DNA of 64,000 nt. It comes from Alcanivorax sp. 24 (GTDB lineage Bacteria; Pseudomonadota; Gammaproteobacteria; Pseudomonadales; Alcanivoracaceae). The stretch is from the NCBI RefSeq assembly GCF_004360225.1, contig NZ_SNUA01000001.1:124001-188000 (forward strand), given 5' to 3'. The notes beneath the pieces were generated by a model. It was not told the origin of the DNA. It did no database searches and worked only from the letters and a program-made list of their open reading frames with translations. Positions 1 through 64,000 of the stretch are shown here, in pieces (positions within the stretch are counted from its first letter, which is position 1; each line of letters opens with the position of its first letter). The position numbers were made by a program, and so were the translations under genes.

Positions 1-180
1 GGCGCGCCCAAGTTCGGTGATGCGGGTCAGTGGGCCAGCCATATCGAAAAGGGCATGGACACCCTGGTCAAGCACGCTTTCGAAGGCTTCAATGCCATGC
101 CGCCCAAAGGCATGTGCATGGATTGCTCCGAAGAGGAAATCCGCAACGCGGTGGAATACATCGTCGAGAACAGCCAGTAG
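1..180 (+). CDS. Cytochrome c5 (3' end only)
   Basis: The reading frame is open from the first base and ends at TAG 178-180, giving the last 59 residues of a small class I c-type cytochrome, a periplasmic electron carrier. It shows the conserved C-terminal block of cytochrome c5: GAPKFGD near the left edge, a central helix, then MPPKG with the probable axial methionine, and a CMDC pair followed by SEEEIRNAVEYI. The haem-binding CxxCH lies upstream of the window. Cytochrome c5 next to rep is a pseudomonad-type arrangement (known from family context). The identification is good although only a fragment is visible. Confidence 0.85.
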   Translation, partial: GAPKFGDAGQWASHIEKGMDTLVKHAFEGFNAMPPKGMCMDCSEEEIRNAVEYIVENSQ

Positions 181-196
181 TTTCGGCGGATACGCC

Positions 197-266
197 ATTC
201 GCTGCCAAGGCAGCTCCCACAGCGGCTTCGTAGCAGAGCCTGTGGGACGCTGGCTTGCCAGCGAAT
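197..266. repeat. REPIN-like inverted pair of REP palindromes
   Basis: The outer ends are ATTCGC (197) and GCGAAT (ending 266), and inside are CTCCCACAGCGGCTTCGTAGC and a CTGGCTTGCCAG hairpin. The same words recur at 5801-6493, 10416-10500, 15810-15987 and near 16790, so this belongs to a dispersed intergenic family. It lies in the convergent gap between the cytochrome c5 and rep genes, which otherwise holds no gene. Confidence 0.7.
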
Positions 267-362
267 GGGCCTTGGCGGCAAAGGATTCGCTTGCAGCGGC
301 TCGCCGCCCGGATAAAGGTCCAGCGGTTTCATGGCCCGGTTCGTGGGCTTTCCGGAACCCTC

Positions 363-2384
363 TTACTCCAGCAACGCCTTGAGATTGGCCAGGCTGGCTT
401 CGGCCATCTCACTGTCCCGTTCTTCGTTGCGCGGTGCGCCTTCCCCGATATATTCCAGATCATCCTGAGGCAACTCGTCGATGAATCGGCTCGGGGTGGT
501 GTCCACTTTCTCACCGTACTGCTTACGGGTGCGCGCCTGAGTCAGAGTGAGTGTTTCCCGCGCCCGGGTGATGCCCACGTACATCAGACGGCGCTCCTCG
601 ACGATATTATCGTCCTCGATGCTGGCGCGGTGAGGGAGCAGCTCTTCCTCCACCCCCATCATGTAGACGTGGGGAAATTCCAGCCCTTTCGAAGCATGCA
701 GGGTCATAAGCTGGACCCGGTCGGAGTCGTCCTCCTCGTCCTGCTGCTCCAGCATGTCCATCAGCACCAGCTTGCCGATCACCGCCTCCAGATCGCTGGA
801 GCCGTCGTCCTCTTCTTCCTGTTTTTCCAGCATGCGTTCGATGTTGCGAACCAACTGCCAGACGTTCTCGATGCGTTTCTCGCCAATACGGGGGCTGGAC
901 GCGTTCTGCATGACCCAGCCTTCGTAGTCCATTTCAGTGATCAGTTCCTTCACCGCCTGCAGGCTATTGTGCCGGAAGCAATGTTCACGCTTGCCATCGA
1001 GCCACTGTTTGAACTCCCGCAGTTTCTCCGCCGCCTTCGGTGGCATGGCCTCGCTCAGACCAAGGTCGCCGCAGACGTGATACAGGCCCTGATCGCGCCG
1101 GCCCGCCCAGGCCGCCAGCTTTTCCAGGGTGGCCGGGCCCACTTCCCGGCGGGGCGTATTGATGATGCGCAAAAAGGCGTTGTCGTCGTCCGGATTCACC
1201 AGCAAGCGCAGATAGCACATCAGATCCTTGATCTCGCTGCGCGAGAAGAAACTGGTGCCGCCGGAGACCTTGTAGGGAATCGACAGCGATTGCAGCTTCA
1301 TTTCCAGGATGCGGGACTGGAAGTTGCCGCGATAGAGAATGGCGAAGTCCTTCCAGTGCAGCCCCCGCTGCAGCCGGCGGTGAAACAGATCGCCGGCGAT
1401 CCAATCGGTTTCCCCGTCCTCGTCGCGCAGCGCCGCCACCCGTATCGGTTCGCCGTAGCCGTAGTCCGACCACAGGCTCTTCTCGAACACATGGGGATTG
1501 TTGGCGATCGCCGTGTTGGCGGCCTTGAGGATGCGGCCGGTGGAGCGGTAATTCTGTTCCAGCTTCACCACTTTCAGGGCCGGCCAGTCCTGCTGCAACT
1601 GATCCAGGTTTTCCGGGCGGGCGCCGCGCCAGGCGTAGATTGACTGGTCGTCATCGCCGACCACGGTGAAGCGGCCTTCCGGCAGGGTCAGCATGCGCAC
1701 CAGCTCGTACTGGGCGCCGTTGGTGTCCTGATATTCGTCCACCAGCAGGTATTGCAGGCGATGACGCCACTTCTCCAGAATCCGTGGCTGTTCGCGGAAC
1801 AGCTGCACCGGCATCATGATCAGGTCATCGAAATCCACCGCGTTGCAGGCGCGCAGCATGCGGTTGTAGCCGCTGTAGGCCATGGCCGCGCGTACTTCTT
1901 CCTCGGTCTGGGCCTGGCTCACCGCCTCCTCGGGGGAGACCAGCTCGTTTTTCCAGTCCGAGAGACACTTATGCACCGCCTCCACCGCGTTCAGGTCCCG
2001 CTCGGATTCCCCTTGAAGCAGGATCTCCTTGAGAATTTCACGGCTGTCGGTCTGATCAAGAATGGAAAAACCGGAGCGCAGGCCGCAGGCCTTCAACTCG
2101 CTCTTGAGAATGCGCAGGCCCAGGTTGTGGAAGGTGGAGACAATCAGCCCCCGGCTCTGACCGCCCTGGACCAGGTTTTGTACCCGCTCCTTCATTTCCC
2201 GCGCCGCTTTGTTGGTGAAGGTCACCGCGGCGATGCGCCGGGCCGGCACGCCCCGTTCCTGGATCAGCCAGGCGATCTTGCGGGTGATCACGCTGGTCTT
2301 GCCGGACCCCGCCCCGGCCAGCACCAGCAGTGGGCCGTCGGCGTAAAGGACCGCTTCCCGTTGGCGAGGGTTCAACGAGGTCAT
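363..2384 (-). CDS. rep: ATP-dependent DNA helicase Rep
   Basis: 673-residue superfamily 1A helicase of the UvrD/Rep group, the usual length for Rep. The N terminus LNPRQREAV (Q motif) is followed by Walker A GAGSGKT, then AAVTFTNKAAREMKERV (Ia), VDEYQDTN (II), VVGDDDQSIYAWRGA (III), QNYRSTGRIL (IV), VQLMTLHASKGLEF (V) and MYVGITRARETL (VI). Rep moves 3' to 5' on single-stranded DNA and helps replication forks past bound proteins (known for the family). The sequence follows Rep rather than UvrD at the N terminus and in the ISNWKN-type region. A TATGAT -10-like box lies on the minus strand about 30 bases upstream, and TGGAG precedes the ATG. Confidence 0.95.
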   Translation of the reverse strand: MTSLNPRQREAVLYADGPLLVLAGAGSGKTSVITRKIAWLIQERGVPARRIAAVTFTNKAAREMKERVQNLVQGGQSRGLIVSTFHNLGLRILKSELKACGLRSGFSILDQTDSREILKEILLQGESERDLNAVEAVHKCLSDWKNELVSPEEAVSQAQTEEEVRAAMAYSGYNRMLRACNAVDFDDLIMMPVQLFREQPRILEKWRHRLQYLLVDEYQDTNGAQYELVRMLTLPEGRFTVVGDDDQSIYAWRGARPENLDQLQQDWPALKVVKLEQNYRSTGRILKAANTAIANNPHVFEKSLWSDYGYGEPIRVAALRDEDGETDWIAGDLFHRRLQRGLHWKDFAILYRGNFQSRILEMKLQSLSIPYKVSGGTSFFSRSEIKDLMCYLRLLVNPDDDNAFLRIINTPRREVGPATLEKLAAWAGRRDQGLYHVCGDLGLSEAMPPKAAEKLREFKQWLDGKREHCFRHNSLQAVKELITEMDYEGWVMQNASSPRIGEKRIENVWQLVRNIERMLEKQEEEDDGSSDLEAVIGKLVLMDMLEQQDEEDDSDRVQLMTLHASKGLEFPHVYMMGVEEELLPHRASIEDDNIVEERRLMYVGITRARETLTLTQARTRKQYGEKVDTTPSRFIDELPQDDLEYIGEGAPRNEERDSEMAEASLANLKALLE

Positions 2385-2413
2385 GATGGCTCCAGGGGTA
2401 AACGAAGGCGCGT

Positions 2414-2419
2414 ATCATA
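2414..2419 (-). promoter_or_regulatory. Putative -10 box of rep
   Basis: On the minus strand this reads TATGAT, placed about 30 bases upstream of the rep start, with a TGGAG ribosome-binding site in between. No clear -35 hexamer was seen, so the call rests on the -10 match and position only. Confidence 0.35.
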
Positions 2420-2552
2420 GCAGCCACGGCGGTGCGCATACACGCTAACCCCGGAGTCCGATCACCAGCGGCAAATAGTGTGCCGGCGTGTTTACCACTG
2501 CCTTTCCGAGCAATCAGGCCTTGCCGTTCCAGACCGGCCCGGCAAGCATGGC

Positions 2553-2600
2553 GTGCCAGCGTGCCAGCGTGCCAGCGTGCCAGCGTGCCAGCGTGCCAGC
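2553..2600. repeat. Octanucleotide tandem repeat, six perfect GTGCCAGC units
   Basis: Six uninterrupted copies of GTGCCAGC run from 2553 to 2600. They stop ten bases before a TATACT box (2611-2616) that precedes the rsuA start. Perfect short tandem repeats are prone to copy-number change by slipped-strand mispairing. A related GCGTGCCAGCGTG word occurs near 10,335 beside other repeats, so the unit also exists outside this array. Confidence 0.9.
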
Positions 2601-2610
2601 AGGTCGCTGC

Positions 2611-2616
2611 TATACT
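2611..2616 (+). promoter_or_regulatory. Putative -10 box of rsuA, possibly giving a leaderless mRNA
   Basis: TATACT at 2611-2616 lies only six bases before the ATG of rsuA at 2623, so transcription would begin at or next to the start codon. There is no Shine-Dalgarno sequence at normal spacing (the only AGG is about 20 bases away). The -35 region would fall inside the octamer repeat. Confidence 0.4.
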
Positions 2617-2622
2617 ACCGCC

Positions 2623-3336
2623 ATGCGTCTCGACTATTTCGTTGCCCACGCCACCGGGCTCACCCGTAAACAGGTCAAAACCCTGATTCGCTCCGGCGCC
2701 ATCCAGGTATTCGATGGTGCCGGCGGTGCGGTGCCCGTCAAACCGGACCGGCGTCTGGAAACGGATATGCGGGTGGTCTGGGAGGGGCGGCCGCTGAGAC
2801 TGGAAGGGCATCGATATTTGATGCTGCACAAACCAATGGGCGTGGTGTGTTCCACCGAGGATCCGGGCCATCGCACCGTGTTGGATCTGCTGCCCGGTGA
2901 TCAGCGTGCCGGCCTGCATGCCGCCGGTCGGTTGGATCTGGACACCACCGGACTGGTATTGCTCACCAGTGATGGCCAATGGTCCCATCGCATCACCTCG
3001 CCGCAACACCATTGCGCCAAGCGCTATCGGGTCACCACCGCCGAGCCGGTGACCCGCGCCCAGGTTGATGCCCTGTCGGCGGGCGTGGTGTTGCGTGACG
3101 ATTCCCGCCCCACCCGGGAGGCGCAAGTGGAAGTGGTGGCGCCTTTGTGTCTGCGCCTGACCATCAGCGAGGGGCGTTATCACCAGGTCAAACGGATGCT
3201 GGCGGCGGTGGGCAACCGGGTGGTGGCACTGCATCGGGAAGCGGTCGGGGATGTGGTATTGGACCCGGCGCTGACGCCGGGAGAATGGCGCCCGCTCACC
3301 GACGCGGAACGGCATCGGCTGGGCCCCCCGGACTGA
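2623..3336 (+). CDS. rsuA: 16S rRNA pseudouridine(516) synthase
   Basis: 237 residues, matching RsuA, which converts U516 of 16S rRNA to pseudouridine. An N-terminal S4-type RNA-binding segment (MRLDYFVAHATGLTRKQVK, then a VVWEGRPL strand) is followed by the synthase core with the catalytic motif HAAGRLDLDTTGLVLLT; the aspartate after GRLD is the family's catalytic residue. The C-terminal EGRYHQVKRMLAAVGNRVVALHREAVG block is typical of the RsuA/RluB/E/F family. The frame is open further upstream to 2488, but that part is the octamer repeat read as protein, so the ATG at 2623 was chosen. It is divergent from rep. Confidence 0.93.
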   Translation: MRLDYFVAHATGLTRKQVKTLIRSGAIQVFDGAGGAVPVKPDRRLETDMRVVWEGRPLRLEGHRYLMLHKPMGVVCSTEDPGHRTVLDLLPGDQRAGLHAAGRLDLDTTGLVLLTSDGQWSHRITSPQHHCAKRYRVTTAEPVTRAQVDALSAGVVLRDDSRPTREAQVEVVAPLCLRLTISEGRYHQVKRMLAAVGNRVVALHREAVGDVVLDPALTPGEWRPLTDAERHRLGPPD

Positions 3337-3510
3337 CCACGCTGTCGCCCGGGTTCGTCGGATCGGGCGAGGAGGGTGGGCCGTGGCTGGCCCCGGTTTG
3401 GGTTCTCCGCAAGAACAGTGCATAGTGCTGGAGGTCCGGATTATGGTTGCCGTCAATGGGATGCTCTGGACAGTCACTTGTCATTTTCGGACAGCAATGA
3501 GCGCAGGTGT

Positions 3511-4557
3511 ATGCTTGAGGCCATGAACAGGACGCCACACAACGACCCCGCACTGGCCAGTGATCGTTCGCCGATCCCGGTCAACTATGTGCGCAATCTG
3601 GTGGAACTGGCCCGCGAAGCCGGGCTCGACCCGTCCCGTCTGCTGGCGCACGCCGGTTTGTCGGAACCTCAAGTGTACAGCGCCGAGCCGGCGTTGAGAT
3701 TCGATCAGTTCCGTCGTGTCATGGCCAGCGCCAGGGCGTTGTCCGGTGATCCCGCCATCGCCCTGAGTCTGGGGCAGCAACTCACCGTTACCGCCCATGG
3801 CCTGTTGGGCTACGCCGCCATCAGCAGCCGTGATCTGGGGGAAGCGCTGCAATTACTGGAACGCTATTTCCGTACCCGCACCCGCCTGTGTCTGCCGCGG
3901 TTGGACGTGGAGCAGCAGTGGGTGCGTTTTGCCCTGATGGAAAGTTACGACCTGGGTGAGATCCGCCGTCCCTATCTGGAGGTGGTGACCGCCGCGTTGG
4001 TGGCCGGGCTGCGCTATTTGCTCGGCGACCGTTTCCAGGGCGCGGTGCTGACCTTGCCCTACGCCTCACCGGACTACGCCGGGCGGTACCAGGAACTGCT
4101 GGGCATGACCGTCCGTTTCGGCGCCGATACCGCGGCGCTCAGCTTTCCGGCGACGCTGCTGAGGGAGGCGCTGCCGATGGCGGATGCCTCCTCCCGGCAA
4201 ATGGCCGCCCAGCGATGCGAGGAGGAACTGCAACGGCTGGAAGCGGATCAGGACTGGGCTTCGCGGGTGCGCGCCCGTTTGATGCAGGCGGAAGGCGCCT
4301 TGCCGAGCCTGGAGCAGCTGGCCACCGGTTTCCACCTGACCTCACGCACTCTGCGTCGCTATCTTGCGGCGCTGGGCGTGAGCTATCGCTATCTGCTGGA
4401 AGAAGTGCGAATGGCCCGCGCGGTACGTTATCTCCAGGCCAATCTCACCGTGCAGCAGGTGGCGCAGAAGCTGGGCTATGCCGAACCCAGCAACTTCACC
4501 CGGGCTTTCCGCCGCTGGACCGGCCGTCCGCCCAGCGACTATCTGGGCAATCTGTAA
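3511..4557 (+). CDS. AraC-family transcriptional regulator with Arabinose_bd-type sensor domain
   Basis: About 348 residues from the ATG at 3511; an ATG at 3523 is as well placed behind GAGG. The N-terminal about 220 residues look like the helical sensor domain of the OruR/ArgR-like AraC subfamily (VNYVRNLVELAREAGLDPSRLL...). The last about 90 residues hold two helix-turn-helix motifs: LEQLATGFHLTSRTLRRYL, and VQQVAQKLGYAEPSNFTRAFRRWTGRPPSDYL, which is the AraC signature. It is a DNA-binding regulator with an unknown effector. The next gene on the same strand is a short-chain dehydrogenase, a plausible but unproven target. Confidence 0.85.
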   Translation: MLEAMNRTPHNDPALASDRSPIPVNYVRNLVELAREAGLDPSRLLAHAGLSEPQVYSAEPALRFDQFRRVMASARALSGDPAIALSLGQQLTVTAHGLLGYAAISSRDLGEALQLLERYFRTRTRLCLPRLDVEQQWVRFALMESYDLGEIRRPYLEVVTAALVAGLRYLLGDRFQGAVLTLPYASPDYAGRYQELLGMTVRFGADTAALSFPATLLREALPMADASSRQMAAQRCEEELQRLEADQDWASRVRARLMQAEGALPSLEQLATGFHLTSRTLRRYLAALGVSYRYLLEEVRMARAVRYLQANLTVQQVAQKLGYAEPSNFTRAFRRWTGRPPSDYLGNL

Positions 4558-4741
4558 GCGTCCGTCCGCACCTTCGCTCTCATTCCAACCAAGATGTAAC
4601 AGACCGCGACAGACTTCACTCCAGGCACTGGAAACCGGCACAATCAATGCCCTCTTTCGGGCCCTTACTCTATCCTCCGCGATCGGGTTCCCGTGGTCCA
4701 TTTTTTCTTGTTTTCTTTATAGACAGGTTTGGGAGACAGCC

Positions 4742-5488
4742 ATGTTCGATATTACCAACAAACGCATTCTTATCACCGGCGCTTCCAGCGGTTTTGGCGC
4801 CCGTTTCGCGGAAGTGCTGGCCGAGCATGGTGCCGATCTGGTACTGGCGGCACGCAGGGTGGACAAACTCGAGGCCACCGCGGAAAAAGTCCGCGCCCTG
4901 GGGCGTGACGCACGGGTGGTGGCAATGGACGTGTCCGATCACGCCAATGTGGAGCGGGCTTTCGAGAATATGCCGGCTCTGGATGTGGTGGTGAACAACG
5001 CCGGAATCACCCGGGAAGGCGCCACCGACACCCTGTCCGAGGAAGACTGGAACGCGGTGGTGGACACCAACCTCAATGGTGTCTGGGCGGTGAGCAAATT
5101 CGCCATCCAGCAATGGCGCCGGGATGAGCGCCCGGGGAACATCATCAATATCGCCTCCATCCTTGGCCTGCGAGTGGGCGCCATGCTGTCCCCGTACACC
5201 GTGGCCAAGGCCGGCGTGGTGCAACTGACCAAGTCCATCGCTCTGGATTACGCCCGCTACAACATTCGTTGCAACGCCATTTGCCCCGGCTACATTGAAA
5301 CCGACATCAACCGGGACTTTTTCCAGGGCCCCCATGGCGGCAAGCTGATCAAGCGCATCCCCTACCATCGGCTGGGTCAGATCGACGAACTGGTCGGCCC
5401 GTTGCTACTGCTGGCCTCCGACGCGTCTTCCTACATGAGCGGCGCGGCGATTCCGGTGGATGGCGGCCACCTTTGTAATACGCTTTAA
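4742..5488 (+). CDS. Short-chain dehydrogenase/reductase (SDR)
   Basis: 248-residue classical SDR. The nucleotide-binding TGASSGFG motif is at about residues 12-19, NNAG is present at about 86-89, and the catalytic set is S (NIASI), Y and K (YTVAKAG). The C terminus PVDGGHL is typical of FabG-like enzymes. It should oxidise or reduce a hydroxyl/keto group using NAD(P)(H); the substrate cannot be read from the sequence. A good ribosome-binding site (GGGAGA) precedes the ATG. The preceding AraC regulator is co-oriented and separated by 184 bases that hold no other gene. Confidence 0.87.
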   Translation: MFDITNKRILITGASSGFGARFAEVLAEHGADLVLAARRVDKLEATAEKVRALGRDARVVAMDVSDHANVERAFENMPALDVVVNNAGITREGATDTLSEEDWNAVVDTNLNGVWAVSKFAIQQWRRDERPGNIINIASILGLRVGAMLSPYTVAKAGVVQLTKSIALDYARYNIRCNAICPGYIETDINRDFFQGPHGGKLIKRIPYHRLGQIDELVGPLLLLASDASSYMSGAAIPVDGGHLCNTL

Positions 5489-5561
5489 ACAGAGGGGTGA
5501 CGCTGGACGCCAGATGCCGGACGCTAAAGTCAAAACCCGGGGCTGAGGGCATTGCGGAAAT

Positions 5562-5709
5562 AAAAAATTGCCGGGAGCAATTTTTAACGTTGCTGCGCGA
5601 CGGCCCGCAGGGTGACCGCCATGGACGGCGGTCATAAAAAATTGCCGGGAGCAATTTTTAACGTTGCTCGGCGACGGCCCGAAGGGTGACCGCCATGGAC
5701 GGCGGTCAT
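5562..5709. repeat. Two tandem copies of a 74-bp unit with two hairpins
   Basis: Copies at 5562-5635 and 5636-5709 are nearly identical. Each unit contains AAAAATTGC-CGGGA-GCAATTTTT (a 9-bp stem flanked by A and T runs, terminator-like on both strands) and TGACCGCC-ATGGAC-GGCGGTCA (8-bp stem). A third diverged copy is at 10006-10080, with fragments at 10081-10105 and 10356-10400. It lies downstream of the SDR gene, so it may also end transcription there. Confidence 0.85.
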
Positions 5710-5800
5710 AAAAAAGGTTCCTCGCGGTTTAGCGGGAAGGGTCGCTCTGGCGGGGGCTCCCGTATTACCCGGTTACCTCGAAGACCTCCCTTCAGAGGGG

Positions 5801-6493
5801 GCTACAGCGCCGCTGTGGGAAGCTTGCTGGCAAGCGAATCGCCAACGGCTCAGGGCATTCGCGGCCAAGCGGAGCGCCGCCCGGGCCGCTTCCCACAGCG
5901 GCTTCGTGGCAGATCCGTGGGAGACCAGCATGCTGGCGAATTCCGGCCCTTTGGTGTTGGGATATTCGCTTGCCAGCAAGCTTCCCACAGCGGCTTCGTG
6001 GCAGATCCGTGGGAGACCAGCATGCTGGCGAATTCCGGCCCTTTGGTGTTGGGATATTCGCTTGCCAGCAAGCTTCCCACAGCGGCTTCGTGGCAGATCC
6101 GTGGGAGACCAGCATGCTGGCGAATTCCGGCCCTTTGGTGTTGGGATATTCGCTTGCCAGCAAGCTTCCCACAGCGGCTTCGTGGCAGATCCGTGGGAGA
6201 CCAGCATGCTGGCGAATTCCGGCCCTTTGGTGTTGGGATATTCGCTTGCCAGCAAGCTTCCCACAGCGGCTTCGTGGCAGATCCGTGGGAGACCAGCATG
6301 CTGGCGAATTCCGGCCCTTTGGTGTTGGGATATTCGCTTGCCAGCAAACTTCCCACAGCGGCTTCGTGGCAGATCCGTGGGAGACCAGCATGCTGGCGAA
6401 TTCCGGCCCTCTGGTGTTGGGATATTCGCTTGCCGGCAAGCTTCCCACAGCGGCTTCGTGGCGGATCCGTGGGAGCCCAGCTTGCTGGCGAAT
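5801..6493. repeat. REPIN array: one outer REP pair plus seven copies of a 92-bp unit
   Basis: The word CTTCCCACAGCGGCTTCGTG recurs at 5889, 5981, 6073, 6165, 6257, 6349 and 6441, exactly 92 bases apart; the seventh copy is incomplete and slightly diverged. Each unit pairs a GCTTGCCAGCAAGC-type hairpin with an inverted partner (CAGCATGCTGGCGAA), the layout of a REPIN. The array is preceded by an inverted REP pair (5801-5890). Open frames on both strands across the array are made of the repeat and are not genes. The remaining space to 6664 holds nothing else recognisable. Confidence 0.9.
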
Positions 6494-6664
6494 AGAGCGG
6501 CTTGGTAGCCCCTTCCGGTTACAGACCCGTGCCCATGATTGAAGCGCCGTGGCCCGCTAAACCGCGATGAACCTAAAAGAAGGCGTTTTAGTGCTTGCCA
6601 GGGCGTTGGGTCTGGTTTTGCATTATCGGCGTCCGGCCCGCCTTTAAACATCCGCGATGTCCCG

Positions 6665-7456
6665 TTATCCCCGCCCGGCCTGCCGCCGGTATTGCTCCGG
6701 CGTGGTGCCGGCCAGGCGCCGGAACATGGCGATGAAGGCGGACGGGTTGCTGTAGCCCAGGTCATAGGCGATGGCATGGACGCTGTGTTCTTCCTCCAGC
6801 GCTTCCAGTGCCAGCAGGTAACGCAGCCGCTGGCGCCATTCCCCCAGTGGCATACCCAATTCCCGGTGGCACAGGCGAGCCAGGGTGCGTTCAGTCATGT
6901 TGGCCCGCCGTGCCCATTGCACCTGAGTGCGGTTGTCCGCCGGGTTTTCCCGCAGGGCTTCCAGGACACCACTGAGCACCGGGTGATCAGTGTAAGGCAG
7001 GAAGTACGGGACGCCTTGAGCACTGAGACTGAGCTGATCCAGCATCACCCGCGCCAGCCGCCGGTCGCTCTCGTGCTCCGGTTCGTGCACGCCGCGCCGG
7101 GCGAAGTCCACCAGAATGGCCTTGAGGATGTCGGTGATCGCCACCGTGCAGGCCTGGGTCGGCAGATCCTCGCACAGCGTCGAGTCGATATACACCGAGC
7201 GGTAGATCACGGCATTCGGGTTGTAACTGCCATGGGCCGCGCCGGGCGGAATCCATACGGCATACTGAGGCGGTGACAAAAACCGCTTTCCCTCCACCCG
7301 CAAATGCATGATGCCCTGAGTGGTGTAGTTGAGCTGGCCCCAATCATGGTGGTGTTCCAGCGACTCACTGCCGGCCGGAAACTCGTCGTAACGGAAGTAC
7401 ACCGGCGACGGCAGCGCGGTGAAATCCGGCAATGGCAGGTAATGGGGGGCTGTCAT
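6665..7456 (-). CDS. AraC-family regulator with cupin sensor domain
   Basis: 263 residues. The N-terminal cupin domain carries EHHHDWGQLNY and a PPGAAHGSY histidine cluster, and the C-terminal AraC domain carries WARRANMTERTLARLCHRELGM and AIAYDLGYSNPSAFIAMFRRLAGTTPEQYR. The arrangement (cupin plus AraC, divergent from an exporter) resembles regulators such as NimR. The start codon is 92 bases from the divergent DMT exporter gene, and an inverted repeat sits between them, so it probably controls that exporter and itself. The ligand is unknown. Confidence 0.85.
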   Translation of the reverse strand: MTAPHYLPLPDFTALPSPVYFRYDEFPAGSESLEHHHDWGQLNYTTQGIMHLRVEGKRFLSPPQYAVWIPPGAAHGSYNPNAVIYRSVYIDSTLCEDLPTQACTVAITDILKAILVDFARRGVHEPEHESDRRLARVMLDQLSLSAQGVPYFLPYTDHPVLSGVLEALRENPADNRTQVQWARRANMTERTLARLCHRELGMPLGEWRQRLRYLLALEALEEEHSVHAIAYDLGYSNPSAFIAMFRRLAGTTPEQYRRQAGRG

Positions 7457-7476
7457 GTCCGAAATCCCCTGTGGGT

Positions 7477-7510
7477 TGTCTGAATGGAAGTATAAGACTT
7501 ATTTCAGACA
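7477..7510. promoter_or_regulatory. Inverted-repeat operator between the AraC and DMT exporter genes
   Basis: TGTCTGAA (7477-7484) and TTCAGACA (7503-7510) form a perfect 8-bp inverted repeat with an 18-base spacer that contains a TATAAG -10-like element. Its place in the divergent promoter makes it the best candidate binding site for the AraC protein. Confidence 0.55.
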
Positions 7511-7548
7511 GCGCCATAATGGCGCCTCGAGAAAGGGAGGCCCGTGGT

Positions 7549-8457
7549 ATGGCGTATCTGCTCCCGTTGGCGGCGGTACTAATCTGGTCCGGCAATAACG
7601 TGGTCAACAAGTTGGCGGTGGGGGTGCTGTTCCCCGCGGAAATAGGCTTTTATCGCTGGGTGCTGGCGGGGGCCTTGCTGACACCGCTGATGGCGCCGCG
7701 ATTGTGGCGATACCGTCATCAGGTGAAGCCGCTGATCCCCCGTATCATCGTGCTCGGTCTGCTGGGCATGGCGGTATACCAGACCCTGGCTTACTACGCC
7801 GCCACCATGACCAGCGCCACCAACATGGGCATCATCCTCTCGCTAATGCCGTTGATGGCATTGGGATTGTCCTCGGCCCTACTGGGTACGCCGCTGACCC
7901 TGGGGGCGTTGGTGGGCGCGGTGATCTCCCTGTGCGGCGTGGTGCTGGTGGTGTCTTCCGGCGACCTCGGCACTCTGGTCGCCCGTGGCATTAATCAGGG
8001 CGATGCGCTGATGGTCCTGGCGACGTTCGCTTACGCCGTTTACGGCGTGTTGCTGAAACGCTGGCAGCCGCCCTTGCCCGCCATGCTGCTGCTGTACCTG
8101 CAGGTGCTGGTGGCGCTGGTGGCCCTGTTCCCGCTGCTGCTGTTCTCTCCTCAACAGGGTGCCAGTGTCGAGGCGGTGCCGCTGGTGATCTACGCGGGCG
8201 TGCTGGCCTCCATGGTGGCGCCGCTGTTATGGATGCAGGGGATCGCCCGGCTCGATCCCAGCCGTATGAGCCTGTTCTTCAATTTGATGCCTTTGCTCAC
8301 CGCGCTGATCGCGTCCGTACTGTTGCGCGAACAACTGACCTGGGCGCACCTGATTGGTGGCGGGCTGACCCTGGCCGGGGTGATCCTGGCGGAAACCTGG
8401 CGGCGGCCATTGCGCCGCGCCGCCGGTGTCAGCCTTCCTGGTTCCGCCGATAGCTGA
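7549..8457 (+). CDS. DMT-superfamily (EamA) transporter
   Basis: About 302 residues, strongly hydrophobic, with the two EamA repeats of five helices each. The first starts at MAYLLPLAAVLIWSGNNVVNKLAVG, and the second at about residue 150 (GDALMVLATFAYAVYGVLLKRW), ending LIGGGLTLAGVILAETW. It is an inner-membrane exporter or importer of small metabolites; the substrate is unknown. The ATG at 7549 was chosen because AGGGAGG lies eight bases upstream. An earlier ATG at 7519 would add ten non-conserved residues. It is divergent from a cupin-AraC gene, and its 3' end overlaps comM by 29 bases in convergent orientation. Confidence 0.85.
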   Translation: MAYLLPLAAVLIWSGNNVVNKLAVGVLFPAEIGFYRWVLAGALLTPLMAPRLWRYRHQVKPLIPRIIVLGLLGMAVYQTLAYYAATMTSATNMGIILSLMPLMALGLSSALLGTPLTLGALVGAVISLCGVVLVVSSGDLGTLVARGINQGDALMVLATFAYAVYGVLLKRWQPPLPAMLLLYLQVLVALVALFPLLLFSPQQGASVEAVPLVIYAGVLASMVAPLLWMQGIARLDPSRMSLFFNLMPLLTALIASVLLREQLTWAHLIGGGLTLAGVILAETWRRPLRRAAGVSLPGSADS

Positions 8458-9919
8458 GCGCCTCGCTCAGATGGGTGCGGTCCACCTGGTCCGCGCTCGC
8501 CAGATCGGCGATGGTGCGGGCCACGCGCAGACTGCGGTGCAGGGCGCGGGCGGAGAGGCTCAGCCGCTCCATGGTCTTGATCAGCCAGCCGCGGTGTGGT
8601 GCCAGTATGGCGTCCAATGTCTCGGCGGGCAGTTCCCGGTTGAGTCTGCCCTGGCGTTGCTGTTGCCGCTGGCGAGCGTCGATCACGCGCTGGCGTACCC
8701 GTTCACTGCTCTCCCCGGGCTTGCCCTCCAGCAGTTCCGCCGCTGGCAGCGGCGGCAGATCCAGATGCAGATCAATGCGGTCCAGCAGTGGTCCGGAAAG
8801 ACGCGCTTGATAGCGGCGGGCCTTTTCACAGCGATAGCCGCAGCCGCGTTCGGGGTCGCCAAGATAGCCGCAGGGGCAGGGGTTCATCGCCGCCACCAAC
8901 TGAAAGCGGGCGGGAAACGTCAGTTGCTGAGCGGTGCGGGCGATGTGTACCTCACCGGTTTCCAGCGGCTCCCGCAGGACTTCCAGCACGCGCCGTTCGA
9001 ATTCCGGTAACTCGTCGAGAAACAGCACCCCATGGTGGGCCAGGGAAATCTCTCCCGGCTTTGGCCGGCTGCCGCCGCCCACCAGGGCGATGGCGGAAGT
9101 GGTGTGATGGGGGCTGCGGTAGGGGCGTTGCAGAAAGTGCGCCGCCGGCCGGCTGGCGCGCAGGGAATAGACGGCGGCCACTTCCAGGGCCTGGCCCCGG
9201 TCCAGCGGCGGCAGCAGGCCGGGCAGCCGTGACGCCAGCAGACTTTTACCGGCCCCTGGCGGGCCGCACAGCAGCAGGGAATGGCCGCCGGCGGCGGCGA
9301 TTTCCAGCACCCGTTTGCCGCTGAGCTGCCCCCGCACATCGGCCAGGCAGGGATGGGGTGGGGCCGCTTGTTGGTCGTCAATGCTCGGGGCGGGGTGACA
9401 GGGCAAGGGGGTGGTGCCGCGCAGATGGGCGCAGAGCGCGTTGAGGCAGGTCACCGCCAGGGTGCGGGCCCCGGCCAGGGATGCCTCGTCGGCATTCTCC
9501 GCCGGCACCACCAGGGTATGGCCGGCGCTGGCGCAGGCCAGCGCGGCGGGCAACAGCGCTGGCACCGGATTTAGACGACCTGACAGCGCCAGCTCGCCAA
9601 TGAACTCGTGGCCGTCGATGTCCACCCGACCCAACTGGCCGCTGGCCAACAGAATGCCCAGGGCGATGGGCAAATCGAAGCGGCCTCCGTCCTTGGGCAG
9701 ATCCGCCGGTGCCAGATTGACGGTAATGCGCCGTTGCGGAAACTCGAAGCCGCTGGTGACCAGCGCCGAGCGGACCCGGTCACGGCTTTCGCGTACCGCG
9801 GTGTCTGGCAGACCGACGATAGTGAAACCGGGCAACCCCGGCGCCAGATGGGTTTCCACCCTTACCGGAACGGCATCGATACCTTGGCTGGCGCGGCTGA
9901 GCAGGCTGGTAATGTTCAT
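8429..9919 (-). CDS. comM: Mg-chelatase-like AAA+ helicase ComM (YifB)
   Basis: 496 residues, the family's normal length. The N-terminal Lon-substrate-binding-like ChlI domain (VPVRVETHLAPGLPGFTIVGLPDTAVRESRDRVRSAL) is followed by an AAA+ core with Walker A CGPPGAGKS and Walker B VLFLDELPEF, then AMNPCPCGYLGD with a cysteine cluster, and DRIDLHLDLP. The C terminus is a Mg_chelatase_C helical domain. In naturally competent bacteria ComM is a hexameric branch-migration helicase that helps integrate incoming DNA (known for the family). No operon partner is visible. Confidence 0.93.
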   Translation of the reverse strand: MNITSLLSRASQGIDAVPVRVETHLAPGLPGFTIVGLPDTAVRESRDRVRSALVTSGFEFPQRRITVNLAPADLPKDGGRFDLPIALGILLASGQLGRVDIDGHEFIGELALSGRLNPVPALLPAALACASAGHTLVVPAENADEASLAGARTLAVTCLNALCAHLRGTTPLPCHPAPSIDDQQAAPPHPCLADVRGQLSGKRVLEIAAAGGHSLLLCGPPGAGKSLLASRLPGLLPPLDRGQALEVAAVYSLRASRPAAHFLQRPYRSPHHTTSAIALVGGGSRPKPGEISLAHHGVLFLDELPEFERRVLEVLREPLETGEVHIARTAQQLTFPARFQLVAAMNPCPCGYLGDPERGCGYRCEKARRYQARLSGPLLDRIDLHLDLPPLPAAELLEGKPGESSERVRQRVIDARQRQQQRQGRLNRELPAETLDAILAPHRGWLIKTMERLSLSARALHRSLRVARTIADLASADQVDRTHLSEALSYRRNQEG

Positions 9920-10527
9920 GTGGTTCAGGGTAAGGCAACGGGGCGGGGATGGCTGTCAGCCAGGACGGTGATGGTGGGTGAGATATCGTCGTCGGCACGT
10001 GTAGGAAAAAATCGCCGGGAGCGATTTTTGACGTCGCGCCAGCGACGGCCCGACGAGCGGCGGCCATGGACGGTGGTCACAAAAAAACGTCGGGAGCCAT
10101 TGCTGACACGCAACACGCAACACGCAACATGCCAAACCCAAGGCCCGCTTGCCGGCCTTGATCCGGCATCTCCTTCCACGAAGCCATGTGCCCTGCGGAG
10201 GGAGATCCCGGGCCACACAACGGTGCTTAGAGCACCGTTTGGACGTCCCGCTGGACGCCCCGAAGGGGGAGTTCAATGGTCTTAAGCCAGGGAACTCTCT
10301 ATCCCGGGATGCCCGGGTGTTTTCAAAGCGTGTTGGCGTGCCAGCGTGTTGCGTGTTAGCGGCCCGGAGGGTGGCCGCCACGGACGGCGGCCATAAAAAA
10401 GCTTCCTCGCTCCACTACAACGCCGCTGTGGGAAGCTTACTTGGAGGCCCGGAAGCCCATTCGCGTGCAAGCAAGCTCCCACAGCGGCTTCGTGGCGCCT
10501 TCTGTGCCAGCGTTCATTCGGAGCAGA
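9920..10527. repeat. Gene-free 608-bp spacer packed with repeats
   Basis: It contains a third copy of the two-hairpin unit (10006-10080) with a partial copy to 10105, and a 7-bp ACACGCA tandem (from 10106, three copies). A reverse-complement echo of that tandem (GTGTTGCGTGTT, near 10345) and another fragment of the hairpin unit (10356-10400) follow. A REP pair lies at about 10416-10500. No open frame here has coding features. The repeat pieces appear in opposite orientations around a unique core of about 200 bases. Confidence 0.75.
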
Positions 10528-11427
10528 TCAGTGCTGGTCCGCCCAGGCCTGGATCAGTGACAGCGCCTTTTGCGCCGCCGGCGACAGGGTGCGGTTGGCC
10601 AGGCGCGCCACCGCCAGTTCCACTTCCTGATGACTGTCCTGAATATTCAGCCGCACCAGCCGGCCCGCCGCCTCCTGGGAGCGGCACACCGAGGGCGTGG
10701 CGCTGAGCACGGCATCGGTGCGGGTCACCACCTCGCGCAGGGTCACCAGATCGTTGCACTCGAGGCTGAGTGCCAGCGCTTCTCCGGGGGACTGGCCCAG
10801 CCGTCGTTTCAGACGATTGCGGGCGGTTTCCGGCAACGGCACGGACACCAGCGGGTAGTCGCCGAGATCGCGTGTGGCCACCGGTCTGCCATCCGTCAGG
10901 GGGTGCCCCCGGCGCACATACCAGCCGGCGGCCTCCTTTGACAGTGGCTGGCTTTCCAGGGCGGAGTCGTGGGGCACGGTGCGCCGTTCCACCACGGCGA
11001 AATCCAGTTCCTCCGATTCCACTTTACGCAGCAGGGTGGCCCAGTCGTTCACTTCCACTTTGATCCGCAGGTGCGGATGCTCACTCATCAAGGTGCCGAG
11101 CACGTCCGGCAGCAGGATGGCGGAAGGGTAGGAGCCAGCGCCGAAGCGGACCTCACCCATCTCGTGATTGCGGATCAGGTCGGCATCGCGGCGCAGGCCC
11201 CGGGCTTCGAACAGCACCCGCCGGGCACGGTTGATCAACTGCTGACCGGCGGCGGTGGGGACCACGCCCTGGGAGGTGCGGTCGAACAGGCGAATGCCCA
11301 GCTCGTGCTCCAGATTCTGGATACCACGGGTCAGGGCGGGTTGGCTCAGGTGGGTGCGTTCCGCGGCTTTGACGAAGGAACGTTCCTCGGCCAGGGCCAC
11401 CAATTGTTCCAGTCGACGCAGATTCAT
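10528..11427 (-). CDS. LysR-family regulator, divergent from the alkyl sulfatase
   Basis: 299 residues. The winged HTH is at the N terminus (MNLRRLEQLVALAEERSFVKAAERTHLSQPALTRGIQNLEHELG), followed by the LysR effector-binding domain. The ATG at 11427 begins the conserved MNLRRLEQ; the longer frame to 11529 would add 34 unrelated residues and cover the promoter. It is divergent from the alkyl-sulfatase gene. The same arrangement occurs with sdsB/sdsA in pseudomonads, where the LysR protein activates SDS hydrolase, so the same role is inferred here. Confidence 0.85.
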   Translation of the reverse strand: MNLRRLEQLVALAEERSFVKAAERTHLSQPALTRGIQNLEHELGIRLFDRTSQGVVPTAAGQQLINRARRVLFEARGLRRDADLIRNHEMGEVRFGAGSYPSAILLPDVLGTLMSEHPHLRIKVEVNDWATLLRKVESEELDFAVVERRTVPHDSALESQPLSKEAAGWYVRRGHPLTDGRPVATRDLGDYPLVSVPLPETARNRLKRRLGQSPGEALALSLECNDLVTLREVVTRTDAVLSATPSVCRSQEAAGRLVRLNIQDSHQEVELAVARLANRTLSPAAQKALSLIQAWADQH

Positions 11428-11527
11428 TGAATGCGATAAATGCATTGATTTGATAAATGTTATGCATTTGTAACATTCCGGGAGCCAGCGTACAACAGGG
11501 CGCACCCTGCCAGCCCGGAGAATCCCC
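11428..11527. promoter_or_regulatory. Divergent promoter with LysR-type dyad
   Basis: The 100-bp gap is AT-rich compared with its flanks and contains AAATGCAT (11438-11445) and ATGCATTT (11462-11469), inverted around a 16-base spacer. This is a candidate site for the LysR protein. GGAG precedes the alkyl-sulfatase start. Confidence 0.5.
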
Positions 11528-13438
11528 ATGTGTGATCAATCCAAGCCCGCTCAGCCCGCGACTATCGCCTGTAATCATGGTTGGCGGGATCGTCTGCCGT
11601 TCGAGGACAGAACCGATTTCGAGAACGCCCGGCGCGGTTTTATCGCCACTTTCGATGGCGATGAGGTGCGTCGTGAGGATGGCCGGGTGGTGTGGGATTT
11701 CCGTGCCTATGATTTCCAGGAAAGCGAGGAAGCGCCGGACACGGTAAACCCCAGTCTGTGGCGGCTGGCGCGTCTGAACAACCACACCGGTCTGTTCCAG
11801 GTGTGTGAGCGTATCTATCAGGTGCGCGGTTTCGATCTTTCCAACATGAACATCATCGAAGGCGACAGCGGTCTGATCATCATGGACCCGCTGGTCAGCG
11901 CCGAGGTCGCCAAGGCGGGACTGGAAGTGTATTACCAGCATCGCCCGCACCGTCCGGTGGTGGCGGTGATTTACACCCACAGCCATGTGGATCACTTCGG
12001 CGGTGTTAAAGGGGTGATCAGCGAGGAGGAAGTACAATCCGGCCAGGTGCGGGTCTATGCGCCGGAAGGATTCATGGAAGAGACCGTCAGCGAAAACGTC
12101 TACGCCGGTCCGGCCATGCGCCGCCGCGCCCAGTACATGTATGGCGGCTTGCTGCCCAAGGGGCCGCGCGGTCAGGTGGACGCGGGCCTGGGAAAGGGCA
12201 CGTCCCGGGGCACCGTGACCCTGATCGCGCCCACCAATGAAATCAGCGAGGCGTTCGAAACCCATACCATCGACGGTGTGGAAATCGAATTCCAACTGAC
12301 CCCGGGTACCGAAGCGCCGGCGGAAATGAATCTGTACTTCCCGCAATGGCGGGCGTTGTGCGTGGCCGAGAACGCCTGCCAATGCATGCACAACATTCTC
12401 ACCATCCGGGGCGCGCTGGTCCGTGATCCGCGCATCTGGTCCTACTATCTCGGCCAGACCCTGGCCCGTTACGGGGATCGCAGTGATGTGCTGTTCGCGC
12501 AGCATCATTGGCCTACCTGGGGGGCGGACAATATCCGCGAGTACCTGGCTGATCAGCGTGATATGTACGCTTTCCTCAACGACGAGACCCTGCGGCTGCT
12601 CAACCATGGTCTGACGCCGCTGGACATCGCCGAGCACATCAAGAGTCTGCCGCGGCCGCTGGCGCAACGCTGGCATGCCCGCGATTACTACGGCTCGGTG
12701 AGCCACAACGTGCGCGCTGTTTATCAGCGCTACATGGGCTTCTATGACGCCAATCCGGCGCACCTGAATCCGCTGCCGCCGGTGGACAGTGCCCGCCGCA
12801 CCATTGAATGGATGGGCGGTGCCGACGCGGTATTGGAAAAGGCCAGAGCGGAATTCGAGCGCGGTGAGTATCGCTGGGTGGCGGAAATCGTCAATCAGGT
12901 GGTGTTCGCGGATCCGGATAACGCCGAAGCCAAGGCATTGCAGGCGGATACCCTGGAGCAACTGGGCTATCAGTGCGAGAACACCACCTGGCGCAACGCC
13001 TACCTTACCGGGGCCCAGGAACTGCGCAAGGGCGTCAAGCGGGTACCGAGCGGACAGGCACCGGATCTGGTGCGGGCGTTGACGCCGGCGTTTTTCTTTT
13101 CGCTGCTGGCGATCCGGCTGGACAGCGAAAAGGCCGCGTCACAGCCGATGACCCTGAACTGGCACTTCCCGGATCTGGGCCAGGACTTCGCCCTGACCGT
13201 TCGCAACGGCGTGCTCACCTATCTGGAAGGGCACCGCCATGATGAGGCCGACGCCAGCGTCACCATGGGCAAGCCCGACCTGGATCAGGTCGGGCTGGGC
13301 AAAGTGACGCTGCCGCAGTGCATGCAGGACGGTCGGCTGGCGGTGGCCGGGGATCAGGCCAAGGTGGCAGCGTTGTTCGGCATGCTCGACCAGTTCCAGT
13401 CTTCCTTCAATATCGTTACCCCGGCGACGCTGGGGTAA
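11528..13438 (+). CDS. Alkyl sulfatase (SDS hydrolase-like, metallo-beta-lactamase fold)
   Basis: 636 residues, the length of the SdsA1/YjcS/BDS1 family, which hydrolyses linear alkyl sulfates to alcohol and sulfate. The zinc-binding motif is THSHVDHFGG (His151, His153, Asp155, His156), with further metal-site segments TPGTEAPAEMNLYFP and FAQHHWPTWG. A dimerisation region follows, and the C-terminal about 120 residues form an SCP2-like domain that binds the alkyl chain. No signal peptide is seen in the first 40 residues, so this copy looks cytoplasmic, unlike secreted SdsA1. It is divergent from a LysR gene. The preferred substrate is not determined by sequence. Confidence 0.9.
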   Translation: MCDQSKPAQPATIACNHGWRDRLPFEDRTDFENARRGFIATFDGDEVRREDGRVVWDFRAYDFQESEEAPDTVNPSLWRLARLNNHTGLFQVCERIYQVRGFDLSNMNIIEGDSGLIIMDPLVSAEVAKAGLEVYYQHRPHRPVVAVIYTHSHVDHFGGVKGVISEEEVQSGQVRVYAPEGFMEETVSENVYAGPAMRRRAQYMYGGLLPKGPRGQVDAGLGKGTSRGTVTLIAPTNEISEAFETHTIDGVEIEFQLTPGTEAPAEMNLYFPQWRALCVAENACQCMHNILTIRGALVRDPRIWSYYLGQTLARYGDRSDVLFAQHHWPTWGADNIREYLADQRDMYAFLNDETLRLLNHGLTPLDIAEHIKSLPRPLAQRWHARDYYGSVSHNVRAVYQRYMGFYDANPAHLNPLPPVDSARRTIEWMGGADAVLEKARAEFERGEYRWVAEIVNQVVFADPDNAEAKALQADTLEQLGYQCENTTWRNAYLTGAQELRKGVKRVPSGQAPDLVRALTPAFFFSLLAIRLDSEKAASQPMTLNWHFPDLGQDFALTVRNGVLTYLEGHRHDEADASVTMGKPDLDQVGLGKVTLPQCMQDGRLAVAGDQAKVAALFGMLDQFQSSFNIVTPATLG

Positions 13439-13445
13439 CCAACCG

Positions 13446-13703
13446 CTACGGCTGATCCGATTGCGCGGCGCGCTCCAGCGCCGCCACCTGCTTTTCCAGC
13501 GCCTCCAACTTCTCGCGGGTGCGTTCCAGTACCCGCTGTTGCACGTCGAATTCCTCCCGGCTGATCAGGTCCAGCCGCGCCAGTGCTTCACCCAGTACTG
13601 CCCTTATACTGTGCTCCACATCGTCGCGAAGCCGCCCCGGATCCCCGGGCAGGCGCCGCTGAATGTCGGCCATTAGTCGATCGATAAAGGGTTGGCTTTG
13701 CAT
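13446..13703 (-). CDS. ubiK: Ubiquinone biosynthesis accessory factor UbiK (YqiC family)
   Basis: 85 residues starting MQSQPFIDRLMADIQRRLPGD, with a C-terminal coiled coil (VQQRVLERTREKLEALEKQVAALE). This is the standard UbiK/YqiC architecture: a small trimeric membrane-associated protein that works with UbiJ in aerobic ubiquinone synthesis (known for the family). The ATG at 13703 was chosen over an upstream one at 13814, because the added 37 residues are unlike the family and overlap the glnK control region. It is convergent with the alkyl-sulfatase gene and divergent from glnK, as in many gammaproteobacteria. Confidence 0.9.
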   Translation of the reverse strand: MQSQPFIDRLMADIQRRLPGDPGRLRDDVEHSIRAVLGEALARLDLISREEFDVQQRVLERTREKLEALEKQVAALERAAQSDQP

Positions 13704-13779
13704 GGCCGTAGGCTCCACTATGCGTTCAGTCGGCGTGATGGTATCACTCCAGGTCGGGGTTGTGCGGCACTGACTGCCG

Positions 13780-13813
13780 TGCCCCAAAATGGAACGTGCC
13801 CCAAGTCGGTGCA
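13780..13813 (+). promoter_or_regulatory. Tandem NtrC-binding-like sites upstream of glnK
   Basis: Two adjacent 17-bp sequences resemble the NtrC dyad TGCACCA-N3-TGGTGCA. TGCCCCAAGTCGGTGCA (13797-13813) has two mismatches, and 13780-13796 is a weaker copy. They are centred at about -111 and -128 relative to the transcription start predicted from the sigma-54 promoter, a usual place for NtrC enhancers. Confidence 0.65.
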
Positions 13814-13890
13814 CTATTATACCGCAGCGGAGTCGGGGCGTGACCCGCGTCGGCGATGTAACCCTTTGAGAAAGCGTGACTTTTTAAAAC

Positions 13891-13906
13891 TGGCATGGGT
13901 CGTGCA
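13891..13906 (+). promoter_or_regulatory. Sigma-54 promoter of glnK-amtB
   Basis: TGGCATGGGTCGTGCA matches the sigma-54 consensus TGGCACG-N4-TTGCA with GG (13892-13893) and GC (13904-13905) twelve bases apart. Transcription should start near 13916, leaving a leader of about 100 bases. Together with the upstream NtrC-like sites it predicts induction under nitrogen limitation. Confidence 0.75.
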
Positions 13907-13964
13907 CTAGATGGGACAGAGCGTTCGCGCAAGTGGATGGATCGGGAACCAAAGAGGGGCCTGA

Positions 13965-14351
<387 letters not shown>

Positions 14352-14427
14352 GAAGTTTTAGAACGTGTGCTGAATCGACCCATGCCAAGGCTTCTGGACA
14401 CGTTTTTATTTCTCGGAGGGTTGCAAC

Positions 14428-15687
14428 GTGGAAAACCAAATCTTTGAATTGCAGTACGCCATCGATACGTTTTATTTCGTGATCTGTGGTGCACTGGTAA
14501 TGTGGATGGCTGCGGGCTTCGCCATGCTGGAGGCGGGCCTGGTACGCGCCAAGAACACCACTGAAATTCTGACCAAGAACGTGGCGTTGTTCGCCATCGC
14601 CTGCACCATGTACATGGTGTGCGGCTACGCCATCATGTACGACGGTGGCATTTTCCTGAAAGGCATTACTGACTTCGATCTGGGCGGCGTATTGTCCGCT
14701 TCCGCGGAAAACGGATTCGACGGTGATTCCGTCTACTCTGGCGCGTCCGACTTCTTCTTCCAGGTGGTGTTCGTGGCCACCGCCATGTCCATCGTCTCCG
14801 GTGCCGTGGCGGAACGGATGAAGTTGTGGGCGTTCCTGCTGTTCGCCGTGGTCATGACCGGTGTGATCTATCCGCTGGAAGGTTCCTGGACCTGGGGCGG
14901 CGATGACGTGTTCACGATGTACAACCTGGGCGACCTGGGCTTCTCCGACTTCGCCGGTTCCGGCATCGTGCACATGGCCGGCGCCGCCGCCGCCCTGGCT
15001 GGTGTGCTGCTGCTCGGCCCGCGTAAAGGCAAGTACGGCGCCAACGGGCAGATCAACGCGATTCCCGGTGCCAATCTGCCGCTGGCGACCCTGGGGACCT
15101 TCATCCTGTGGATGGGCTGGTTCGGCTTCAACGGCGGTTCCGTGCTGAAACTGGGTGACGCCGCCAACGCGCACTCCGTGGCCGTGGTGTTCATGAACAC
15201 CAACGCCGCCGCCGCCGGTGGCGCCATCGCCGCCCTGATCGTGGCCCGTATCCTGTTCGGCAAGTCCGACCTGACCATGTTGCTCAACGGTGCCCTGGCC
15301 GGTCTGGTGGCGATTACCGCCGAGCCGTCCACGCCAACGCCGCTGCTGGCGACCCTGTTTGGTGCGCTCGGTGGTGTGCTGGTGGTGTTCAGCATCGTCA
15401 CCCTGGACAAGCTGAAAATCGACGACCCGGTGGGCGCCATCTCGGTGCACGGCGTGGTGGGTCTGCTGGGCCTGCTGCTGGTGCCCTTGACCAATAGCGA
15501 TTCAAGCTTCTCCGGCCAGATCATCGGCGCCCTGACCATCTTCATCTGGGTGTTCGTGGCCAGCCTGATCGTCTGGGGCATCCTCAAGGCGGTGATGGGG
15601 GTTCGTGTCACCGAGGAAGAAGAGTACGAAGGGATGGATCTGGTGGACTGCGGCATGGAAGCCTACCCGGAATTCGTGAAAAGCTGA
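14428..15687 (+). CDS. amtB: Ammonium transporter AmtB
   Basis: 419 residues with about eleven hydrophobic helices. It starts at GTG 14428, behind GGAGGG. Recognisable family segments are FAMLEAGLVRAKNTTEILTKN, DFAGSGIVHMAGA (first pore histidine), GWFGFNGGS, and SVHGVVGLLG (second pore histidine). It conducts ammonium across the inner membrane and is gated by GlnK. Unlike many AmtB proteins it has no clear cleavable signal peptide. A strong terminator follows within 20 bases of the stop codon, closing the glnK-amtB unit. Confidence 0.95.
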   Translation: MENQIFELQYAIDTFYFVICGALVMWMAAGFAMLEAGLVRAKNTTEILTKNVALFAIACTMYMVCGYAIMYDGGIFLKGITDFDLGGVLSASAENGFDGDSVYSGASDFFFQVVFVATAMSIVSGAVAERMKLWAFLLFAVVMTGVIYPLEGSWTWGGDDVFTMYNLGDLGFSDFAGSGIVHMAGAAAALAGVLLLGPRKGKYGANGQINAIPGANLPLATLGTFILWMGWFGFNGGSVLKLGDAANAHSVAVVFMNTNAAAAGGAIAALIVARILFGKSDLTMLLNGALAGLVAITAEPSTPTPLLATLFGALGGVLVVFSIVTLDKLKIDDPVGAISVHGVVGLLGLLLVPLTNSDSSFSGQIIGALTIFIWVFVASLIVWGILKAVMGVRVTEEEEYEGMDLVDCGMEAYPEFVKS

Positions 15688-15705
15688 TCGATCACCTTCC
15701 GGATG

Positions 15706-15735
15706 AAAAAGGGCGCCCATGGGCGCCCTTTTTTT
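15706..15735 (+). terminator. Rho-independent terminator of glnK-amtB
   Basis: GGGCGCCC-AT-GGGCGCCC with flanking A and T runs (TTTTTTT) forms a perfect hairpin just after the amtB stop. Confidence 0.9.
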
Positions 15736-15809
15736 GGTTCATGATCCGTGCCCGGTCCTGAATGGAGAGAACACGTTAAATCCGCCTTGGAGGGATAAAT
15801 TCAGAGACC

Positions 15810-15987
15810 GCTACAACGCCGCTGTGGGAAGCTTGCTGGCAAGCGAATGGCCAACGGCCCGGAGAGCATTCGCGGCCAAGGCCGCTTCCCACAGCGGCGT
15901 TGTAGCATGATCTGTTGCTGGCGAATGGCGGCATACCAGCGAGCTTGCAAGGCACCATGGAATCTCCCACGGCAGCTTTGTAGCCCT
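15810..15987. repeat. REPIN with long perfect inverted arms
   Basis: Arms at 15810-15832 and 15884-15906 are perfect 23-base inverted repeats (GCTACAACGCCGCTGTGGG and its complement). They enclose GCTTGCTGGCAAGCGAATGG. A second, more diverged pair continues to 15987 at the end of the next gene. No gene fits this gap. A REP fragment (CCCTGTGGGAAGCTGCTTCAG) recurs at about 16790-16815 in the next gap. Confidence 0.8.
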
Positions 15988-16739
15988 TATGTCATGCGTT
16001 TGACCACCGCCAACGGCAGCACTTTCATGGCAAAACCCAGCGGCGCCCAGGGCCAGCGTGGCACATAGGCCTTGGCCGATTCTTTTTCGATCGCGTTCAC
16101 CAATTGCTGGCAGCCGGTTTCCAGATCGACGATAAAGGGCGCGTTTTTCACCTGAGCGTTGATGTCGGTGCGGATGTAGCCGGGATAGATCGTGCTTACT
16201 TTGATCGGTTTGCCGAGCATTTCCATGCGCAGGCCCTCGGCCAACGCGGCCACGCCGGCCTTGGTGGCGGAGTAGGTGTTGATGTTCTTGCGCAGTCCGC
16301 GCAAGGCACTCATGGAAGACACCACCACCAGATGGCCGCTGTTCTGTTCGCGGAAGATTTCCATGGCCGCCTCGCACTGAGCCAGGGCGGCGACGAAGTT
16401 GGTCTCGGCGGTCTGGCGATTGGCGTGGAAATGACCGGTGCCCAGCGGCTGTCCCTTGCCGATGCCGGCGTTGACGATGACCCGGTCCAACTGACCCAAC
16501 TCCGCCTTGAAGGCGCGGAACACCTCGAACACCTGCTCGTAGTTGTTCACGTCCAGTGGTTGGATCGCCACGGTGATGTTTGGGTGCGCCTGTTCCAGCT
16601 CGTTTTTGAGAGCTTCCAGTTTATCCAGGCGCCGGGCGCAGAGCGCCAGGTCGCGGCCCATGGCGGCGAAACGCCGGGCCATGCCCATGCCCAGTCCGGA
16701 ACTGGCGCCGGTAATCAGAATGGTTTTACGGTGCGGCAT
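15987..16739 (-). CDS. Short-chain dehydrogenase/reductase
   Basis: 250 residues with TGASSGLGMGMARRFA (cofactor loop at residues 10-17), NAGIG, the catalytic serine in VVSSMSALRG and YSATKAG. The downstream PGYIRTDIN segment is typical of classical SDRs. The C terminus is basic and hydrophobic (VPRWPWAPLGFAMKVLPLAVVKRM), suggesting a membrane-associated end as in several lipid-modifying SDRs. The substrate is unknown. It stands alone between REP sequences, and the 190-bp gap after it (16740-16929) holds only a REP fragment. Confidence 0.85.
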   Translation of the reverse strand: MPHRKTILITGASSGLGMGMARRFAAMGRDLALCARRLDKLEALKNELEQAHPNITVAIQPLDVNNYEQVFEVFRAFKAELGQLDRVIVNAGIGKGQPLGTGHFHANRQTAETNFVAALAQCEAAMEIFREQNSGHLVVVSSMSALRGLRKNINTYSATKAGVAALAEGLRMEMLGKPIKVSTIYPGYIRTDINAQVKNAPFIVDLETGCQQLVNAIEKESAKAYVPRWPWAPLGFAMKVLPLAVVKRMT

Positions 16740-16929
16740 CGGGAGTCCTTATACGCCTGATGTGCCGGTGGTGGCTTGCGAAATCGCTGTAGCCCCCTGT
16801 GGGAAGCTGCTTCAGCAGTGAATCGCCTGCAAGTGACACTGCTGATTGCGGAGCTGCGAATGAGGATGGTGCCGTTAACCGTGACGGCCCGCCAGTCCCC
16901 GCGGGCCTTTTCGTGCCTTTTCACAGCAG

Positions 16930-17607
16930 TCAGCGATAAGTCAGCAGTTCGCCGCGCAGGTGCAGGTGTTCGTTGAGCGTGGCCAGGCGCAGGCGGCCGG
17001 CATTGACCAGCAGACGGGTGACGCTGGTGTTGACCAGGCCGCGATTGAAGGTGATCAAGGCGTCGTCGGCCAGTTCAAGCAGGTGCTGTATGGCCACGCT
17101 GATGGCGCCGCCAGAGGTGAACACCAGGGCGGAATCGCCGCGTTCCAGGCCATTGGCCAGGCTGTAAAGCGACGCCAGAACCCGCTCACGGAATGCCGGC
17201 CAGGTTTCCTTGTAGTCGTCTTCGTTGCGCTGCCAGCGTTGCAGGGCCTCCTCGAAGCGAGCCTGGAAGGCGCGCCGGGGATTGGGCTGCTCGGCCAGCC
17301 AGGCGGACAGTGCCTGATGATCGGCGGACTCCGGCCAATGCACATGCAGCAGACTCTTATGGTCGTACTCGTCGAAACCCTGATCGGTCTGCCATTCCTT
17401 CGGCAGAGCCATTTGTTCCAGTGTCGCTTCGGCGGTTTCCCGGTGCCGGCGCAGCGAGCCGCATACCGCCTGGGGGGCGCCCAGGTCCTGCTCGCTCAGA
17501 TGGCGGCCGAGGATCCGGCTTTGTTCCCAGCCGTTATCGGACAGGGCGTCATAATTCTCCGCGCCAAAGCTGGCCTGGCCGTGGCGGATCAGATAAATCA
17601 CAGGCAT
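16930..17607 (-). CDS. Histidine phosphatase family protein (phosphoglycerate-mutase-like)
   Basis: 225 residues. The N terminus YLIRHGQASFG carries the RHG phospho-acceptor motif, with a second conserved arginine in GSLRRHRETAEAT. The catalytic acid region is GFDEYDH, and the second histidine lies near the C-terminal VFTSGGAISVAIQHLLEL; the family's usual G-H-G at this point is replaced by SGGA. It is a member of the branch-1 histidine phosphatases, which act on small phosphorylated metabolites. The specific substrate is not visible. Confidence 0.8.
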   Translation of the reverse strand: MPVIYLIRHGQASFGAENYDALSDNGWEQSRILGRHLSEQDLGAPQAVCGSLRRHRETAEATLEQMALPKEWQTDQGFDEYDHKSLLHVHWPESADHQALSAWLAEQPNPRRAFQARFEEALQRWQRNEDDYKETWPAFRERVLASLYSLANGLERGDSALVFTSGGAISVAIQHLLELADDALITFNRGLVNTSVTRLLVNAGRLRLATLNEHLHLRGELLTYR

Positions 17608-17728
17608 TGCGTATTCTCCCGGGGTCCGCGGGCGCCGGTGCCAGCGAACACAGCAACCATTGACCTCATGCTAGGTATCGGTTTTCAATAAATCGAATGA
17701 ATATTTGAAATAATTCCGGATAAAACCC

Positions 17729-18640
17729 ATGCATGTTTCGCGCTTCGATCTGAACCTGTTCGTGGTGTTCGACGCCATCTATACGGAAGGGTCCCTGACC
17801 CGGGCGGCACGGGTGCTCAACCTTACCCAGCCGGCGGTGAGTCACGCCCTGGCGCGCCTGCGGGAGCGCTTGGAGGACCCCCTGTTCGTGCGGCAGGGCG
17901 CGCGCATGGTGCCCACCAGTCGGGCTCGGGCCATGGTGACCCCGGTGCGTCACGCGCTGGGTGGCTTGCAGCGCTGCCTCAGCCATGAAGGGGGATTCGA
18001 TCTTGGCGAAGCGGAGCGCACGTTCGTGCTCGGGCTGCGGGATGGTCTGGAAGGGTGCCTGTTGCCGCCGCTGATCTCCGCGTTGGTGGACGAGGCCCCA
18101 GGCATCCGTTTGCAGTCGATGACGGTGCCACGCCGGCAACTGGCCACGGAGCTGGCCAGCGGGCGCCTTGATCTGGCCACCGATATTCTGCTGCCGTTAC
18201 CGGAGTCGGTGCAGCATCGGAGGGTCATGCAGGGGCCGCTGGTGGTGATGATGCGTGCTGGTCACCCGCTGGCCGGAAATCTTGATCTGCCGGCGTATCT
18301 GGCCGCCCAGCATGTGCTGGTGTCGTCCCGCCGGGAAGGGCCGGGCATGGAAGACTTCGGGCTTTCCCGGTTGGGTTACCGGCGTCATATCCGGCTGCGC
18401 TGCCAACATCACCAGGCCGCTTTGTCCACGGTAATGGGGTCCGATCTGCTGCTGACTCTGCCTGAATTGCTGGCCCGCCGCCTGGCACCGAAAGGCGCGC
18501 ACACCGAGCCCTTGCCGGTGGACATTCCGGGGCTGGAATTACATCTGTACTGGCATCGGGATCAAAGCGCCGACCCCGGCCACAGCTGGTTGCGGCAGAA
18601 GGTCATGGCGGTTATGGAACAACTGTCTGCTCATTCTTAA
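17729..18640 (+). CDS. LysR-family regulator (NodD-like subgroup)
   Basis: 303 residues. The N terminus RFDLNLFVVFDAIYTEGSLTRAARVLNLTQPAVSHALARLRERLEDPLFVRQGARMVPTSRA is the HTH typical of the NodD/NahR/LinR-like LysR subgroup, followed by a substrate-binding domain. It is divergent from the histidine phosphatase gene (121-bp gap). Its target is unknown. It is the last clearly chromosomal regulatory gene before the mobile element. Confidence 0.85.
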   Translation: MHVSRFDLNLFVVFDAIYTEGSLTRAARVLNLTQPAVSHALARLRERLEDPLFVRQGARMVPTSRARAMVTPVRHALGGLQRCLSHEGGFDLGEAERTFVLGLRDGLEGCLLPPLISALVDEAPGIRLQSMTVPRRQLATELASGRLDLATDILLPLPESVQHRRVMQGPLVVMMRAGHPLAGNLDLPAYLAAQHVLVSSRREGPGMEDFGLSRLGYRRHIRLRCQHHQAALSTVMGSDLLLTLPELLARRLAPKGAHTEPLPVDIPGLELHLYWHRDQSADPGHSWLRQKVMAVMEQLSAHS

Positions 18641-18751
18641 TGCGGTGCTTTCCGCTCCCTCTTTGTTCGTATTGTGTGACACATGTCTCACTTGTACCGT
18701 TTTAGCACCCCGTCGTCGCGGGGGTGCCAAAAATGCAAGGGGGAACCGACC

Positions 18752-18850
18752 ATGTGGCACGTCAACTGGCCCCTGGTACGACGACGAGTATTGCTTATCG
18801 TCATTCTGGGAGTCGTGGCTTGGGCCGTAGCGGTACAAGTGGGTGGCTGA
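18752..18850 (+). CDS. Small single-pass membrane protein, unknown
   Basis: A 32-residue frame starts ATG 18752 behind AAGGGGG and ends TGA 18850. The N terminus is basic (RRR), followed by one hydrophobic helix (VLLIVILGVVAWAVAVQVGG). A hairpin GCACCCC...GGGGTGC precedes it (about 18706-18728) and a strong terminator follows 24 bases after the stop. That context supports a real small gene. No family was recognised. It probably belongs to the chromosome just outside the mobile element. Confidence 0.45.
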   Translation: MWHVNWPLVRRRVLLIVILGVVAWAVAVQVGG

Positions 18851-18873
18851 TTGTGGGTTGTGGCCACTCCGGG

Positions 18874-18902
18874 AAAAGGGAGCCTTGGGCTCCCTTTTTT
18901 TA
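18874..18902 (+). terminator. Rho-independent terminator after the small membrane ORF
   Basis: AAAGGGAGCC-TTG-GGCTCCCTTT followed by a T run forms a perfect 10-bp stem. Confidence 0.85.
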
Positions 18903-19066
18903 TTTCACCATGACTCCAGCACCGTACTTCGCTGGACTACGCCTAAGCTCGATACAGCAGGTTTATCAATAACTTAGGCTAATTCATCATATGCCGGTGC
19001 TTTCCGAAACTTGACCCGGCTTCCATCCGCTTGGCTCCTAACAGGCTCCTGGAAACGGGTCTTTCC
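18903..19066. other. Probable left end (attL region) of the integrative element
   Basis: This gap between the chromosomal terminator and the integrase ribosome-binding site must contain the left junction. It includes GCCTAAG (18941-18947) and CTTAGGC (18973-18979) as an inverted repeat. The 11-mer GGTGCTTTCCG at 18996-19006 also occurs at 18644-18654. Neither can be proved to be the crossover site, because the right end is outside the window. The exact 8-mer TTTTTCAT reported for Tn4371 att sites was not found here. Confidence 0.4.
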
Positions 19067-19078
19067 AAGGAGTCAGCT

Positions 19079-20278
19079 ATGGCCAAGATCAAACTCACCA
19101 AGTCCGCAATTGATGCGGCAAAGCCCCAGGCGCAGCCCGTCGAGTTGCGCGACACTCTCGTCCCCGGCTTCCTGTGCAAGATCACGCCGGCCGGCCGCAA
19201 GGTCTTCATGCTCCAGTACCGGACGAATGCCGGTGAGCGGCGTAAGCCAGCACTGGGCCTGTACGGAGAGTTGACTGTCGAACAGGCCCGTTCATTGGCG
19301 CAAAACTGGCTGGCCGAGGTTCGCCGAGGCGGCGATCCGGGGGCCGCCAAGGCCGAAGCGCGCAAGGCGCCGACAGTCAAGGAGCTGTGCGTAAAGTTCA
19401 TGGAGGACTACTCCAAGCACCGCAACAAACCCAGTACGCAGAAAGGCTACCAGGGCAACATCGACCGCAACATTATCCCGATCCTGGGGCGGATGAAGGT
19501 CCAGGATGTGAAACGCGCTGACGTGGCCGCGATGATGAAAAAACTGGATTACAAGCCGGGTGAGGCAAACAAGGCGCTATCTGTCCTACGTAAGATGTTC
19601 AACCTGGCTGAGATTTGGGGCTATCGACCTGATGGCTCGAACCCGTGCCGACACGTTCCGCTGTATACCGGGGGAAAGACCACTCGCCTCATTACAGACG
19701 AAGAAATGGCCAAGCTATTCAAGCACCTTGACCAAATCGAGGCCGAGGGCTTGGTGCCCTATGTCGTCCCGTTGGCGATCCGTCTGCAATTCGAGTTTGC
19801 TGCCCGGCGCTCCGAAATCGTGCTACTCGAATGGGAGTGGATTGACCTGGAGAACCGCCGGGTGGTCTGGCCCGACAGCAAGACCGGCGGTATGTCCAAG
19901 CCCATGAGCGAGGAAGCCTATCAGCTGCTTTCCTCGGCCCCTCGGCAGCCCGGAGCGCGTTATGTGCTGCCGTCGCCACGTAATCCGCTCACCCACCTGA
20001 CCTATGGGGAGTATTACGGCGGTTGGACCCGGACGCTCAAAGCGGCTGGCGTACCTCACGTTGGCACGCATGGCATCCGCCACCGCTCGGCCACAGATAT
20101 CGCCAACTCAGGCATCCCGGTCAAGGTCGGCATGGTGCTGACAGCGCATAAGACGGTGACCATGTTCATGCGCTACATCCACACCGAGGATGATCCGGTG
20201 CGTGAGGCGGCCGAACTGGTGGCAAACCGGCGCAAGACGATTATAGGGACGCCACACGCCAAGGGGGCTTCCGTATGA
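19079..20278 (+). CDS. int: Tyrosine-type site-specific integrase (Tn4371-like ICE)
   Basis: 399 residues: an arm-binding DUF4102 domain at the N terminus (MAKIKLTKSAIDAAKPQAQPVELRDTL), a core-binding SAM-like domain at about 100-180, and a catalytic domain with FAARRSEIVLLEW (catalytic Arg about 243), HGIRHR (His331, Arg334), HKTV (His357) and MRYIH (Tyr367). It inserts and excises the element at its att site. AAGGAG precedes the ATG. It is the first gene of a long run of Tn4371-type ICE genes. Confidence 0.92.
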   Translation: MAKIKLTKSAIDAAKPQAQPVELRDTLVPGFLCKITPAGRKVFMLQYRTNAGERRKPALGLYGELTVEQARSLAQNWLAEVRRGGDPGAAKAEARKAPTVKELCVKFMEDYSKHRNKPSTQKGYQGNIDRNIIPILGRMKVQDVKRADVAAMMKKLDYKPGEANKALSVLRKMFNLAEIWGYRPDGSNPCRHVPLYTGGKTTRLITDEEMAKLFKHLDQIEAEGLVPYVVPLAIRLQFEFAARRSEIVLLEWEWIDLENRRVVWPDSKTGGMSKPMSEEAYQLLSSAPRQPGARYVLPSPRNPLTHLTYGEYYGGWTRTLKAAGVPHVGTHGIRHRSATDIANSGIPVKVGMVLTAHKTVTMFMRYIHTEDDPVREAAELVANRRKTIIGTPHAKGASV

Positions 20279-20313
20279 ACAGGCTCAGTATCCCGGCGTC
20301 TGGGTTTACCGAC

Positions 20314-20344
20314 CCAATAGTCGCAACGTTGTTGCGACTATTGG
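20314..20344. repeat. Perfect 14-bp inverted repeat with a 3-base loop
   Basis: CCAATAGTCGCAAC-GTT-GTTGCGACTATTGG is a perfect hairpin 36 bases after the integrase stop, without a T run. It could end or stabilise the integrase transcript, or be a protein site such as an excisionase or resolution site. Confidence 0.7.
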
Positions 20345-20392
20345 ACATGGACGGCCTCTGGAGGCGGGTGGCGACCTGCCACTTGCAAGGGC

Positions 20393-20421
20393 TAGACAAT
20401 CATGCCCGTTACGGGTATAGT
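20393..20421 (+). promoter_or_regulatory. Promoter of the toxin-antitoxin pair
   Basis: TAGACA (20393-20398) and TATAGT (20416-20421) are separated by 17 bases. A small dyad, CCCGTTACGGG, overlaps the spacer and the -10 region and is a likely autoregulatory operator. The toxin ATG follows 17 bases later. Confidence 0.6.
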
Positions 20422-20438
20422 TTTGAAGGTGAACGGAT

Positions 20439-20822
20439 ATGAACGTCTTGAAGCGAAAGGACTTTGCGCGGTGGCAAGCTGGCGAGAAACTGTCCGATGC
20501 GGCTCTGTGCAAGGCGGTCCTGGAAATGGAAAGTGGGCTGATTGATGCCGACTTGGGCGGCCACCTCTACAAGAAGCGGGTCGCCCGCCCTGGTGCGGGT
20601 AAGAGCGGTGGCTACCGTACCTTGTTATCAGCCCGTGTTGGCCACCGTTATGTATTCCTGCATGGGTTCCCGAAAAGCGACAAGGCGAACATCACGCGGG
20701 ACGAGAAAAAAGCGCTGCAATATGCCGGCAAGGTATTTCTAGAGTTATCGGCCAAGGAGTTGGTGAAGGCATTGCAGACTGGTGTTCTACTGGAGGTGTG
20801 TTGTGACGAGCAAAATCATTGA
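20439..20822 (+). CDS. RelE-type toxin of a type II toxin-antitoxin pair
   Basis: 127 residues. MNVLKRKDFARWQAGEKLSDAALCKAVLEMESGLIDADLGGHLYKKRVARPGAGKSGGYRTLL and HRYVFLHGFPKSDKANIT match the RelE-like PF06296 toxins, which cleave mRNA at the ribosome. The toxin comes first and overlaps the HTH partner gene by 20 bases, as in HigBA-type and PF06296 pairs. It likely stabilises the element in the host. The promoter with a dyad lies immediately upstream. Confidence 0.8.
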   Translation: MNVLKRKDFARWQAGEKLSDAALCKAVLEMESGLIDADLGGHLYKKRVARPGAGKSGGYRTLLSARVGHRYVFLHGFPKSDKANITRDEKKALQYAGKVFLELSAKELVKALQTGVLLEVCCDEQNH

Positions 20823-21108
20823 ATCTTTGCGTGGTGACTTGGCTGCATTGCACGACGCTGGCGCGATCAACAAGGTGACCATGCGTCAGTTCGACGAGAT
20901 CTGTCCGCCGCCAGTGCGCGAGTTCAGTGCCGGCGACATTAAACGTCTGCGTGAGGCGCTGCACTTCAGCCAGCCCGTGTTCGCCCATCACCTGCATACC
21001 TCCGCCTCGACGGTACGCAAGTGGGAACAGGGTGAAACGCGTCCAGCCGGCCCGGCGCTCAAGCTGCTCAACGTCATCGCCGACAAAGGCTTGCAGGCCA
21101 TTATCTGA
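20803..21108 (+). CDS. HTH antitoxin (HigA/XRE-like)
   Basis: 101 residues from GTG 20803 (GGAGG is six bases upstream), overlapping the toxin 3' end. The C-terminal helix-turn-helix is IKRLREALHFSQPVFAHHLHTSASTVRKWEQGETRPAGPALKLL. It should bind and neutralise the upstream toxin and repress their shared promoter. The GTG was chosen because the longer frame would lie inside the toxin gene. Confidence 0.82.
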   Translation: MTSKIIESLRGDLAALHDAGAINKVTMRQFDEICPPPVREFSAGDIKRLREALHFSQPVFAHHLHTSASTVRKWEQGETRPAGPALKLLNVIADKGLQAII

Positions 21109-21133
21109 TGAGTGTACGACGGAGATACAGATA

Positions 21134-21952
21134 GTGGCGTCACAAATTGCCCCATTTAGCTCCCAGCACCTGGAAGCTGCCTGCCGCGTTCTTGCCGACA
21201 CCGCACAAGGTCTGACCGGCACCCAAATCGGTCGGTTGCTACAAGAGATTCAGGTAGCCGACCCATCCCCGGACATGACCAAATGGAAACGGCTGTTCAA
21301 TGCTCTAGCTGGTGCACAGAATCGGCACCAGGTCGGCAACCATCTCATCATGTTCATCAATCGCGCGATGAATCCAGTGAGTTATGCCAGCGATTCCGGG
21401 ACATTCGCATGGCGTCGCGATGAACTCAATGTTGTCCTGGCCTTTTCGGGTTTCTACGTGCGCGAAGATGGCAAAGTCGGCTATGCCGACAAGGCCCATA
21501 CGCTGGACGAGGCCCGCGCACGAGCTGGGCGCCTCAAAGCGGCGCTGGAAAGTCGCGCTGTACATGCAGAAGTCCTGAATTACTGCCGCGCAGAACTCAT
21601 GGAGGAAAATTATTTTCACGCGGTTTTTGAAGCGACCAAGGGCGTCGCCGAGCGCATTCGCCAGCTCTCTGGCCTGAGTGGCGATGGTGCTGACCTTGTG
21701 AATAAGGCATTTGGGGGTCAGCAACCCGTGCTTATCTTGAAGGCACTGAACACGGAGTCTGAAAAGAGCGAGCAGAAAGGCTTTGTAAATCTTCTGGTCG
21801 GCCTGTTTGGCGCGGTACGCAATCCGCTTGCCCATGCCGCCAAGACACATTGGCCCATGTCCGAACAAGACGCCCTGGACATCCTGACGCTGGTGTCACT
21901 GATTCACCGCAAGCTGGATGGCGTCACGAGACTTGCTGCTGTATCGGCGTAA
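21134..21952 (+). CDS. TIGR02391-like HEPN protein, candidate abortive-infection RNase
   Basis: 272 residues from GTG 21134, with GGAG upstream. The C-terminal half is helical and ends with LLVGLFGAVRNPLAHAAKTHW, where Arg229 and His234 form the RX4H signature of HEPN ribonucleases. The overall pattern resembles the TIGR02391 (Ymh-type) family, whose members are often found in defence islands. The next gene starts 11 bases after its stop, so the two look co-transcribed, possibly together with the upstream toxin-antitoxin pair. The RNase activity is inferred from the motif only. Confidence 0.65.
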   Translation: MASQIAPFSSQHLEAACRVLADTAQGLTGTQIGRLLQEIQVADPSPDMTKWKRLFNALAGAQNRHQVGNHLIMFINRAMNPVSYASDSGTFAWRRDELNVVLAFSGFYVREDGKVGYADKAHTLDEARARAGRLKAALESRAVHAEVLNYCRAELMEENYFHAVFEATKGVAERIRQLSGLSGDGADLVNKAFGGQQPVLILKALNTESEKSEQKGFVNLLVGLFGAVRNPLAHAAKTHWPMSEQDALDILTLVSLIHRKLDGVTRLAAVSA

Positions 21953-21963
21953 AGGGAGAGACA

Positions 21964-23247
21964 ATGGACGAGGCGATTGTTGTTTTCTCCCGGAAAGGGA
22001 TTTTCCAGACCACGATCGCGGCACGTGACGTCCGCAGCCGGGAACATGCGCGCAAGCTTTGGCCTTTGGTCTCTTCTGACGGATCGCGACAAATGGTGAC
22101 CTGGGTCAGTCCTTCCTTTGAACATGGAAAATTGCGCCGGCGATCCCATTTTCGGGTACTGCCTACTCAGCACATCTTTAAGCCTAAAGAGCACTTCGAC
22201 GATGAAGAAGCCAACCGATGGCGCGCCGTGCAGGAAAGCCCCGAACACCGGCGGGCGAAAGAGCTTGTCGCGGAGGAACTCACCCGACGTTTGCATGCCG
22301 GGCTTGCAATGCCCTGGGCGTTTAAAGATGTCGATGCATCGGACTATCCGCTGGAAGGAAATTTGTTGCTTGGTGCCGACCAGGTGGCAACCGAGCATCC
22401 CCTAGAGACGCCGTTTGGCAGCCAGTTCCGGCTCGACGTGGCTGTGCTCGGTCCACCGGTCCAGGCTGAGCCGATGGTGCTTGGTGGGGTTGAAATCGAA
22501 CTTGGCCACGCCTTTGACGGGCGCAAAGCGCTGATCGGAAAGTCTCTCGGCTTCCCACTCATCTCCATCGATATCACCGAAATGACACTGCCCGAACTTA
22601 CGCCGGAATGGGCACGGCAAGTGTTGACGGCGACCACGCGTAGCCATGAACAAGGGCGCCGACAGACCTACATCTATCTCCATGACCTGCTATACCCCCT
22701 CTATGCGCAACTACCGGCGTTTCTTGACGACGAACAGCGCCACCAGTTCCTGGTGTTTGCCGATGATAAAACGCTGAACAAGCTGGTACGCTGGATGAAT
22801 CTGCTTGCCGACAAGCTGGAGTATCCGAAGGGGACGGTTTCCGTGGCGTTAGTCAACGGGAAGAACGACCAGGCTCGCAAGATGCTGGAGCGTGCCGGGC
22901 AGGTTGTTGGATCTGACTGGAAAGATTTCAATAGTCAGAAGTGTCTTCGCCTGACCCTTCCTCGCCCCAAGGGGCCAGCGGACCTTCAAGCCCACCGTTT
23001 CCACATGACCATGGCGCGTATCCTTCTGTCGCACACCGATGCGCTTGTTGGCTACAAGTATTGCAACGGCGTGGACAACAATCACCCCGAAGACGATGTG
23101 TGGGTTGCGAAGCGCTGGATTGCCGATGAAAAAACCTTTTCCCAGCACCGTGTATTACCAAAGCGATTGGCCGAGCCAGTCAATAGATTGATTGCCGTAG
23201 TTTCGGATCTTAAACACAACCACACGGCAGCCCATCACGAGGTGTGA
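21964..23247 (+). CDS. PD-(D/E)XK-like putative nuclease paired with the HEPN protein
   Basis: 427 residues from ATG 21964 behind AAGGGAGAG. No family was recognised with certainty. The middle contains FRLDVAVLG (Asp158), GGVEIEL (Glu177, Glu179) and GRKALIGK (Lys188, Lys193), followed by a FPLISIDI strand. This is the order expected of a PD-(D/E)XK nuclease core and resembles CoiA-type proteins. The N-terminal about 80 residues form a separate beta-rich region, and the C-terminal half has no motif I can name. It sits directly after the HEPN gene, so a two-gene system is inferred. Confidence 0.5.
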   Translation: MDEAIVVFSRKGIFQTTIAARDVRSREHARKLWPLVSSDGSRQMVTWVSPSFEHGKLRRRSHFRVLPTQHIFKPKEHFDDEEANRWRAVQESPEHRRAKELVAEELTRRLHAGLAMPWAFKDVDASDYPLEGNLLLGADQVATEHPLETPFGSQFRLDVAVLGPPVQAEPMVLGGVEIELGHAFDGRKALIGKSLGFPLISIDITEMTLPELTPEWARQVLTATTRSHEQGRRQTYIYLHDLLYPLYAQLPAFLDDEQRHQFLVFADDKTLNKLVRWMNLLADKLEYPKGTVSVALVNGKNDQARKMLERAGQVVGSDWKDFNSQKCLRLTLPRPKGPADLQAHRFHMTMARILLSHTDALVGYKYCNGVDNNHPEDDVWVAKRWIADEKTFSQHRVLPKRLAEPVNRLIAVVSDLKHNHTAAHHEV

Positions 23248-23714
23248 CCACGCCTCATTGGAAATCCTTCATGAGCACCCCGGCGGAGCTAAGCCAGGCT
23301 GCTCGACGAGTTGGATACCGACTAACGTTCCATGATGCTTGGCATCCTGCGAGTGTGGCATACAGAACACTATTGCAGGATTACCCAATCTAAACCGTGC
23401 ATCCCGGCGTGCCGCCGTCGGGCTCGCGGGCTGCGCCCCGCGCTTCGTGTCGAATCGCGGCCATCCGGCTTTGATCCCTGAGTACCTTCGGCCCATGGGG
23501 CCTGCGCGCTCCGCTTGCCAAGAGCGAGTGTGTGCAATGGGGGGGTATGGGCGGTCTTGCTGTTCCCGTCACCGTACCACGGCGTTCTCGCCGTCAAGGG
23601 CTGCGCGTGCTCGCACGCTTGCGGCCATGGCCGTTCATGACCCTGTGACAGCTTCCGCTGCGCCGTGCTGACGCCGGTTCCGGGCAATTCCGCCCGAGCA
23701 ACCGGAGCACGATC
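23248..23714 (+). other. 467-bp gene-free leader before radC
   Basis: No convincing gene on either strand. The second half is GC-rich and shares GGGCCTGCGCGCT-CGCTTGC (23498-23518, 20 of 21 bases) with the leader of the DUF932 gene (27246-27266). It also has GGCTGCGCC words found in the DUF932 and DUF736 leaders. It may be a long structured 5' leader or a single-stranded-DNA promoter used during transfer; both are inference. Confidence 0.45.
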
Positions 23715-24224
23715 ATGACACAACTGTCCTTTTCCTCGTTCGATTCCTCTTTGCTGGTTCGTGACGCGCAAGGGCGCTACCTGCCAGCGTCGGTGGATCA
23801 GATTCTTGACGCCGCGCGCCAGGTCATCGACCAGAAAATACAACGTGGTATGTCCTTCACCTCACCAACACTTGTCAAGGAGTACCTATGTGCCAAGCTG
23901 GCAGGCTTCGAGCACGAAGTCTTTGCGGTGCTGTTCCTCGATTCGCAGCATCGACTGATCGACTACACCGAGATGTTCCGGGGCACCATTGACGGTGCGT
24001 CGGTGTATCCACGCGAGGTCGTCAAGGAAGCCCTTAGGCTCAATGCGGCGGCGGTGATTTTTTCGCACAATCATCCCAGCGGGAATCCCGAGCCGAGCCG
24101 TGCTGATGAAGCCATCACCAAGCGGCTCAAGGAGGCTCTGGCGCTGGTGGATGTACGCTCGCTGGATCATGTCATTGTCGCCGGTAGCGACACCACGTCG
24201 TTTGCCGAGCGAGGGTTAATTTAA
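23715..24224 (+). CDS. RadC/MPN (JAB1) domain protein of the element
   Basis: 169 residues. The C-terminal MPN domain carries SHNHPSGNPEPSRADE, with His118, His120 and Asp131 as the JAMM metal ligands and a glutamate in the TEMFRGTIDGASVYPREV region. Such RadC-like proteins are common on integrative elements and are probably metallo-hydrolases; their role in transfer or anti-restriction is not settled. It is preceded by a long leader and followed at once by a terminator, so it is expressed alone. Confidence 0.85.
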   Translation: MTQLSFSSFDSSLLVRDAQGRYLPASVDQILDAARQVIDQKIQRGMSFTSPTLVKEYLCAKLAGFEHEVFAVLFLDSQHRLIDYTEMFRGTIDGASVYPREVVKEALRLNAAAVIFSHNHPSGNPEPSRADEAITKRLKEALALVDVRSLDHVIVAGSDTTSFAERGLI

Positions 24225-24228
24225 CTCT

Positions 24229-24249
24229 GGGGCTTCGGCCCCTTTTTTT
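24229..24249 (+). terminator. Rho-independent terminator after radC
   Basis: GGGGC-TTCG-GCCCC followed by TTTTTTT. Confidence 0.85.
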
Positions 24250-24259
24250 GTTTTAACAG

Positions 24260-25843
24260 CTATTCTGAAGATCCAGGCTGCTCATCTTCTAATAAACCTG
24301 CACTCTCAGTTTTGTTGTCATTTTCAGTCCTGGCTGTCTGCGTTGAGATGCTGGCATCCTCACTGAGTACTTCGGGTTTTTGAATGACATCTTCAAGTGT
24401 TGGTGTTGCTTTAGTGCTTGCTGCGCCAGCTGGCGGTGTCTGATCGCGTTCTATGCTTGTTGCAAGTGGTTTCTCTGCAGAGTGAAAAAGCGGGATAACA
24501 ACAAAGGAAGCTAAAAATATAATCGAAGCATAAATCATGCCTTTATTAGTAAATTTGGCGGTCTTCTTGTATAGCCGGACTGCATCCAATACCGGGCGCA
24601 ACGCCAACTCCCTATAGTCTGAACGGGTCAATGCTGTATGAACATTTTTGTGCCATCGCCTCATGTTTTGAAGCTCATTCACTAATGACTTCGAGCTGAC
24701 ATGGCGTTGAAGAATTATGCTGGCCCAAGTAATTGCGAGAACAACGAGGCAAAAAATGATTCCGACAGCTGGCCAGGTATTTTTTTGTGATGTTAGCAAT
24801 GTCAGCCGAACGCCTAATCCGGTTGCTAATGCTGCAAGACCAACGACAAAGCCAGTCGATAGCCGATGAACGCGCTCTACGATACGTGAAACATCTTCTC
24901 CGACGGCTTTTCGAAGATCAGCCATTGCCTTCACCGTTTCTGCAGACTTCGATCTTACATAAGCGCGATGATCAAGCCGCGCTCCATCAAGCGCTTCTTG
25001 CAATGCTTCTGGCAATACGGTTAGCCAGTCGGTATTGGTGTCGGAATCTCTCACAATAGCGGAAAGACGACGTACGAGAACTTCATGGCGAGCTTCGGTA
25101 TCTTGCTTTACAAGTAGCCACTCGGCTGCTTGGCAAACTTTCTCATACGCCTTGTTATCCTGACATTCGTCTCCAAGTATAAACGTACGCTTCCTTGACC
25201 CATTAAGAGATATTTTTGGCTTGTCTCCTTCCCAGACATCTGAAACAAAAAGAGTGGCTAGCTTCCTGGTTGCCTTGCCTTTCCAGACCTCCCAGGGTTC
25301 GCCACTCCCTTTGTCACCCAACAATATCCAACGATATGGGTCAGCAGGAACAGTGATGCCAGTTAGATCTCGTACGATTCCTTTTCTCGGGTCAATTGCA
25401 TCTGGGCTCGGATCAGAATAAGTCAAACCAGACAGAGGGATGCCATCCCAAGGCAAAACGGAAAACCCTTGGGTTTTGAATCCAGTAAATGAGCCCAGTA
25501 CCAATAGTTCTCTGGATAGAGTTAACGACTTATTATCAAGAGCAGATGAAAAACCTGCCATCGTAGCAAAGAAAACCCTGCCGCCTACCGGCTTCTTTAC
25601 GACAAGAGTAACATCCTCGTTCGTGATGTAATCTATGGAAATCTCTGAAAATTCACCATCGCGAATTGAAATCGACCACTCGTCAGACAACTCGTTCAAG
25701 AAATCGTCGTACGCCAGTTTAAACGAATCCGATTGTTCTGGAGAAACTTGGCCGGAAATATCGAGTTGCCCAATAGTTTCCCGAATATTTGCGCTTTTTC
25801 CTAACCCATCAATCAGGGATTCTAGGCATTTTTTCGAGTTCAT
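24260..25843 (-). CDS. Membrane protein of a two-gene accessory (candidate defence) system
   Basis: 527 residues, no recognised family. A soluble N-terminal region of about 300 residues is followed by a helical linker (about 290-330) and three hydrophobic segments (about 330-350, 357-378 and 435-454). The C-terminal tail of about 70 residues is acidic and low-complexity. The gene overlaps the preceding NdpA-like gene by 35 bases, so translation is probably coupled. Base composition is visibly more AT-rich than the surrounding element genes, suggesting separate acquisition. A soluble sensor plus membrane effector is the usual layout of abortive-infection pairs such as Kiwa; that reading is inference. 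Confidence 0.55.
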   Translation of the reverse strand: MNSKKCLESLIDGLGKSANIRETIGQLDISGQVSPEQSDSFKLAYDDFLNELSDEWSISIRDGEFSEISIDYITNEDVTLVVKKPVGGRVFFATMAGFSSALDNKSLTLSRELLVLGSFTGFKTQGFSVLPWDGIPLSGLTYSDPSPDAIDPRKGIVRDLTGITVPADPYRWILLGDKGSGEPWEVWKGKATRKLATLFVSDVWEGDKPKISLNGSRKRTFILGDECQDNKAYEKVCQAAEWLLVKQDTEARHEVLVRRLSAIVRDSDTNTDWLTVLPEALQEALDGARLDHRAYVRSKSAETVKAMADLRKAVGEDVSRIVERVHRLSTGFVVGLAALATGLGVRLTLLTSQKNTWPAVGIIFCLVVLAITWASIILQRHVSSKSLVNELQNMRRWHKNVHTALTRSDYRELALRPVLDAVRLYKKTAKFTNKGMIYASIIFLASFVVIPLFHSAEKPLATSIERDQTPPAGAASTKATPTLEDVIQKPEVLSEDASISTQTARTENDNKTESAGLLEDEQPGSSE

Positions 25844-26939
25844 CGTCCCGTTCCAGACCGGTGGATCGTATCGTTATTTCAACGCCGCCATTGTCTTCAT
25901 CTTTTATTTCTACGTTTTTGTTTTCTTCATGCCCTGCACTGAATAAAAGTGTAATGCCTTCGTTCGTGACTACACGACGGTACTCGGCCGCAGGCGGTGT
26001 GGCTCCCTCGAATTTGAATGCCTCCGTACTTATATTCTTATTGGCGAGTTTGCTTTTAAAGGTTTTCAGGATTTTTGCTTCCGGGGAAACTCCCTGCAAT
26101 ACGGCGCTCAAAAATTCTTCGGGCTTTTCAAAGTCGAAACCGTCAAGTCTTGAGATTGCAGTCCGTACAAAGCGTTTAGGGGCTTTAGCAACTTCGGGTG
26201 GAACTTCACTTTTATTTGCTTTTATAGATTCGACAGCGGCATCTTCAAGACGCTTAGTCAGTTCGATGGGCTCAAGCGTACGTTTAATATCCAGGAAGTT
26301 GGCAAAATGCTGCGTTGCGTCTCGGTAGCGGCCGGATGAATGGTCAATTACAACGACTGACGATTGAGGCGTCTTATGCTTGGCGGATTTTCTATAATCT
26401 TGGAATCGAATGACCGCAGATTTCTGCATAGCCTTGCGATCTTTTGTAAATGTTTCCACAAGCGTTTGAAGATCAGGGACAGGATTACCATCGGTGTCTA
26501 AAACTGGCGCCCCGTTCTCATCCTTAATATAGGAGTAAGAGACTACTTGCTGATGCTCATACTTAATAACTGCGACTAGTTGAACATTGCCTGTCGTTTT
26601 AAGTGCAAAGAGCATTAACACGCCTGGAGCAAGACGTTTGTCCTGTTTGACTTTGTCTTTGAACCGGTCGGCGAGATCATGCGAGACCTGAATAAACTCA
26701 TCGTCCCCGTCAGAGGTTGGTAAAGCTCGATAGAGAAGATCGGGAACACCTGCACCTGGAAGAAATTCGTACGCGGCCCCACGAAGGGTTTCTTTGACGC
26801 GTTCAACAAAAAAGTCGACGCATTGCGGCGGCTTCACTTCTGCTAGAAAGGTGGGTGATTCCGACGCGGGATCGACAACGTGGAAAATCATTCGTTCAAT
26901 GGTAAGGTTTTCAACCTCGGTCTCGCTGAGAAAGCTCAT
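25809..26939 (-). CDS. Nucleoid-associated protein NdpA/YejK-like
   Basis: 376 residues. The order of elements resembles the YejK/NdpA 37-kDa nucleoid-associated family. These are an N-terminal domain with RVKETLRGAAYEF, GVLMLFALKTTGNVQLVAVIKYEHQQVVSYSYI, then AVIRFQDYRKSAKH, SSVVVIDHSSGRYRDATQHFANFLDIKRTL, and a C-terminal beta-rich domain. Chromosomal YejK binds DNA as part of the nucleoid. Here the gene is AT-rich, on a mobile element, and translationally coupled to a membrane protein, suggesting a specialised DNA-sensing role in defence. Family assignment is by pattern memory and should be treated as moderate. Confidence 0.55.
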   Translation of the reverse strand: MSFLSETEVENLTIERMIFHVVDPASESPTFLAEVKPPQCVDFFVERVKETLRGAAYEFLPGAGVPDLLYRALPTSDGDDEFIQVSHDLADRFKDKVKQDKRLAPGVLMLFALKTTGNVQLVAVIKYEHQQVVSYSYIKDENGAPVLDTDGNPVPDLQTLVETFTKDRKAMQKSAVIRFQDYRKSAKHKTPQSSVVVIDHSSGRYRDATQHFANFLDIKRTLEPIELTKRLEDAAVESIKANKSEVPPEVAKAPKRFVRTAISRLDGFDFEKPEEFLSAVLQGVSPEAKILKTFKSKLANKNISTEAFKFEGATPPAAEYRRVVTNEGITLLFSAGHEENKNVEIKDEDNGGVEITIRSTGLERDDELEKMPRIPD

Positions 26940-27607
26940 CGAAGCTCCATTTTTATCCGGTCTAAGAGCAAGCTATACGTAAACTTGGTTTTCAGACCGC
27001 TGTTATCGCTTTTGAGGATGGCCACTAGAAAGCATAGGAATTGATGCTTCACAAACCCTTGGATTTTCAACCCCCCCTTTGTTTAACCCCCCTAATTTAC
27101 CAGAAATTCATAACACTTGGACACACTTTCACGTCTTCGCTTCGCGAACCGCGCTGCTCCAGGTTCACTATCCAGTCATCCCTGACGGGACTGGCTGGTG
27201 CCAGCCTTTCACATCCCTGACGCCTCCGGCCCGGCTTCCAGCTTCGGGCCTGCGCGCTTCGCTTGCGTGCGGTCGGCACATTGAGGCGGCCGTTGCCTGT
27301 CCAGCCATCTCTCCTGATTCCATCACCTTGTCCGCGACTGTAGCCCGCGTCCGTGTGCCATCAAGGCGCGCCGGGCCGTGTCCTCGGCTGCGCCTGCGGG
27401 CCGCACCTACCCAGCGCTTGCCTCCTTGACGGCTCCCGTCCGCGCGCTCCTGACCGTCGCGGGCGATGAACTCAGGAAAGACGGTGGCAACGAGGCCAAC
27501 CGGGTTCTTCGTGCCAAACACACCGAACAGCCGGAAGGCTGGGCTCCGAATCTAGGAATCTGGTGCGCGGTGTGACCAACAACCCCATTTTGTCAGGAGT
27601 ACAGACC
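26940..27607 (+). other. 668-bp gene-free region: divergent promoter and DUF932 leader
   Basis: The first about 150 bases are AT-rich, contain C7 and C6 runs (near 27070-27096), and probably hold the promoter for the minus-strand NdpA-like pair. From about 27,150 the sequence becomes GC-rich and carries the motif shared with the radC leader (27246-27266) and GGCTGCGCC words. No gene is convincing. CAGGA lies before the DUF932 start. Confidence 0.45.
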
Positions 27608-28435
27608 ATGCTTGCATCCCGTTTCGCTTCCCGTTCCCCGGTACTGCGCAGCGATTCCCCGCTGTCCGATGACCAGATTCAACGTGTGGCCCCTTCCATC
27701 TTCGCGGACGCCCCGCACGAGAGCCGTTCACAGCGGTATGCCTATATTCCCACCGCCGCCGTATTGACAGAACTGCGCAAGAAAGGCTTTCAACCCTTCA
27801 TGGTGGCGCAGACCCGCACGCGCCACGAAGACCGGCGCGACTACACAAAGCACATGATTCGCTTGCGCCACGCCAGCCAGATCAACGGTGCGGAAGCCAA
27901 TGAAATCATTTTGCTGAACTCCCATGACGGCACCAGTAGTTACCAGATGCTGGCCGGAATGTTCCGGTTTGTCTGCGCCAACGGACTGGTGTGCGGCGAC
28001 ACCGTGGCCGATGTGCGAGTACCGCACAAGGGCGACGTGGCCGGACAGGTCATTGAGGGCGCCTACGAGGTGCTGAGTGGCTTCGAGCGGGTGCAGGAAT
28101 CCCGCGACGCCATGCGGGCCGTGACGCTGGACGATGGTGAAGCCGAAGTTTTCGCCCGTTCCGCGCTGGCGCTGAAGTACGACCCCACGGACAACAAACC
28201 CGCACCTATCACCGAATCGCAAATCTTGATGCCGCGCCGGTTCGATGACCGCCGCCCCGACCTGTGGAGCGTGTTCAACCGCACCCAGGAAAACCTAACC
28301 AAAGGCGGCTTGTCCCGGCGAAGCGCCAACGGACGCCGCCAGCGTACCCGCGCCGTGCAGGGCATTAATTCCGATGTGCGCCTGAACCGCGCCCTGTGGT
28401 TGCTGGCCGATGGTCTGCGCCAGTTGAAAGCCTGA
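27608..28435 (+). CDS. DUF932 domain protein
   Basis: 275 residues matching the DUF932 family of plasmid and ICE proteins. Landmarks are SDDQIQRVAPSIFADAPHESRSQRYAYIPT at the start, RDYTKHMIRLRHA, EIILLNSHDGTSSYQMLAGMFRFVCANGLVCGD, and a C-terminal KGGLSRRSANGRRQRTRAVQGINSDVRLNRALW. DUF932 proteins are regularly next to ParB-like and DUF736 genes on Tn4371-type elements. The biochemical role is unknown; phage relatives exist. The ATG at 27608 matches the conserved N terminus. Confidence 0.85.
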   Translation: MLASRFASRSPVLRSDSPLSDDQIQRVAPSIFADAPHESRSQRYAYIPTAAVLTELRKKGFQPFMVAQTRTRHEDRRDYTKHMIRLRHASQINGAEANEIILLNSHDGTSSYQMLAGMFRFVCANGLVCGDTVADVRVPHKGDVAGQVIEGAYEVLSGFERVQESRDAMRAVTLDDGEAEVFARSALALKYDPTDNKPAPITESQILMPRRFDDRRPDLWSVFNRTQENLTKGGLSRRSANGRRQRTRAVQGINSDVRLNRALWLLADGLRQLKA

Positions 28436-28515
28436 ACCCTCACGCGGCAGGGTCAGGCAGCAGCCCTTGCCGCGTCTTTTGCTGCTGCATCCCTGAACCG
28501 ATAGGAGTTATCACC

Positions 28516-28614
28516 ATGACTACCATGACCCAACCCGAAACCTTTGACACCACCACACAGGACAACACCGCTTTGACGCAAGACCTGATGCGTGTGCCGC
28601 TGTCGCAGCTTTGA
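28516..28614 (+). pseudogene. 5' end of the ParB-like gene, cut off by an in-frame TGA
   Basis: Starting at ATG 28516, the frame reads MTTMTQPETFD...LMRVPLSQL and then stops at TGA 28612-28614. The very next codons in the same frame give PSRRNVRKTTGQS, the conserved continuation of this family, and the frame stays open to 30525. One substitution therefore explains the break. It may be a true nonsense mutation, a sequencing error, or a read-through codon. Confidence 0.7.
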
Positions 28615-28629
28615 CCCTCGCGCCGCAAC

Positions 28630-30525
28630 GTGCGCAAAACCACTGGCCAGTCCATTGACGCGCTGGCCGCCAGCATCCAGCGCGTTGGCTTGCTGCAAAA
28701 CCTGAGTGTGATTCAGGCCCGCGATGGCGAGCATTACGATGTGGTGGCCGGTAGTCGTCGCCTTGCCGCCCTCAAGCGGCTGGCGAAGAAACGGCGCATT
28801 CCCAAGGATTGGGCAGTGCCTTGCCTGCTGGTAAGCGATGGCAGCGCCCGCACCGTGAGCCTGACCGAGAACGTACAGCGGGAGGCCATGCACCCGGCAG
28901 ACCAGTTTGAAGCCTTCGCGGCACTGGTGGCCGAAGGCCGCCCCATCGAGGACATTGCAGCGGATTTTTCCGTCACGCCGCTGGTGGTACAGCGCCGCTT
29001 GAAACTGGCGAACGTCTCCCCGCGCCTGATGGCCGACTATCGAGCCGATGCGGTGAGCCTCGACCAGTTGATGGCCCTTGCCATCACCGACGACCACACG
29101 GCGCAGGAGAGTGCGTTCTACGATGCGCCGGAATGGCAGCGCAGCCCGAATAGGCTGCGCGAACGCCTGACCGAGCGCGAGATTGAAGCCCGCCGGCATC
29201 CGCTGGTGCGTTTTGTCGGGCTGGATGTCTATGAGACTGCTGGCGGCGGTGTCCGCCGCGACCTGTTCGCGGAGGATGACGAGGGCGTGTACCTGACCGA
29301 TGCCCCACTGTTGGAAAGGTTGGCACAAGAGAAGCTGGCTGAAACTGCCGCCGAGGTGAAGGCGGAAGGCTGGGGACGGGTCGATGCCACACCCGCCATG
29401 ACCCACGCCGATTTACACACCTTTCACCGTGCTCCCAGAGAGCGCCGCAGCCCGACCAAACGCGAAGCCGAGCGTATCGCAAAGCTGCAAACCAAGATGC
29501 AGGCTATTGATGACGCTGTGGATAGCGCGCTGGACGCCGATGACGAGGAAAAAGCCGATGCGCTGCAAGTCGAGGGCGAGCGGCTGGGCGAGCAATTGCA
29601 GGCGCTGGAAGATCGCTTGCAGGACTACGACCCGAACGTGAAGGCTGCCGCCGGTGCCATTGTCACCATTGATCGCAATGGCGAGGCTGTCATCCATCGT
29701 GGACTGATGCGCGAGGCCGAAGCCAAGGCGCTGCGCACGCTGGAACGGCTGCGGGAGGGACTGGCTGGCGTGGATGCTGAGAGCGACAATGAAGGCGACA
29801 CGGCAGACGAGGCACAAGCCCCGGTCATATCCGACCGGCTGGCGCAGCGGTTGAGCGCGCATCGCACCGCAGCGCTGCAAATCGAAGTGGCCCGGCATCC
29901 GCAAACCGCGCTGGCCGCCGTGGTGCATGGTATGGTGCAGACCGTCTTGCAGGAAAGCCATTACGGGCGCGATCTGCCGTTAGGCGTGAGCCTCAAAGTG
30001 CAAGACCGGTTGGAAGGCATGGCCCCGGACTGGCCGGAATCACCCGCCGCTGTGGCGCTGCGCGAATTGCAGCAAGTCGCGGGCGAAGCCCTGCCGGAGG
30101 ACACGGCCGAACTGTTCGCCGCGCTGCTGGCGAAGCCGCAAGACGAACTGGTGCGGCTGCTGGCCGTGTGCGTGGCTTCCACGGTGGACGTGGTGACGCC
30201 TCGTGCCAGTCTGCACCCGCCCGGCGCGGAACTGGCGCAGGCCGTCGGCCTCAATATGGCCGCATGGTGGCAACCGACCGCCGAAAGCTACTTCAAACAC
30301 GTTCCGAAGGCAGCGATTTTGCAAGCGGTGGGTGAGTACGCGCCGGAGCACGTCACCCGGCTGGCCAAGTTGAAGAAGGCTGATATTGCCAGTGAAGCGG
30401 AACGACTGGTCGAAGGCACGGACTGGATGCCTGCTGTCTTCAAGACTGACAACCCGCAGGAACCCGCTCAGGAACAGGATGCTGAGGCGATGGAGGAAGT
30501 ATCAAGCGGAACGGCAGCTGCATAG
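28630..30525 (+). CDS. ParB/RepB-like partition family protein (interrupted near the start)
   Basis: The open part encodes 631 residues and is in the same frame as the fragment at 28516. It has the ParB nuclease-like domain (SIDALAASIQRVGLLQNLSVIQ..., YDVVAGSRRLAALKRLAKK, VPCLLVSDGSARTVSLTENVQREAMHPADQFEAF) and a KorB-type HTH (IEDIAADFSVTPLVVQRRLKLANVSPRLMADY). A long coiled-coil-rich region follows at about 275-380, then a conserved C-terminal domain. The family is common on Tn4371-like ICEs. If translation restarts at GTG 28630 there is no visible ribosome-binding site, and the RRN of the ParB N-terminal motif would be lost. Confidence 0.8.
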   Translation: MRKTTGQSIDALAASIQRVGLLQNLSVIQARDGEHYDVVAGSRRLAALKRLAKKRRIPKDWAVPCLLVSDGSARTVSLTENVQREAMHPADQFEAFAALVAEGRPIEDIAADFSVTPLVVQRRLKLANVSPRLMADYRADAVSLDQLMALAITDDHTAQESAFYDAPEWQRSPNRLRERLTEREIEARRHPLVRFVGLDVYETAGGGVRRDLFAEDDEGVYLTDAPLLERLAQEKLAETAAEVKAEGWGRVDATPAMTHADLHTFHRAPRERRSPTKREAERIAKLQTKMQAIDDAVDSALDADDEEKADALQVEGERLGEQLQALEDRLQDYDPNVKAAAGAIVTIDRNGEAVIHRGLMREAEAKALRTLERLREGLAGVDAESDNEGDTADEAQAPVISDRLAQRLSAHRTAALQIEVARHPQTALAAVVHGMVQTVLQESHYGRDLPLGVSLKVQDRLEGMAPDWPESPAAVALRELQQVAGEALPEDTAELFAALLAKPQDELVRLLAVCVASTVDVVTPRASLHPPGAELAQAVGLNMAAWWQPTAESYFKHVPKAAILQAVGEYAPEHVTRLAKLKKADIASEAERLVEGTDWMPAVFKTDNPQEPAQEQDAEAMEEVSSGTAAA

Positions 30526-30649
30526 CCTTGATTGAGAACAAGCACCTTGTCCTCGGCCAGGGTGCTTCCTTGGCAGGAAAGCAGCCCATGATGATTCGCG
30601 CCTTGCCACACGCTAAATGAGACTCATCGAGATGAAGGAATAACTGGGA

Positions 30650-31180
30650 TCAGCTACCGCGTCCTGTGTTGAAGACCAACAGCAGAGTCAAAACGCCGTT
30701 GCCTTCGGGTACTGGCCCATTCAAGGCCAGCGCCATGAAGTAGCCGGGTGGCGCACCCGGCAGTTGCAGGCCCTCATGGGCCTGAAAACCGAACCGCGCA
30801 TAATACGCGGGATCTCCCAACAGCACGCAACCTGTAGCTTGCATGGCCCGCAGTTCGAACAACGCTTGTTCCATCAGGTGAGAGCCGATGCCTTCTCCCT
30901 GTCTTTGCGGCAGGACGGAGATCGGCCCCAAGCCGTACCAGCCTTTGACCTGTCGTCCATGGTCATCAGTGATGGTTACGGGCGACAGGGCCACATGACC
31001 GACAATCTGGCCTTGATCTTCGGCCACGATGGAAAGCGTCAGTTCACTGGCGACACGCAGTGCGCGCACGATGAATTGCTCCGTGTGGCTGGTATGCGCT
31101 GCATTGGCGAAAGCGGCTATTGTGACCGCTTCTATAGTGGCAATGTCGCTCGGGGTTTCGTGTCGGAACTGGATAGTCAT
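30650..31180 (-). CDS. GNAT-family N-acetyltransferase
   Basis: 176 residues. The GNAT fold is clear: an N-terminal RHETPSDIATIEAVTIAAFA, the acetyl-CoA loop LPQRQGEGIGSHLMEQAL (Q/RxxGxG/A) and the C-terminal LLGDPAYYARFGFQAHEGLQLPG block. That last block is typical of the YhbS-like subgroup. It transfers an acetyl group from acetyl-CoA to an unknown amine. It is the only minus-strand gene between the ParB-like and DUF736 genes, so it is probably an accessory insertion in the core. Confidence 0.83.
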   Translation of the reverse strand: MTIQFRHETPSDIATIEAVTIAAFANAAHTSHTEQFIVRALRVASELTLSIVAEDQGQIVGHVALSPVTITDDHGRQVKGWYGLGPISVLPQRQGEGIGSHLMEQALFELRAMQATGCVLLGDPAYYARFGFQAHEGLQLPGAPPGYFMALALNGPVPEGNGVLTLLLVFNTGRGS

Positions 31181-31799
31181 GGGTTTATGCTTGCTTCTTT
31201 AATCTACAAATATAGAGCGGCTTGGGTGTGTTGGTGCGATACGTCGCCGATTTTCGTCAGGCTACGTACTGACGAACACGCTAGAGCTTGCTGCGACAGG
31301 TTGTGCAAATTTGTATCCTCCTCAATGCTGGCGGTGCTGTCCATTGTGTCATGAAGGAGAGTTCGCGGACACTCGCCTGATCTCGCCATGGTGAAGCCAC
31401 ACCTCATGTCAACACCATTGCCATTGCATGCAGTGGGGAATTCTCGTCTTCATCGTGAGGGTGACCTGACCCACGTCAGCCCGAGAGCCGGTGAAGCCTT
31501 CGTGCGGAAATCCCGAGTTGTCCAGGTCTCCTTTCGGAGCGGTTCGGCCCAAGGCGTCCTTGTGTCGTTGTGAATCCTGGCGGTGGCCCGGCTGCGCCTC
31601 GGGCTTTATGGCTGCAACCGTGTGGCGCAAACAATTTCCCCTGCGCTGGGTGCATTCCTCGCGCGGCAAATTGTTTGCGCCTTCCGGTTCTTCACTACGT
31701 TGCGACCGCAAGCGGTGCAGCCAGCCCGTCCCCCGCCGCTCGGATCACAACAAGGACGCGATGGGCGCGAACCTTGTTTAACCCGAAAGGAGAAACATC
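31181..31799 (+). other. 619-bp gene-free leader before DUF736
   Basis: No convincing gene. The last about 220 bases are GC-rich and contain CGGCTGCGCCT (also in the DUF932 leader) and a repeated (G/C)CGCAAACAATTT / AAATTGTTTGCG inverted pair (about 31625-31680) able to form a large hairpin. The proximal part could hold the GNAT gene promoter on the minus strand. Confidence 0.45.
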
Positions 31800-32114
31800 A
31801 TGGCCAACATCGGCACTTTTACCGCAGACAAAGACGGCTACACCGGCACTCTTCGTACCCTGACGCTCAACGTCAAGGTCAAGCTGGTTCCCAACGACAA
31901 GGGCGACAGCGAGAATGCTCCAGACTTTCGCCTCCAGGCTGCTGGGCACGACATCGGTGCGGCGTGGAAGAAAACCAGCGAGGCCGGGCGAGACTACCTG
32001 TCAGTCACCGCCGACGACCCTTCGTTCCCGGCTCCGGTTTACGCTCGTCTGATCGAGGGCGAGGACGGCACGCACGACCTGATCTGGTCACGCAGCAGGC
32101 CCCAGGCGGTGTAA
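31800..32114 (+). CDS. DUF736 domain protein
   Basis: 104 residues beginning [32 protein letters not shown], with [10 protein letters not shown] and [17 protein letters not shown] in the middle and a C-terminal [19 protein letters not shown]. This is a textbook DUF736 protein, a small core gene of alphaproteobacterial plasmids and Tn4371-type ICEs with unknown function. AAAGGAG precedes the start. It has its own long leader and is followed by 139 bases to a convergent gene. Confidence 0.9.
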
Positions 32115-32253
32115 CCGCCGCTCACCGTGCCCCGTCCATTACGGCGGGGCATCTTACCGCTGATGCAGCATGTCATGCGCTCACCTATGGCGCGCGCAAT
32201 TCGGTTGCATTGCCACCGTTGCTTGCTTTCAGGGCTTGATCAGCTAAAGCCGC

Positions 32254-32979
32254 TTACGAAATATCAATTTCCAGAACGCGAACCAATATTCGCTTATCCG
32301 GGAACCCATACTTTCCAGCCGGATAGTTGGTATTAACCGGAACGGCTGATCTCAGCGACAACTCTGCGCCAGCGGCAAACACAACTTCGTTTTCATGGCC
32401 TAGATTCGTACCTTTCCGTCTGTAAGCGAAAACCTTGGTCTTCGGATTGGTCGCTCTTAGTACGAACAAGTCAATCCGGTCGGCGTCATATCCCTTGCCT
32501 TTATGGTTTGCGTTACGTAAGGCAACCTGAGGGCAGAATGAGGTGGAAAGCGGACGATCTGTTAACAAACGATTGCCATTGGCGGGCCATAGCCCTGCGT
32601 GGAAAAGACATTGTCCTTCACTGAGCACATGGCCGACCGCTTCTATCTCAGCGGAAACCTGCTCGAAATTGCAATGTGGATAGCGCTTCTGATACCGCGA
32701 AAGTTCGTCTGGTGTCTTGGATGGCATCGTTTGCCGCCAAGACCTGTACGCGACACTTTTGTCCAAGGCATCGTCAATGAAGTTGCCAAGCCTATTATCG
32801 GCGCCGACTTTTGCCATGTGAGTGGCAGCATCGTAGGCGTTAGAGATACATGCTTCCAATCTGATTGGGATACGCAGATGGGGATTTCCTGCTGCCAGCA
32901 TTTCATCAAGCGTAGGATCTCTTTTTTCCCAAATTTCATAGGTGGGAGAGAACGTATCTACAAGAGGAAGTTTCACCAA
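32254..32979 (-). CDS. Candidate ADP-ribosyltransferase-like protein
   Basis: 241 residues, no firm family. The second half shows the order expected of an ADP-ribosyltransferase fold: FHAGLW (126-131; His where R-S-E enzymes usually have Arg), PLSTSFCPQVAL (143-154, the STS motif) and GHENEVVFAAGAELSL (195-209, an ExE-like element). The first 110 residues are helical and unassigned. It lies on the minus strand just downstream of the UvrD-like helicase gene, separated by 136 bases. In that context a defence effector is a reasonable inference. Mutation of the Arg position makes activity uncertain. Confidence 0.5.
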   Translation of the reverse strand: MVKLPLVDTFSPTYEIWEKRDPTLDEMLAAGNPHLRIPIRLEACISNAYDAATHMAKVGADNRLGNFIDDALDKSVAYRSWRQTMPSKTPDELSRYQKRYPHCNFEQVSAEIEAVGHVLSEGQCLFHAGLWPANGNRLLTDRPLSTSFCPQVALRNANHKGKGYDADRIDLFVLRATNPKTKVFAYRRKGTNLGHENEVVFAAGAELSLRSAVPVNTNYPAGKYGFPDKRILVRVLEIDIS

Positions 32980-33115
32980 TAAAAGCCCTTTTCAACGGTT
33001 CTTCTGAGGGGATTACATGCCACATTCAACGAGGCGCTTCAGTTGTTGATCGGCTTTGCGTTCGCTGTTGTCGGCATACGCCCGTGTCAGCCGCGTACTC
33101 TGTAGTATTGTGAGA

Positions 33116-34786
33116 CTACCGATCAGGGTTGAGAAAAGGCATGGCATAGCCTAAAAACTCCGAGTGCGGCGTTCTGTTTTCCTTCCACCTGCGAGGATTG
33201 GATGGTGGGGTGTCTCGGCGATCACTGACGGTCAACATCAGCCGTTGCTTAGCCCGGGAAATGCCGACAAAAAAAGCACAACGTTCCGCATCTTCATCTC
33301 CCCAGAAAGACTGATCTTCAACAGCGAGAATGACAACCGTATCAAATTCGAGTCCCTTGCTCTTGTGGATAGTCAAAATACGCACAGCTTGATCGTCGGA
33401 AAAACGCTCCAGTGCCTTGGGCAAATTGGGTTCCGACTTTAATAGTTCATCTACGCGGGTCTTGGTGTCGTTGACGACTTGCACTAGTCTCGCTTTTGAC
33501 TCGTAATCATGGGACAGTGCAGACAGAGTCTCGATGCCCACTTTGCTTAGGAAGGCGCGAACAAAATCCCACCAGTCCGCGAATGGTTCACCTAATAGTG
33601 CGCTCTGTACGGCACTTTTCCTCTGATCAGCAATAAAGTTCTGAAAATCTCTTCGCACGCTGGACTGTACATCATCGTCGGCGAAAGGGATGAGTTGTGC
33701 CATCAATCGAATCCAGGCTTTGGGTTCTCGCTGCCCATAGAGAATGGACAGATAATCGACGATAAGCCTCGCGGCCGGTTCGACAGAGATATCTTGGAGT
33801 TGTTGCTCATTGCGAAAGGGGATGCGCCGCTGCTCCAACGCTTGGATTAGGTGGTCACCATAGAGGTCAGGTTGCCGGACAACCAGGATCGCGATTTCTG
33901 AAGGTGGAAGTTGCTCATGGTTGATCCATGTGTCGATTGAGTCCGCCAGATGTTCGGCTTCCTCTTGACTATTTGGAAATTGCCACGCGAATATCTGGCC
34001 CTCCTCACCGGCGAGTTGTTCATCAGGCATTACGGAGGTGGAGTCCATCACCTTAATGATCTCGTTCTGCATACGCAGCAGACGAGGCTTAGAACGGAAG
34101 TTGCGATACATATTAAGTGGTTCAGCAACAAAGTCCGCTGCGAAGGTTTGGAATATGCCATCAAGCGCACCTGCCCATCCCATGATCTTTTGCTTGGTGT
34201 CGCCGACTGCCGTCAGACGGATAGCAGTGTTCTGGAACGCAAGCTTCACCAGTGCGTATTGCTGGTCGGTGCAATCCTGGAATTCGTCCAGAAAGACATC
34301 GCTGTAGGTCTGACGGACAGCGTTGCGGGCCGCAACGGATGTGCTGAGGATCTGTATGGCGAGGGGCACAAGGTCACTGAATTCGATCTGTCGTCGTGTC
34401 ACTCTTCGGTCGCCGATTTGGTAGTCGACGTCGAGGGCATCCCGTCCGGTCAGCACTGGCCGGAAACGATCAATAATCCTCTTTGCGAAAGCATGGAAGG
34501 TGTAACTGTCGAAACGTGCTGCCAAGTCGAAACCACAACGGCGTTGCACGCGCTCCTTCAGGTTTTTGCAGGCATCAACCTTAAACGAGATGGCCAGTAT
34601 TCGTTTCGGGTAACGGCAGGTTCCTGTGCGCAACAGAAAATCGGCACGCTGTGCAAGCATTTCTGTTTTGCCTGCTCCCGGCCCGGCTGTCAGCGCAAGA
34701 CAGCGCTCAGTTTCCCGTGCGGCACGCAAGGCATTTGGCTCAAGCGTAAGCCCGTCCGCTGGCCGCCAATCACCTGCGGCGATCAT
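33116..34786 (-). CDS. UvrD-like superfamily 1 helicase (GajB-like)
   Basis: 556 residues, shorter than housekeeping UvrD/Rep. Walker A is AGPGAGKT (34-41), followed by ILAISFKVDACKNLKERV, VFLDEFQDCTDQQY, AVGDTKQKIMGWAGA, YRNFRSKPRLL, VRILTIHKSKGLEFDTVVIL and FFVGISRAKQRLML. The gene overlaps the OLD-nuclease gene by four bases (ATGA type). An OLD family protein paired with a UvrD-like helicase is the class 2 OLD/Gabija arrangement, an anti-phage system (known). Assignment to Gabija itself needs a profile comparison. Confidence 0.82.
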   Translation of the reverse strand: MIAAGDWRPADGLTLEPNALRAARETERCLALTAGPGAGKTEMLAQRADFLLRTGTCRYPKRILAISFKVDACKNLKERVQRRCGFDLAARFDSYTFHAFAKRIIDRFRPVLTGRDALDVDYQIGDRRVTRRQIEFSDLVPLAIQILSTSVAARNAVRQTYSDVFLDEFQDCTDQQYALVKLAFQNTAIRLTAVGDTKQKIMGWAGALDGIFQTFAADFVAEPLNMYRNFRSKPRLLRMQNEIIKVMDSTSVMPDEQLAGEEGQIFAWQFPNSQEEAEHLADSIDTWINHEQLPPSEIAILVVRQPDLYGDHLIQALEQRRIPFRNEQQLQDISVEPAARLIVDYLSILYGQREPKAWIRLMAQLIPFADDDVQSSVRRDFQNFIADQRKSAVQSALLGEPFADWWDFVRAFLSKVGIETLSALSHDYESKARLVQVVNDTKTRVDELLKSEPNLPKALERFSDDQAVRILTIHKSKGLEFDTVVILAVEDQSFWGDEDAERCAFFVGISRAKQRLMLTVSDRRDTPPSNPRRWKENRTPHSEFLGYAMPFLNPDR

Positions 34787-36687
34787 TCAGGCAATTCCTC
34801 CAGCTTGGCGATTACCGCATCCGCCAGTCGCGCCAGTGATTCAGGCATGTCGTCGCGAAGTTCCTCGTCACTCAACTGGGCCAGAGCATCAATGTGGGCC
34901 GCTGGCTTGCTGCCTAGCTTGAAACGCTTGTGATAGGTCTTGAAAAGTGCGCGTTCATCGTCATCGTACTGTGCTGCGTCGAAATGGCTATCGCCGAGAA
35001 CGGCTTTGACCGTGGTTTCACTCGGTGGATTAGACTCGACACCGTACTCATCGGGAAACGAGAGTAACATCGCGAAGTCGAGGTCCAGTGGATAGGAGAA
35101 AAAAACGTCTCGATTCTCCAGTTTTTCAAGGTAGTTGAGATAGCTACGAACCTTCTCTTTTGCATCGTTCCAAGCGGGAATTCCATGGTCCGGTGGGAGC
35201 TTTTTGGCAGGAGCGTATTCGCCTAACTGATCGTTGACGTACTTGATCCGCCCCCAGCCCCCTTGATGCCGGGCGACATCCAAGTCGAGCAGAGTGAGAT
35301 AGGGGATTTCAAGAGCCGAGAGCAGGCGCCAGAAGTGATTGACATGGCGACCGCCCAGAGGCGCCACGGTTACAGCAGACTCATCGACTGGAATACCTTT
35401 GGCACGCAGGATGCGGGGCAGAACGATTTCCTCGCTATCACCTTCTCCAAGAATAACCAGCCGGGAGAAATAAATTTCGGGATATGCCTGCACGGCTTCG
35501 CGGACAAACTTGTGGGCTTCATCGGTTCTTTTCGGTAAGCGAATGCGCGTGGTCTTGGTAGTTCGCTCGCTGGTGAGCCGCAAGTAGCGTATGTGCCTAG
35601 GATTGACTCGCCGAAGCATGGAAGGTGCATGGGTGGCGATCAGAGCTTGGGCATCTTCGTTACTCGTCATAGTGACCAGAGCATTCACGATTCTTCCCAA
35701 ATAGTGAGGTGAGAGACTGTTCTCAGGCTCTTCAAGGGCGACGATCGTAAACACCGGGGGACGCAACTTATCCGGGTCGAAGGTATCATCGTCACCGGCA
35801 AGGACCGCACGCCCGATTGACTGTGCCGAAAGCACCAGTGACAGATAGAGCATGGACTTCTGGCCATCACTTAGCCTGGAAAAATCGACCAATTCTTCGT
35901 CATGTCCAGGAGAGAATGAAACGGACAGGTGCCGTAATAAGGCTTCGATTTCGGATGCGACGAAGGTGATTTGGGGGTCGGCGAAGAAGCTGCCTTTGTG
36001 CAAGGTGCCCCAGGTTGTCTGCAGGCTCTCGCTCAGAGTTGCGATTGATGGATTGCCCGCGAGGCTTTCACTGATTTTGTCTGTGAAGCCTTTGATTTCT
36101 TCTCGCTCATTCTCCCAGTTTACGGCTCTTAGCATACGGCCAAGCAGAGCATTGGCGCTGTAGGCGATGTGATCAGCGGGATCTCGTCGTGCAGGTAGGT
36201 AATGAACCTGCACATGGTTGCGTTCCGCTCGCGTAACCTGTGCTGTCGTGAGGGGAGAGCCATCGGCATCGAGATCCAATACATGAACCAGGGTTTCCTC
36301 GATGTCACCATTCACGCCCATCGTGGCGTCCAGGCGATATCGGACACGGGGTGGACCATCGGCGGAGTCCAGCCGCATATGGCCGAAATGGGGAGCTATC
36401 GTTGCGACATCATCGTCATCTTCAAGTTCGGGAAAGATAAAGTCGGCTTCGATCCAGAGCTGCCGCTCTTCAGGAGCTTCCTCTTCGTCATAGGGAACGT
36501 GGAAGTCTGACCGCCGGATGCGCCGTAGCGAGGGATCGAAGGCAAACAAGCGGCACAACGCCTGAAGTGCTGCCGTCTTGCCTGAACCGTTCGGGCCGAT
36601 CAGATAGGTGATGTCGTTGAGGGGCAGTTCAGTGGGCTCCGGCCCGAACGACTGAAAGCTGAATAGCCGGATGCTCTGTAATTTCAT
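34783..36687 (-). CDS. OLD-family ATP-dependent endonuclease (GajA-like)
   Basis: 634 residues. The N-terminal ABC-type ATPase has Walker A GPNGSGKT (31-38), the signature LSDGQKSMLYLSL and Walker B FTIVALEEPENSLSPHYL, with a switch histidine in ALIATHAPS. The C-terminal TOPRIM nuclease domain has VILGEGDSEEIVLPRIL (catalytic glutamate) and LTLLDLDVAR (DxD). OLD nucleases cut DNA; in Gabija GajA is kept inactive by nucleotides and released on phage infection (known). It is translationally coupled to the helicase gene, and an XRE regulator lies directly upstream on the same strand. Confidence 0.85.
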   Translation of the reverse strand: MKLQSIRLFSFQSFGPEPTELPLNDITYLIGPNGSGKTAALQALCRLFAFDPSLRRIRRSDFHVPYDEEEAPEERQLWIEADFIFPELEDDDDVATIAPHFGHMRLDSADGPPRVRYRLDATMGVNGDIEETLVHVLDLDADGSPLTTAQVTRAERNHVQVHYLPARRDPADHIAYSANALLGRMLRAVNWENEREEIKGFTDKISESLAGNPSIATLSESLQTTWGTLHKGSFFADPQITFVASEIEALLRHLSVSFSPGHDEELVDFSRLSDGQKSMLYLSLVLSAQSIGRAVLAGDDDTFDPDKLRPPVFTIVALEEPENSLSPHYLGRIVNALVTMTSNEDAQALIATHAPSMLRRVNPRHIRYLRLTSERTTKTTRIRLPKRTDEAHKFVREAVQAYPEIYFSRLVILGEGDSEEIVLPRILRAKGIPVDESAVTVAPLGGRHVNHFWRLLSALEIPYLTLLDLDVARHQGGWGRIKYVNDQLGEYAPAKKLPPDHGIPAWNDAKEKVRSYLNYLEKLENRDVFFSYPLDLDFAMLLSFPDEYGVESNPPSETTVKAVLGDSHFDAAQYDDDERALFKTYHKRFKLGSKPAAHIDALAQLSDEELRDDMPESLARLADAVIAKLEELPE

Positions 36688-36786
36688 GTGACGCGTTATT
36701 CCTCTGTTTTATATGGCATTTTACGACAGCGATCACTAAGTTACAGACAACAACCAAGCTATGGCTCATCATTAGCCTGTTTGAAG

Positions 36787-37080
36787 CTAACTTTTTGCAT
36801 CGTTAATGATTTCACGCAGTTCGAGCTGTATCTGCTGGAGAAGTTGATCAACCTTATGCGGATTGTCGCCACTATAGGCCAGCGTCAGCAGCGTCAAGGG
36901 GTGAACTTCCATCACCTCACACAACTCAGCCAACTTACTGAGGGTTGGGCTTTTCAGGTCGCGCTCCAGGGTACTCAGGTAGGTGCGGCTGGACACGTCG
37001 GAGAAGGCTTCCTGGCTCAAGCCACGCGCCTTTCTGACGGCCTTCAATGCCTTCGCCAATGAGTACTGTTCTGCCACCAA
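36787..37080 (-). CDS. XRE-family helix-turn-helix regulator
   Basis: 97 residues. The HTH LAKALKAVRKARGLSQEAFSDVSSRTYLSTLERDLKSPTLSKLAELCEVMEVHPLTLLTLA is complete. A TTG start at 37080 was chosen because GAGGGG lies six bases upstream. A GTG at 37077 is the alternative, and the more distant TTG at 37101 would lie before that ribosome-binding site. It precedes the OLD/UvrD pair on the same strand by about 100 bases and probably controls it. A palindrome CCCTATAGGG (37119-37128) just upstream is a candidate operator. Confidence 0.75.
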   Translation of the reverse strand: MVAEQYSLAKALKAVRKARGLSQEAFSDVSSRTYLSTLERDLKSPTLSKLAELCEVMEVHPLTLLTLAYSGDNPHKVDQLLQQIQLELREIINDAKS

Positions 37081-37362
37081 TGGTTTCCCCTCAAAAACCA
37101 AGATGACAGCCTATTGCGCCCTATAGGGCTACAATCTATAGTGTTCATTTGGTGTTGCTCTGTATTTTCGTGCCTTTACGGAAATCCGCTTTTGCGGATA
37201 GTGTGCAATCTGGGGAACCGTATCCGTGCCTTTCCTGACTTATGCCAATGCGCTTTCACGCTTCCACGTTTCCGTGGGTTCGTGGTGTTCCGTTTTGGTG
37301 CGTTTGCACGCAAGTGGGGATGCGGTTCGGCGATTCTTTGCCTTCGTGGTGGATAGACGGTC
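37081..37362. promoter_or_regulatory. Divergent control region of the XRE gene and DUF2958
   Basis: It contains the palindrome CCCTATAGGG (37119-37128) with a second CTATAG about ten bases on, and the hairpin ATCCGC-TTTT-GCGGAT (about 37186-37201). No gene is seen. These are plausible operator and leader elements; none can be assigned with certainty. Confidence 0.4.
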
Positions 37363-37692
37363 ATGAGGCCACTCATCACCGACGCGGAGCGCGTGGCACT
37401 GCTTGCCAACGATCAGGGCGCCGACCCGGTGCCAGTCGTACGCTTATTCACCCCGGATGCACACGCTACCTGGCTGCTGGCCTCCCTCGATCCCGCCGAC
37501 GGCGACACGGCCCATGGTCTGATCGACCTGGGGATCGGAATGCCCGAGCTGGGAACGGTAAAACTCTCCGATCTGGCGTCCTTCGTCGGGCCGCATGGAC
37601 AACCCGTGATGCGCGATCGCTACTTCCAGCCGGTACGACGGCTATCGGAATATCTGTGGTTGGCCGAGGAAAACGGTTCGATCACCGACTGA
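37363..37692 (+). CDS. DUF2958 domain protein
   Basis: 109 residues. MRPLITDAERVALLANDQGADPVPVVRLFTPDAHATWLLASLDPADGDTAHGLIDLGIGMPELGTVKLSDL is the DUF2958 core, with RDRYFQPVRRLSEYLWLA near the C terminus. The family is a small conserved gene of Tn4371-type and related elements, of unknown function. The downstream 321 bases to the DUF2285 gene hold a CCAGACCG-TAC-CGGTCTGG hairpin (37738-37756) and no gene. Confidence 0.82.
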   Translation: MRPLITDAERVALLANDQGADPVPVVRLFTPDAHATWLLASLDPADGDTAHGLIDLGIGMPELGTVKLSDLASFVGPHGQPVMRDRYFQPVRRLSEYLWLAEENGSITD

Positions 37693-38013
37693 ACCACCAC
37701 CCCAGTGGCGGCCCACCGTGTCTTTTTGGGTCTGACTCCAGACCGTACCGGTCTGGATGGGCGACTTTGCACCGATGAAGTGCATAGCTGATCCAAACAG
37801 TCATGATGCCCGGCGCGGCTTTTGGCAGGCTGGCCAATACGGCACGCCATTTTGAGGCGAGCCGTCGTCGCATTCGGACGAAACCAGAAACGCACCGGAG
37901 CCAATCGGTCTTGACGCTGACAGTTTATCGTTTCCCTCATGACGTTTCGATGATCGCTCCATAGCGCGCCTGTCTGCCGTGGCGACGTACCTCGAGCCGA
38001 GGGAGGTTGCGCC

Positions 38014-38805
38014 ATGGCTGATCCCAGCGCCCCGTCCTGGTATCCGACGGCGGCCTATCTTTACGTCCTGCACCTGGATGGTCCGGCGCTGGCTTGGGAA
38101 TACCTGCGCCGCCACCCTGACTACCGCCAGGATTGGCGTCGTCGCCGACCGGATGCGGGGCATCGCTGGGGACTGCGCCTGCTGGAAAACCCGGCCCTGG
38201 ATGCGCGCGACGCGCACCCCGCCTGGTTTCCCGACCATGATGCCGTGCTTCAACTCTACCCGGATGCCGACCCACCGTCCGACGCGGCAGCCTTCACGCT
38301 TTGGCACCTTCCGGGTTACAAGTACCTGATCCACGATGGCCAGCGTTTACTGTTGGTAAGCCGCTGGGCGGGTGGTTGCCTGCGATTCGCGTTGGCGCCG
38401 GACTTGGCCGACGGCATGGCTTACGTCTACGCCGTCCGTGCCAGCGACACCTCCCTGGCACGTTGTCAGGCGCTGTCGGCCTCCCTGAATCAGTTGGCTG
38501 CCGCCATCAGCATGCTCCCCGTGGCGCTGACACGACCGCGGCCCTCCCTGTCGAACTTGCTGGAACTGCACACCTTGCAGGCGCTCGACGCCACCCTGGC
38601 CGGTGCGTCCTTGCGCGAGGTGGCCGAAGGGCTGTTCGGTGCTGATGTCGTCGCGGACGACTGGCACGCCGACAGCGCCTTGCGTGCCCGCGTGCGTCGC
38701 TTGGTACGCCGGGGCAATAGCCTGATGCACGGCGGCTATCGCTGCCTGGCACAGCTTCCACTCGTTGAACAGGGACGTGCGGCGGTGCCCGCAAAACGTC
38801 CCTGA
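38014..38805 (+). CDS. DUF2285 domain regulator-like protein
   Basis: 263 residues. The N-terminal DUF6499-like segment (WYPTAAYLYVLHLDGPALAWEYLRRHPDYRQDW) is followed by a central region with FTLWHLPGYKYLIHDGQRLLLVS and a C-terminal DUF2285 HTH-like domain (SLREVAEGLFGADVVADDWHADSALRARVRRLVRRGNSLMHGGYRCL). These proteins sit upstream of the AlpA-like/repA genes in Tn4371-type ICEs and are thought to regulate transfer. Good family match; the exact role is unknown. Confidence 0.83.
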   Translation: MADPSAPSWYPTAAYLYVLHLDGPALAWEYLRRHPDYRQDWRRRRPDAGHRWGLRLLENPALDARDAHPAWFPDHDAVLQLYPDADPPSDAAAFTLWHLPGYKYLIHDGQRLLLVSRWAGGCLRFALAPDLADGMAYVYAVRASDTSLARCQALSASLNQLAAAISMLPVALTRPRPSLSNLLELHTLQALDATLAGASLREVAEGLFGADVVADDWHADSALRARVRRLVRRGNSLMHGGYRCLAQLPLVEQGRAAVPAKRP

Positions 38806-38888
38806 GCAAGCATCTCGCGTTGCTTGAGACTGCCTCCATCCGGTCGCGCTGTGTGGCCGGACGTTTTCAACCGATGGAGGTGCCTCCC

Positions 38889-39173
38889 ATGCGACCCGCT
38901 CCCTTGCGGCCTGCTGTTGCCGCTACTGATACGCCCGCGCAGCCCCAACGCTACCTGACCAACGACGAAGCCGCCGAATATCTGCGCCTGTCACCGCGCA
39001 CGCTGGAAAAACAGCGCGTGATTGGCGGTGGCCCCAAGTTTCGCAAGTTCGGCCGCCGCGTCATGTACGCCGTAGCCGATCTCGACGCCTGGGCCGATGC
39101 TCGCAGCTACGAGGCCACGTCCGATCCCGAATACGCCGAACGCCACGCGGGTGACTACCGTGATGGCCGCTGA
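38889..39173 (+). CDS. AlpA/excisionase-like helix-turn-helix protein
   Basis: 94 residues from ATG 38889, eight bases behind GGAGG. An earlier in-frame ATG exists but lies in front of that site. The HTH is RYLTNDEAAEYLRLSPRTLEKQRVIGGGPKFRKFGRRVMYAVADLDAWADARSY, the MerR-like fold of AlpA and Xis proteins. It may act as an excisionase or as a regulator of repA, which follows after 14 bases. Confidence 0.8.
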   Translation: MRPAPLRPAVAATDTPAQPQRYLTNDEAAEYLRLSPRTLEKQRVIGGGPKFRKFGRRVMYAVADLDAWADARSYEATSDPEYAERHAGDYRDGR

Positions 39174-39187
39174 TCGGCGGCGAGCCG

Positions 39188-40054
39188 GTGGCCATCGTCA
39201 TGCCCGGCCCATCGCTGCCGCCCCGGCAGCAGCCAGCGCAACGGGAACAGCTCGACCTGTTCCGCGCACTGCCGGGCGAGGACATGGCGCCACGCGATGC
39301 CCAGGACCTGATGGCTTATCCTTTCTTCTCGCTGGCCAAGTCACGGCGCACCGCGCCGATCGACTTCCGCAGTTGCAACATCACTCTGCGTGTGGAAGGC
39401 ACCCAGGAACACGGCATCGCCACCATCTGGGACGCCGACATCCTGATCTGGGTTGCCAGCCAAATCGTGGAAGCCCGCGATGCGGGTATTCAGCCGTCAC
39501 GCCGGATGCAGGCCACGCCCTACGAGATCTTGCGCTTCATCCGGCGCGGCACCTCGCTGCGCGATTACCAGCGCCTCAAGGCCGCTCTCGACCGGTTGCA
39601 ATCGACCACGGTGGCCACCTCCATTCGCGAGACCACCGGGCGGCGTCTGCACCGATTTTCCTGGATCAACGAGTGGAAAGAACTGGCCGATGCCAACGGC
39701 AAGCCGCTGGGCATCGAGCTGATCCTGCCGGACTGGTTCTATGCGGGCGTACTCGATGCCGCCCTGGTGCTCACCATCGACCCGACGTATTTCCGGCTCA
39801 CCGGCGGCATCGAGCGCTGGCTGTACCGGCTAGTGCGCAAGCATGGCGGTCGGCAGGCAAACGGTTGGCAGTTCGATATCCCTTACCTGTATCGCAAGTC
39901 CGGCAGCCTGGCGCAGCCGCGCGATTTTGCCCGCGACCTGCGCCTTCTGGTGGCAAAGCAGTCACTTCCCGGTTACGAATTATCCATCGAACGTTGGCCC
40001 GGCGAACCGGAGATTCTTGCCTTCCGGCCCGTGCCGCAAACGGCACGGGGATAA
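39188..40054 (+). CDS. repA: Replication initiator RepA of the element
   Basis: 288 residues (GTG start; an ATG follows four codons later). The middle DLMAYPFFSLAKSRRTAPIDFRSCNITLRVEG, TIWDADILIWVASQI, LRDYQRLKAALDRLQSTTVATSIR and RLTGGIERWLYRLVRKHGG match plasmid-type RepA (PF10134). It is directly followed by three iteron-like repeats, an AT-rich stretch and parA, so it probably drives replication of the excised circular element, as proposed for other Tn4371-like ICEs. Confidence 0.87.
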   Translation: MAIVMPGPSLPPRQQPAQREQLDLFRALPGEDMAPRDAQDLMAYPFFSLAKSRRTAPIDFRSCNITLRVEGTQEHGIATIWDADILIWVASQIVEARDAGIQPSRRMQATPYEILRFIRRGTSLRDYQRLKAALDRLQSTTVATSIRETTGRRLHRFSWINEWKELADANGKPLGIELILPDWFYAGVLDAALVLTIDPTYFRLTGGIERWLYRLVRKHGGRQANGWQFDIPYLYRKSGSLAQPRDFARDLRLLVAKQSLPGYELSIERWPGEPEILAFRPVPQTARG

Positions 40055-40086
40055 GTCGGGGGATAGCAGCAGAACAAGCTGTGAAT

Positions 40087-40273
40087 GGGCTCGTGCTATC
40101 GGGCGCGCGAGGACTCGTGCTATCAGGCGCACCGATATCGTGCTATCAGGCGCGCAAACTGAACCTAACGTTATGGGTGGTAAGGTTTTTTTCGGTCCTT
40201 AACTTAATATCTAACTTAAAAACTTATCTAACCAATAATAATAAACAGCTATTGATGCGGTGGATAACCGCCA
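40087..40273. other. Candidate replication origin (iterons, AT-rich region, DnaA box)
   Basis: TCGTGCTATC(G/A)GGCGC is repeated at 40091-40106, 40115-40130 and 40138-40153 (spacing 24 and 23). An AT-rich stretch (about 40190-40256) with repeated TAACTTA / AACTTA words follows, then a sequence whose complement reads TTATCCACC (40259-40267), one base from the DnaA box. Its position just behind repA and before parA fits an oriV. Confidence 0.65.
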
Positions 40274-40340
40274 ACCCGCAACGGCCAATGCGTTTTTCAG
40301 GCCGTTCATGGTGTGGCTTTCCTGCAAGGAGGGCTACGCC

Positions 40341-40979
40341 ATGATCGTCGCTTTGCTCAATCAGAAAGGCGGCGTGGGCAAGACCACGCTGGCCACGCAC
40401 ATTGCCGGCGAACTCGCGATACGTGGCCAGAACGTCATCCTGCTGGATGCTGACCCGCAGGGTTCATCGCTGGACTGGACGCAGCGCCGAAGCCAGCAAG
40501 GCTTGCCCAGGTTGTTCAGTGCCGTCGGGCTCGCCCGTGAAACGGTGCATCAGGAGGCACCTGAACTCGCCAGGCGAGCCGATCACGTCGTCATAGACGG
40601 ACCACCCAGGATCGCCGCTCTGGCGCGCTCCGCGCTGTTGGCGGCTGAGCGTGTACTGATCCCGGTACAGCCCAGCCCCTACGATCTGTGGGCCAGTGCC
40701 GAGATGGTGGCACTGGTTCGTGAGGCTCAAGTGTTCCGTCCGCAGCTCATGGCGGCTTTCGCCATCAACCGACGCGTCAGTACCACGGTGATCGGGCGTG
40801 AAGCCCGGCAGGCATTAGCGGAACAACCGCTGCCTGCTTTGCGCGCCGAGGTACGCCAACGCATCGTCTTTGCCGACAGCGTGGCCGCTGGCCGCCTGGC
40901 GCGCGAAACAGCACCGGACAGCATCGCCGCACGTGAAATCACGGCGCTGGTGGATGAACTGCTGCGGTGGCCGTTATGA
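40341..40979 (+). CDS. parA: ParA-family partition ATPase
   Basis: 212 residues from ATG 40341, behind AAGGAGGG. It has the deviant Walker A KGGVGKTT (9-16), LLDADPQGSSLDW and VVIDGPPR motifs of the ParA/MinD superfamily. It should move the element's circular form during division together with a small DNA-binding partner. The next gene, a ribbon-helix-helix-like protein, starts inside its stop codon and is the likely partner. It is part of the repA-parA replication and maintenance block. Confidence 0.92.
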   Translation: MIVALLNQKGGVGKTTLATHIAGELAIRGQNVILLDADPQGSSLDWTQRRSQQGLPRLFSAVGLARETVHQEAPELARRADHVVIDGPPRIAALARSALLAAERVLIPVQPSPYDLWASAEMVALVREAQVFRPQLMAAFAINRRVSTTVIGREARQALAEQPLPALRAEVRQRIVFADSVAAGRLARETAPDSIAAREITALVDELLRWPL

Positions 40980-41227
40980 GCAAGGCACGCAGCAAACGCG
41001 TCGGCATCGGTGCGCGCCCACCCGCCAATCCACAGGCGGAGGCCTGGATTCGCCAGGGTGACGCCGATGCTCTCAACAAGGGCGACCTCTACACCGCACG
41101 CCTGACCCTCGACATCACGCCCGCGATGCGGGCGCGCATCAAGGTCTCGGCCTTCACGCAGGGAGTGACCGTGGCCGAGTTACTGCGCGCCTTGCTGGAA
41201 CGAGAGTTCCCGGAGACCCCATCATGA
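40976..41227 (+). CDS. Small ribbon-helix-helix-like partner of ParA
   Basis: 83 residues. The C-terminal ARLTLDITPAMRARIKVSAFTQGVTVAELLRALLEREFPE has the strand plus two helices of a ribbon-helix-helix protein. It overlaps parA and the next gene by four bases each, so it is in the same operon. A role as centromere-binding partition protein is inferred from position. Confidence 0.75.
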   Translation: MSKARSKRVGIGARPPANPQAEAWIRQGDADALNKGDLYTARLTLDITPAMRARIKVSAFTQGVTVAELLRALLEREFPETPS

Positions 41228-41757
41228 ACACACAGCCTTCGGCGATGCCGGTTGCATTGTCACCACCACTAGCCACGCTCCCCGATCAAGCAGACAACCT
41301 GCCACTGACGCAAGTCTCGCTGGCCTACATCGAATCGCGCTTCAAGCTCTACCTGCGCTTCGGCGAACCCGAACGCGTCATCCGATTCGATCGCTGGCGG
41401 CGTGTGGCGGTGTTCCTGCCTGGTGCCATATTCTGCCGCATCCGTTGGCAGGCCAACGACTACGGCACCGTGCGTTGGCAGCTCATGGTGATGCAGGCTG
41501 GCCCGCCACTGGATGCCATGCAGCGCATCCCTGGCGTGCAGCCCGGAGCACGCCTGCTGCTGCACACTGAAGGCGACCCCATCGTGCGCACTGTGCTGGA
41601 ACGCATTGATGCCATCGAGGCACTGGGTATTGCACCGGCAACGGCGTCGCCCGCGTACTGGCGTACGCTCGCCAATCGGCTCGCTGCGCGTTTGCCATTG
41701 CCCGAATACTCTGCCGAGCGGCACGCCGCCTGGCTGGCCGGGAGGGCGTTGCCATGA
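41224..41757 (+). CDS. DUF2840 domain protein
   Basis: 177 residues with LPLTQVSLAYIESRFKLYLRFGEPERVIRFDRWRRVAVFLPGAIFCRIRWQANDYGTVRWQLMVMQA at the core and a C-terminal LPLPEYSAERHAAWLAGR. It belongs to DUF2840, a conserved gene between parA and traF in these elements, of unknown function. It is coupled by 4-bp overlaps to both neighbours. Confidence 0.83.
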   Translation: MNTQPSAMPVALSPPLATLPDQADNLPLTQVSLAYIESRFKLYLRFGEPERVIRFDRWRRVAVFLPGAIFCRIRWQANDYGTVRWQLMVMQAGPPLDAMQRIPGVQPGARLLLHTEGDPIVRTVLERIDAIEALGIAPATASPAYWRTLANRLAARLPLPEYSAERHAAWLAGRALP

Positions 41758-42353
41758 CGGACAATATCAGTGTGACACGCTGCCCTGACGCCGCGCCTCA
41801 TCCTCGCTCGCGCCTGCGTGCTCGCATTGTGTTGGTAGGTTTGTCCCTCTGCGGCCTTGCTGCGCTGGCCTGGGCGTCTTTCGTGCAGCCGCTGCCACGA
41901 CTGATCTACAACCCGTCCGACAGCGTGTCGGTGGGCTGGTATCGCCTCGATCCGCTGCAACACCGGCCCGGCTCGCTGGCACATCGGCTTGAAGTAGGCA
42001 GCATCGTCCTGACCATATTGCCACCAGAAGCCGCCGCGCTGGCCGCGCAGCGCGGTTACCTGCCGGCCCACATTCCGTTGCTGAAACGTGTGGGTGCAGT
42101 CGCACCGCAACACGTATGTCTTATCGCCGATCAGGTACGTATCGACGGTGTACCGGTGGCTACTGTACTGCCTGCTGATCGTATGGGCCGTCCGCTGCCA
42201 ACCTGGCGGCAATGCCGGCAGCTTCGGCCTGGCGAACTCTTCCTCTTGAGCACAACCAACCCGGCGTCGTTCGATAGCCGATATTTCGGGCCGGTCAGCG
42301 CATCCGCCGTGATCGGCATCGCGCATCCCATCTGGCTGGAGGCCCGACCATGA
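41754..42353 (+). CDS. traF: Conjugal transfer signal peptidase TraF (S26 family)
   Basis: 199 residues. One N-terminal membrane helix (about 24-43) is followed by the S26 motif NPSDSVSVGWY, where Ser57 is the nucleophile by alignment with RP4 TraF, and LLKRVGAVAPQ with Lys111 as the general base. The later GELFLLSTTNPASFDSRYFGPV block is typical. In RP4, TraF matures and cyclises the TrbC pilin; a TrbC homologue is encoded at 60,831, so the same role is expected. Confidence 0.9.
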   Translation: MTDNISVTRCPDAAPHPRSRLRARIVLVGLSLCGLAALAWASFVQPLPRLIYNPSDSVSVGWYRLDPLQHRPGSLAHRLEVGSIVLTILPPEAAALAAQRGYLPAHIPLLKRVGAVAPQHVCLIADQVRIDGVPVATVLPADRMGRPLPTWRQCRQLRPGELFLLSTTNPASFDSRYFGPVSASAVIGIAHPIWLEARP

Positions 42354-42777
42354 TAGGTCCTGACTCGCTGCACGTTGCCGTGCATCTTATGGAGCCATCG
42401 GGCGTACCGAGCCGGTGGTTTTCCGCGTGTCGTCACGCGTGCAGTGCGAGCGCATCCGCGCTGCCTTCTCATGTGCAGGCGTCTTGCCTCGAATGCGCCC
42501 GGCCTGCGGCCATTGGCGTGTTCGCTGGCGGGCTGGCTGCAAGCAGCGCAGCGCCGCCGGGCCGCCGCCGCTCTGAGCGTCAGCGAAGGGCAAAGGCGGA
42601 AGGCAAGACAAAAGGGGGCGGCACCTGGCCGTCCGCAAAGTCAGTCTGCACGTGTGGGTGGCGCGGCACATCGTGCCGTTGCCACGGTGCCGCGTCGAGC
42701 GCGAAACCCGCACTGATGTTGAACTGCCCGCGTGCTTTACACGACGGAACACGCCATAGCTTTCTAGTGACACGGCC
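42354..42777. other. 424-bp spacer before the relaxase; candidate oriT region
   Basis: Several frames are open because of high GC content, but none shows family features, so I do not call a gene. It contains many short dyads and lies between traF and the relaxase gene, where the origin of transfer of such elements is often found. The nick site could not be identified. TTCTAGTGACACGG directly precedes the relaxase start. Confidence 0.35.
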
Positions 42778-44751
42778 ATGAGTGACCACCACGATGATGA
42801 TTTTCGTATCCGTCCCAATGCGCCAAAGCACCGGGGACAGGGCTTTGTTTCCAAAGTGCTCAAGCAGACAGGCAAAGCCAGTGGTGGCAAATCCTCGGCA
42901 CGCCGTCAGACATCGGCGGGTAGCGCTGGCCAGCGGCCCGGCTCACGTTTGGGGCGTGGCCATACCGCCGCACGCTTTACGGGCTCCTCACTGACGCCGT
43001 TCTCGCGCCGTGTCACTATCAAAACCCTGTTGGTCAATCAGCGCCGGGCCAGCCCGCAGTCGCTGGAGAAGCACCTGCGCTATATCGAGCGCGACGGCGC
43101 GGGGCGTAATGGTGAGCCAGGCCGAGCCTATGGGCCGCAGATCGACGAGGCCGATCTCGATGCTTTCAAGGAACGCTGTCAGGGCGACCGGCACCATTTC
43201 CGTTTCATCCTCTCGCCCGAGGATGGAGCCGAGCTAGGCGATCTACGCACTTACGCACGTCACCTGATGAGCCGGATGGAAGCTGATCTGGGCACGCAGC
43301 TGGATTGGGTGGCAGTGGATCACTGGAACACTGACAACCCACACACGCACCTGGTTGTGCGTGGGCGTGACGACACTGGCAAAGACCTCATCATCGCCAG
43401 CGACTACATCGCCCATGGCATCCGCCATCGCGCCGCCGAACTGGCGACGGAATGGCTGGGGCGGCGCACTGAACTAGAGATCCAACAGACCTTGCGGCGC
43501 GAGGTAGAACAGGAGCGGTGGACGAGCCTGGATCGCACGCTGCAGCGAGAGGCTGGCGATGACTACCGGGTGCAGATCGAACGCTTTATCGACCCGACGT
43601 TGCAACGTCAGAGACAACTGCTCATTGGCCGCTTGCAACACTTGCAGCGCCTGGGCTTGGCGGACGAGATACAGCCCGGTACCTGGGACATTCACGCCGA
43701 TGCTGAGAAGACATTGCGTGCCCTGGGTGAACGTGGCGATATCATCCGCACCCTGCAAAGGTCCATGAGCGGCCTTTCACGAGAACTGACTGTCTTTGAA
43801 CCGGGTGAGAGCGGGCGCAGTGTCATCGGGCGTGTGGCTGGTAAAGGGCTCGCCGATGAACTGCACGACCGGGGTTATTTGGTGATTGACGGCGTGGATG
43901 GCAAGGCCCATTACATTTCACTCAACGCCCGTGACGAGTTGACGAACTATCCCACCGGGGCCGTGGTGGAAGTGCGCGGTTCTGCTGAACTACGTGCGGC
44001 CGACCGCAACATCGCGGAACTGGCAAGCGATGGCCTTTACCGCACAGACCATCACCTGGTCATCGAACAAGGCCGAACCAAGGTTGGGCGCGACCCGCAA
44101 GAAATCGTCGCAGCCCATGTTCGTCGCCTGGAAGCGTTACGTCGTGTGGGCATTGTGGAACGCGTGGCCGAGGGGCTATGGAAGGTGCCGGGCGACCTGC
44201 CTGAGCGTGGGCGTCAGTACGATACTCAGCGCCTGGGCGGGGTGGCGGTGGAGCTGAAATCGCACCTGCCCATCGAACGTCAGGCGCGCGTGATCGGCGC
44301 TACTTGGCTTGACCAGCAACTAATCGGCGGTGGTCGAGGATTCAGTGACATAGGCTTTGGTGGAGAGGTGAAGGAAGCGTTGCAGGAACGAGCCGACTTC
44401 CTCGAAGAACAGGGGCTGGCCCATCGACGCGGGCAGCGCGTGATCTTGGCACGTAACCTACTGGCGACACTGCGCAATAGAGAACTGGCCCAAGCCGCCA
44501 AGGACATTGTCGCCGAAACTGGTCTGGAGCATCGCCCGGTGGCCGACGGACAGAGCGTGACGGGCATCTACCGGCATAGCGTGATGCTCGCTAGTGGGCG
44601 ATTCGCGATGCTGGATGACGGTGTGGGATTCAGTCTCGTACCCTGGAAGCCAGTGATCGAGCAGCGATTGGGGCAGCAGATCGCGGCGACAATGCGAGGT
44701 CGCGGAGTCTCTTGGGAAATTGGCAGACAACGCGGGCCATCCATTGGTTAG
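42778..44751 (+). CDS. Relaxase (DUF3363 / VirD2-like)
   Basis: 657 residues. A basic N terminus (about 1-70) is followed by TIKTLLVNQ, a HHFRFILSPEDG strand, LDWVAVDHWNTDNPHTHLVVRGRD with the three-histidine metal site (His182, His189, His191), and later the DUF3363 region of about 400 residues (RVAGKGLADELHDRGYLVIDGVDGKAHYI...). It nicks the element at oriT and pilots the strand into the recipient. It is the main mobilisation protein of Tn4371-like ICEs. Its 3' end overlaps the convergent MFS gene by four bases, which is the left edge of the cargo. Confidence 0.9.
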   Translation: MSDHHDDDFRIRPNAPKHRGQGFVSKVLKQTGKASGGKSSARRQTSAGSAGQRPGSRLGRGHTAARFTGSSLTPFSRRVTIKTLLVNQRRASPQSLEKHLRYIERDGAGRNGEPGRAYGPQIDEADLDAFKERCQGDRHHFRFILSPEDGAELGDLRTYARHLMSRMEADLGTQLDWVAVDHWNTDNPHTHLVVRGRDDTGKDLIIASDYIAHGIRHRAAELATEWLGRRTELEIQQTLRREVEQERWTSLDRTLQREAGDDYRVQIERFIDPTLQRQRQLLIGRLQHLQRLGLADEIQPGTWDIHADAEKTLRALGERGDIIRTLQRSMSGLSRELTVFEPGESGRSVIGRVAGKGLADELHDRGYLVIDGVDGKAHYISLNARDELTNYPTGAVVEVRGSAELRAADRNIAELASDGLYRTDHHLVIEQGRTKVGRDPQEIVAAHVRRLEALRRVGIVERVAEGLWKVPGDLPERGRQYDTQRLGGVAVELKSHLPIERQARVIGATWLDQQLIGGGRGFSDIGFGGEVKEALQERADFLEEQGLAHRRGQRVILARNLLATLRNRELAQAAKDIVAETGLEHRPVADGQSVTGIYRHSVMLASGRFAMLDDGVGFSLVPWKPVIEQRLGQQIAATMRGRGVSWEIGRQRGPSIG

Positions 44752-45944
44752 CCCGCTATTGCGGGCCTTATGCGCTGGTGTCTCTCCTGAAGCAATACGA
44801 TAGTGGTGGTCGCAACCATAAAGCCAACGGCTGCCCACAATACGCCACTGGCCAGTCCTTGATCCAGCAGAAAGCCGAATAGGAGCGGGCCGATGACGCC
44901 GCCCACGTTGAAGCCGGTGGAGACGATACCGAATGTTCTGCCTTCAGCGCCTGCCGGGGATGCGGCACGGACCAGCATGTCGCGCGAAGGTGCCACCATG
45001 CCGGTCATAAAACCTGCTGCCCCAAGGGCTATAGCTAGGACCACGGGCGGCATCGGCACCCTGATCACCAACACCACAATGAATGCCGCCAACGCGAAGG
45101 TAGCTGCCGCCACATAACCGTGCTTGTCGGTACGATCTGCCAGCACACCACCGGCCAACACACCGAAGGCGCTGGCGAACAGGAAAACTGTTAGTGCCAG
45201 GTTAGCCGCCGGTAGCGTCACATCAAATCCTTGGACTAGCGCCGATACTGAAAATTTCTCGATGGCACCGGTGCTCAAGCTGAGAAGGGTGAACAGCAGG
45301 GTCAGGACGGCCAGGGTCATCACCGGCGTGGTAATTGGGCGCGCCTTAGCCTTGCGCGGTTCGGCGATATCAGCATCAGGTTGCCCTTCTGGGAGTGGCG
45401 AACTGATGGCCATTACGCTCCACGCTATCAGTCCGGCCAGAGCCGCGACGGCAAAGGACCAGCGCGGCGCCACGAGCAGTGCAACACCGACCATGACCGG
45501 AGGTGCCAGAGCGCTGCCCAGGAACCCAGCGAAAGTATGGATCGAGAACGCCCGGCCCATTCTGTTCGCGGGTATGCCGCGCGACAGCAGCGAATAATCG
45601 GCCGGGTGATAGACTCCGTTTGCCAGCCCAGCCAGGATCATGGCGGCGAGCAGGCACGGGTAATTTGGGAACACGGCGACCAGTCCGAAGCTGGCCGCAC
45701 CCAGCAGGAGTGCGGCCATCAGCACCCATCTCGCACCCAGCCTGTCCACGACAAAGCCGAGAGGTGCCTGTACCAGTGCCGAAATGATGTTGAACAGACC
45801 GATGGCAATACCCAGCTCGACAAAGCCGACCTGCATGGCGCCAGGCAGCAGCGGCAAGAGCGCGGGTACCGCCATGATGTGCAGATGGCTGACCAAGTGG
45901 GCGATGGATACTTGGACCAATAACCCGTTGGGTGACGATTTCAT
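44748..45944 (-). CDS. MFS exporter (fosmidomycin-resistance-like)
   Basis: 398 residues, twelve hydrophobic segments. VSIAHLVSHLHIMAVPALLPLLPGAMQVGFVELGIAIGLFNIISALVQAPLGFVVDRLGARWVL, the NGVYHPADYSLLSRG segment and STGFNVGGVIGPLLFGFLLD resemble the Fsr-like group of MFS exporters. It should expel a small molecule; the substrate is unknown. It is transcribed away from the MocR gene in the same direction, 30 bases downstream of it, so the two are probably one unit at the left edge of the vitamin B6 cargo. Confidence 0.83.
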   Translation of the reverse strand: MKSSPNGLLVQVSIAHLVSHLHIMAVPALLPLLPGAMQVGFVELGIAIGLFNIISALVQAPLGFVVDRLGARWVLMAALLLGAASFGLVAVFPNYPCLLAAMILAGLANGVYHPADYSLLSRGIPANRMGRAFSIHTFAGFLGSALAPPVMVGVALLVAPRWSFAVAALAGLIAWSVMAISSPLPEGQPDADIAEPRKAKARPITTPVMTLAVLTLLFTLLSLSTGAIEKFSVSALVQGFDVTLPAANLALTVFLFASAFGVLAGGVLADRTDKHGYVAAATFALAAFIVVLVIRVPMPPVVLAIALGAAGFMTGMVAPSRDMLVRAASPAGAEGRTFGIVSTGFNVGGVIGPLLFGFLLDQGLASGVLWAAVGFMVATTTIVLLQERHQRIRPAIAG

Positions 45945-45974
45945 TCTTGTCCCTCGTTAGTCCCCTACTAGGGA

Positions 45975-47471
45975 TCAGCAACACAACGCACGCAGCACGC
46001 TCGTGAGTTTCTTGACAGCAGTTTCCAGTTCGTGGGGAGCATGGGCGGCAAACCCCATTAGGAAACCGGCTCTGTGTCTGCTCGACGCATGCAGGGCTGT
46101 TAGTCCCAATAGGTCGATTCCTGCCCGACGCGCAGATTCCACAGCTTCACGTTCGGGGATGTCACGGATGAACACGCAAGGCATCTGCATGCCGCCGGCC
46201 GGCACTCGCGGTTCCAGAAAGTCGGCCAGATATTTTTTTACCAGTTGCGCCAACACATCGCGCCGTTTGGCATAGATGGCACGCATGGTCCGAACATGTG
46301 CGCCGAAGTGGCCGTCTTCGATGAAGCGTGCCAGCGTGAGTTGTGGGATCGGTGCGCTGTGTCCGTCCAGCAGGGTGCGGGCCACGGTCATGGGCGCGAC
46401 CAGTGGTGGAGGCAACACCATGTAGCCGATGCGCAGGCCAGGAAACAATGATTTGGTGAAGGTGCCGATGTAGATCGTCCGCTCGTGTGGATCAAGCCCC
46501 TGCACGCAGGCGGTGGGTTTGCCGGCGTAGTGAAACTCGCTGTCGTAGTCGTCTTCGATGATCCAGCTCTGGTGTTGCCTGGCCCATTCGATTACTGCCA
46601 GCCGCCGGTCCAGCGCCAGCGTCGCCCCGGTGGGAAATTGGTGTGATGGCGTCAGGAATACCGCCTTGGCCGGTTCATCGGGCGCCTTCGTTGGCTCAAG
46701 CAAGTGGTCTACTTGCAGTCCGTCGACATCCAGTGGCACTGGCACACACTCTAACCCGGCGGCATCGAACGCCTTGCGTGCCCCGTGATACACCGGATCT
46801 TCGATAAAGATTCGGTCGCCAGCATCGAGCAGCACGGTGGCGCACAGCATCATGGCTTGCTGAGAGCTGGTCAGCACCAGTACACGCTCGGGTGTGGCGC
46901 GTGCCCCTCGTTCGAGATTGACGTAATTGGCGATGGCGCGCCGCAGTGGCTCCATGCCCTGTGGCGGGCTGTGCAGCAGCGCCTGAGTACCGTACTCCCT
47001 CAACACCTGTCGCTCCAACCGCTCCCAGGTCTGAAGTGGAAAGCTGCGCGTTTCCGGCACGCCGGGCGCGAAGGCGCGTGGTATCAGAAAGTCGCGCACG
47101 CCGCCGCTCTGGAACATGGCGCTACCACGCTGGCTGAGGCGTGGTGTCTCCTTTTGCGTTTTCGTGCGCCGTGCCTTGCCACGCCCTGGTAGACGCTGCG
47201 CCCGCTCCGATACGAAGCTGCCGCTGCCCACACGACGTTCGATGAAGCCTTCCGCATGCAACTGGCTGTAGGCCGACTCGATCGTATCGCGGGAAACCCC
47301 CAGCGACTTCGCCAGGGCGCGCGACGCGGGCAGTGGTCTACCCACATCGAGTGCACCATCAAGGATCAACTGACGAATGGCCCGCTGCACGCGCGCATGC
47401 AGCGGCAAAGCGCCATGCGCGGGGTCGCCGATCCAGGCTTTGACGGATTCAAGTTGGGCATGCTTGAACAA
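45975..47471 (-). CDS. MocR/PdxR-type transcriptional regulator
   Basis: 498 residues. The N-terminal GntR winged helix (LPLHARVQRAIRQLILDGALDVGRPLPASRALAKSLGVSRDTIESAYSQLHAEGFIERRVGSGSFV) is joined by a linker (about 90-125) to a fold-type I aminotransferase domain. Its PLP lysine is in GTFTKSLFPGLRIGY (Lys340), and DDYDSEFHY is conserved. MocR proteins such as PdxR use PLP as effector and control B6 synthesis, salvage and transport genes (known). It is divergent from a transporter gene that begins an operon of PLP genes, which fits a B6-sensing regulator. Confidence 0.88.
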   Translation of the reverse strand: MFKHAQLESVKAWIGDPAHGALPLHARVQRAIRQLILDGALDVGRPLPASRALAKSLGVSRDTIESAYSQLHAEGFIERRVGSGSFVSERAQRLPGRGKARRTKTQKETPRLSQRGSAMFQSGGVRDFLIPRAFAPGVPETRSFPLQTWERLERQVLREYGTQALLHSPPQGMEPLRRAIANYVNLERGARATPERVLVLTSSQQAMMLCATVLLDAGDRIFIEDPVYHGARKAFDAAGLECVPVPLDVDGLQVDHLLEPTKAPDEPAKAVFLTPSHQFPTGATLALDRRLAVIEWARQHQSWIIEDDYDSEFHYAGKPTACVQGLDPHERTIYIGTFTKSLFPGLRIGYMVLPPPLVAPMTVARTLLDGHSAPIPQLTLARFIEDGHFGAHVRTMRAIYAKRRDVLAQLVKKYLADFLEPRVPAGGMQMPCVFIRDIPEREAVESARRAGIDLLGLTALHASSRHRAGFLMGFAAHAPHELETAVKKLTSVLRALCC

Positions 47472-47504
47472 TTGGTCTGTACCTCTACGTAAAATTGGCA
47501 GGGA

Positions 47505-47559
47505 CTATCCATCCATTTTAAAGCTATAAATACATTTCACAACCCGTCTATCCATTTTT
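47505..47559 (+). promoter_or_regulatory. Direct-repeat operator between the MocR gene and BenE transporter
   Basis: CTATCCAT occurs at 47505-47512 and 47548-47555 in the same orientation, 43 bases apart (about four helical turns), each followed by an ATTTT tract. A TATAAA box (47525-47530) lies between them. MocR dimers typically bind direct repeats on one DNA face, so this is a good candidate PdxR-type site. Confidence 0.6.
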
Positions 47560-47578
47560 CAGGAGTCACCATCAGGCC

Positions 47579-48820
47579 ATGTCATCCGTCCCTTCACCTT
47601 CATCTATTCGCTGGAACGATCTAATTCATCCTGTCGTGGCTGGTCTGATCTCGGTCATCGTCAACTACGGTGGTACGTTCATCCTGGTGTTCCAGGCCGC
47701 CAAAGTCGCAGGTCTCAGCCCTGAGCTAACGGCCTCGTGGGTGTGGTCTATTTCCATTGGCGTGGGCGTAACAGGGATCATCCTGAGCTGGATTTCCCGA
47801 GAGCCGATCATCACTGCGTGGTCCACCCCAGCGGCAGCGTTTCTGGTCACGGCGCTGGCGACAACGCCTTATGCCGAAGCGGTGGGTGCCTACCTGATTT
47901 CGGCAGCAGCATTTGTGGTTCTTGGGCTGTCGGGTTGGTTCGAGCGTGTCATCCGCCTGATTCCCCCGGGCGTGGCAGCTGGGCTGCTGGCTGGCATCCT
48001 GCTCCAGTTCGGCATTGGGGCTTTTGATGGTATGAGCGTTGACCCGCTGCTGGCCGGACTGTTGATTGTCGCCTATGTGGTGCTCAAGCGATTCTCGGCC
48101 CGCTATGCCATCGTGGGCATCCTAGTCATGGGACTGGCCTTCCTGCTGCTTCTGGATCGTGTTGATCTATCGGGGGTGAGCCTGGAGCTTGCCGCTCCTG
48201 CCTTCACCATGCCCGCATTCTCGGTCAACGCTGTGTTGAGTGTGGCGTTGCCTCTGTTCCTGATTACCCTGACCGGTCAGTACATGCCCGGCATGCTGGT
48301 ACTGCGCAACGATGGCTTCAAAACCAGTGCCAACCCTATCGTGACGATTACCGGGCTCGGCTCCCTGCTGATGGCTCCGTTCGGTTCTCATGCCTTCAAC
48401 ATCGCTGCAATCACGGCTGCCATCTGCACCGGCCGCGAGGCACATGAAGACCCGTCAAGGCGCTGGGTCGCCGGTATTGCCGCAGGCGTGCTCTACATTC
48501 TGGTCGGTGTGTTCGGGGTAACGTTGGCCGCGGTCTTCATGGCATTCCCTGCAACGTTCATCACCACCCTGGCGGGCTTGGCACTGCTAGGCACCATCGG
48601 CGGCAGTCTCGCCGGCGCGATGGCCGATGCCAGGACACGAGAAGCCTCGCTGATCACCTTCTTGGCGGCTGCGGCCAACATCACCTTGCTGGGCATTGGC
48701 GGGGCGTTCTGGGGGCTTGTGATCGGGCTGGCGGCCTATGCGGTACTTAATGGTCGGCTGCCGCAGCGGGCACAGGAATCCGCCGTTGCGCCGACGTCAT
48801 TCAACAAGAGGGTGAACTGA
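47579..48820 (+). CDS. BenE-family transporter, first gene of the B6 operon
   Basis: 413 residues with about twelve hydrophobic helices. It matches the benzoate/H+ symporter (BenE/YdcO) family by segments such as SIRWNDLIHPVVAGLISVIVNYGGTFILVFQAA, REPIITAWSTPAAAFLVTALA and LTGQYMPGMLVLRNDGF. Its family name implies benzoate, but the gene is divergent from a MocR regulator and overlaps a PLP-binding-protein gene by one base (TGATG). I infer that it may import a B6 vitamer or an amino acid linked to PLP enzymes; the substrate is not visible in the sequence. Confidence 0.83.
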   Translation: MSSVPSPSSIRWNDLIHPVVAGLISVIVNYGGTFILVFQAAKVAGLSPELTASWVWSISIGVGVTGIILSWISREPIITAWSTPAAAFLVTALATTPYAEAVGAYLISAAAFVVLGLSGWFERVIRLIPPGVAAGLLAGILLQFGIGAFDGMSVDPLLAGLLIVAYVVLKRFSARYAIVGILVMGLAFLLLLDRVDLSGVSLELAAPAFTMPAFSVNAVLSVALPLFLITLTGQYMPGMLVLRNDGFKTSANPIVTITGLGSLLMAPFGSHAFNIAAITAAICTGREAHEDPSRRWVAGIAAGVLYILVGVFGVTLAAVFMAFPATFITTLAGLALLGTIGGSLAGAMADARTREASLITFLAAAANITLLGIGGAFWGLVIGLAAYAVLNGRLPQRAQESAVAPTSFNKRVN

Positions 48821-49635
48821 TGTCCATGCCGTCCGACACACAGACCCGTCACGACCAGCATGGCCGTTATCCCGAGGCCACCACGGTCAAGGATTTCCGG
48901 CACAACCTGGCCGCCGTGCGGACCCGCATCGCCACCGCCTGCCGCCGTGCCGGGCGCGACCCCGCAGAAGTACGGCTGCTGCCGGTTAGCAAGACTAAGC
49001 CCGAGGCCCGCCTGCGTCTGGCCCATGCGGCGGGCTGCCGGATACTGGGCGAGAACAAGCCTCAGGAAGCCTTCCGCAAATGGGAGGCAATGCAGGACCT
49101 GACCGATCTTCAGTGGTCGGTGATCGGCCACCTACAGACTAACAAGGCCAAGCTGGTGGCGCGTTTTGCCAGCGAGTTCCAGTCGCTGGACAGCCTGCGC
49201 GTGGCCGAGGTGCTGGAACGCCGCTTGCAACTGGAAGGCCGCGCGCTCGACGTCTTCGTGCAGGTCAACACCTCCGGCGAGGCCAGCAAGTACGGCCTGG
49301 CACCCGAGGATGTACCGGCTTTCCTTCAGGCGCTGCCGGCATTCACGGCGTTGCGGGTGCGCGGACTGATGACACTGGCGCTGTTCTCCAGCGAAGCCGA
49401 ACGGGTGCGTCAGTGTTTCGTGCTGCTGCGCAGTCTGCGCGACCGGTTACGGCAAAGCGCACCCGCCGGAGTCGGCCTGGATGAATTGTCGATGGGCATG
49501 TCCGGCGACTTCGAGATCGCCATCGAGGAAGGCGCCACCGTGGTGCGTGTTGGCCAGGCCATCTTCGGCGCCCGCCCTTTGTCAGACAGCCACTACTGGC
49601 CCGGCGAACCCAGCACAGAGAAATCACAACCATGA
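48820..49635 (+). CDS. YggS-family PLP-binding protein
   Basis: 271 residues, longer than the usual about 230 because of an about 20-residue polar N-terminal extension. After it come the family landmarks VRLLPVSKTKP (PLP lysine Lys58), GENKPQEAFRKW (a variant of the usual GENYVQE), WSVIGHLQTNKAK, VFVQVNTSGEASKYGL, LRGLMTLA-type and LSMGMSGDFEIAIEEGATVVRVGQAIFG. YggS/PLPHP proteins hold and hand over PLP and balance vitamin B6 and amino acid pools. It is in the middle of a PLP operon, overlapping both neighbours. Confidence 0.9.
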   Translation: MSMPSDTQTRHDQHGRYPEATTVKDFRHNLAAVRTRIATACRRAGRDPAEVRLLPVSKTKPEARLRLAHAAGCRILGENKPQEAFRKWEAMQDLTDLQWSVIGHLQTNKAKLVARFASEFQSLDSLRVAEVLERRLQLEGRALDVFVQVNTSGEASKYGLAPEDVPAFLQALPAFTALRVRGLMTLALFSSEAERVRQCFVLLRSLRDRLRQSAPAGVGLDELSMGMSGDFEIAIEEGATVVRVGQAIFGARPLSDSHYWPGEPSTEKSQP

Positions 49636-50354
49636 AAACTGCCATTGCCATCCGCCACCTGGACTTTGAAGACCTCGGCACATTGGAGCCGCTGCTTGTG
49701 ACACGTGGTTATGCCGTGCGCTATCTGGATGCCACCATTGACGATTTGCACACCGTGGATACGGCATCAGCCGATCTGCTAGTGGTGCTGGGCGGCCCGA
49801 TCGGCGCCTTCGATGACACCATCTATCCCTTCATCGGCGACGAACTGGCAGTGATTCTTCAGCGACTGGAAAGCCGACGTCCGATGCTGGGTATCTGCCT
49901 GGGCGCACAGGTGATCGCCCGTGCGCTCGGTGCCAGTGTAGCCAGCATGGGCGTCAAGGAAATCGGCTTCGCGCCATTGACGCTAACCGAGGAGGGTGAG
50001 GCGTCACCCCTGACGGCGCTGGGCAAGGTGCCGGTACTGCACTGGCATGGCGACCGCTTCGACATTCCCGCCGGCGCCACGCGGCTGGCGGGAACGGCCA
50101 TCTGCGCCAACCAGGCTTTCAGCATTGACAGCCATGTGCTGGCGCTGCAATGCCATCTGGAGGCGGACCCGCGCCGCATTGAACGCTGGCTAGTCGGTCA
50201 TGCCTGCGAACTGGCGACGGCCGGCGTCGACCCGCGCGCACTGCGCGCCGAAGCACGAGCCCTGCAATCCGATTTGCCGCTGGCGGCACGGATGGCGTTC
50301 GCTTCCTGGCTGGACGGGATCGAGACAGCCCCGCCAAGAGGGGCATCATCATGA
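49632..50354 (+). CDS. Class I glutamine amidotransferase
   Basis: 240 residues. The triad is visible: Cys89 in GICLGAQ, His175 and Glu177 in LQCHLEAD. The N-terminal Rossmann-like half contains [12 protein letters not shown]. It resembles stand-alone GMP-synthase-like glutaminase proteins (YfeJ-type), not PdxT of the PLP synthase. It would release ammonia from glutamine or act on a glutamine-like amide; the acceptor is unknown, and no PdxS is present. It sits in the PLP operon with 4-bp overlaps to the YggS and pyridoxal kinase genes. Confidence 0.85.
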
Positions 50355-51283
50355 CCGACATCCCCTCATTTGCGCTACCTCAACCACTTCCGCTGGATGT
50401 GGTTTCGGTGCAATCACAAGTGGTTTATGGCCGAGTAGGCAACAACGTCGCGGTGCCGACTCTGGAAGCTCTGGCGCTCTCGGTGGCCGCAGTTCCCACC
50501 GTGGTATTCAGCAACACGCCGCACTACCCGACGATGCACGGCGGCGCGCTGCCCATCGAATGGTTCGATGGCTATTTGCAGGACTTGTCGGCACGCGGGG
50601 CCCTGTGTGCCTTGCGTGCCGTTCTGGTCGGCTATCTGGGCAACCCACGACAGGCTGATGCCCTCGCGCGTTGGGCGCGGGCGCGGCTGACACAACGTGC
50701 CGACCTACGCATCGTGATCGACCCGGTAATGGGCGATTACGACCACGGCATCTATGTCGATCCCTGTCTGGTCGATGCCTACCGCCGAGACTTGTTGCCA
50801 TTGGCCGATGGATTGACGCCGAACGGCTTTGAACTGGCGCACCTGACCGGGCGGACGGTGAACGATATTGAAAGCGTGGTCATCGCTGCCCGCACCTTGC
50901 TGACCGGACGTACGCAATGGGTCGCCGTGACCAGTGCTGCACCCGATACCTGGGCAAGGGACGAGATGCAGGTGGTGCTCGTTACCCGCACGCAAGCCGA
51001 AGTCATCGTGCATCCACGCATCGAGGTGACCCCCAAGGGCACCGGCGACCTGTTCTGCGCCACCTTGATTGGGCATTGGCTCAATGGCGCTGATCTGTCG
51101 GAAGCCACCACGCAGGCGTGTCGTCATGTCGTTCGCGCACTGCGTCATACCCAACAGGCGCAATGCGCCGAACTGCTGTTGCCTATGGCGGACAGCCACA
51201 AGGACCGCAGAACAACGGCACGTGAGTCCGTCAGCAAATTCACTTACAGGATTTTCCCATGCAAACAGCCACTTCCCATCTGA
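50351..51283 (+). CDS. pdxY: Pyridoxal kinase (PdxY/PdxK-like)
   Basis: 310 residues. The ribokinase-fold vitamer kinase is recognisable by [16 protein letters not shown] at the N terminus, VIDPVMGDY (124-130), [16 protein letters not shown], and PKGTGDLF with the catalytic Asp233. It phosphorylates pyridoxal (and perhaps pyridoxine/pyridoxamine) to PLP. The C terminus runs about 25 bases into the next gene and includes a divergent tail. The choice between pdxY and pdxK is uncertain. Confidence 0.88.
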
Positions 51284-52487
51284 TGCGGGCTTATGCCCGC
51301 CAACCCGTTTCCTTCGTACGCGGCAGCGGTGCGCGCCTCTGGGATGAACAAGGCGTGGAGTACCTGGACGCCATCGCCGGTGTCGCGGTCACCAGCCTGG
51401 GCCACGCCCATCCGGAAATCGCCACGGTCATCGCCGAGCAGGCTGAGATGCTGCTGCACACTTCCAACGTCTTCCGCATCGACTGGCAGGAGCACCTGGG
51501 CGAGCGCCTGTGTGCACTGACAGGCATGCAAAGGGCCTTTTTCTGCAATTCAGGCGCAGAAGCCAACGAAGCTGCCCTCAAGCTGGCAAGACTGCACGGT
51601 CACCGCAAGCAGGTAGCCGGGCCAAAAATTGTTGTGATGGAGAATGGCTTTCATGGCCGCACCATCGCGACGCTTTCCGCCTCCGGCAACCCCACTAAGC
51701 AGCAAGGCTTCGAGCCGTTACTGCCCGGCATCTTGCGGGTGCCCTATAACGATATTGAGGCGGTTCGCCGCATAGCTACCCATGAGTCCGGTATCGTGGC
51801 CGTGCTCATCGAGCCGGTACAGGGTGAAGGCGGTATCCGGGTTGCCAGTACAGACTACCTACGCGAACTGCGTGACCTTTGCGACAAGCACGACTGGCTG
51901 CTGATGCTCGACGAGATTCAGGCCGGCATGGGCCGCACCGGCACCTGGTTCGGGCACCAGCACGCGGGTATCACGCCGGACGTGATTACGTTGGCGAAGG
52001 CACTGGGCAACGGCTTTCCCATCGGCGCCTGCCTGGCACGCGGCGCGGCGGCCGATCTGTTCTCGCCCGGCCAGCACGGCTCGACCTTCGGCGGCAATCC
52101 ACTGGCTTGTCGGGTAGCCTGTACCGTGCTCGAGATCATGGCCCGCGACAAGTTGCCGCAGCGCGCCGCCGCACTGGGCGCTCGCCTGCTTGCTGGCTTG
52201 CAGAAGGCACTAAGCGATCATCCGAACGTCACCTCCATCCGCGGCCAGGGACTAATGGCAGGGATTGAGCTGGACAGGAATTGCAAAGAGCTGGTCGGGC
52301 GGGCGCTGGAGGAGCAGAGGCTGCTCATCACCGTAACCCGCGACACTGTCATCCGGCTATTACCGCCGCTGGTTTGCGATGAGATGCAAATCGACGACAT
52401 CGTGGTGCGTGTCACTCGCTTGTTGTCGTCAAGCGTGATGATTGGTGCTGTCACGACTGAAGCGGCTGTGCAGAAGGGGTCGACAAC

Positions 52488-52491
<4 letters not shown>
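51259..52491 (+). CDS. Class III aminotransferase (acetylornithine-aminotransferase-like)
   Basis: 410 residues. It has the fold-type I PLP enzyme pattern of ArgD/Ast[15 protein letters not shown] (99-112), [55 protein letters not shown] and [13 protein letters not shown] with the PLP lysine Lys247, then [10 protein letters not shown]. It would exchange the amino group of N-acetylornithine, succinylornithine or a related donor with 2-oxoglutarate; the exact substrate is not certain. It overlaps pdxY by 25 bases and trpB by four. Confidence 0.87.
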
Positions 52492-53719
<1,228 letters not shown>

Positions 53720-53723
<4 letters not shown>

Positions 53724-54577
53724 GCCGACTTGAGACGACCTTCCAGCGTCTGCGACGGCAGGGGCGCAAGGCGCTGATCCCCTATGTCACCGCTGGCTAC
53801 CCCGGCGTCGACATCACCCCGGCGCTGATGCACGTACTGGCCGAAGCCGGCGCCGACATCATCGAACTCGGCGTGCCATTCTCCGACCCGTCTGCTGATG
53901 GTCCGACCATTCAGGCCGCCAGTGAACATGCACTGCGCCTAGGCATTGGCCTGCCGCAGGTATTCGATCAGGTGCGACGCTTTCGCGAGTCGGACACCAA
54001 AACACCGGTGGTGCTGATGGGCTATGCCAACCCGATCGAACGCTACGATCTACTGCGCCAGACGGGTTCCTTTGCTGAGGACGCAGCCCGTGCGGGTGTG
54101 GATGGCGTGCTGGTCGTAGATTACCCGCCCGAGGTGTCCGGGGAACTGGCGACGCAATTGCGCCGCCATGACATCGACCTGATTTTATTGTTGGCGCCGA
54201 CCTCCACCGAGCGGCGCATCCGACAAGTTACCGACCGCGCCAGCGGCTACGTCTATTGCGTTTCCATCAAAGGCGTCACCGGTACCAAGACGCTGGACAT
54301 GACTCAGGTGCGCGACACGCTGGCGCGCGTTCGCCGCCATGTGCGTATTCCCGTCGGCGTCGGGTTCGGTATCCGCGACGCCTGCACGGCCAGGGAGGTC
54401 GCCCAGGTGGCCGATGCCGTCGTGATCGGCTCCTGGCTCATCGAAAGCCTGGCCGACAAGCCGGCGGCCGAGGCGCTGGCGGTGGCCAGTGATTTGATCC
54501 GCGATGTGCGCCATCAACTGGACCTGGACACGCCCAAGCCGGATCCCGCCTTCAAGCCCGAATATCCCAAAACCTGA
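53720..54577 (+). CDS. trpA: Tryptophan synthase alpha subunit
   Basis: 285 residues, TIM barrel. It shows [32 protein letters not shown] (the catalytic glutamate and aspartate), [25 protein letters not shown], and [10 protein letters not shown] with VGFGIRD. It converts indole-3-glycerol phosphate to indole, which is passed to TrpB. All catalytic motifs are present, so an active alpha-beta complex is expected. The stop is 24 bases before glyA. Confidence 0.92.
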
Positions 54578-54601
54578 ATTCCAGAACAAAGGACCAACCC
54601 T

Positions 54602-55873
54602 ATGTATGACACCTCCCTGACCCTCACCGATTTCGACCCCGAACTGGCCGAAGCCGTTCAGCACGAAGAGCGCCGCCAGGAAGATCACGTCGAACTGATC
54701 GCTTCCGAGAATTACGCCAGCCCGCTGGTGATGGCCATCCAGAACTCGGTGTTCACCAACAAGTACGCCGAAGGCTATCCAGGCAAGCGCTACTACAGCG
54801 GATGCGAGCATGTGGACGTGGCCGAGCGCCTGGCCATCGAACGGGTCAAGGTGCTGTTCGACTGCGACTACGCCAACGTTCAGCCCCATGCTGGCGCTCA
54901 GGCCAACGCGGCGGTGTTCCTGGCACTGACCAACCCTGGCGATACCGTGATGGGCATGAATTTAGCTCAGGGTGGCCACCTGACCCACGGCAATCCGTCC
55001 AATTTCTCCGGTCGCCACTACAAAATTGTGCCCTACGGGCTTGATCCCGAGACGGGACTGATCGACTACGACGAAATGGAACGCATCGCGTTGGAAACCC
55101 GCCCCAGGATGCTCATCGGTGGCTTCTCGGCCTATTCACGCCACAAAGACTGGGCGCGCATGCGCGCCATCGCCGATAAAGCGGGCGCTATCTTCTGGGT
55201 GGACATGGCCCACGTCGCCGGTCTGGTGGCGGTGGGCGAATACCCGGACCCACTGCCACACGCTCATGTGGTGACCAGCACTACGCACAAAACCCTGCGC
55301 GGCCCGCGCGGTGGCATAATCCTGGCCAAAGGACAGAATGAGGACTTCTACAAGAAGCTCAATTCTGCAGTGTTTCCCGGCATCCAGGGCGGCCCGCTGA
55401 TGCATGTCATTGCTGCCAAGGCGGTGGCCTTCAAGGAAGCACTGCAGCCCGAATTCAAGGCCTACCAGCGACAAGTGGTGACCAACGCCCGCGCGATGGC
55501 TGCAGTGCTTCAACGGCGTGGCTACGAAATCGTCTCCGGCGGCACCGACAACCACCTGATGTTGATCGACCTGTCTTCCAAGCCATACACCGGCAAGGAT
55601 GCGGATGCGGCACTGGCCGGTGCCTATATCACCGCAAACAAGAACTCGGTGCCCAACGACCCGCGCTCACCTTTCGTCACCTCGGGGCTGCGTATCGGCA
55701 CACCAGCCGTGACCACGCGCGGCTTTGGCGTGACCGAGTGTGAACAGTTAGCGGGTTGGCTGTGTGACGTGCTGGATGCGCTGGAGACCGGGGGGCATGC
55801 GCTAACCACGGTTCGTGATGGGGTGCGGAAACAGGTGGTGGACCTGTGCCGCCGCCATCCCGTGTACCAATAG
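54602..55873 (+). CDS. glyA: Serine hydroxymethyltransferase
   Basis: 423 residues, typical GlyA length. Recognisable parts are [84 protein letters not shown] and [16 protein letters not shown] with the PLP lysine Lys230. It interconverts serine and glycine with tetrahydrofolate. AAAGGA precedes the start. It is the last gene of the PLP operon before the LysR gene, which follows 14 bases later. No terminator is seen. Confidence 0.95.
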
Positions 55874-55887
55874 CGGACGACTGGCAT

Positions 55888-56829
55888 ATGGAATTGCGGC
55901 ATCTGCGCTGCTTCTTGGCCGTGGCCGAAGAACTTCACTTCGCCCGCGCTGCCGAGCGGCTGCACATCGAGCAGTCGCCGCTGTCGCGCACCATCAAGGA
56001 ACTGGAAGAAGACTTGGGCGAGCAGTTGTTCGTCCGCACCAGCCGCAGTACGCGGCTGACGCGGGCCGGTAAATTGTTTTTGGAGCATGTGCCGCGCGTC
56101 TTCGCTGCGCTGGAACAGGCCCGCGACAGTGTGAATGCGGCGGCCAATGGTTTTCACGGCCAGTTGCGCATCGCGCTGTCCGATGGCATCACACCCTCAC
56201 GCCTGCCGTCCTTGCTGGCGCTTTGCCGGCAGGAGGAACCCGAGGTCGAAATCCGATTGTTTGAGGTGCCTCTGTCGCAGCAACTCAAGGGATTGCATGA
56301 CGACCTGTACGACGTGGGTTTCGCACAGTCGGACGAGGTGGGAGATGGTATCGCGGCCGAGCCGATCTGGAGCGACCCGCTAATGGTCGCTGTTCCAGCG
56401 CGGCATCCGCTGCTCAAGCACAAACGTATCCCGCTGGACGAAGTGCTGCGCTATCCACCGGTGCTATGCGATCCCAAGGTATGCGAAGGCCATGCGCGCC
56501 AGGTCGAGCGGGTGTTGCGGCGTGCGGAGCAAGAACCCTTGATCGCCGAGCGCGTGGCCTCCTGCGACCTGATGATGGCGCTGGTATCGGCAGGCTTTGC
56601 TCTCGGCCTGGCGGGCGCGCCGCACATCGCTTCCAGCCGCGAACCTGGTGTGGTCGCTCGGCCGTTGGCGGGCCGTTCGCCGATGCTGACGACTTATTTA
56701 CTGCATCGGGAAGCGGAGACGTCGGGAGTACTGGTCCGGTTCATTGAGCGGGTACAGGCTATCGAATCGCCTGAAGGCGGCAGGCTAGTGCCACCGCCCG
56801 AATCGGATCAGGAGGAAGTCGAACTATGA
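55888..56829 (+). CDS. LysR-family regulator of the conjugation region
   Basis: 313 residues from ATG 55888 (MELRHLRCFLAVAEELHFARAAERLHIEQSPLSRTIKELEEDLGEQLFVRTSRSTRLTRAG); an upstream start would add 14 non-family residues. The C-terminal effector domain is complete. In Tn4371-like elements a LysR gene directly upstream of eexN and traG is part of the core, so this marks the end of the cargo. It overlaps the next gene by four bases. Confidence 0.85.
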   Translation: MELRHLRCFLAVAEELHFARAAERLHIEQSPLSRTIKELEEDLGEQLFVRTSRSTRLTRAGKLFLEHVPRVFAALEQARDSVNAAANGFHGQLRIALSDGITPSRLPSLLALCRQEEPEVEIRLFEVPLSQQLKGLHDDLYDVGFAQSDEVGDGIAAEPIWSDPLMVAVPARHPLLKHKRIPLDEVLRYPPVLCDPKVCEGHARQVERVLRRAEQEPLIAERVASCDLMMALVSAGFALGLAGAPHIASSREPGVVARPLAGRSPMLTTYLLHREAETSGVLVRFIERVQAIESPEGGRLVPPPESDQEEVEL

Positions 56830-57089
56830 AGCAGATCGTCCCATTATTACTTGTCGCGACATTGGCCGGATGCGGTCAACCGGAATCGCCTCGACAGGCC
56901 GAGGTGTTGACTGTGGAAGAACTGGCTGCTGATCCCAAGCGGCTGAAGGAGTTGCGACAGCAGTGCAAAACGGAACGCGCTCAGCTGGGCGATGTGCTGT
57001 GCAACCGAGTCGCCGAGGCTACGAACCAGCGCTTCTTTGGCGACGGGAGTACGCCTTACACCCCGCCGGAGGAATCGCCCAGATTCTGA
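56826..57089 (+). CDS. EexN-type small lipoprotein (entry exclusion)
   Basis: 87 residues. MKQIVPLLLVATLAGCGQP is a lipoprotein signal with the lipobox LAGC (Cys16 acylated). The mature part is short and charged, with two further cysteines (CKTER and LCNRV), as in the EexN/TrbK-like entry-exclusion lipoproteins. It probably stops redundant transfer into cells that already hold the element. Its placement just before traG agrees. Confidence 0.7.
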   Translation: MKQIVPLLLVATLAGCGQPESPRQAEVLTVEELAADPKRLKELRQQCKTERAQLGDVLCNRVAEATNQRFFGDGSTPYTPPEESPRF

Positions 57090-57126
57090 CAGTCGATATT
57101 TACCAACATAGTTCTTTTTTTACTGA

Positions 57127-57160
57127 CACGCCGCAATGCGCTCATGCTTGCGGTGTTTTT
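57127..57160 (+). terminator. Possible terminator before traG
   Basis: CCGCAA (57131-57136) and TTGCGG (57148-57153) form a hairpin, with a short bulge extending the stem, followed by TGTTTTT. It may separate the LysR-EexN transcript from traG. The rest of the 231-bp gap holds no gene. Confidence 0.5.
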
Positions 57161-57320
57161 CCTGCCTCTTTCCCTGCATGAAACGATGTTTTTTGCATCA
57201 TCTTGGTTCCGATAACAGTCTTTGACCGGCACCGGCCTGGCACTGATCCTCGCGTTATGCGGCACGTTCTCGTGTCGTCATTGAACGAAGCATTAACGCG
57301 GGAATACTGGAGGCCAGCCA

Positions 57321-59330
57321 ATGCAAGCTCAGGGCGTGCTGTTTGGGCAGATCGCTGCCGTTTTCGGCATCGTGATCGCCGGTGTGTGGGGAGCCACACA
57401 ATGGACTGCCGCCGCTCTGGGCTATCAGCTACGCCTCGGTTCGCCTTGGTTTGATCTCTTCGGCACACCGGTTTATCCCCCCTGGAAATTGTTCGAATGG
57501 TGGTTCTTCTTTGGCGCTTACGCGCCGGAAGTTTTTGACACCGGCGGCGCGATTGCCGGTGGCAGTGGCCTGATGGCCGTTGTCGTTGCTATCACCATGT
57601 CGGTATGGCGTTCTCGGCAATCCAAACGGGTCACCACCTATGGGTCAGCACGCTGGGCCAGCGCCACCGACATCCGTAAGGCCAAACTGTCCGAGCCGGT
57701 GGGTGTTTTTCTCGGGCTGCACAACGACCAATACCTGCGCCATGAAGGCCCAGAACATGTACTGGCCTTCGCACCGACGCGCTCCGGAAAGGGTGTTGGT
57801 CTGGTCGTGCCAACGCTGCTGTCTTGGCCCGCCTCTGTGGTTATCCACGACATCAAAGGTGAGAACTGGCAGCTCACCGCCGGCTGGCGTTCGAGCTTCT
57901 CACACTGCCTACTGTTCAATCCCACCGATGCGAACTCGGCCGGCTACAACCCGTTGCTGGAAGTACGGCGTGGCGCGCATGAAGTGCGCGACGTGCAAAA
58001 CATCGCCGACATTCTGGTCGATCCCGAAGGTGCGCTGGAGCGGCGCAATCACTGGGAGAAGACCAGCCACGCGCTGCTGGTGGGCGCCATCTTGCATGTG
58101 CTCTACGCTAGCGAGGACAAGACGCTGCGTGGCGTCGCCAACTTCCTCTCTGATCCGGCGTGCCCGTTCGAGCTGACCCTGCACCGGATGATGACCACGA
58201 AGCATCTGGGCGATGTGCCACACCCCGTAGTGGCTTCCGCCGCGCGCGAAGTGCTCAACAAAGCCGACAACGAACGTTCAGGCGTGCTCTCCACGGCAAT
58301 GTCGTTCCTGGGACTGTACCGCGACCCGACGGTAGCGGAGGTCACGTCGCGCTGCGACTGGCGCATCGCCGACCTGATTGCAGCCGAACATCCGGTATCG
58401 CTGTATCTGGTGGTGCCGCCCTCGGATATCAGCCGCACCAAGCCGCTGATCCGGTTGATCCTTAACCAGATCGGGCGACGGCTCACCGAATCACTCGACG
58501 GCTCCGACGGCATCGAACGCCGCCACAAGCTGTTGCTGATGCTTGATGAATTTCCGGCATTGGGCCGGCTCGACTTCTTCGAAACCGCATTGGCCTTCAT
58601 GGCCGGCTACGGCATTCGCAGCTTCCTGATTGCGCAATCTCTCAACCAGATCGACAAAGCGTACGGCCAGAACCACTCGATTCTGGACAACTGCCATGTG
58701 CGGGTGACCTTCGCCACCAACGACGAACGCACTGCCAAGCGCATTTCCGAGACGCTGGGCACGGCCACCGAACTGCGCGCCCAGCGCAACTATGCTGGCC
58801 ACCGGCTCGCGCCGTGGCTGGGCCACCTGATGGTGTCGCGCCAGGAGACGGCTCGACCGTTGCTTACGCCCGGAGAGGTGATGCAGCTTCCGCCTGACGA
58901 GGCCGTGGTGATGGTCTCCAGCGTGGCACCAATCAAAGCCAGGAAGCTGCGCTATTACGCGGATGCCAATTTCAAACAACGCGTATCGCCGCCGCCTGCG
59001 CTTGCCGATTCTTCCCGGGTGAAGCGCTACGCCGATGCGCCGCCTCTGCGGCCTGATGACTGGAGCGAGCTGGTGACTCCAGCCATGTCCGCTGCATCGG
59101 TTGAGGCATCCACTGATGGTTTGGGCAGCGTGGACGACGGCGGCCCACGTCGTCAGCCCGAGCTGTCCGAAAGTGTCGCCTACGACCCGGAGTCGGAACA
59201 GGAAGTCAGCGATCTGGGGCTACTCGATGACGATGACCCGGCGCCGACGCTTCCCAGCCAGTTTGACCCGGCCATGCAGCGCGTGGCGCGGCTGGCGTCC
59301 CTCGACCCTGATGATGGAATCCAGCTATGA
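57321..59330 (+). CDS. traG: Type IV coupling protein TraG/VirD4
   Basis: 669 residues. Two N-terminal membrane helices (about 10-34 and 80-95) are followed by RVTTYGSARWA, Walker A APTRSGKGVG (151-160), SVVIHDIKGENW, NPL, and Walker B HKLLLMLDEFPALGRLD. The ATPase couples the relaxosome to the type IV secretion channel. GGAGG precedes the ATG. The 3' end overlaps the next gene by four bases and so starts the traG-trb operon. Confidence 0.94.
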   Translation: MQAQGVLFGQIAAVFGIVIAGVWGATQWTAAALGYQLRLGSPWFDLFGTPVYPPWKLFEWWFFFGAYAPEVFDTGGAIAGGSGLMAVVVAITMSVWRSRQSKRVTTYGSARWASATDIRKAKLSEPVGVFLGLHNDQYLRHEGPEHVLAFAPTRSGKGVGLVVPTLLSWPASVVIHDIKGENWQLTAGWRSSFSHCLLFNPTDANSAGYNPLLEVRRGAHEVRDVQNIADILVDPEGALERRNHWEKTSHALLVGAILHVLYASEDKTLRGVANFLSDPACPFELTLHRMMTTKHLGDVPHPVVASAAREVLNKADNERSGVLSTAMSFLGLYRDPTVAEVTSRCDWRIADLIAAEHPVSLYLVVPPSDISRTKPLIRLILNQIGRRLTESLDGSDGIERRHKLLLMLDEFPALGRLDFFETALAFMAGYGIRSFLIAQSLNQIDKAYGQNHSILDNCHVRVTFATNDERTAKRISETLGTATELRAQRNYAGHRLAPWLGHLMVSRQETARPLLTPGEVMQLPPDEAVVMVSSVAPIKARKLRYYADANFKQRVSPPPALADSSRVKRYADAPPLRPDDWSELVTPAMSAASVEASTDGLGSVDDGGPRRQPELSESVAYDPESEQEVSDLGLLDDDDPAPTLPSQFDPAMQRVARLASLDPDDGIQL

Positions 59331-59803
59331 GCCGATACCGCCTGAACCTCTTTATCCAACCCGAGCACGCCAGGCGCCTGGATGAGTTGGCCGCCAAGAA
59401 AGGCGTCTCGAAATCCAGCATCGTCGCGGCGGCGCTGGCGTCCTGGCTGTCACCGGACGCGGCCGACCAGCGCGAAGCCGCCATCTCCAAGCGACTCGAT
59501 CGCCTGTCACGCCAGTTCGAGAAGCTGGAGCGCGACCAGAACATCGAAATAGAGACGCTGGCGCTGTTCGTGCGCTACTTCCTGACGGTGAGCACGCCGG
59601 TGCCCGAAGCGCACCAGGACGCGGCCCGCGCCCAGGGCAAAGCGCGTTTCGAGCAGTTCGTCGAACAACTCGGTCGCCACCTGCTGCGTGGCCGCAGCTT
59701 GGTGCGTGACGTGGTGGAGGAGCTTCATCCTGACCCGATGCGCACGGATGACGCGGCAGCGCAGTTTGAGACGCGGGAACGTGCTGAGGAATCGATGCCA
59801 TGA
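59327..59803 (+). CDS. CopG/ribbon-helix-helix protein upstream of trbB
   Basis: 158 residues. The N terminus RYRLNLFIQPEHARRLDELAAKKGVSKSSIVAAALASWLS is a ribbon-helix-helix DNA-binding domain. A helical region with FVRYFLTVSTPVPEAHQDAARAQGKARFEQFVEQLGRHLLRGRSLV follows. It is a conserved gene between traG and trbB in Tn4371-type elements, probably regulating the tra/trb operon (inference). It overlaps trbB by four bases. Confidence 0.8.
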   Translation: MSRYRLNLFIQPEHARRLDELAAKKGVSKSSIVAAALASWLSPDAADQREAAISKRLDRLSRQFEKLERDQNIEIETLALFVRYFLTVSTPVPEAHQDAARAQGKARFEQFVEQLGRHLLRGRSLVRDVVEELHPDPMRTDDAAAQFETRERAEESMP

Positions 59804-60834
59804 GCGCTATTCCTCAGTCTTCCTCCACCACTTCATTGGATCGGCGCATCCAGATGCTGCGCACGGCGATGGGGCCGTTGATCGCCACCGCGCTGGAGGA
59901 CCCGGACGTGGTGGAGATCATGCTCAACCCCGACCGGACCCTGTGGGTGGATCGGCTGTCCACCGGCCGCGCGCCGCTGGGTGCGGAACTGTCGGCCGAA
60001 GACGGTGAACGCATCATCCGGCTGGTAGCCGCCCACGTCGGCGCGGAAGTGCATCGCGGTCAGCCACTCCTGTCGGCCGAGCTGCCGGAAACCGGCGAAC
60101 GCTTCGAGGGCATTCTGCCGCCCGCCGCGCCGGGGCCGGCCTTTGCCTTGCGCAAACGCGCTATAGGCGTGATTCCGCTGGCGCGTTATGTCGCTGACGG
60201 CATGATGACGGCGCAACAGGCTGAGTTTCTGTGCCGTGCGGCACGCGAACGCCAGAACATCCTGATTGCCGGTGGCACCAGCACTGGCAAAACCACGCTG
60301 GCCAATGCCTTGCTCGCGGAGATCGCCGCCACTGGCGACCGCGTCTTGGTGCTTGAAGACACCATCGAGCTGCAATGCGCCGCCCACGATCACGTGCCAC
60401 TGCGCACCCGTGCTGGTGTCGTGAGCATGAGCGAACTGGTGCGCGCCACCATGAGGCTGCGCCCGGATCGTGTGGTGGTCGGCGAGGTGCGCGGTGGTGA
60501 GGCGCTGGATCTGATCAAAGTCTGGGGAACGGGCCATCCCGGCGGCATTGCCACCATTCATGCCGGTTCCGCTCTGGGCGCGTTGCTGCGTCTGGAACAA
60601 CTGATTCTCGAAGTGGTTGTGAATCCACCACGTCCGTTGATCGCCGAGGCGGTCAATGTCGTGATTCACATCGCTGGGCGTGGCCGCAAACGCCACATCG
60701 CGGGCATTGCCCGTGTGGTGGGCTTCGACCCGAGCGGCTACCTCCTGACGGACGTGCTGGATGCGGCGTTACCCGTCTTGCCGTCACCATCTGATTCCAC
60801 CCCACCTGCCAGCCCAATAGGAGAACAGCCATGA
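59800..60834 (+). CDS. trbB: Conjugal transfer ATPase TrbB (VirB11-like)
   Basis: 344 residues. Walker A AGGTSTGKTTLAN (157-169), the Asp-box LVLEDTIELQC, VVVGEVRGGEALDLIKVWGTGHPGG with the Walker B-like and GHPGG motifs, and IHAGSALGALLRLEQLI identify a secretion traffic ATPase. It powers pilus assembly and DNA transport at the cytoplasmic side of the channel. It is coupled to both neighbours by 4-bp overlaps. Confidence 0.95.
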   Translation: MSAIPQSSSTTSLDRRIQMLRTAMGPLIATALEDPDVVEIMLNPDRTLWVDRLSTGRAPLGAELSAEDGERIIRLVAAHVGAEVHRGQPLLSAELPETGERFEGILPPAAPGPAFALRKRAIGVIPLARYVADGMMTAQQAEFLCRAARERQNILIAGGTSTGKTTLANALLAEIAATGDRVLVLEDTIELQCAAHDHVPLRTRAGVVSMSELVRATMRLRPDRVVVGEVRGGEALDLIKVWGTGHPGGIATIHAGSALGALLRLEQLILEVVVNPPRPLIAEAVNVVIHIAGRGRKRHIAGIARVVGFDPSGYLLTDVLDAALPVLPSPSDSTPPASPIGEQP

Positions 60835-61208
60835 TCCACACCGTTGCTTTACGTTTTTTTGACCATCCGCTGTCCCGACTGGCACGGCTGCGCCCGCTGG
60901 TCAGCCCAGCAGGACAAGGGCTGTTGCTCGCCGTGTTGATGCTTTTGCTGACTAGCACAGCACAGGCGGCCGGTTCCTCGATGCCCTGGGAAGGGCCACT
61001 ACAATCCATCCTCGATTCCATCCAGGGGCCGGTGGCGCGCATTGTCGCGGTGATCATCATTATCGCCACGGGCCTGGCGCTGGCCTTTGGCGATTCCAGC
61101 GGGGGCGCTCGCAAGCTGATCCAGATCGTGTTCGGGCTCTCCATTGCCTTCGCCGCGTCCTCGTTCTTTCTGTCGTTCTTCAGCTTCTCGGGCGGGGCGG
61201 TTGTATGA
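60831..61208 (+). CDS. trbC: Conjugal transfer pilin TrbC (VirB2-like)
   Basis: 125 residues. An N-terminal signal-like segment ends near LTSTAQAAGSS, and the mature part has two hydrophobic helices (ARIVAVIIIIATGLALAFG and LIQIVFGLSIAFAASSFFLSFF). It is the pilin precursor; in RP4 it is cyclised by TraF, encoded here at 41,754. A small hydrophobic gene between trbB and trbD is the expected place. Confidence 0.9.
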   Translation: MIHTVALRFFDHPLSRLARLRPLVSPAGQGLLLAVLMLLLTSTAQAAGSSMPWEGPLQSILDSIQGPVARIVAVIIIIATGLALAFGDSSGGARKLIQIVFGLSIAFAASSFFLSFFSFSGGAVV

Positions 61209-61489
61209 GCACCGCCAACGAAGTCACAACGGGCTTTGCACCCGGTTTCGAGATTCCGCTGCACCGCTCGCTGACCGAGCCGATTCTGCTGGGCGGCGCG
61301 CCGCGGACCGTGGCCATTGCCAATGGCACCCTGGCCGCCGCTGTCGGGCTGGGATTGCAACTGTGGATTCCGGGCGTGGTGCTGTGGATTGTCGGTCACT
61401 CATTGGCGGTATGGGGTGCACGGGTCGATCCGCAGTTCATGCAGGTCTTCGCCCGGCACATAAAGCACAAGCCACTGCTGGACGTGTAG
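61205..61489 (+). CDS. trbD: Conjugal transfer protein TrbD (VirB3-like)
   Basis: 94 residues. FEIPLHRSLTEPILLGGAPRTVAIANGTLAAAVGLGLQLWIPGVVLWIVGHSLAVWGARVDPQFMQVFARHIKHK contains two adjacent membrane helices and the conserved PQF segment of TrbD/VirB3. It is an inner-membrane part of the secretion apparatus and works with TrbE. It overlaps trbC by four bases and ends 12 bases before trbE. Confidence 0.93.
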   Translation: MSTANEVTTGFAPGFEIPLHRSLTEPILLGGAPRTVAIANGTLAAAVGLGLQLWIPGVVLWIVGHSLAVWGARVDPQFMQVFARHIKHKPLLDV

Positions 61490-61501
61490 GGAGGTGTCGC
61501 G

Positions 61502-63961
61502 ATGCTGAACCTTGCCGAATACCGCCAGCGCCCTGCGCTACTGGCTGATTGGTTGCCTTGGGCTGGGTTGGTGGCGCCGGGTGTCGTGCTGAACAAGGAC
61601 GGTTCGCTCCAGAGAACGGCGCGCTTTCGTGGACCGGATCTGGACAGTGCGACGCAGGGCGAAATGATCGCCACCACCGCACGGCTCAACAATGCGCTGC
61701 GCCGACTGGGGGCGGGTTGGGCGCTGTTTATCGAGGCCGAACGCCAACATGCGGTGGACTATCCCCACGCTGATTTCCCCGAAGCGCTGTCCTGGCTGGT
61801 GGATGAGGAGCGTCGCGCCGTGTTCGAGGAATCGAGCCAACACTTCGAGAGCCGCTATCACCTGACGCTGGCCTTCCTACACTCGGAAGAATCCCACGCC
61901 CGCGCGGCCAAGATGCTGTACGAGAACGCCCCCGGCGACGGTGTGGATTGGCGGGGTCGGCTGGATGCCTTCGTGGCGGAAACGAATCGCGTATTCGACC
62001 TGCTCGATGGTGTGATGCCGGAAATCACCTGGCTGGATGACAGTCAGGCGTTGACCTACCTGCACGGGACCGTCTCCACGCGCCGCTATGAGATAGGCGT
62101 TCCCGAGGTGCCGTTCCATCTGGATGCGCTACTGACCGACTGCCCGCTGGTTGGTGGCTTGGCGCCCATGCTGGGCGATCACCATCTGCGCGTGGTGTCG
62201 GTGCGCGGCTTTCCGACCTCAACCTGGCCGGGGATTCTAGACGACCTCAACCGTCTGGGGTTCACCTATCGCTGGAGCACGCGCTTTCTGTGCCTCGACA
62301 AAACCGAGGCGGAAAGGGAACTGGGCCGTCTGCGCCGCCAGTGGTTCGCCAAACGCAAGAACGTGGTGGCGCTACTGCGCGAGACGATCTTCCAGCAGGA
62401 AAGCCCGCTCGTGGATACCGACGCCAACAACAAGGCGGCGGACGCCGATGCGGCCCTGCAGGAATTGGGCAGCGATCAAGTTGCCTTCGGCTATCTGACG
62501 GCCACGGTCACCGTGATGGACACGGATGCTGACGTGGCCGAGGAGAAGCTGCGGATGGTGGAGCGTGTCATCCAGGGACGCGGGTTCGTGACCATTCCTG
62601 AAACGCTCAACGCGGTGGACGCCTGGCTGTCCTCGATCCCCGGTAACGCCTATGCGAATGTGCGTCAGCCCATTGTCTCGACACTGAACCTGGCGCACCT
62701 GATGCCGGTCTCGGCGGTCTGGGCGGGGCCGGAGAGGAACGATCACCTGGATGGCCCTCCGCTGATCGTCACCCGCACTGATGGCGCCACACCGTTCCGG
62801 CTGGTGACGCACATCGGCGACGTGGGGCATACCCTCGTCGTGGGGCCGACGGGCATGGGCAAGTCGGTGTTGCTGGCCATGCTGGCCATGCAGTTTCGCC
62901 GTTACCCCGGTTCGCGCATCTTCGCCTTCGACATGGGCCGATCCATGCGGGCCACTATCCTGGGTTTGGGCGGCGAGCATTACGACCTGAGCGCGGACGG
63001 CGGTATCGCCTTCCAGCCGTTGGCGCGCATTGACCAGGAAAGCTATCGCACCTGGGCCGCCGAGTGGGTGGAAGGCCGCTTGTTGTACGAAGGCGTGGAG
63101 GTCGGCCCCGACGAGAAGGCGGCCATCTGGTCGGCGCTGAGCAGCCTTGCCGGTGCACCGCAGGAGCAGCGCACCATGACCGGCTTGTCCGTGCTGTTGC
63201 AATCGAACGCGCTGCGCCAGGCGCTAGCGCCCTATGTGCTTGGCGGTGCCCACGGCAAGCTGTTGGATGCCGAGCAGGACCGGCTCGGCAGCGCCGACGT
63301 ACAGGGCTTCGAGATGGAAGAACTAATGCATAGCAAGGCGGCGGTGCTAGCCGTACTGGGCTATCTGTTCGCGCGCTTTGACGAACGCTTCGACGGCGCC
63401 CCCTCGCTATTGATCCTCGACGAGTCCTGGCTGTTCCTTGACGACCCGGTGTTCGCCGCACGCATCCGGCAGTGGCTCAAGACGCTGCGCAAGAAGAACG
63501 TCAGCGTCATCTTCGCCACGCAGTCGCTAGCTGACATCAAAGACTCCAGCATTGCGCCGGCCATCATCGAAAGCTGTGCCAGCCGCATCTTCCTGCCCAA
63601 CCCGCAGGCCACCGAGCCGCAGATTCGCACCATTTACGAGGGCTTCGGCCTCAACGGTCGGCAGATCGAAATCGTCGCCACCGCCGAACCCAAGCGGGAT
63701 TACTACTACCAGTCGCGGCTGGGTAATCGACTGTTTGACCTCGACCTGGGACCAGTCGCATTGGCGTTTGCGGGGGCTTCCACTCCGCAGGATCAACGCG
63801 CCATCGACCGTGTGCTGTTGGATGCCGGCGAACCCGGATTCGCCGGTGCCTGGCTGCGTCATCGCGGCCTCGACTGGGGCGCCGACCTGCTGCCTTCGTT
63901 CCCCGACCTGGTCCCGGCTGCCTCTCGCTTTACCAACCAACCTCAGGAGAATCCACCATGA
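61502..63961 (+). CDS. trbE: Conjugal transfer ATPase TrbE (VirB4-like)
   Basis: 819 residues, starting MLNLAEYRQRPALLADWLPWAGLVAPGVVLNKDGSLQRTARFRGPDLDS. Walker A VGPTGMGKSVLL lies near residue 450, and Walker B SLLILDESWLFLDDPVF near 640, followed by IFATQSLADIKDS. It is the large ATPase of the mating-pair formation complex, driving pilus biogenesis. It overlaps trbJ by four bases. Confidence 0.95.
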   Translation: MLNLAEYRQRPALLADWLPWAGLVAPGVVLNKDGSLQRTARFRGPDLDSATQGEMIATTARLNNALRRLGAGWALFIEAERQHAVDYPHADFPEALSWLVDEERRAVFEESSQHFESRYHLTLAFLHSEESHARAAKMLYENAPGDGVDWRGRLDAFVAETNRVFDLLDGVMPEITWLDDSQALTYLHGTVSTRRYEIGVPEVPFHLDALLTDCPLVGGLAPMLGDHHLRVVSVRGFPTSTWPGILDDLNRLGFTYRWSTRFLCLDKTEAERELGRLRRQWFAKRKNVVALLRETIFQQESPLVDTDANNKAADADAALQELGSDQVAFGYLTATVTVMDTDADVAEEKLRMVERVIQGRGFVTIPETLNAVDAWLSSIPGNAYANVRQPIVSTLNLAHLMPVSAVWAGPERNDHLDGPPLIVTRTDGATPFRLVTHIGDVGHTLVVGPTGMGKSVLLAMLAMQFRRYPGSRIFAFDMGRSMRATILGLGGEHYDLSADGGIAFQPLARIDQESYRTWAAEWVEGRLLYEGVEVGPDEKAAIWSALSSLAGAPQEQRTMTGLSVLLQSNALRQALAPYVLGGAHGKLLDAEQDRLGSADVQGFEMEELMHSKAAVLAVLGYLFARFDERFDGAPSLLILDESWLFLDDPVFAARIRQWLKTLRKKNVSVIFATQSLADIKDSSIAPAIIESCASRIFLPNPQATEPQIRTIYEGFGLNGRQIEIVATAEPKRDYYYQSRLGNRLFDLDLGPVALAFAGASTPQDQRAIDRVLLDAGEPGFAGAWLRHRGLDWGADLLPSFPDLVPAASRFTNQPQENPP

Positions 63962-64000
63962 AGCAGTGTCTTCTCGCCATCGCCGTCGCGGCTATGCTCG
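63958..64000 (+). CDS. trbJ: Start of conjugal transfer protein TrbJ (cut by the window end)
   Basis: Only 14 codons are visible: MKQCLLAIAVAAML, the beginning of a signal peptide. The gene begins four bases before the end of trbE. TrbJ (VirB5-like) is assigned from the fixed trbB-C-D-E-J gene order, not from sequence. Confidence 0.6.
   Translation, partial: MKQCLLAIAVAAML

What the first reader, a model, noticed from the sequence alone, without database searches (positions are those of the whole stretch)
44748..55873. A vitamin B6 (PLP) gene island carried as ICE cargo between relaxase and traG
Ten adjacent genes encode an MFS exporter, a MocR/PdxR regulator, a BenE-type transporter, YggS, a class I glutaminase, a pyridoxal kinase, and four enzyme subunits (an ornithine-type aminotransferase, TrpB, TrpA, GlyA). 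Regulator, homeostasis protein, kinase and three enzymes all bind or make PLP; TrpA only completes TrpB. All key lysines are intact. From the transporter to trpA the genes overlap by 1-25 bases. Known: MocR proteins sense PLP, and YggS balances B6. Inference: the cargo could supply spare PLP enzymes with their own cofactor supply, for example as protection against a PLP-directed antimetabolite (the exporter would fit), or be a mobile serine/glycine/tryptophan module.
Basis: partly seen in the sequence, partly recalled or inferred. Interest (0 to 1): 0.85.

Follow-up and report, generated by a model that had tools for sequence, protein, structure and literature searches.

The report
Mobile vitamin B6 regulon beside traR
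A conjugative DNA element carries an operon for vitamin B6 uptake, activation and B6-using enzymes whose last gene ends 14 bases before the element's own transfer-activator gene, so shortage of a vitamin might both switch on the cargo and trigger its spread.

Summary
In detail: ten intact genes (44748-55873) form an extended PdxR-type B6 regulon, carried by a Tn4371-family ICE of about 53.8 kb (left end TTTTTTAT at 18896; insertion site empty in three congeners). The gene list is mostly known: Suvorova & Rodionov (2016) already report PdxR regulons with pdxK, BenE, the COG325 (YggS) family, ArgD, GlyA, a GuaA-family amidotransferase, GNATs and DapA. Beyond that: (i) the regulon is mobile, in the relaxase-traR slot of Tn4371-type ICEs and, in smaller form, in an ICEclc-like element that is 97-99% identical in five loci of different genera; (ii) pdxK (8 of 80 BenE loci) and trpB (5 of 80) are rare additions, found largely on mobile elements; (iii) the 13 held genomes of the host genus have no other pyridoxal kinase over cut-off, so the cargo adds B6 salvage; (iv) GlyA and TrpB are separate isozyme clades, not host copies; (v) a conserved three-box operator lies between pdxR and benE; (vi) glyA ends 14 nt before traR, whose KKS102 counterpart is co-transcribed with its cargo and activates transfer. 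Best reading: a B6-supply regulon whose low-PLP signal should also promote conjugation. Antimetabolite protection remains possible and untested.

The parts
18896..18903 (+). attL of the ICE (TTTTTTAT)
   Evidence: Tn4371-type 8-bp site; three congeners carry the left flank up to TTTTTTAT and then the right flank. The right end lies outside the window on the same contig, window-equivalent 72645 (exact TTTTTTAT) or 72696 (imperfect TTGTTTAT, which aligns best to the empty site)
19031..20278 (+). ICE integrase
   Evidence: Pfam Phage_integrase, Arm-DNA-bind_3
38776..38798 (+). TraR-type inverted repeat upstream of the xis-like gene, imperfect (3 mismatches in 14 fixed bases)
   Evidence: same position has 0 mismatches in pBYT1-1 and 1 in L025, but 5 in pKAZ5
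38889..39173 (+). xis-like HTH_17 gene
   Evidence: HTH_17; 96.8% identical to the pBYT1-1 copy; the name xis is an inference from position and domain
42778..44751 (+). relaxase with DUF3363
   Evidence: Pfam DUF3363 493 bits; Relaxase 20.7 bits, below its cut-off
44748..45944 (-). MFS transporter
   Evidence: relative on pKAZ5 annotated 'Fosmidomycin resistance protein'
45975..47471 (-). PdxR-type MocR regulator
   Evidence: NF052282 over cut-off; wHTH + aminotransferase domains
47472..47529 (+). conserved operator/promoter block: two direct TTGG boxes, one inverted CCATTTT box, TATAA
   Evidence: box arrangement as published for MocR regulators
47579..48820 (+). BenE-family transporter (predicted B6 importer)
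   Evidence: TIGR00843; called putative pyridoxine transporter in PMC5320631
48820..49635 (+). YggS-family PLP homeostasis protein
   Evidence: TIGR00044
49632..50354 (+). class-I glutamine amidotransferase
   Evidence: NF005458
50351..51283 (+). PdxK-type pyridoxine/pyridoxal/pyridoxamine kinase
   Evidence: NF006034; best solved match 2ddm, pyridoxine kinase
51259..52491 (+). ArgD-type class III aminotransferase
   Evidence: TIGR00707
52488..53723 (+). TrpB isozyme
   Evidence: TIGR00263; separate clade from 29 housekeeping TrpB
53720..54577 (+). TrpA
   Evidence: TIGR00262
54602..55873 (+). GlyA isozyme
   Evidence: NF000586; separate clade, 38 rows
55888..56829 (+). LysR regulator in the position of traR, starting 14 nt after glyA
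   Evidence: Pfam LysR, junction, family position
56826..57089 (+). small ORF in the position of the EexN lipoprotein of pBYT1-1
   Evidence: position; no Pfam match
57321..59330 (+). traG coupling protein
   Evidence: Pfam T4SS-DNA_transf 342 bits

Best explanation
A Tn4371-family ICE carries an extended PdxR regulon as cargo. PdxR binds the three-box operator between its own gene and benE; at low PLP, apo-PdxR activates the benE operon (inferred from published PdxR proteins). The operon imports B6 vitamers (BenE, predicted), phosphorylates them (PdxK), buffers PLP (YggS) and makes dedicated PLP isozymes (ArgD-type, TrpB with TrpA, GlyA). Because glyA ends 14 nt before traR, with no terminator in the gap, the same transcript should include traR, the activator of excision and transfer, so low PLP should also raise ICE transfer. 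Shown here: gene content, element, left end and empty site, junction, operator, isozyme clades (GlyA, TrpB), no other B6 kinase over cut-off in the host genus. Inferred: BenE substrate, PdxR logic, co-transcription, transfer coupling.
For: Families over cut-off. ICE anatomy and empty site. Operator conserved among 42 distinct sites and found once in the window, in the commonest published MocR arrangement. Pyridoxal kinase over cut-off in 3 of 57 relatives including this genome; 12 of 12 other congeners have only 24-29-bit matches. GlyA and TrpB isozyme clades. Cargo under purifying selection. glyA-traR gap 14 nt here, 14 in pBYT1-1 and L023, 17 in L025, 15 in L019, 87 in pKAZ5. traR of ICEKKS102Tn4677 is co-transcribed with cargo and activates transfer. 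TraR-type site before the xis-like gene: 0 mismatches in pBYT1-1, 1 in L025.
Against: No expression or transfer data. Of nine loci with the extended set examined, three do not show the junction: L010 (cut off inside trpA, no glyA), L028 (other backbone and LysR) and L039 (no traR recognised in the flank held). L019's LysR is only 56% identical. In the window the TraR-type site has 3 mismatches (39 of 2000 random 200-nt stretches do as well), in pKAZ5 5. The half-site near traG is not above chance, and a weak terminator-like match lies just inside traR, 55895-55907 (4 found, 6.9 expected by chance). Own promoters for traR inside glyA are not excluded (the KKS102 traR has two). The host makes PLP de novo (PdxJ), so the benefit of salvage is conditional. 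BenE family members are named benzoate transporters.
Confidence: 0.6

Rival explanations
1. B6-supply regulon only: the cargo works as described for B6 homeostasis, but traR is expressed from its own promoter and transfer is not linked to B6.
For: The core regulon is common in loci without a recognised traR; the LysR slot next to the last cargo gene is a general feature of the element family, so adjacency may be mere geometry; KKS102 traR also has its own promoter pR.
Against: Only 14 nt separate glyA and traR, so an own promoter would have to lie inside glyA; in KKS102 traR is transcribed from the cargo promoter with a far larger gap (294 bp).
Confidence: 0.25
2. Antimetabolite protection: the PLP isozymes, kinase and exporter replace or bypass enzymes hit by a PLP-directed inhibitor (cycloserine-, hydrazine- or aminooxy-like), the operon being induced because PLP is trapped.
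For: The PLP enzymes of the cargo belong to unrelated pathways; pKAZ5 adds a phosphoserine-aminotransferase-like protein, a short HisC-like ORF and GNATs; the isozymes are diverged from host enzymes; the three plasmid carriers come from activated sludge, a wastewater tank/soil, and an uncultured bacterium.
Against: No resistance determinant identified; PdxR-benE loci are widespread (532 BenE relatives confirmed) as expected for ordinary homeostasis; no test of sensitivity available; the GlyA loop change is partly shared by housekeeping enzymes and decides nothing.
Confidence: 0.1
3. A catabolic or biosynthetic serine/glycine/tryptophan/amine module that merely happens to use PLP.
For: GlyA, TrpBA and an ArgD-type aminotransferase with an amidotransferase could form a pathway.
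Against: trpB is in only 5 of 80 loci and argD in 31; the constant part is regulator plus transporter (78 of 80); no substrate links the enzymes.
Confidence: 0.05

Closest known systems
PdxR regulons predicted by Suvorova & Rodionov 2016 (PMC5320631; section 11 and passages seen)
   Same: MocR/PdxR regulator with pdxK, BenE as putative pyridoxine transporter, COG325 (YggS family), ArgD, GlyA, GuaA-family amidotransferase; RimI/RimL acetyltransferases and DapA, seen on pBYT1-1/pKAZ5, are listed too
   Different: trpB is not mentioned in the text; mobility was not mentioned in the passages I saw; here it is ICE cargo adjoining traR
ICEKKS102Tn4677 bph operon and traR (Matsumoto 2024, PMC11448139; abstract, two sections and passages seen)
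   Same: Regulated cargo operon between relaxase and traR/traG, read towards traR
   Different: Cargo is biphenyl degradation under BphS; the traR gap is 294 bp there, 14 nt here; coupling was measured there, not here
PLP synthesis genes on plasmids (PMC9997740; passages seen)
   Same: B6 genes acquired horizontally
   Different: De novo pathway genes (e.g. pdxJ/pdxA, pdxS/pdxT) on plasmids; here regulator, transporter, salvage kinase and PLP enzymes on an ICE

Membership tests
Tn4371-family ICE | Integration at an 8-bp TTTTT(C/T)(A/G)T site with direct repeats | tested here: met
   TTTTTTAT at the left end; empty site with TTTTTTAT in three congeners. The right repeat is uncertain: exact copy at 72645 or imperfect one at 72696
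Tn4371-family ICE | Integrase module, maintenance genes, relaxase, accessory region, traG/trb transfer module in order | tested here: met
   collinear with pBYT1-1
Tn4371-family ICE | traR (LysR) between cargo and traG, in the direction of traG | tested here: met
   sequence not compared with KKS102 TraR itself, which was not at hand
TraR control of xis | Inverted repeat CGTTTTG-N9-CAAAACG upstream of xis | tested here: inconclusive
   0 mismatches in pBYT1-1, 1 in L025, 3 in window and L023, 5 in pKAZ5; L010 none but only 58 nt of upstream sequence
PdxR (MocR subfamily) | wHTH plus aminotransferase-like domain, curated PdxR model | tested here: met
   NF052282 416.9 vs 320; GntR and Aminotran_1_2 domains. 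NF052281 MocR scored higher (428.9) but under its own cut-off of 650
PdxR (MocR subfamily) | Divergent target gene with a multi-box TGG operator between | tested here: met
PdxR (MocR subfamily) | PLP binding and PLP as anti-activator | not testable with these tools
   Lys motif aligns to the lysine of a solved regulator; binding not testable
BenE as B6 transporter | Transport of pyridoxine/pyridoxal | not testable with these tools
   Family over cut-off; linked to a MocR/PdxR-type gene in 78 of 80 loci

The most novel reading that the evidence does not exclude
Vitamin-gated conjugation: a PLP-sensing regulator controls, through one transcript, both a B6 supply operon and the ICE transfer activator traR, so that cofactor shortage makes the element leave and brings B6 salvage to recipients that lack a B6 kinase.
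Probability: 0.4. Interest if true: 0.85.

Novelty: new variant of a known kind. Interest (0 to 1): 0.62.

Why it matters
Known cargo in this slot is mostly catabolism, metal resistance or efflux. A regulated cofactor-supply operon with its own isozymes, found on two kinds of ICE, suggests that B6 shortage or PLP damage is a recurrent selective pressure. The traR junction makes it directly testable whether a vitamin signal controls horizontal transfer. The locus also strengthens BenE as a candidate for a bacterial B6 importer, an open problem named in PMC9997740 (abstract and passages seen), and offers diverged GlyA and TrpB isozymes whose PLP affinity can be compared with host enzymes.

Tried and rejected
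Rejected: (1) a common chromosomal locus of the host genus: no BenE of this type in the 12 other held genomes. (2) Cargo copied from the host: GlyA 62% and TrpB 67% identical to the host copies, separate clades. (3) A signature change in the PLP site of GlyA: PHAGAQAN in 37 of 38 island rows (1 PHSGAQAN) against PHSGSQAN in 26 of 29 housekeeping rows (2 PHAGSQAN, 1 without the motif); one of the two changes occurs in housekeeping enzymes too, so nothing is claimed about affinity.

Weak or failed: half-site CAAAACG is no more frequent than chance in the window. A generic sigma-70 scan found no promoter for benE. Paper search for KR827394: none; for pKAZ5: one paper on a Citrobacter strain, listing only; for BYT-5: two, listing only. 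No match of the operon in E. coli genomes. No Rfam family in the window. The C. metallidurans kinase hit had no annotation and was not followed. The second BYT plasmid (NZ_CP097490) was seen in the hit table only.

Right end of the ICE: I first took the exact TTTTTTAT at 72645; alignment with the empty site shows that the flank matches best from an imperfect TTGTTTAT at 72696, about 50 nt further. The end is therefore known only to within about 60 nt (53.75-53.81 kb).

ArgD tree: with groups set by locus linkage it needed 3 changes, two sets of identical rows lying in both groups because island copies re-fetched from relatives were labelled housekeeping; rerun without L182/L184 and with groups set by identity of at least 65% gave one clade. 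That grouping partly builds in the result and the set still holds repeats (L093, L152), so ArgD counts as weaker than GlyA and TrpB. Rows left out of the GlyA and TrpB trees: copies of the window, L039 and L122/L152 (same genes as L181), rows with stops or under 85% coverage or under 45% identity; in the GlyA tree 4 second GlyA copies (51-55%) were kept as a third group. The TrpB tree carries a long-branch warning and the GlyA bootstrap had not settled. The operator matrix used 42 distinct sites (44 regions) of 56 regions with a PdxR of at least 60% identity; the other 12 did not fit the anchor, and 18 regions with more distant PdxR were left out.

Novelty searches in the held library (listings): (ICE, pyridoxal kinase, SHMT, tryptophan synthase, at least 3 of 4: 5 papers, none holding the ICE term), (0 papers; Tn4371 and pyridoxal: 1 paper, where the words are unconnected in the passages seen).
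Full report
WHAT IS THERE. Nine match a curated NCBI family over its cut-off and the MFS transporter passes Pfam's. The only relabelling is that the 'glutaminase' is a class-I glutamine amidotransferase. From benE to trpA the genes overlap by 1, 4, 4, 25, 4 and 4 nt; glyA follows after 24 nt. The regulator passes the PdxR model (416.9 bits, cut-off 320).

THE ELEMENT. The window lies in a 4.76 Mb genome in 99 contigs. An integrase (19031-20278), RadC, ParB- and ParA-like proteins, a relaxase with DUF3363, a LysR protein, traG and trb genes are present. TTTTTTAT stands at 18896. In three congeners (G006, G007, G008) the left flank runs up to TTTTTTAT and is followed directly by the right flank. 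The right end of the insert is either an exact TTTTTTAT at window-equivalent 72645 or an imperfect TTGTTTAT at 72696, which aligns best to the empty site; the ICE is 53.75-53.81 kb. TTTTTTAT is a listed repeat of the Tn4371 family, and the region between relaxase and traG is the family's known variable region (PMC2789088, passages).

SAME CARGO ELSEWHERE. Megablast against 72,556 plasmid records found 25 with some match; 2 hold at least 80% of the query (Pseudomonas sp. BYT-1 and BYT-5, 79.8% identity) and pKAZ5 matches over 40%. On pBYT1-1 the order is the same except for one GNAT gene, with DapA-family, lactate-permease-like and PEP-mutase-family genes beyond the MFS gene. pKAZ5 carries more: an aminotransferase annotated phosphoserine aminotransferase, GNATs, a second GntR/aminotransferase regulator, a PEP-mutase-type gene and a short ORF annotated histidinol-phosphate aminotransferase. 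In both plasmids that I opened, the cargo lies between the relaxase and the LysR gene; the BYT-5 record was not opened.

RELATED LOCI. Of these 80 loci, 78 have a MocR/PdxR-type gene, 45 YggS, 35 GlyA, 31 ArgD, 13 the amidotransferase, 8 PdxK, 7 a SerC-type gene, 6 TrpA and 5 TrpB (identity thresholds as in that script; contig ends cut some loci). The five with TrpB are L010, L019, L025, L028 and L039. L010 and L025 have a relaxase like the window's; L019 has other backbone stretches of the window; L028 shares with pKAZ5 four further cargo genes at 99-100% protein identity but has another LysR and backbone; L039 shows no element gene of the window in 17 kb of its contig. L013-L018 (Luteimonas, Solimonas, Cupriavidus, Extensimonas, a Gallionellaceae MAG, a Comamonadaceae MAG) share one element: against L013, four are 97.4-98.9% identical over 16.8-17.2 kb and the fifth 99.5% over its whole 6-kb contig. 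It has TraG_N, TraI_2 and an integrase and carries pdxR-benE-argD-glyA. I call it ICEclc-like from recall of that family. So at least two kinds of element have taken up this locus.

HOST. None of the 12 other held genomes of the genus has a BenE of this type. Pyridoxal kinases over the TIGR00687 cut-off occur in 3 of 57 relatives, this genome included (the others are G014 and G025, same family); the 12 other congeners have one weak match each, 24-29 bits, which I take for ThiD-like kinases. A search of the own genome with the island kinase found only itself. The host has PdxJ, its own GlyA (62%), TrpB (67%), ArgD-type enzymes (best 59%), two other YggS over cut-off and a second PdxR-type regulator over cut-off. 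The one clearly new step the cargo brings is B6 phosphorylation, and perhaps uptake.

ISOZYMES. Island GlyA (38 rows) is one clade with 100/100 support against 29 housekeeping rows and 4 other copies (bootstrap not fully settled). Island TrpB (8 rows) is one clade, 100/99, against 29 (long-branch warning). ArgD points the same way but its grouping is partly circular. The ten cargo genes show dN/dS of 0.04-0.33 in the comparisons made with seven loci (not every gene is present in each).

OPERATOR. The region between pdxR and benE holds a conserved 58-bp block: TTGG, 23 nt later a second TTGG, then an inverted CCATTTT box and TATAA. It occurs once in the window (score 79.7; nothing over 5 in one shuffled copy of the window). 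Where a gene is inserted between pdxR and benE (a permease-like ORF in pKAZ5, a SerC-type gene in L045 and L050) the block is present twice, one of the two weaker. Two direct boxes and one inverted box is the commonest arrangement in the published table for MocR regulators, and most of their motifs hold TGT or TGG (PMC5320631). Known apo-PdxR proteins activate the divergent target, and PLP counteracts this (same paper); those were Gram-positive cases.

THE JUNCTION WITH traR. glyA ends at 55873 and the LysR gene starts at 55888, a gap of 14 nt. The gap is 14 in pBYT1-1 and L023, 17 in L025, 15 in L019 (LysR only 56% identical) and 87 in pKAZ5; L010 is cut off inside trpA, L028 has another arrangement and L039 no traR, so 6 of the 9 loci examined show it. 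Similarity to the LysR genes of other plasmids begins at window 55888-55897, the start of the gene. In pTTS12 an unrelated MFS cargo gene also ends 14 nt before the LysR gene. [quoted passage not shown] The TraR-type repeat proposed there is found 113 nt before the xis-like gene with 0 mismatches in pBYT1-1, 1 in L025, 3 in the window and L023, 5 in pKAZ5; L010, with 58 nt of upstream sequence, has none. Random 200-nt stretches of the window reach 3 mismatches in 39 of 2000 draws, so in the window itself the site is suggestive, not proven. A CAAAAGG like the proposed oriT half-site lies at 42609, before the relaxase gene; it is one of four in the window.

INTERPRETATION. Most likely the island is a B6-supply regulon with dedicated PLP enzymes, expressed at low PLP, whose transcript continues into the ICE transfer activator. 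The supply part rests on family membership, published regulon predictions and the missing host kinase. The transfer coupling rests on anatomy and on one experimentally studied relative. Protection against a PLP-directed poison remains open: it would fit the bundle of PLP enzymes from unrelated pathways, but nothing here tests it, and the wide spread of the core argues for ordinary B6 homeostasis.

NOVELTY. The regulon content is known, except that trpB is not mentioned in that paper's text. In the held library I found no paper that describes it as ICE cargo or links B6 to conjugation; papers outside that library and supplementary tables were not searched. I rate it a new variant of a known kind.

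Noticed in passing
window 33116-36687 (-): The ICE also carries a GajA/GajB pair (Gabija anti-phage system): PADLOC GajA 1114.7 bits, GajB 909.2 bits; pKAZ5 has an exonuclease/helicase pair at the same place in its element.
   Followed up: partly
L013-L018: A near-identical element (97-99%) with TraG_N, TraI_2 and integrase genes carries pdxR-benE-argD-glyA in beta- and gammaproteobacteria: recent spread of a smaller B6 cargo.
   Followed up: partly
L036, L049, L050, about 5600-7000: Delftia and Pseudomonas loci hold a second, more distant GlyA (51%) with an amidotransferase and an ABM-domain protein (and an MFS gene in L050) on the other side of pdxR: a larger version of the regulon.
   Followed up: no
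L045, L046, L050, L051, L052, L055, L070: A SerC-type aminotransferase gene sits between pdxR and benE in 7 of 80 loci; in the two scanned it brings a second copy of the operator. SerC is also an enzyme of the de novo B6 pathway.
   Followed up: partly
L023 14883-14966: In Acidovorax facilis trpB is missing between argD and trpA although trpA remains.
   Followed up: no
L183 5456-8437: A 993-aa AAA protein right of trbI inside the ICE, weakly similar to defence ATPases.
   Followed up: no
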